Source: Muribaculaceae bacterium (GTDB lineage Bacteria; Bacteroidota; Bacteroidia; Bacteroidales; Muribaculaceae). Taken from it: a DNA stretch of 12,968 nucleotides. The stretch spans positions 1 to 12,968 of the forward strand of contig JAIDTS010000114.1 of the NCBI GenBank assembly GCA_029060585.1, read 5' to 3'. Under the pieces are notes generated by a model. The model did not search any database. It saw only the letters and a list, made by a program, of their open reading frames with translations, and was not told the origin of the DNA. The position numbers were made by a program, and so were the translations under genes. Below, one piece after another: positions 1-12,968 of the stretch; position 1 is the first letter of the stretch, and every line of letters starts with the position of its first letter.

Positions 1-30
1 CTTTGAACATTTCCACATATCTATATATTA

Positions 31-76
31 AAGGCCGGAGACCGCGACTGTCACCTCGCGGTCCCCGGCCTTTTTT
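31..76 (+). terminator. Rho-independent terminator of an upstream gene outside the window
   Basis: A long GC-rich hairpin is visible. GGCCGG (33-38) pairs with CCGGCC (65-70), then after one A/C mismatch GACCGCG (40-46) pairs with CGCGGTC (57-63), leaving a loop of about ten bases. The right arm runs straight into six T residues (71-76), and the AA before the left arm can pair with the first two. This is a textbook intrinsic terminator reading on the + strand. The gene it ends lies to the left of the window. It isolates the following gene from upstream transcription. Confidence 0.9.
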
Positions 77-91
77 CATCCCCCTCCCCCG

Positions 92-107
92 TCCTGCGAG
101 CAAAGCC
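92..107. repeat. 16-base direct repeat, left copy flanking the AAA-ATPase-like gene
   Basis: The sequence TCCTGCGAGCAAAGCC occurs here and again, identically and in the same orientation, at 1747-1762. A C-rich run preceded by a TTC/CAT-like stretch lies before both copies (about 75-91 and 1733-1746), so the repeated unit may be an imperfect 30 bases or so. The two copies bracket the first gene together with its promoter. No third copy was seen in the window. The role is unknown; a cassette boundary or a dispersed intergenic repeat are both possible. Confidence 0.8.
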
Positions 108-117
108 AGCACTATGA

Positions 118-149
118 TTTGCATATTCACATAAAAATAGTTATATTTG
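118..149 (+). promoter_or_regulatory. Bacteroidetes-type promoter for the AAA-ATPase-like gene
   Basis: TTTG at 118-121 and TATATTTG at 142-149 match the -33 (TTTG) and -7 (TAnnTTTG) elements of the main Bacteroidetes sigma factor, with 20 bases between them, which is the usual spacing. Transcription would begin a few bases after 149, giving a leader of roughly 10-15 bases before the ATG at 169. Both boxes and the spacing fit, so this is the best promoter in the window. Confidence 0.8.
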
Positions 150-168
150 CAGAAAATATCCGAAAAAC

Positions 169-1728
169 ATGGCTCAACAGAAATACCCGATAGGCATCCA
201 GTCATTCTCCTCTCTTATCGAAGGAGGTTATACATATGTAGATAAGACTCATCTCATCTGCAAATTGATACAAGAGGGCAAATACATCTTTCTGAGCCGT
301 CCACGACGCTTCGGAAAAAGCCTCCTTCTATCTACCATTCATGCCTATTTCGACGGCCGTCGCGACCTCTTCAAAGGTCTCGCCATCGACAGTATGGACT
401 TAGACTGGACTCCTACTCCGGTGCTGCATTTCGACTTCAACACGGGACTCTACGATCGCCCCGACGGTCTGGTGGAAAGATTGACCACAGACCTCTCTTC
501 CTATGAAAAGGAATACGGACTCGACATAAGATACGACTTAAAACCAGCCATTCGATTTGAAAAACTCATCAAAGGTATCTACGATGCCACCGGTCGAAAA
601 GTCGCTATCCTTGTAGATGAGTATGATAAGCCACTTCTCGGAATAGAGGATAATCCGGAGCAGTTTGAAAAGAATCAGGCTCTCCTAAAGGGATTCTTCT
701 CCAACCTGAAGTCAATGGACGAATACATAAGGTTTGCCATGCTTACAGGTGTAGCTCGTTTCAGCAAGGTGAGCATTTTCAGCGACCTGAACAACCTCAA
801 CGACATATCGATGCAGAGTAATTATGCCGATATATGTGGATGGTCAGAGAAGGAACTTCTCGTCTATTTCCATACCGGAATAGAAATTCTTGCTAATGAA
901 CGTAATGAAGATTTCGACACTACTCTAACTGAATTACGCAAATTCTACGATGGATACCTATTTGCCTCTAAAGGTCCTCGGATATATAATCCATTCAGCG
1001 TGCTCTGTGCATTAAATGCAAGGGAAATTCTGCCATATTGGTTCGAAACGGCCACTCCCACATTCCTCGCTAAAAAAATTAAGAAAAGCGGTATCGACCC
1101 GGGGGCTCTTAACGGAGAGCCTCAATCATACAGCAATCTGATAGCCTCGGGCTTAGGATCCGACAACGTCACTGCCCTGATGTTTCAGACCGGCTATCTT
1201 ACAATCGACTCATACGATCAGCGTAGGCAAAGGTATATCCTCAGGTTTCCAAACCGAGAGGTTGAGATAGGGTTTGCAGAAAACCTCCTGCCTCTCTATG
1301 TTCCTTCCTCCAAGAAACCAGACAGTCCTTTTAACCTTCAAAAATTCCAGGACGATCTCTATGAAGGCAATCCGGAAGCGTTCATGAAGAGGCTCGAAGC
1401 TCTTTTCAAAGACCTTCCGGGAGAAGACCACCGGGAATCCACATATCGTGCGATCACATATCTTCTATGCCTCCTGTCCGGAACTGAAGCCCAGGCGGAA
1501 AGACACTCATATAAAGGACGAAGTGACCTCGAAGTGCTTACTCCAGACTACGTCTACGTGTTTGAGTTTAAATACAATAAAAGCGTTCGAGAAGCCATGG
1601 ACCAGATTCAGGACCGCGACTACGCAGGACGATACGTTACCGATTCACGCACTCTCTATTTAATCGGAGCCAATTTCGACGATAACAAAGACGACCGCCG
1701 ACTCTCATACGAAATCAAAAAGTCCTAA
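169..1728 (+). CDS. AAA-ATPase-like protein with C-terminal PD-(D/E)XK nuclease-fold domain
   Basis: This 519-residue protein has the two-part layout of a family found in many copies per genome in gut Bacteroidales (AAA-ATPase_like, PF09820, followed by DUF1703, PF08011). The N-terminal half carries a P-loop of this family's form, PRRFGKS at residues 45-51, and a Walker B, ILVDEYD, with D150 and E151. The stretch GVARFSKVSIFSDLNNL (about 194-210) is also typical. Near the C-terminus GRSD (D453) and VFEFK (E466, K468) form the PD-(D/E)XK pattern, so the nuclease core looks intact. No signal peptide or membrane segment is seen, so it is presumably cytoplasmic. The biological role of the family is not established. 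The gene stands alone, with its own promoter, a terminator before it and a direct repeat on each side. By eye its base composition is more AT-rich than the genes downstream, which would fit recent movement. Confidence 0.9.
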   Translation: MAQQKYPIGIQSFSSLIEGGYTYVDKTHLICKLIQEGKYIFLSRPRRFGKSLLLSTIHAYFDGRRDLFKGLAIDSMDLDWTPTPVLHFDFNTGLYDRPDGLVERLTTDLSSYEKEYGLDIRYDLKPAIRFEKLIKGIYDATGRKVAILVDEYDKPLLGIEDNPEQFEKNQALLKGFFSNLKSMDEYIRFAMLTGVARFSKVSIFSDLNNLNDISMQSNYADICGWSEKELLVYFHTGIEILANERNEDFDTTLTELRKFYDGYLFASKGPRIYNPFSVLCALNAREILPYWFETATPTFLAKKIKKSGIDPGALNGEPQSYSNLIASGLGSDNVTALMFQTGYLTIDSYDQRRQRYILRFPNREVEIGFAENLLPLYVPSSKKPDSPFNLQKFQDDLYEGNPEAFMKRLEALFKDLPGEDHRESTYRAITYLLCLLSGTEAQAERHSYKGRSDLEVLTPDYVYVFEFKYNKSVREAMDQIQDRDYAGRYVTDSRTLYLIGANFDDNKDDRRLSYEIKKS

Positions 1729-1746
1729 AATTTCTCATTCCCCCCA

Positions 1747-1762
1747 TCCTGCGAGCAAAGCC
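1747..1762. repeat. 16-base direct repeat, right copy flanking the AAA-ATPase-like gene
   Basis: This is an exact second copy of TCCTGCGAGCAAAGCC, beginning 18 bases after the stop codon of the AAA-ATPase-like gene and preceded, like the left copy at 92-107, by a C run. After the repeat the two contexts diverge. The arrangement brackets a gene plus promoter in about 1.67 kb. Confidence 0.8.
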
Positions 1763-1784
1763 GCTGACACTACGAGCTAATCTC

Positions 1785-1822
1785 ACTCTCCCCCAGGGGG
1801 TAGAGTGGACCTACACATAGGT
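1785..1822. other. Two adjacent small hairpins in the intergenic region
   Basis: ACTCT plus five C (1785-1794) is complementary to five G plus AGAGT (1796-1806, with T1801 unpaired), separated by a single A, so in practice the central pairs must open to form a loop. Immediately after it ACCTA (1809-1813) pairs with TAGGT (1818-1822) around the loop CACA. No T tract follows the first stem, so it is not a standard terminator; the second is followed by ATTTTA. This lies in the 222-base gap between the AAA-ATPase-like gene and the envelope cluster and may end transcription from the former, or be part of its repeat unit. Confidence 0.5.
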
Positions 1823-1893
1823 ATTTTATGGTCAAATTGGCACAAAATAAAGACTTTTTATGTAAATACCGCTGAAATTTTGGAATATTTTAC

Positions 1894-1901
1894 TAATTTT
1901 G
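1894..1901 (+). promoter_or_regulatory. Probable -7 promoter element for the envelope cluster
   Basis: TAATTTTG matches the Bacteroidetes -7 consensus TAnnTTTG, in an AT-rich stretch upstream of the first barrel gene. A TTTG at 1879-1882 is too close (11 bases) to act as the -33 box, and no good -33 box is visible at the normal distance, so the call rests on the -7 match and the position. Transcription would start near 1907, which leaves about 40 bases of leader before the ATG at 1951 and argues against the earlier ATG at 1909. Confidence 0.55.
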
Positions 1902-1950
1902 CGTTTTAATGGATATACGGATTATCAATTTCCGACATTCTAACCCAAAT

Positions 1951-2697
1951 ATGAAGAGATTCCACACTTTATTGATATTGCTGACATTCCTTGTCTCCGC
2001 CACGCCTTTCAGGGCGCTTGCGGAAGAGGAAGAGTTCTCGCCCGATTTCGAATCGGTGGTCTTCGTGCCGAAAGGACAGTGGATCACCGGCATCAGCGTG
2101 TCATACGACCAGTCCAACCAGAAAAACTACCAGTTTCTTGTGCTCCAGGGAGTTACGGGCGACACGTACTCCTTCAAACTTTCCCCCATGCTGCTCTATG
2201 CGTTCAACAACGACATCGCGGCCGGCGGAAAGTTCGGATACAACCGTAGCCTCACAAAACTCGAAAGCGCGGAGATAGCTCTCGACCCAGATATGGGTTT
2301 TGATTTCGACCACCTCTACCGCCTCTCACACAGCTACCACGGAATGGCGGTGCTCCGCAACTACTTCTCGCTTGGAAAATCACAACGGTTCGGCATCTTC
2401 ACTGAAGTGCAGCTCGACCTCGGAGGAGGGCAATCCAAACTGATGACCGGACTCGGAGAAGACCTCACAGGAAACTACGAACGCAACTTTAACCTCGGAA
2501 TAGGCGTGGCTCCCGGCATGTCGGTATTCCTCAACAACTTCTCCGCACTGGAGGTAAACGTCGGAGTGCTTGGCTTCGACTATAGCCACACAAAGACCAT
2601 CACCGACCAGATTTACGTAGCGAACAGAAACACTAAATCAGCCATCTTCAGGGTGAACCTCTTCTCGATCACCTTCGGAGTAACATTCTACCTATGA
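1951..2697 (+). CDS. Outer-membrane beta-barrel protein (first of two tandem paralogues)
   Basis: This 248-residue protein begins with a signal peptide: MKRF, a hydrophobic stretch LLILLTFLV, and a likely cleavage after A24 in FRALA, leaving an acidic EEEE start. The mature part (about 37-248) alternates polar and hydrophobic residues in short strands, such as QWITGISVSY and TYSFKLSPMLLYAF, and ends in FGVTFYL, as expected of a small outer-membrane barrel. It cannot be assigned to a named family with certainty. The next gene has a C-terminal domain of almost the same length and motif order, so the two are paralogues. The ATG at 1951 is chosen over the in-frame ATG at 1909 because it starts the signal peptide directly, and 1909 would sit almost at the predicted transcription start. 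The stop codon overlaps the next start as ATGA. Confidence 0.8.
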   Translation: MKRFHTLLILLTFLVSATPFRALAEEEEFSPDFESVVFVPKGQWITGISVSYDQSNQKNYQFLVLQGVTGDTYSFKLSPMLLYAFNNDIAAGGKFGYNRSLTKLESAEIALDPDMGFDFDHLYRLSHSYHGMAVLRNYFSLGKSQRFGIFTEVQLDLGGGQSKLMTGLGEDLTGNYERNFNLGIGVAPGMSVFLNNFSALEVNVGVLGFDYSHTKTITDQIYVANRNTKSAIFRVNLFSITFGVTFYL

Positions 2698-4040
2698 AAA
2701 CAAGAGCCAAATCCATACTGACAACGACGGCGTGCGCGCTCTCTCTGCTCGCAGCCCAGACCTCGGCGGCGGCTCCTGTAAAGGCTCCGGCCAATTCCGA
2801 TCCGGAGAAGGCAGACACTCTCGTCTATTCCGCCACCAAGAGCCTCATAGAATCGTTCGGAGAACTCTCCAAAACCGCAAACAAGCTTTCCGAAACCGCC
2901 CTCAAGCTGCTCGAGGCACAGGAAAGCCTCGATGCAAAACGTAACGGACAGTCTCCAGGTAAGGGAACCGCGCCCGTTCATAAAAGCGGCGACACAACCA
3001 CCACGATCAAGGAAACTTCACGCGAGGCGATTTCAATCGTCGAAGCATCGTCGATGCCGGCTTCCAGCCTTACGGAAATAGCCGAAGAGACCATCGCCAT
3101 CAGCAACGACATCGCTGCTCAAAGCACTCCGACGGTGCGAGACACGGTATACATCACCGTCCGGGATACTATCAACCAATCAGTATGGTATCTTCCCGAA
3201 GAGAACCGCGAAGGGGGACAGTATCTGTGGATTCCCGATGGCAACATCTCCGACGTTGAGTCTGTCCTGACTGGAAAGGCTCCTCAGCTGCAGAGTAAGC
3301 CGGACCTCTCCGAGATGACCTACTGGCGCGGTGACTCCATCCCTATGGCCCTTCCGACAAAACGCCTTGGACGCTACGACCGCAAGCTATACAACTGGCT
3401 CATATACCCGAAGGGACTATGGCACATAGGACTTACAGCCAACTATGGCGAGCTCAACACCGAAGACATGGAGATCCTTACCCTCATCAACGATATTGAC
3501 CTGAAGGGAAAGATCTACAGCATCAAGCCATCAGTCAGCTATTTCCTGCGCAACAACCTCTGCGTCGGAATGCGACTCGCATTTACAAAGGGAGACATGG
3601 CCGTCAACTCTTTCAAGGTCGACATCGACGAAGATATGAGTTTCGACCTACACGATATCAAGTATACCTCCGATTCCTATTCTGCCGCTGTATTCCTGCA
3701 GCAGTATTTCGGACTGAGTCGGCGCGGACGGTTCGCAGTCTTCAATGAGGCTGAGGTCTCGATCGGAACCGGAAGCTCGCATTTCATACGCCCGTTTGAC
3801 GGAAATATCCGCGATACCCGCACTAAAACACAGACATTCAACATCAACTACTCTCCGGGCGTCAGTATCATGATGATGAAGAACGCAGCCTTCAACCTTT
3901 CCTTCGGCATCTTCGGATTCCATCTGAAAGACGAGAAACAATGGGAAAACGGAGAGGAATCGGGAAGTAGGTTCACAAGCGGAATCAACTTCCGCTTCAA
4001 CCTCTTCAACATCAACTTCGGAGTATCAATCATAATATGA
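2694..4040 (+). CDS. Outer-membrane beta-barrel protein with long periplasmic N-terminal extension
   Basis: This 448-residue protein has a signal peptide with probable cleavage near residues 25-27 (AQTSAAA). Residues about 36-85 are helical and possibly coiled-coil, with regularly spaced hydrophobic residues (for example SLIESFGELSKTANKLSETA). A Thr/Ser-rich linker follows, and a short internal repeat, VRDTVYI then VRDTINQ, at 148-162. From about 235 to 448 there is a barrel domain matching the preceding protein in order: YPKGLWHIGL, a strand pair, a YFGLSRRGRFAVFNEAEV segment, SPGVSIMM, FGIFGF, and a terminal FNLFNINFGVSIII. The extension could span the periplasm or hold a partner; that is inference. 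Translation is probably coupled to the upstream barrel through the ATGA overlap, and the PCMD lipoprotein follows after 7 bases. Confidence 0.8.
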   Translation: MKTRAKSILTTTACALSLLAAQTSAAAPVKAPANSDPEKADTLVYSATKSLIESFGELSKTANKLSETALKLLEAQESLDAKRNGQSPGKGTAPVHKSGDTTTTIKETSREAISIVEASSMPASSLTEIAEETIAISNDIAAQSTPTVRDTVYITVRDTINQSVWYLPEENREGGQYLWIPDGNISDVESVLTGKAPQLQSKPDLSEMTYWRGDSIPMALPTKRLGRYDRKLYNWLIYPKGLWHIGLTANYGELNTEDMEILTLINDIDLKGKIYSIKPSVSYFLRNNLCVGMRLAFTKGDMAVNSFKVDIDEDMSFDLHDIKYTSDSYSAAVFLQQYFGLSRRGRFAVFNEAEVSIGTGSSHFIRPFDGNIRDTRTKTQTFNINYSPGVSIMMMKNAAFNLSFGIFGFHLKDEKQWENGEESGSRFTSGINFRFNLFNINFGVSIII

Positions 4041-4047
4041 AAAACAC

Positions 4048-5640
4048 ATGAAGACAAGACTATTCAACATATTGCTTCCGATAGCCATGATCGGGGCCGC
4101 GGGATGCATCCACAACGACCTCCCATACCCCAGGCTGCAGCAAAACATACTGACCATCGCGGCAAAGGGCGAACTGAGTCCGGCTAAAATAGATTCCGCA
4201 GACTTCACAGTCAAGCTTGTCCTCGACGAGGAGGTAGACATACAGGCCGTGCAGTTCACGGATTTTACTTACACTCCGGGAGCCGAATGCAACAAGGATC
4301 TGCTACGAGGCACATGGGACCTCTCTGTGCCGATGACTGTCGAGCTTAAGCTCTACCAGAGCTACCAATGGATGATAACGGCCGAGCAGAATATAGAACG
4401 TTACTTCACCGTAGCGGGTCAGATCGGCGAGAGCGTCATCGACGCTGTCGGAAGACGCATCATCGTCAGCATGCCGGAAAAGGCCGACCTCTCGAAAGTG
4501 GAGGTCACATCTATAAAGCTGGGACCAAGGGAGATTTCCACACTTACTCCCGCCGTGCCGGAAGGATCTTACATAGACCTCAACTCTCCGTTCCGGGTAG
4601 ACGTCAGCGCATGGGGACGCACCGAAGACTGGACCATCTACGCCCAGAGGACCGAACAGGTGGTGACTACCACGGCCGTCGACCCCTGGAGCATGGTGGT
4701 GTGGGCATATGGCGAGGGTCCGGCAGACGCCACGAATTACTTCGAATACTGCGAGGATGGAACCGACACATGGGTTCGCGTTCCCGACGACGACACTTCA
4801 GGAAAGGATGGTGCCTTCAGCTGCTGCATCAAACATCTGAACCCCCTCACTAAATACACGGTGCGAGCATGCAGCGACGACAACAAGGGAAATGAGATCA
4901 CAGTTACGACTCAGGCTACAGAGGTACTTCCCGACGGAGACTTCGAACAGTGGTGGAAGAACGGCAAGATATGGTGTCCCTGGGCCGAAGGCGCGGAGCA
5001 GTGGCCTGCAGGTGGACGATTCTGGGATACAGGCAACACCGGCGCCGCTACACTGGGTGAAAGCAACGTGAAACCATCCGATTACGTGCCGGCAGGACTC
5101 ACGGGCCAGTCGGCGGAACTGAAAACAGAGTTCAAGGGAATCGCAGGTATCGGCAAGCTCGCTGCCGGATCCATATTTACAGGAAGTTTCAAGAAAGTGG
5201 ATGGTACCAACGGTATCCTCGACTTCGGACGCCCATGGACAGTGAGACCGACGAAACTGAGAGGCTACTATCAATACACCAGCGGAGAGATCAACTACTC
5301 CAACAAAGAGATGGAATACCTGAAGGGTCGTCCCGACACATGCTCCATCTATATAGCGATGACAGACTGGACCGCTCCTTACGAGATACGTACGAATCCC
5401 AACAACCGTCAGCTCTTCGACAAAAACGCAAGCTATGTGATCGGCTATGGGCAGCTCGAACGAGGTAGCACCATGGAGAGCTACGAGGAATTCGAGATCA
5501 AGCTTGAATACAAAAGCACCTCCATCGTGCCGCGATATATAATGATCACTTGCGCCTCCTCAAAATACGGTGATTATTTCACGGGATCATCGTCGTCGGT
5601 GCTCTACGTCGACCAGTTCTCTCTCGATTACGATTATTGA
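4048..5640 (+). CDS. PCMD domain-containing lipoprotein
   Basis: This 530-residue protein starts with a lipoprotein signal: MKTR, a hydrophobic core, and the lipobox GAAGC with C20 as the lipidated residue. The residues after C20 (IHND) are only weakly acidic, so whether it is exported to the cell surface is uncertain. Residues about 30-205 look like two small beta-rich modules, the second around IIVSMPEKADLSKVEV; a further Ig/Fn3-like module covers about 207-290. The C-terminal part, from LPDGDFEQWW (about 294) to the end (SVLYVDQFSLDY), fits the PCMD family (PF13201, putative carbohydrate metabolism domain), which is usually found at the C-terminus of Bacteroidetes lipoproteins. A sugar-binding or glycan role is suggested only by the family name and the beta-sandwich look. 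It is packed directly behind the two barrel genes and is probably co-transcribed with them. Confidence 0.8.
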   Translation: MKTRLFNILLPIAMIGAAGCIHNDLPYPRLQQNILTIAAKGELSPAKIDSADFTVKLVLDEEVDIQAVQFTDFTYTPGAECNKDLLRGTWDLSVPMTVELKLYQSYQWMITAEQNIERYFTVAGQIGESVIDAVGRRIIVSMPEKADLSKVEVTSIKLGPREISTLTPAVPEGSYIDLNSPFRVDVSAWGRTEDWTIYAQRTEQVVTTTAVDPWSMVVWAYGEGPADATNYFEYCEDGTDTWVRVPDDDTSGKDGAFSCCIKHLNPLTKYTVRACSDDNKGNEITVTTQATEVLPDGDFEQWWKNGKIWCPWAEGAEQWPAGGRFWDTGNTGAATLGESNVKPSDYVPAGLTGQSAELKTEFKGIAGIGKLAAGSIFTGSFKKVDGTNGILDFGRPWTVRPTKLRGYYQYTSGEINYSNKEMEYLKGRPDTCSIYIAMTDWTAPYEIRTNPNNRQLFDKNASYVIGYGQLERGSTMESYEEFEIKLEYKSTSIVPRYIMITCASSKYGDYFTGSSSSVLYVDQFSLDYDY

Positions 5641-5706
5641 CGGGTTAAACTTTTATATCCTTTAGATTGTCTAAGATAAAAGTAAACTCCTTCAAAGACA
5701 AAAAAG

Positions 5707-6411
5707 ATGAAAAAGACAAGCATTCTCAAGATGGCGCTCGCAGCCATAGCACTCTCCTGCTCCACCGCCGCATTCGCGGACCCTACCCCCTCACCCGACC
5801 TCAAGGATATCCTCGGAGGTGCCGGAGGCGCGCTGGGCAACATAGTGGAAGGTGTGTTCACAAAGACAGACCTGACTGTGGAGGACATAGCCGGAGAATG
5901 GACCTCTACAGGCTCAGCCGTGACATTCCAGAGCGATAACTTCCTCAAAAAGGCAGGTGGCTCCGCCGCTGCTGGCGCCGTTGAGAACCAGCTCGACGAA
6001 TATTATAAGAAATTCGGACTTACAGGGGCAGTACTCGAAGTAGACACTGCCGGCAACTTCACCCTGAACATCAAGCGACTCCCCATCAAGGGAACCCTCG
6101 AAGTGAAAAGCAAGGGTATATTCAAATTCAACTTCAACGCCGGAGGTCTGGTGAAGCTGGGAAGCATGGACGCTTACGTGGAAAAGACTCCAACTGGTAT
6201 CAACGTAATGTTTGACGCCGATAAAATCAAGAAGATCATGACCCTCGCTGCTACTATCAGCGGCAGCAAGATGGTCTCGACTGCCGACAAGCTCCTGAAG
6301 GAATACGACGGTATCTGCATCGGCTTCAAGATGAAAGGACAGTCTGCCGCTCCCGCCGGCAACACTGTAAACGATGCCGTAAATTCCCTAAAGGGCCTTT
6401 TCGGAATGTAA
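5707..6411 (+). CDS. DUF4923 family secreted protein
   Basis: This 234-residue protein has a clear signal peptide, MKKT plus a hydrophobic core, with probable cleavage after A24 in AAFA before DPTPSP. A cysteine at 18 sits in a poor lipobox (ALSC), so a lipoprotein form is possible but less likely. After a short Pro/Gly-rich segment, the body from LTVEDIAGEWTSTGSAVTF (about 58 on) fits DUF4923 (PF16270), a Bacteroidetes family with a lipocalin-like look: a GEW motif near the start, then repeated strands such as GNFTLNIKRLPIKGTLEVK and GIFKFNFNAGGLVKL. Its function is unknown. It lies 66 bases after the PCMD gene; only a weak 5-bp hairpin (5661-5675) occurs in the gap, so it may be co-transcribed. 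Riboflavin synthase follows after a 33-base repeat array. Confidence 0.75.
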   Translation: MKKTSILKMALAAIALSCSTAAFADPTPSPDLKDILGGAGGALGNIVEGVFTKTDLTVEDIAGEWTSTGSAVTFQSDNFLKKAGGSAAAGAVENQLDEYYKKFGLTGAVLEVDTAGNFTLNIKRLPIKGTLEVKSKGIFKFNFNAGGLVKLGSMDAYVEKTPTGINVMFDADKIKKIMTLAATISGSKMVSTADKLLKEYDGICIGFKMKGQSAAPAGNTVNDAVNSLKGLFGM

Positions 6412-6413
6412 AT

Positions 6414-6441
6414 ACTTAATACTTTATACTCAATACTTTCT
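6414..6441 (+). repeat. Heptad array 1 (four 7-base units) before ribE
   Basis: Four 7-base units begin at 6414, 6421, 6428 and 6435, and every one starts with ACT; examples are ACTTAAT and ACTCAAT. The last four positions vary among A, T and C. The array fills almost the whole gap between the DUF4923 stop codon and the GTG start of ribE, and is followed only by AAA. It shares period, phase and placement with arrays at 7055-7096 and 8581-8622. Its role is unknown; it could affect translation initiation or simply be a replication-slippage product. Confidence 0.75.
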
Positions 6442-6444
6442 AAA

Positions 6445-7053
6445 GTGTTCTCAGGAATAGTAGAAGAAGCGGGCGAAGTGGTCCGCATAGAAAGAGAAGG
6501 AACCAACGTCAACATCACGATGAAGTGCTCCTTCACAGACGAACTCAAGATTGACCAGTCGGTGGCCCACAACGGCGTATGTCTGACTGTAGTGAGCCTG
6601 CCCGGTGACGGCACATATACCGTGACTGCCGTCCAGGAGACTCTCGACCGCTCCAACCTCGGCAATCTCAAACCGGGAATGCTCGTCAATCTCGAACGAT
6701 CGATGAAGATGAACGGCAGGCTCGACGGCCATATTGTGCAAGGACATGTCGACACTACCGCGGTTTGCACCAACGTAGAGCCGCTCGACGGCAGCTGGTA
6801 TTACACCTTCCGCTACGCTTTCCGTCCGGAGATGGCAGCGAGAGGATATGTGACGGTTGACAAAGGTTCAATAACTGTCAATGGCGTCTCTCTGACAGTC
6901 TGCGACCCCAAGGCCGACAGTTTCAGAGTAGCCATCATACCCTACACCCACGACCACACCAACTTCAAGGAGATCGAGGCCGGAACAAAAGTTAACCTCG
7001 AATTCGACATCATAGGCAAATACATAGCCCGTATCTCATCCCTCTCCAAATAA
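6445..7053 (+). CDS. ribE: Riboflavin synthase (alpha subunit)
   Basis: The enzyme joins two molecules of 6,7-dimethyl-8-ribityllumazine to give riboflavin and a pyrimidinedione, the last step of riboflavin synthesis, in the cytoplasm. The 202-residue length is normal. Two lumazine-binding repeats are visible: the first with MFSGIVEE at the N-terminus and NGVCLTV at 43-49, the second with NGVSLTV at 146-152. GHIVQGHVD at 95-103 is the conserved join between them. The start is GTG, fixed by the family's invariant N-terminus (MFxGIxE), because no ATG gives that beginning. No Shine-Dalgarno is present; instead a 7-base repeat array ends three bases before the start. No other riboflavin gene is in the window, so it is separated from the rest of its pathway. 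Confidence 0.95.
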   Translation: MFSGIVEEAGEVVRIEREGTNVNITMKCSFTDELKIDQSVAHNGVCLTVVSLPGDGTYTVTAVQETLDRSNLGNLKPGMLVNLERSMKMNGRLDGHIVQGHVDTTAVCTNVEPLDGSWYYTFRYAFRPEMAARGYVTVDKGSITVNGVSLTVCDPKADSFRVAIIPYTHDHTNFKEIEAGTKVNLEFDIIGKYIARISSLSK

Positions 7054-7054
7054 A

Positions 7055-7096
7055 ACTCAAGACTGAAGACTCAAGACTGAAGACTGAAGACTGAAC
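7055..7096 (+). repeat. Heptad array 2 (six 7-base units) before the AAA-DUF4435 gene
   Basis: Six 7-base units begin at 7055, 7062, 7069, 7076, 7083 and 7090. The first four alternate between ACTCAAG and ACTGAAG, the fifth is ACTGAAG and the last is ACTGAAC. The array starts one base after the ribE stop codon and ends four bases (AACC) before the next ATG at 7101, so it occupies essentially the whole gap. It is the most regular of the three arrays. A two-unit (14-base) higher repeat is visible at its left end. Confidence 0.9.
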
Positions 7097-7100
7097 AACC

Positions 7101-8540
7101 ATGAAACCAATCCAGCTACCCCCAGATAGCGCCAGCTCATCCGCCTATAATGATACTCCGCCGCGTCAAAGACGCCAGGCCCGACTTTATACGCTGCTTG
7201 GTGGAAATGGTAGTGGAAAATCGCTCTTCATGAATGAAATAGCTGCGCTTAACCCGGAAGATGCATACGCAGTCTCGGCAGTCACGGGAGGTATGCCCGG
7301 AAGAGTCACGGGATCGCTGCAGCAACTTATGACCGTGCTTTCCCTCGAAGAGGAGAAGGCGCGGTTTCGTGTTCTAAAGGAAATATGGGAGGAAACCTTC
7401 CCGGGCAATACGATATACACAGAAAAGGGAAAGGCCAAGATACGAAACCGTTCGGGGAAGGACTCGATAAGCATACGCTCGCTCAGCCGGGGTGAGAAGG
7501 CCGCACTCTACTATATAGCCGCGACACTTCTCGCTCCGCAGGGTGCGCTCATCCTCGTAGACTCCCCTACGCTCTTCCTGCACCCAACGGCCATAGGGAT
7601 ACTATGGGACCGTATAGAACGCTCTCGGAGCGACTGCCGATTCGTCTACGACACCTACGACCCCAATTTCAGTTCGGGACAGGCACGACGCACAGCAATC
7701 TGGATAAAGGACTATGACGCCGCTGAGCACTCCTGGCGCTACCAGATAATCGCAGACGGAGAACTCCCCGACGAAATCTTCCTACAGATGATGGGGAGCC
7801 GCAGACCGATCCTCTTCACGGAAGGAGATACCTCCCATAGCATCGATATGAGACTCTACAGCGTCGTCTTCCCCGAATTCACCGTAAAACCCCTCGGCAG
7901 CTGCGATAAAGTGATCGAATCTACCCGCACAATGCAGTCGCTACGCTCTATGCACCGCATAGAAAGCTACGGACTCGTAGACCGAGACCGGAGGAGTGAG
8001 CAGGAAGTTGAATACCTCCGCGCAAAACACATTCTCGTACCGGAAGTAGCGGAAGTCGAAAACATTTTCCTCGCTCCAGGAGTGGTGGAAACTATGGCGG
8101 AAATACGCAACCGCAACCCGAAGAAAGTGCTCAAAGCCGTCAGGCAGGAAGTGATGCACAAGTTTGAGCAGATGCTCGAAAGTCAGGCACTCCAGCACAC
8201 GCGCCACAGGATGAAGCGAGACGTAGAACGAAAAATCGATGCCCGTTTCACATGCATCACCGCTCTTGAGCTACACATCAAAAGCCTTATAAAGAAACTC
8301 AAGCCACGCGAGACCTACGACCAGCTCGCTGCAGTATTCCGCAGGATGGCTCGCGGAGGAGACTACGAAGGAGTGTTGAGGGTCTTCAACCACAAGCCTA
8401 TGTTTACCGGCAGCTGCGTAGCCAAGGCACTGGGATATTCAAACATCGACGAATACGTAAACGGAGTGATCGGCGCCATGAAGCACGGCGACCAACAGGC
8501 CGAACAGCTGCGGCAGGAAATACGCAAGCTATTCTCCTGA
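7101..8540 (+). CDS. Fused AAA/ABC-type ATPase and DUF4435 (TOPRIM-like) protein
   Basis: This 479-residue protein has two parts. Residues about 28-215 form a compact ABC-type ATPase: Walker A GGNGSGKS (34-41), signature LSRGE (128-132), and a Walker B-like ILVDSP (151-156) followed by LHP. The usual glutamate after the Walker B aspartate is serine (S155), and the histidine of the later TH switch appears to be replaced (TYD near 185-187). Residues about 235-330 resemble DUF4435, a TOPRIM-like domain: LFTEGD with E241, LVDRD with D294 and D296, and EVEN (318-321). The remainder is basic and helical. The combination is that of OLD nucleases and of the PARIS defence pair AriA (AAA) and AriB (DUF4435), but the ATPase part is shorter than in those and the setting is housekeeping. 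Function is therefore open: nucleic-acid processing, defence or repair. Confidence 0.75.
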   Translation: MKPIQLPPDSASSSAYNDTPPRQRRQARLYTLLGGNGSGKSLFMNEIAALNPEDAYAVSAVTGGMPGRVTGSLQQLMTVLSLEEEKARFRVLKEIWEETFPGNTIYTEKGKAKIRNRSGKDSISIRSLSRGEKAALYYIAATLLAPQGALILVDSPTLFLHPTAIGILWDRIERSRSDCRFVYDTYDPNFSSGQARRTAIWIKDYDAAEHSWRYQIIADGELPDEIFLQMMGSRRPILFTEGDTSHSIDMRLYSVVFPEFTVKPLGSCDKVIESTRTMQSLRSMHRIESYGLVDRDRRSEQEVEYLRAKHILVPEVAEVENIFLAPGVVETMAEIRNRNPKKVLKAVRQEVMHKFEQMLESQALQHTRHRMKRDVERKIDARFTCITALELHIKSLIKKLKPRETYDQLAAVFRRMARGGDYEGVLRVFNHKPMFTGSCVAKALGYSNIDEYVNGVIGAMKHGDQQAEQLRQEIRKLFS

Positions 8541-8580
8541 CTCCGCAACAATACCCCGCGCCTGAGTGTTTTTATGATAT

Positions 8581-8622
8581 ACGTTTCACGCACCACGCGC
8601 TACGCATTACGCATTACGCACT
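8581..8622 (+). repeat. Heptad array 3 (six 7-base units) before glgB
   Basis: Six 7-base units begin at 8581, 8588, 8595, 8602, 8609 and 8616, each starting with ACG; the two central units are both ACGCATT, and others include ACGCACC and ACGCGCT. The array ends 13 bases before the glgB ATG at 8636, and A-rich sequence follows. The rest of the 95-base gap (8541-8580) shows no hairpin and no convincing promoter. The unit sequence is unlike arrays 1 and 2, yet the period and the leading AC are the same. Confidence 0.8.
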
Positions 8623-8635
8623 AAAATCCATATAT

Positions 8636-10804
8636 ATGGCCCGCAAGAAAAAACAACTCGAAATCCTACGCAACGACCCTTGGCTCGAACCGTTCGAGGA
8701 AGCCATCGTCGGTCGACATGAAGACGCTGTTCGGAAAATAAAGGAGATTACCGCCGACTCTGGCTCTCTCTCGAAATTCGCCGACGCATACGATTATTTC
8801 GGACTTCACCACGAAAAGGACGGCAGCTGGACCTTCCGCGAATTCGCGCCTAACGCAACCTCGATACACCTCATCGGAACATTCGATGACTGGAAACTCA
8901 ACGACGACTACAAGCTCAGCCCTGTTGGGGACAGCGGATCGTGGGAGTTAAAGCTTCCCGCCGACAAGCTTCATGACGGAGACCTCTACAAGATGTTCGT
9001 CACATGGAAGGGTGGACAGGGAGAGCGCATCCCTGCATATGCGACAAGAGTAGTGCAGGACGAGGAGACCAAGATATTCAGCGCGCAGGTATACGCTCCG
9101 GAACATCCATATGAATTCAAAGTAACCGACTTCGTTCCCGATACGAAGCCACTGCTCATCTACGAATGTCATATCGGCATGGCGCAGCAGGAGGAAAAGG
9201 TAGGCAGCTACGAGGAATTCCGCACTAAAATACTACCCCGCATCGCGGCCGACGGCTACAACGCTATCCAGATAATGGCCATACAGGAGCATCCTTATTA
9301 CGGTTCGTTCGGCTACCACGTCAGCAGTTTCTATGCAGCCTCGAGCCGTTTCGGCACTCCCGATGACCTTAAGCGCCTCATTGACGACGCGCATGAACTT
9401 GGAATAGCCGTGATAATGGATATAGTGCATAGCCATGCAGTTAAAAATGAAGTGGAAGGTCTCGGACGCCTCGACGGTAGCTACGACCTTTACTTCAACA
9501 GCGGCGACAGACGCGAGCACCCGGCTTGGGACTCATTGCTGTTCGACTACGGAAAAAACTACGTGCTCTACTTCCTTCTGAGCAACTGCAAGTTCTGGCA
9601 GGAGGAATACAGATTTGACGGTTTCAGATTCGACGGCGTCACATCCATGCTTTATTACGACCATGGACTCGGGAAGGCATTCGGTGGATATCAGGACTAT
9701 TATGACGGCAACCAGGACACCAACGCAATCGTCTATCTTACGCTCGCCAACATCCTTATCCACGAGGTGAACCCCAACGCCATCACCATAGCCGAGGAAA
9801 TGAGCGGAATGCCGGGACTCGCCGTAAAATTCAAGGACGGCGGCATAGGATTCGACTACAGAATGGCAATGGGAATCCCCGATTACTGGATCAAGATGAT
9901 AAAGGAGAAGAAAGACGAGGACTGGCATCCCACATCAATATTCTGGGAACTCACAAACCGTCGCGCCGACGAGAAAACCATCTCTTATTGCGAGAGCCAT
10001 GACCAGGCCCTCGTGGGAGACAAGACCATAATCTTCCGCCTCATCGACAAAGAGATGTACTGGCACATGATGGACGGAGACAACGATTTCACCGTGGAAC
10101 GCGGCATGGCGCTCCATAAGATGATCCGCCTTGTGACACTCGCAAGCATCAACGGAGGATACCTAAACTTCATGGGTAACGAGTTCGGACATCCGGAATG
10201 GATCGACTTCCCGCGTGAGGGTAACGGCTGGAGCCACAAGTACGCCCGCAGGCAGTGGGACCTCGTAGACCGCGAAGACCTCAAATACAAATACCTCAAC
10301 CGCTTCGACAACTCAATGGTCGGGCTGGTGGAAAAACAATACAATTTCCAGGCAAAACCTGTAGAGAAACTTTGGGAGAAAGACGACGACCAGGTGCTCG
10401 CCTTCAAGCGAGGCGACCTTATCTTCGTCTTCAACTGGAGTCCTAACCAGTCGTTTCCCGACTATGGCTTCCTCGCTCCGGCCGGGGAATACGAGGTGGT
10501 ACTCGACTCTGACTCTCCGGAATTCGGCGGACACGGCCTCATTGACGACAGCGTGCACCATTTCACCACCCCCGACCCACTCTACTCGCCAGCCGGAAAG
10601 GGATGGCTCAAAATGTATATTCCGGCGAGGACTGCCCAGGTGCTCCGCATGGTGAAGCAGCGCCCTGCCCGCAAGCCCGCTACCGCCAAGGCAGAGACCG
10701 TCAAGCCGAAGACAGAGGCTTCGCCGGCAAAGAAGGCTTCGGCAAAGGGAAAGGTGCCTCCCCAAAAGAGCTCATCGAAAAAGACCACAACAAAGAAGAA
10801 ATGA
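8636..10804 (+). CDS. glgB: 1,4-alpha-glucan branching enzyme (eukaryote-like type) with basic C-terminal tail
   Basis: The enzyme cuts an alpha-1,4 glucan chain and transfers the piece to form an alpha-1,6 branch in glycogen. The 722 residues hold an N-terminal CBM48-like module (about 50-150, with FREFAPNATSIHLIGTFDDW), a GH13 catalytic barrel (about 170-560) and a C-terminal all-beta domain to about 672. The four GH13 motifs are intact: DIVHSH (D262), FRFDGVTSM (nucleophile D333), IAEEMSGMP (acid/base E387) and ESHDQALVGDKT (D456). These sequences resemble animal and plant branching enzymes more than the E. coli type, as is common in Bacteroidetes. Unusually, residues about 676-722 form a Lys/Ala/Thr/Ser/Pro-rich tail like that of histone H1, ending in TTTKKK. 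The stop overlaps the cmk start as ATGA, so translation is probably coupled. A 7-base repeat array lies in the leader. Confidence 0.95.
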   Translation: MARKKKQLEILRNDPWLEPFEEAIVGRHEDAVRKIKEITADSGSLSKFADAYDYFGLHHEKDGSWTFREFAPNATSIHLIGTFDDWKLNDDYKLSPVGDSGSWELKLPADKLHDGDLYKMFVTWKGGQGERIPAYATRVVQDEETKIFSAQVYAPEHPYEFKVTDFVPDTKPLLIYECHIGMAQQEEKVGSYEEFRTKILPRIAADGYNAIQIMAIQEHPYYGSFGYHVSSFYAASSRFGTPDDLKRLIDDAHELGIAVIMDIVHSHAVKNEVEGLGRLDGSYDLYFNSGDRREHPAWDSLLFDYGKNYVLYFLLSNCKFWQEEYRFDGFRFDGVTSMLYYDHGLGKAFGGYQDYYDGNQDTNAIVYLTLANILIHEVNPNAITIAEEMSGMPGLAVKFKDGGIGFDYRMAMGIPDYWIKMIKEKKDEDWHPTSIFWELTNRRADEKTISYCESHDQALVGDKTIIFRLIDKEMYWHMMDGDNDFTVERGMALHKMIRLVTLASINGGYLNFMGNEFGHPEWIDFPREGNGWSHKYARRQWDLVDREDLKYKYLNRFDNSMVGLVEKQYNFQAKPVEKLWEKDDDQVLAFKRGDLIFVFNWSPNQSFPDYGFLAPAGEYEVVLDSDSPEFGGHGLIDDSVHHFTTPDPLYSPAGKGWLKMYIPARTAQVLRMVKQRPARKPATAKAETVKPKTEASPAKKASAKGKVPPQKSSSKKTTTKKK

Positions 10805-11490
10805 AGAAGATCACAATAGCTATCGACGGATTCAGCTCGAGCGGCAAAAGCACTATGGCGAAGCAGCTCGCTAAAAAAATCGGATATGTATACGTTGACA
10901 GTGGCGCGATGTATCGCGCTACTACACTCTATGCCATCCGCCACGGAATGACCTCGAAGGAACGAGGGGTAGACACCGAGTCGCTCATAGCCGCCCTGCC
11001 TGACATCCACATATCTTTCATCATCACACCGGAGGAGACACAGCACACGCTGCTCAACGGAGAGGATGTAGAAAAGGAAATCCGCGGAATGGAAGTCAGC
11101 GGGTGGGTAAGTCCGGTGGCAGTAATCCCGGAAGTTCGCCATTATCTCGTCGGGCTCCAGCAGCAATATGGCAAAGATAAGGGTATAGTAATGGACGGGC
11201 GCGACATCGGCACCACTGTGTTCCCTGACGCGGAGATGAAGGTCTTCGTGAAGGCAAGTCCCGAGGTAAGGGCCCGAAGACGCTTCGATGAGCTCATCGA
11301 GAAGGGAACTCCCTCTGACTATGAAGCCGTGCTCGCCAACATCAAGGAGCGCGACCATATCGACACCACCAGGAAAGAATCACCGCTTCGCAAGGCCGAC
11401 GATGCGTTCGAGCTTGACAACGACAACCTGACGAGGGAGGAGCAGATGGAAGTGCTCGTCAAACTTTTCGAGGATAAGACACGTGGCTAA
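10801..11490 (+). CDS. cmk: (d)CMP kinase
   Basis: Cytidylate kinase phosphorylates CMP and dCMP with ATP, recycling pyrimidine nucleotides in the cytoplasm. The 229-residue length is typical. Visible motifs are the P-loop GFSSSGKS (10-17), the CMP-binding DSGAMYRA (33-40) and DGRDIGTTVFPDA (132-144), followed by an Arg-rich lid region (RARRRFDEL, 157-165). The ATG at 10801 is chosen because the protein then begins MKKITIAIDG, as in the family; the frame is open upstream for 66 more codons through the glgB tail, but that stretch looks like nothing known. It overlaps glgB by 4 bases and ispH by 8. The cmk-ispH neighbourhood is common in bacteria. Confidence 0.95.
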   Translation: MKKITIAIDGFSSSGKSTMAKQLAKKIGYVYVDSGAMYRATTLYAIRHGMTSKERGVDTESLIAALPDIHISFIITPEETQHTLLNGEDVEKEIRGMEVSGWVSPVAVIPEVRHYLVGLQQQYGKDKGIVMDGRDIGTTVFPDAEMKVFVKASPEVRARRRFDELIEKGTPSDYEAVLANIKERDHIDTTRKESPLRKADDAFELDNDNLTREEQMEVLVKLFEDKTRG

Positions 11491-12379
11491 GATAGAGATC
11501 GACAACGGCAGTGGCTTCTGTTTCGGTGTGACCACAGCCATATCCAAGGCGGAAGAGGTGCTGGAGCGGAAGGGTGTGCTCTATTGCCTCGGCGATATCG
11601 TGCACAACGCCGGAGAAGTGGAGCGTCTCCGCAAGAAAGGACTCATAACGGTAGACCATGAGGAATTCGCCAAACTTCACAACGTCAAGGTGCTGTTGCG
11701 TGCACACGGCGAGCCCCCCTCCACATATGAGACGGCGCGCCGCAACGGTATCGAGATAATTGATGCGACATGTCCCGTGGTGCTACAGCTCCAGAAACGC
11801 ATCAAGGACGCCTATTCCAATCCCGCGGAGCCTGTAGGAGATCCGGCAAAGGATCCCCTGATACTCATATACGGAAAACCGGGACATGCCGAGGTGAACG
11901 GACTCGTTGGGCAGACGGAAGGAAGCGCGGTCGTGATTCAAGACAAAGCCGACCTCGACACACTCGACCTTGACCGCGACATCTGGCTCTATTCCCAGAC
12001 CACGAAATCTATCGAAGGGTTTCAGGAAATAGTGGCCGAGATCAAGTCGAGAAAGAAAAAAGGTTCGTTCCAGTGGTTTGATACGATCTGCCGCCAGGTT
12101 GCCAATCGTATGCCACGGATGCGTGACTTCGCTGCGGGACATGACGTCATATTGTTTGTCTCAGGAGCAAAGAGCAGCAACGGAAAGGTGCTCTACGCGC
12201 AATGCAAGGAAGTGAATCCGAAGACTTATCTGATCACCGACGAAACCGAATTGAACCCCGCTTGGATAGAGGGAGCCTCAAGCATTGGTATATGCGGCGC
12301 TACCTCCACACCGAGATGGCTGATGCAGAAAGTTGCCGAGGCCTGCGCTAAAGACCAGGAAGATGACGCCGAAGAATGA
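11483..12379 (+). CDS. ispH: 4-hydroxy-3-methylbut-2-enyl diphosphate reductase
   Basis: IspH (LytB) is the iron-sulfur enzyme of the last step of the MEP isoprenoid pathway, converting HMBPP to IPP and DMAPP. The 298-residue protein has the three cluster cysteines, C13 in GFCFGV, C97 in DATCPVV and C203 in FDTICRQV. Substrate-pocket residues are also present: H41 in DIVHN, H75 in RAHGE, H135 and E137 in GHAEVNG, and SSN at 231-233. The start is GTG at 11483, inside the last codons of cmk (8-base overlap), giving MAKIEIDNGSGFCFG; this is supported by the correct distance to the first cysteine. The C-terminus is short and acidic (DQEDDAEE). It overlaps tadA by 17 bases. Confidence 0.95.
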   Translation: MAKIEIDNGSGFCFGVTTAISKAEEVLERKGVLYCLGDIVHNAGEVERLRKKGLITVDHEEFAKLHNVKVLLRAHGEPPSTYETARRNGIEIIDATCPVVLQLQKRIKDAYSNPAEPVGDPAKDPLILIYGKPGHAEVNGLVGQTEGSAVVIQDKADLDTLDLDRDIWLYSQTTKSIEGFQEIVAEIKSRKKKGSFQWFDTICRQVANRMPRMRDFAAGHDVILFVSGAKSSNGKVLYAQCKEVNPKTYLITDETELNPAWIEGASSIGICGATSTPRWLMQKVAEACAKDQEDDAEE

Positions 12380-12809
12380 CGAATACTGGATGAGACATGC
12401 ACTCACGGAAGCAGAACTGGCTTTTGCGGAAGACGAGGTGCCCGTTGGCGCTGTAGTGGTCTGCAACGACAGAATAATCGCACGGGGCCACAACCAGACC
12501 GAAAGACTGACCGACGTAACTGCCCACGCCGAGATGATAGCTATTACCGCCGCGCAGGAAAACCTCGGAGGTAGAGTTCTTCCGGAATGCACGCTATATG
12601 TCACGGTGGAGCCATGCTATATGTGTGCAGGAGCTATAGGATGGTCGAGATTTGGTCGCGTGGTATGGGGGGCCGACGATCCGAAGCGCGGTTTCCATTC
12701 ATATTTTGGCGGTAAATCGCCACTCCACCCGAAGACAAAAGTCAACTCCGGAGTGCTCGCAGAGGAATGCAGCGCCCTGATGAAGAGTTTTTTTCAGAAG
12801 AAGAGATGA
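12363..12809 (+). CDS. tadA: tRNA-specific adenosine deaminase
   Basis: TadA deaminates adenosine 34 to inosine in the anticodon of tRNA-Arg(ACG), widening decoding of CGN codons. The 148-residue protein has the cytidine/deoxycytidylate deaminase zinc site: HAE with ligand H55 and catalytic E57, and PCYMC with ligands C85 and C88. DEVPVGAV (24-31), GHNQTE (42-47) and the DDPKRG segment (105-110) are usual for this family. The ATG at 12363 gives MTPKNDEYWMRHAL, which matches typical TadA N-termini; it overlaps ispH by 17 bases. The ATG at 12390, eleven bases after the ispH stop, is a possible alternative start that would remove nine residues; the earlier ATG at 12333 is inside ispH and adds only unrelated residues. 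It is the last gene of the glgB-cmk-ispH-tadA run. Confidence 0.93.
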   Translation: MTPKNDEYWMRHALTEAELAFAEDEVPVGAVVVCNDRIIARGHNQTERLTDVTAHAEMIAITAAQENLGGRVLPECTLYVTVEPCYMCAGAIGWSRFGRVVWGADDPKRGFHSYFGGKSPLHPKTKVNSGVLAEECSALMKSFFQKKR

Positions 12810-12874
12810 GGGCGACAGCTCAGCGATAAGAAGCACCAAAAGAAAGACATTAATTTATATATCAACGTTTTAAC

Positions 12875-12918
12875 AGATGAGGCAAGCCTAATTAGCTTGC
12901 CTCATCTACTGTTTTGTT
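12875..12918 (+). terminator. Rho-independent terminator after tadA
   Basis: A perfect 13-bp stem is formed by AGATGAGGCAAGC (12875-12887) and its complement at 12895-12907, around the 7-base loop CTAATTA. It is followed by ACTGTTTTGTT, a broken T tract. It is the first strong hairpin after the glgB-cmk-ispH-tadA run and probably ends it. On the - strand the sequence beyond the stem is not T-rich, so it works best in the + direction. The 65 bases between the tadA stop and the stem show no gene. Confidence 0.75.
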
Positions 12919-12967
12919 ACAAAATAATTAAGCGTGTTACAAAATTATTTCATATTTTTTACAAAAT
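12917..12967 (+). repeat. Three spaced copies of TTACAAAAT in an AT-rich region
   Basis: TTACAAAAT occurs at 12917-12925, 12937-12945 and 12959-12967, so starts are 20 and 22 bases apart, about two helical turns. The first two copies share the longer TGTTACAAAAT. Between and around them AAATAATT (12922-12929) and AATTATTT (12943-12950) are also inverted complements. This looks like an operator or promoter region of the next gene, which starts beyond the window. No TAnnTTTG element is seen before the window ends. Confidence 0.55.
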
Positions 12968-12968
12968 A

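Follow-up and report, generated by a model that had tools for sequence, protein, structure and literature searches.

Three of the gaps between genes in a contig of a Muribaculaceae bacterium each contain a tandem array with a period of seven bases, although the arrays do not have a sequence in common (Table 1). The stretch analysed, here called the window, covers positions 1 to 12,968 of that contig. These arrays raise the question of whether they serve the genes that follow them, for example as leaders in translation, or belong to a wider class of repeats that keeps its period and not its sequence.

Heptamer arrays in the window

The original prediction that three 7-base arrays exist was upheld by direct reading, by TRF, which called period 7 for all three, and by shuffle tests. 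In each array gap, the best period-7 score was matched by none of 5000 dinucleotide shuffles (P = 0.0002 each), and the best score at any period from 2 to 13 by none of 1500 shuffles (P = 0.0007 each). For array 2, the TRF score at period 14 (75) exceeded that at period 7 (68), consistent with its alternating units. The AC phase, which had been proposed as a common property of the units, was expected by chance (P = 0.80). AC is the sole dinucleotide common to the three consensus units; however, the point at which a tandem unit is said to begin is arbitrary, and some dinucleotide is common to 79.8% of shuffled unit triples matched in composition, so that the phase cannot be taken as evidence.

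Table 1. Arrays and flanking genes in the window
Feature	Position	Strand	Description
Lipocalin-like domain protein (DUF4923), flanking gene	5707..6411	+	Pfam PF16270, E 1.8e-44
Array 1	6414..6441	+	Four 7-base units: ACTTAAT, ACTTTAT, ACTCAAT, ACTTTCT; AATACTT/AATACTC family; gap between the DUF4923 lipocalin-like gene and ribE
Riboflavin synthase (ribE), flanking gene	6445..7053	+	Two lumazine-binding stretches; Pfam PF00677, E 8.4e-44
Array 2	7055..7096	+	Six 7-base units: ACTCAAG, ACTGAAG, ACTCAAG, ACTGAAG, ACTGAAG, ACTGAAC; ACTGAAG/ACTCAAG family; gap between ribE and the AAA-DUF4435 gene
AAA ATPase with DUF4435, flanking gene	7101..8540	+	Pfam PF14491, PF13304
Array 3	8581..8622	+	Six 7-base units: ACGTTTC, ACGCACC, ACGCGCT, ACGCATT, ACGCATT, ACGCACT; ACGCATT/ACGCACC family; upstream of glgB
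Glycogen branching enzyme (glgB), flanking gene	8636..10804	+	Pfam PF02806, PF02922, PF00128

The arrays were also said to precede start codons, and in the window they end 3 bases (array 1, GTG at 6445), 4 bases (array 2, ATG at 7101) and 13 bases (array 3, ATG at 8636) upstream of one. However, arrays 1 and 2 equally abut stop codons: array 1 begins 2 bases past one at 6409-6411, array 2 a single base past another at 7051-7053. Both therefore occupy the entire intergenic gap. Thus the position holds for the window, but the link with starts is not general (see below). Phase-variation (contingency) repeats differ in unit number among strains and thereby switch a surface gene, whereas the genes beside the present arrays are metabolic or of a function not known; the name glgB was taken from the original prediction and is consistent with the Pfam domains of the product. 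A search for known RNA families found no match in the window at gathering scores. In the region 6300-8750, no sigma-70 promoter-like site was found (2.1 expected), and terminator-like sites numbered two (2.7 expected).

Orthologous gaps in relatives

At the gap between the lipocalin-like gene and ribE, relatives have units that differ from those of array 1. An AATTCTC-type unit is present there in about two copies in locus L009 (sub-threshold as an array), three in L003 and six to seven in L007. The start of the DUF4435 gene is preceded by AAGACT[C/G]AA in L001, L005 and L010, and by AAGACATAA in L003. Units before one and the same start differ among species, and the orthologous gaps of close relatives are frequently without any array. 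The P values for these gaps are uncorrected and based on 200 shuffles each (0.030 for L006 at the gap between ribE and the DUF4435 gene, at most 0.010 for the others listed). Upstream of glgB, 36 alignment columns belonging to array 3 are missing in the four nearest relatives (L001 to L004), whose gap is 62-65 bases, a net gain of 30-33 bases in the window. These comparisons suggest that array 3 arose by a clean insertion of about 36 bases, and that arrays grow out of local seeds.

A class of dispersed arrays in Bacteroidales

The window arrays are part of a large class of intergenic arrays, for the most part not yet described, that have units of 7-10 bases and are dispersed through the genomes of gut Bacteroidales. 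The period-7 probe (ACTN4)x4ACT, for which we estimate a chance expectation of less than 0.01 per genome, matched 118 of the 198 Bacteroidales genomes searched, as well as 14 of the 15 genomes that contain the relative loci compared above. Comparison of intergenic arrays with shuffles showed that tandem 7-base units occur between genes both in the window and in its relatives; in the intergenic DNA of five sampled genomes, only periods 7-10 exceeded a fixed score, which shuffles reached almost never.

Unlinked arrays within a genome frequently have the same unit. Genome by genome, the fraction of unlinked array pairs with an identical unit was 0.089, 0.085, 0.073, 0.139 and 0.055 (5.5-13.9% of pairs), against 0.002-0.010 (0.2-1.0%) for letter-shuffled units and 0.0013-0.0023 (0.13-0.23%) for units drawn from background 7-mers. 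On the other hand, some of the leading array units are themselves frequent background 7-mers (AATTATG and AAAATTC both rank in the top ten). Slippage acting purely at each locus, one of the mechanisms first offered, fails to account for this sharing. By contrast, the idea of a shared generating process that keeps the period and not the sequence was borne out, as such arrays form a genome-wide class in the relatives. Dispersal of one unit through a genome is present in these relatives, from which it would extend to the species of the window. Like arrays were not clustered along 800 kb of the genome G013, and local spread along the chromosome was rejected on this ground. Among the papers listed in literature searches, mostly outside subscription journals, none dealt with 7-10-base arrays as a general feature of Bacteroidales or Muribaculaceae, and two passages of PMC4060949 concerned other matters.

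Placement relative to gene ends

Arrays were assigned to gaps using gene ends from a home-made ORF caller, and start sites are therefore approximate. Arrays lying more than half inside a called gene, containing N, or lacking a called neighbour on one side or both were excluded, as were gaps shorter than 30 or longer than 1000 bases in the main count by gap type. In the Muribaculaceae samples, arrays occupied 159 of 560 co-directional gaps and 17 of 69 convergent gaps (176 of 629 non-divergent gaps in all), as compared with 8 of 73 divergent gaps. The avoidance of divergent gaps was significant over eight settings (P = 0.0002-0.004) and held at four gap caps with the final filters, although it was not seen in the underpowered sample of genome G084 alone (P = 0.10-0.70). 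In a looser and smaller count (gaps up to 1500 bases), the divergent share was not lower (co-directional, 96/342; convergent, 19/47; divergent, 12/47), with 57, 57 and 25 array bases per kb, respectively.

These counts bear on the proposal that the arrays are translation leaders or sites for an RNA-binding protein, which would recruit or replace ribosome-binding functions, as suggested for the TAACTGA repeats of Beggiatoaceae. The positions of the three window arrays and a 2.1-fold enrichment at 5-20 bases upstream of starts (32 of 180 in the Muribaculaceae samples) are in its favour, and TAACTGA repeats in Beggiatoa are placed alike. However, the strongest enrichment was at 0-5 bases past stops (4.1-fold), with a further 2.5-fold enrichment of arrays overlapping stops; arrays are roughly as frequent in convergent gaps, where there is no start, as in co-directional ones, and are least frequent in divergent gaps, where there are two. 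In addition, orientation showed no link with the direction of transcription (P = 0.13 in one test and 0.31-0.77 in another), and, as noted above, units vary between species before the same start. We therefore consider a translation leader, or any spacing tied to starts, unlikely.

The arrays are not placed at random, however. Their orientation was mirrored at gene ends (P at most 0.009 in nine of nine Muribaculaceae settings, including one array per gap, with units identical to their own reverse complement excluded); outside the Muribaculaceae samples, only 12 arrays were available, too few for adequate power. The original prediction held that random distances and strands would reduce the arrays to ordinary slippage repeats. 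Both distance and orientation proved non-random, but the orientation is mirrored at both gene ends and is not specific to starts.

Unit number and origin of the arrays

After subtraction of shuffles, the excess of period-7 arrays with two to six units was 41, 70, 98, 31 and 14, with a peak at four units, and period-8 arrays had a length mode of 29-34 bp. Among period-7 arrays without GG and CC, 60 of 145 have four units. The window arrays have four, six and six. The 32 perfect arrays show no preference for four units; most of them have fewer (22 lie below 28 bp), and the frequency of perfect period-7 runs decays with length. A discrete element of 31-32 bp is hinted at by the length mode, is cast into doubt by the decay of perfect runs, and returns in part as the four-unit mode left after shuffle subtraction. 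Under simple slippage, arrays should become steadily rarer with each added unit, whereas the noise-corrected distribution peaks at four, a point against the preferred reading below.

Our preferred reading, to which we give a probability of roughly 0.55, is that the window arrays are dispersed heptamer repeats produced by tandem duplication together with a copying step, and need no function in translation. The class would consist of arrays whose units have mostly 7 and sometimes 8-10 bases, commonly in about four copies, occupying gaps in many Bacteroidales genomes. An array would be born when a short seed is duplicated in tandem, and would then grow, shrink and be homogenised, as the differences in unit and in unit number at the same orthologous gap indirectly indicate. 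In addition, unit families would be copied into other, unlinked gaps within a genome; the spread is seen in relatives, and for its mechanism our preferred guess is template switching from one array to another as DNA is replicated or repaired. Divergent gaps would be the least tolerant of arrays, and the larger families lie mirror-oriented to the nearest gene end, a polarity for which a neutral model has no ready account.

Alternatively, the arrays might be a gene-boundary element read by its spacing, in which about four 7-8-base units (about 32 bp), mirrored past stops and before starts, are selected whatever their sequence, acting for example on RNA polymerase or on the structure of intergenic DNA. 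The four-unit mode at period 7, the 29-34 bp mode at period 8, the mirror polarity and the avoidance of divergent gaps would all fit such an element, as would the comparable rules of the GGGAATC and GGGGAYT arrays of Xanthomonas and Nostoc, which hold here without GG or CC. On the other hand, the short perfect arrays and the decay of perfect runs argue against it, and no gap requires an array, since the orthologous gaps of close relatives often lack one. We regard this element as rather doubtful.

Mobile elements and other carriers

Another possibility is that the arrays derive, as arms or remnants, from small palindromic mobile elements of the MITE or REP type that a Y1 transposase (RAYT) would move. 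In its favour, like arrays occur as inverted pairs around short cores, and a 90-bp palindromic repeat lies within TTAAGRG arrays of G013. In the final count, however, pairs of like arrays were 15 inverted and 14 in the same orientation, against 23, 8 and 5 tied in an earlier, looser count. We compared the 20 genomes with the highest (ACTN4)x4ACT counts with the first 20 genomes, in handle order, of at least 3.1 Mb without a match of the probe or of its reversed control, which are array-free by that probe only, as three of them (G053, G071 and G109) show period-8 matches of the probe or reversed control. The transposase domain PF01797 was found at 74 bits or more, a cut-off picked post hoc, in 20 of 20 array-rich and 8 of 20 array-free genomes (P = 4.5e-5), and at any score in 20 of 20 and 14 of 20. 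Nevertheless, it was absent from 4 of 15 Muribaculaceae-type genomes (G003, G005, G012 and G015), all of which carry arrays, and RAYT was therefore rejected as the maker of the arrays.

Sharing of flanking DNA, expected of mobile-element arms, was not higher at array gaps (33 of 114) than at array-free gaps (80 of 297) in five samples (G004, 6/42 vs 19/125; G013, 21/51 vs 41/121; G012, 4/13 vs 11/29; G015, 2/6 vs 6/16; the window, 0/2 vs 3/6), and this candidate was also rejected. Only 12 of 60 Y1 loci had a 7-10-base array inside the 2.0-3.4 kb fetched, whereas 30 of 35 loci examined had some repeat common to both flanks, many of them palindromic by eye. The hairpin control excluded G004 and G084 (short contigs, runs of N). 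The arrays resemble REP/RAYT repeats in being dispersed, intergenic and resident in the same genomes; however, repeats near Y1 genes are often GC-rich palindromes, whereas the arrays, those of the window included, consist of 7-10-base units repeated directly in tandem and do not show the combination of a 20-40 bp palindrome with a Y1 transposase gene. A mobile palindromic origin is thus improbable. Reverse transcriptase (PF00078) showed no association with arrays (13 of 20 array-rich and 14 of 20 array-free genomes). Spread by phage was considered and rejected; (ACTNAAG)x3ACT, the one probe used, matched only 14 stretches of a viral collection.

Comparison with known heptamer systems

Long simple sequence repeats with units of 5-11 bases, of which heptamers are the commonest, have been proposed to arise by polymerase slippage (Mrazek 2007, as cited in PMC4679880 and PMC4692102), but slippage alone leaves family dispersal, mirror polarity and the four-unit mode of the present arrays unexplained. 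The 7-base preference in bacterial repeats is a long-standing puzzle that can now be tested in abundant, partly culturable gut bacteria. The STRR sequences of cyanobacteria are heptanucleotide repeats. Like the present arrays, they are short tandem arrays located between genes (PMC2670836), and three repeated heptanucleotides are mentioned for Calothrix (PMC4692102).

TAACTGA direct repeats are known from marine Beggiatoaceae, from some Cyanobacteria and from five Bacteroidetes. Most of those in the Beggiatoa genome face the start and lie directly before start codons, and an RNA-binding site was proposed (PMC4679880). They too are 7-base tandem intergenic units, many just upstream of starts. 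Beggiatoaceae, however, have one favoured unit, whereas Bacteroidales have many, and the Bacteroidales arrays favour stops at least equally. The TAACTGA unit was not found in the window, whose units are of the ACTTAAT, ACTGAAG and ACGCATT types; the family is present in relatives, where ACTGATA/ACTGACA-type arrays occur in G012 and G013. A predominance of start-facing placement was not found in relatives, though the three window arrays do precede starts. Our results also advise against annotating such arrays as ribosome-binding or regulatory leaders.

The closest likeness is to GGGAATC of Xanthomonas and GGGGA(C/T)T of Nostoc, dispersed intergenic heptamers in which some base positions vary, most commonly in four units and in inverted pairs, which on one strand lie close to stops and on the opposite strand close to starts, are scarce between divergent genes, vary in length and sequence between relatives, and whose four units were tied to G-quadruplexes (PMC4692102). 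The Bacteroidales arrays agree in period, variable unit positions, intergenic and dispersed location, mirror orientation, divergent avoidance, inverted pairs and variation among relatives, and G-quadruplex elements would match their period, four-unit preference and placement. However, only 4 of 217 period-7 arrays have four runs of at least three G on one strand, GGG and CCC are absent from the window arrays, and the same layout rules hold in the 145 of 217 arrays that lack both GG and CC. The quadruplex explanation thereby falls away for this set and is highly improbable here. Of 309 arrays with periods of 7-10, the 179 that contain neither GG nor CC likewise obey the rules of gap type and polarity.

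Both earlier studies treated heptamer arrays unit by unit and explained them by the unit in question, as a G-quadruplex (PMC4692102) or an RNA-binding site (PMC4679880). We tentatively raise the possibility that conservation across at least three phyla lies in the layout, namely about four units of about 7 bases, mirrored at gene ends and avoiding divergent gaps, and not in the sequence. Should the A/T-rich arrays of Bacteroidales and the G-rich ones of Xanthomonas and Nostoc be a single phenomenon, its cause is not the G-quadruplex; either its maker would be a copying enzyme blind to sequence, or a factor that reads spacing would select arrays at gene boundaries. Unlike the Xanthomonas and Nostoc heptamers, the Bacteroidales arrays mostly lack G-runs and cannot form G-quadruplexes, comprise many families per genome, extend to periods 8-10, and differ between unit families in the strand that faces outward. 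Thus, the heptamer array as a kind is already known, and its A/T-rich, quadruplex-free form with many families is new.

Arrays in the window

The three arrays of 7-base units described in the original prediction are real, since the period-7 score of each gap was reached by none of 5000 dinucleotide shuffles of that gap. The AC phase common to them, however, is at the level of chance, because 0.798 of composition-matched triples have a dinucleotide in common. The neighbouring genes are unremarkable, coding for a DUF4923 lipocalin-like protein, a riboflavin synthase, an AAA-DUF4435 protein and a glycogen branching enzyme; arrays 1 and 2 start 1-2 bases past the stop codon and finish 3-4 bases ahead of the start codon. 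A function is not needed to explain these three arrays, and none was found.

Arrays of 7-base units in gaps between co-directional genes of the window
Array	Positions	Gap
1	6414-6441	DUF4923 lipocalin-like gene/ribE
2	7055-7096	ribE/DUF4435 gene
3	8581-8622	before glgB

Elsewhere in the window, TCCTGCGAGCAAAGCC is present in the same direction at 92-107 and 1747-1762, on both sides of an AAA-ATPase_like/PD-(D/E)XK gene (169-1728), which looks as if it were a unit bounded by direct repeats.

Distribution, period and unit number

The probe (ACTN4)x4ACT matched 118 of 198 Bacteroidales genomes and 14 of the 15 genomes behind the fetched loci. The three arrays are members of a class, not accidents. 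An equivalent period-8 probe matched 14/20 array-rich versus 1/20 array-free genomes, and together with its reversed control 18/20 versus 3/20, both groups having been picked by their period-7 counts. Five array-carrying genomes were sampled with a fixed score cut-off: all intergenic arrays above it had periods of 7-10, shuffles gave almost none, and two array-free genomes (samples of 100 and 73 kb) gave none. Larger samples at a lower score also gave a few arrays with periods of 3, 4, 6 and 11-13. One genome with no match to the period-7 probe (G109) has several period-8 ACTTCRTA arrays (C12:348006-348136, C27:166942-167000, C27:230092-230150), which suggests that the preferred period is genome-specific.

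By unit number (length 7n+4), the excess of tandem arrays over shuffles was 41 for two units, 70 for three, 98 for four, 31 for five and 14 for six. Perfect arrays, by contrast, were short (22 of 32 under 28 bp) and perfect runs decayed with length, so that the apparent four-unit mode resides in arrays with mismatches.

Orthologous gaps in relatives

Using the DUF4435 protein, we fetched 15 loci (L001 to L015) from Muribaculaceae or near relatives and scored arrays of period 7-10 with a single threshold, counting the window as a row. The states of orthologous sites differed. Arrays were present in 8/15 rows for the lipocalin-ribE gap, 6/15 for ribE-DUF4435 (a sixteenth row, L012, was left unscored, as the genes overlap), 6/14 for DUF4435-glgB, 2/14 for the gap upstream of the lipocalin gene and 0/4 scored rows for glgB-cmk. 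The units also varied: AATACTT in the window, AACCCTT or AACTCTT in L001 and L005, AATTCTC in L003 and L007, and the 9-base GACTAATTA at glgB in L006, L007 and L009. The AATTCTC-type unit has about two copies in L009, too few to score as an array, but three in L003 and 6-7 in L007. In the lipocalin-ribE gap of L015 (9174-9362), a long 9-base array of GTCAGACCT type is followed by a 7-base AATTCTA array.

Array 3 is a clean insertion. In L001-L004, which by path are the nearest four relatives (fork support 94/93, not starred), the gap before glgB measures 62-65 bases and has no array; in the window it is 95 bases long, and the alignment there has 36 additional columns, bounded by GATA and ACTAA. 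ACGCACC or ACGCATC lies about 30 bases upstream in L004 and L003, making a local template for array 3 possible. The ribE-DUF4435 gap gives a different picture: AAGACT[C/G]AA lies ahead of the DUF4435 start in L001, L005 and L010 (L003 has an altered form), which fits array growth from a local seed.

Spread of units and possible mechanism

Unit sharing was counted on pairs of period-7 arrays from the same genome, separated by 2 kb or more. An exact unit was common to 0.055-0.139 of pairs versus 0.002-0.010 for shuffled units; units drawn from array-masked intergenic 7-mers gave 0.0013-0.0023. Some frequent units (AATTATG, AAAATTC) are also frequent background 7-mers (top ten classes), yet AACTCTT, with 15 arrays in G013, ranks only 305 of 1172, and AAACCCT, with 7 arrays, ranks 743. 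Clustering of like arrays was not found along 800 kb of G013. This absence, together with the exact sharing between unlinked arrays, indicates that units spread through a genome, which locus-specific slippage, one of the mechanisms originally suggested, cannot produce. Exact sharing between G004, G012 and G015 (0.076-0.088) was about as high as within each; it fell to 0.017-0.018 between G013 and these genomes, and to 0.001-0.007 with G084 (null 0.002-0.005). With one mismatch allowed, G084 exceeded the null against G004 (0.114 vs 0.043) and G015 (0.127 vs 0.048). The unit families are thus lineage features common to several Muribaculaceae.

Slippage or template switching may make arrays grow, and their units would be spread by a step that copies from one locus to another. 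A Y1 transposase (RAYT, PF01797) is an unlikely array maker. These genes correlate with array-rich genomes at a post hoc cut-off, but they are missing from four array-carrying genomes (G003, G005, G012, G015), and of 60 Y1 loci retrieved just 12 have an array nearby. Several of the Bacteroidales Y1 genes among L180-L239 are flanked by short GC-rich palindromes, e.g. TCCCGTTAGGGA and AACCCCGAAGGGGT, resembling REP/RAYT systems, and in L230 (G091) a 340-base repeat with a 7-base array inside lies on both sides of the Y1 gene.

Placement and orientation

In Muribaculaceae samples (1.75 Mb in all), arrays were present in 159/560 co-directional, 17/69 convergent and 8/73 divergent gaps; the shortage in divergent gaps (P = 0.001 against the rest) persisted in eight settings that varied the gap cap and the slack (P = 0.0002-0.004), but G084 by itself gave no significant result. 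In a smaller preliminary count with looser filters, the divergent drop showed in array bases per kb only, not in gap share. Among gaps of 100 bases or more, random placement was exceeded 2.1-fold by arrays 5-20 bases before starts and 2.5- to 4.1-fold by those overlapping stops or at most 5 bases past them. The predicted link to starts is not general, and stops are favoured at least as much.

In the larger families, coding-strand orientation at starts was opposite to that at stops: AATTCAT in G004 was 0 sense/9 antisense at starts and 9/2 at stops, and CTTAACC in G013 14/1 and 3/10. Other families showed this weakly or not at all (AATTCAA in G013, 11/6 and 9/7). The mirror statistic exceeded the null in 9/9 Muribaculaceae settings (P from <0.0003 to 0.009), whereas consistency with transcription direction never did (P = 0.31-0.77; 0.13 in another test); outside Muribaculaceae, with 12 arrays only, the mirror test was not significant.

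Inverted pairing of like arrays in one gap is frequent, but not a rule (15 inverted versus 14 same-direction pairs in the Muribaculaceae set). AATTCAT arrays are inverted around short cores at G004:C12 11343-11418 and 13530-13612, G004:C16 50619-50766 and G012:C163 3889-4019; some cores have GCGTAGC in common, and the core CTAAAGCAAGTCATAAT recurs between species. In G013 (L066-L085), a dispersed palindromic repeat of about 90 bp with ends AATGTC...GACATT (e.g. 123974-124063, 361856-361945) lies between TTAAGRG-type heptamer arrays in 6/6 full-length matches, and some partial matches lack them (e.g. 74758, 158946, 270837). Period-8 arrays of GGTTATAA type in G013 (e.g. 87178-87209, 306618-306652) often adjoin a perfect hairpin, whose pairing is kept while its sequence varies by site; a script found it at 7/16 arrays (one an N-run artefact) versus 69/1887 controls.

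Comparison with known heptamer repeats

PMC4692102 describes heptamers of Xanthomonas and Nostoc as mostly of four units, with inverted pairs, lying on the sense strand within 50 bp of a stop or on the antisense strand upstream of an ORF, and scarce between divergent genes, and links the four units to G-quadruplexes. Our polarity and gap-type results predate our knowledge of these placement rules; the four-unit and inverted-repeat remarks were known earlier. Placement and orientation are alike, but G-runs are mostly missing from the Bacteroidales arrays: GG/CC was absent from 145/217 period-7 arrays, and only 4/217 had four G-runs of three. The GG/CC-free period-7 arrays still had a mode of four units (60/145). 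Those of period 7-10 (179/309) occurred in 2/73 divergent versus 113/629 other gaps (P = 0.0003) and kept the mirror polarity (101 arrays, P = 0.001). In the set studied, the layout thus does not require quadruplexes. TAACTGA-type repeats have been noted in five Bacteroidetes, accompanied by other heptamer repeats in two or three of them, according to PMC4679880. This kind of repeat is therefore already known; as far as our literature searches reach, its breadth in Bacteroidales, its A/T-rich, many-family form and its quadruplex-free layout are new.
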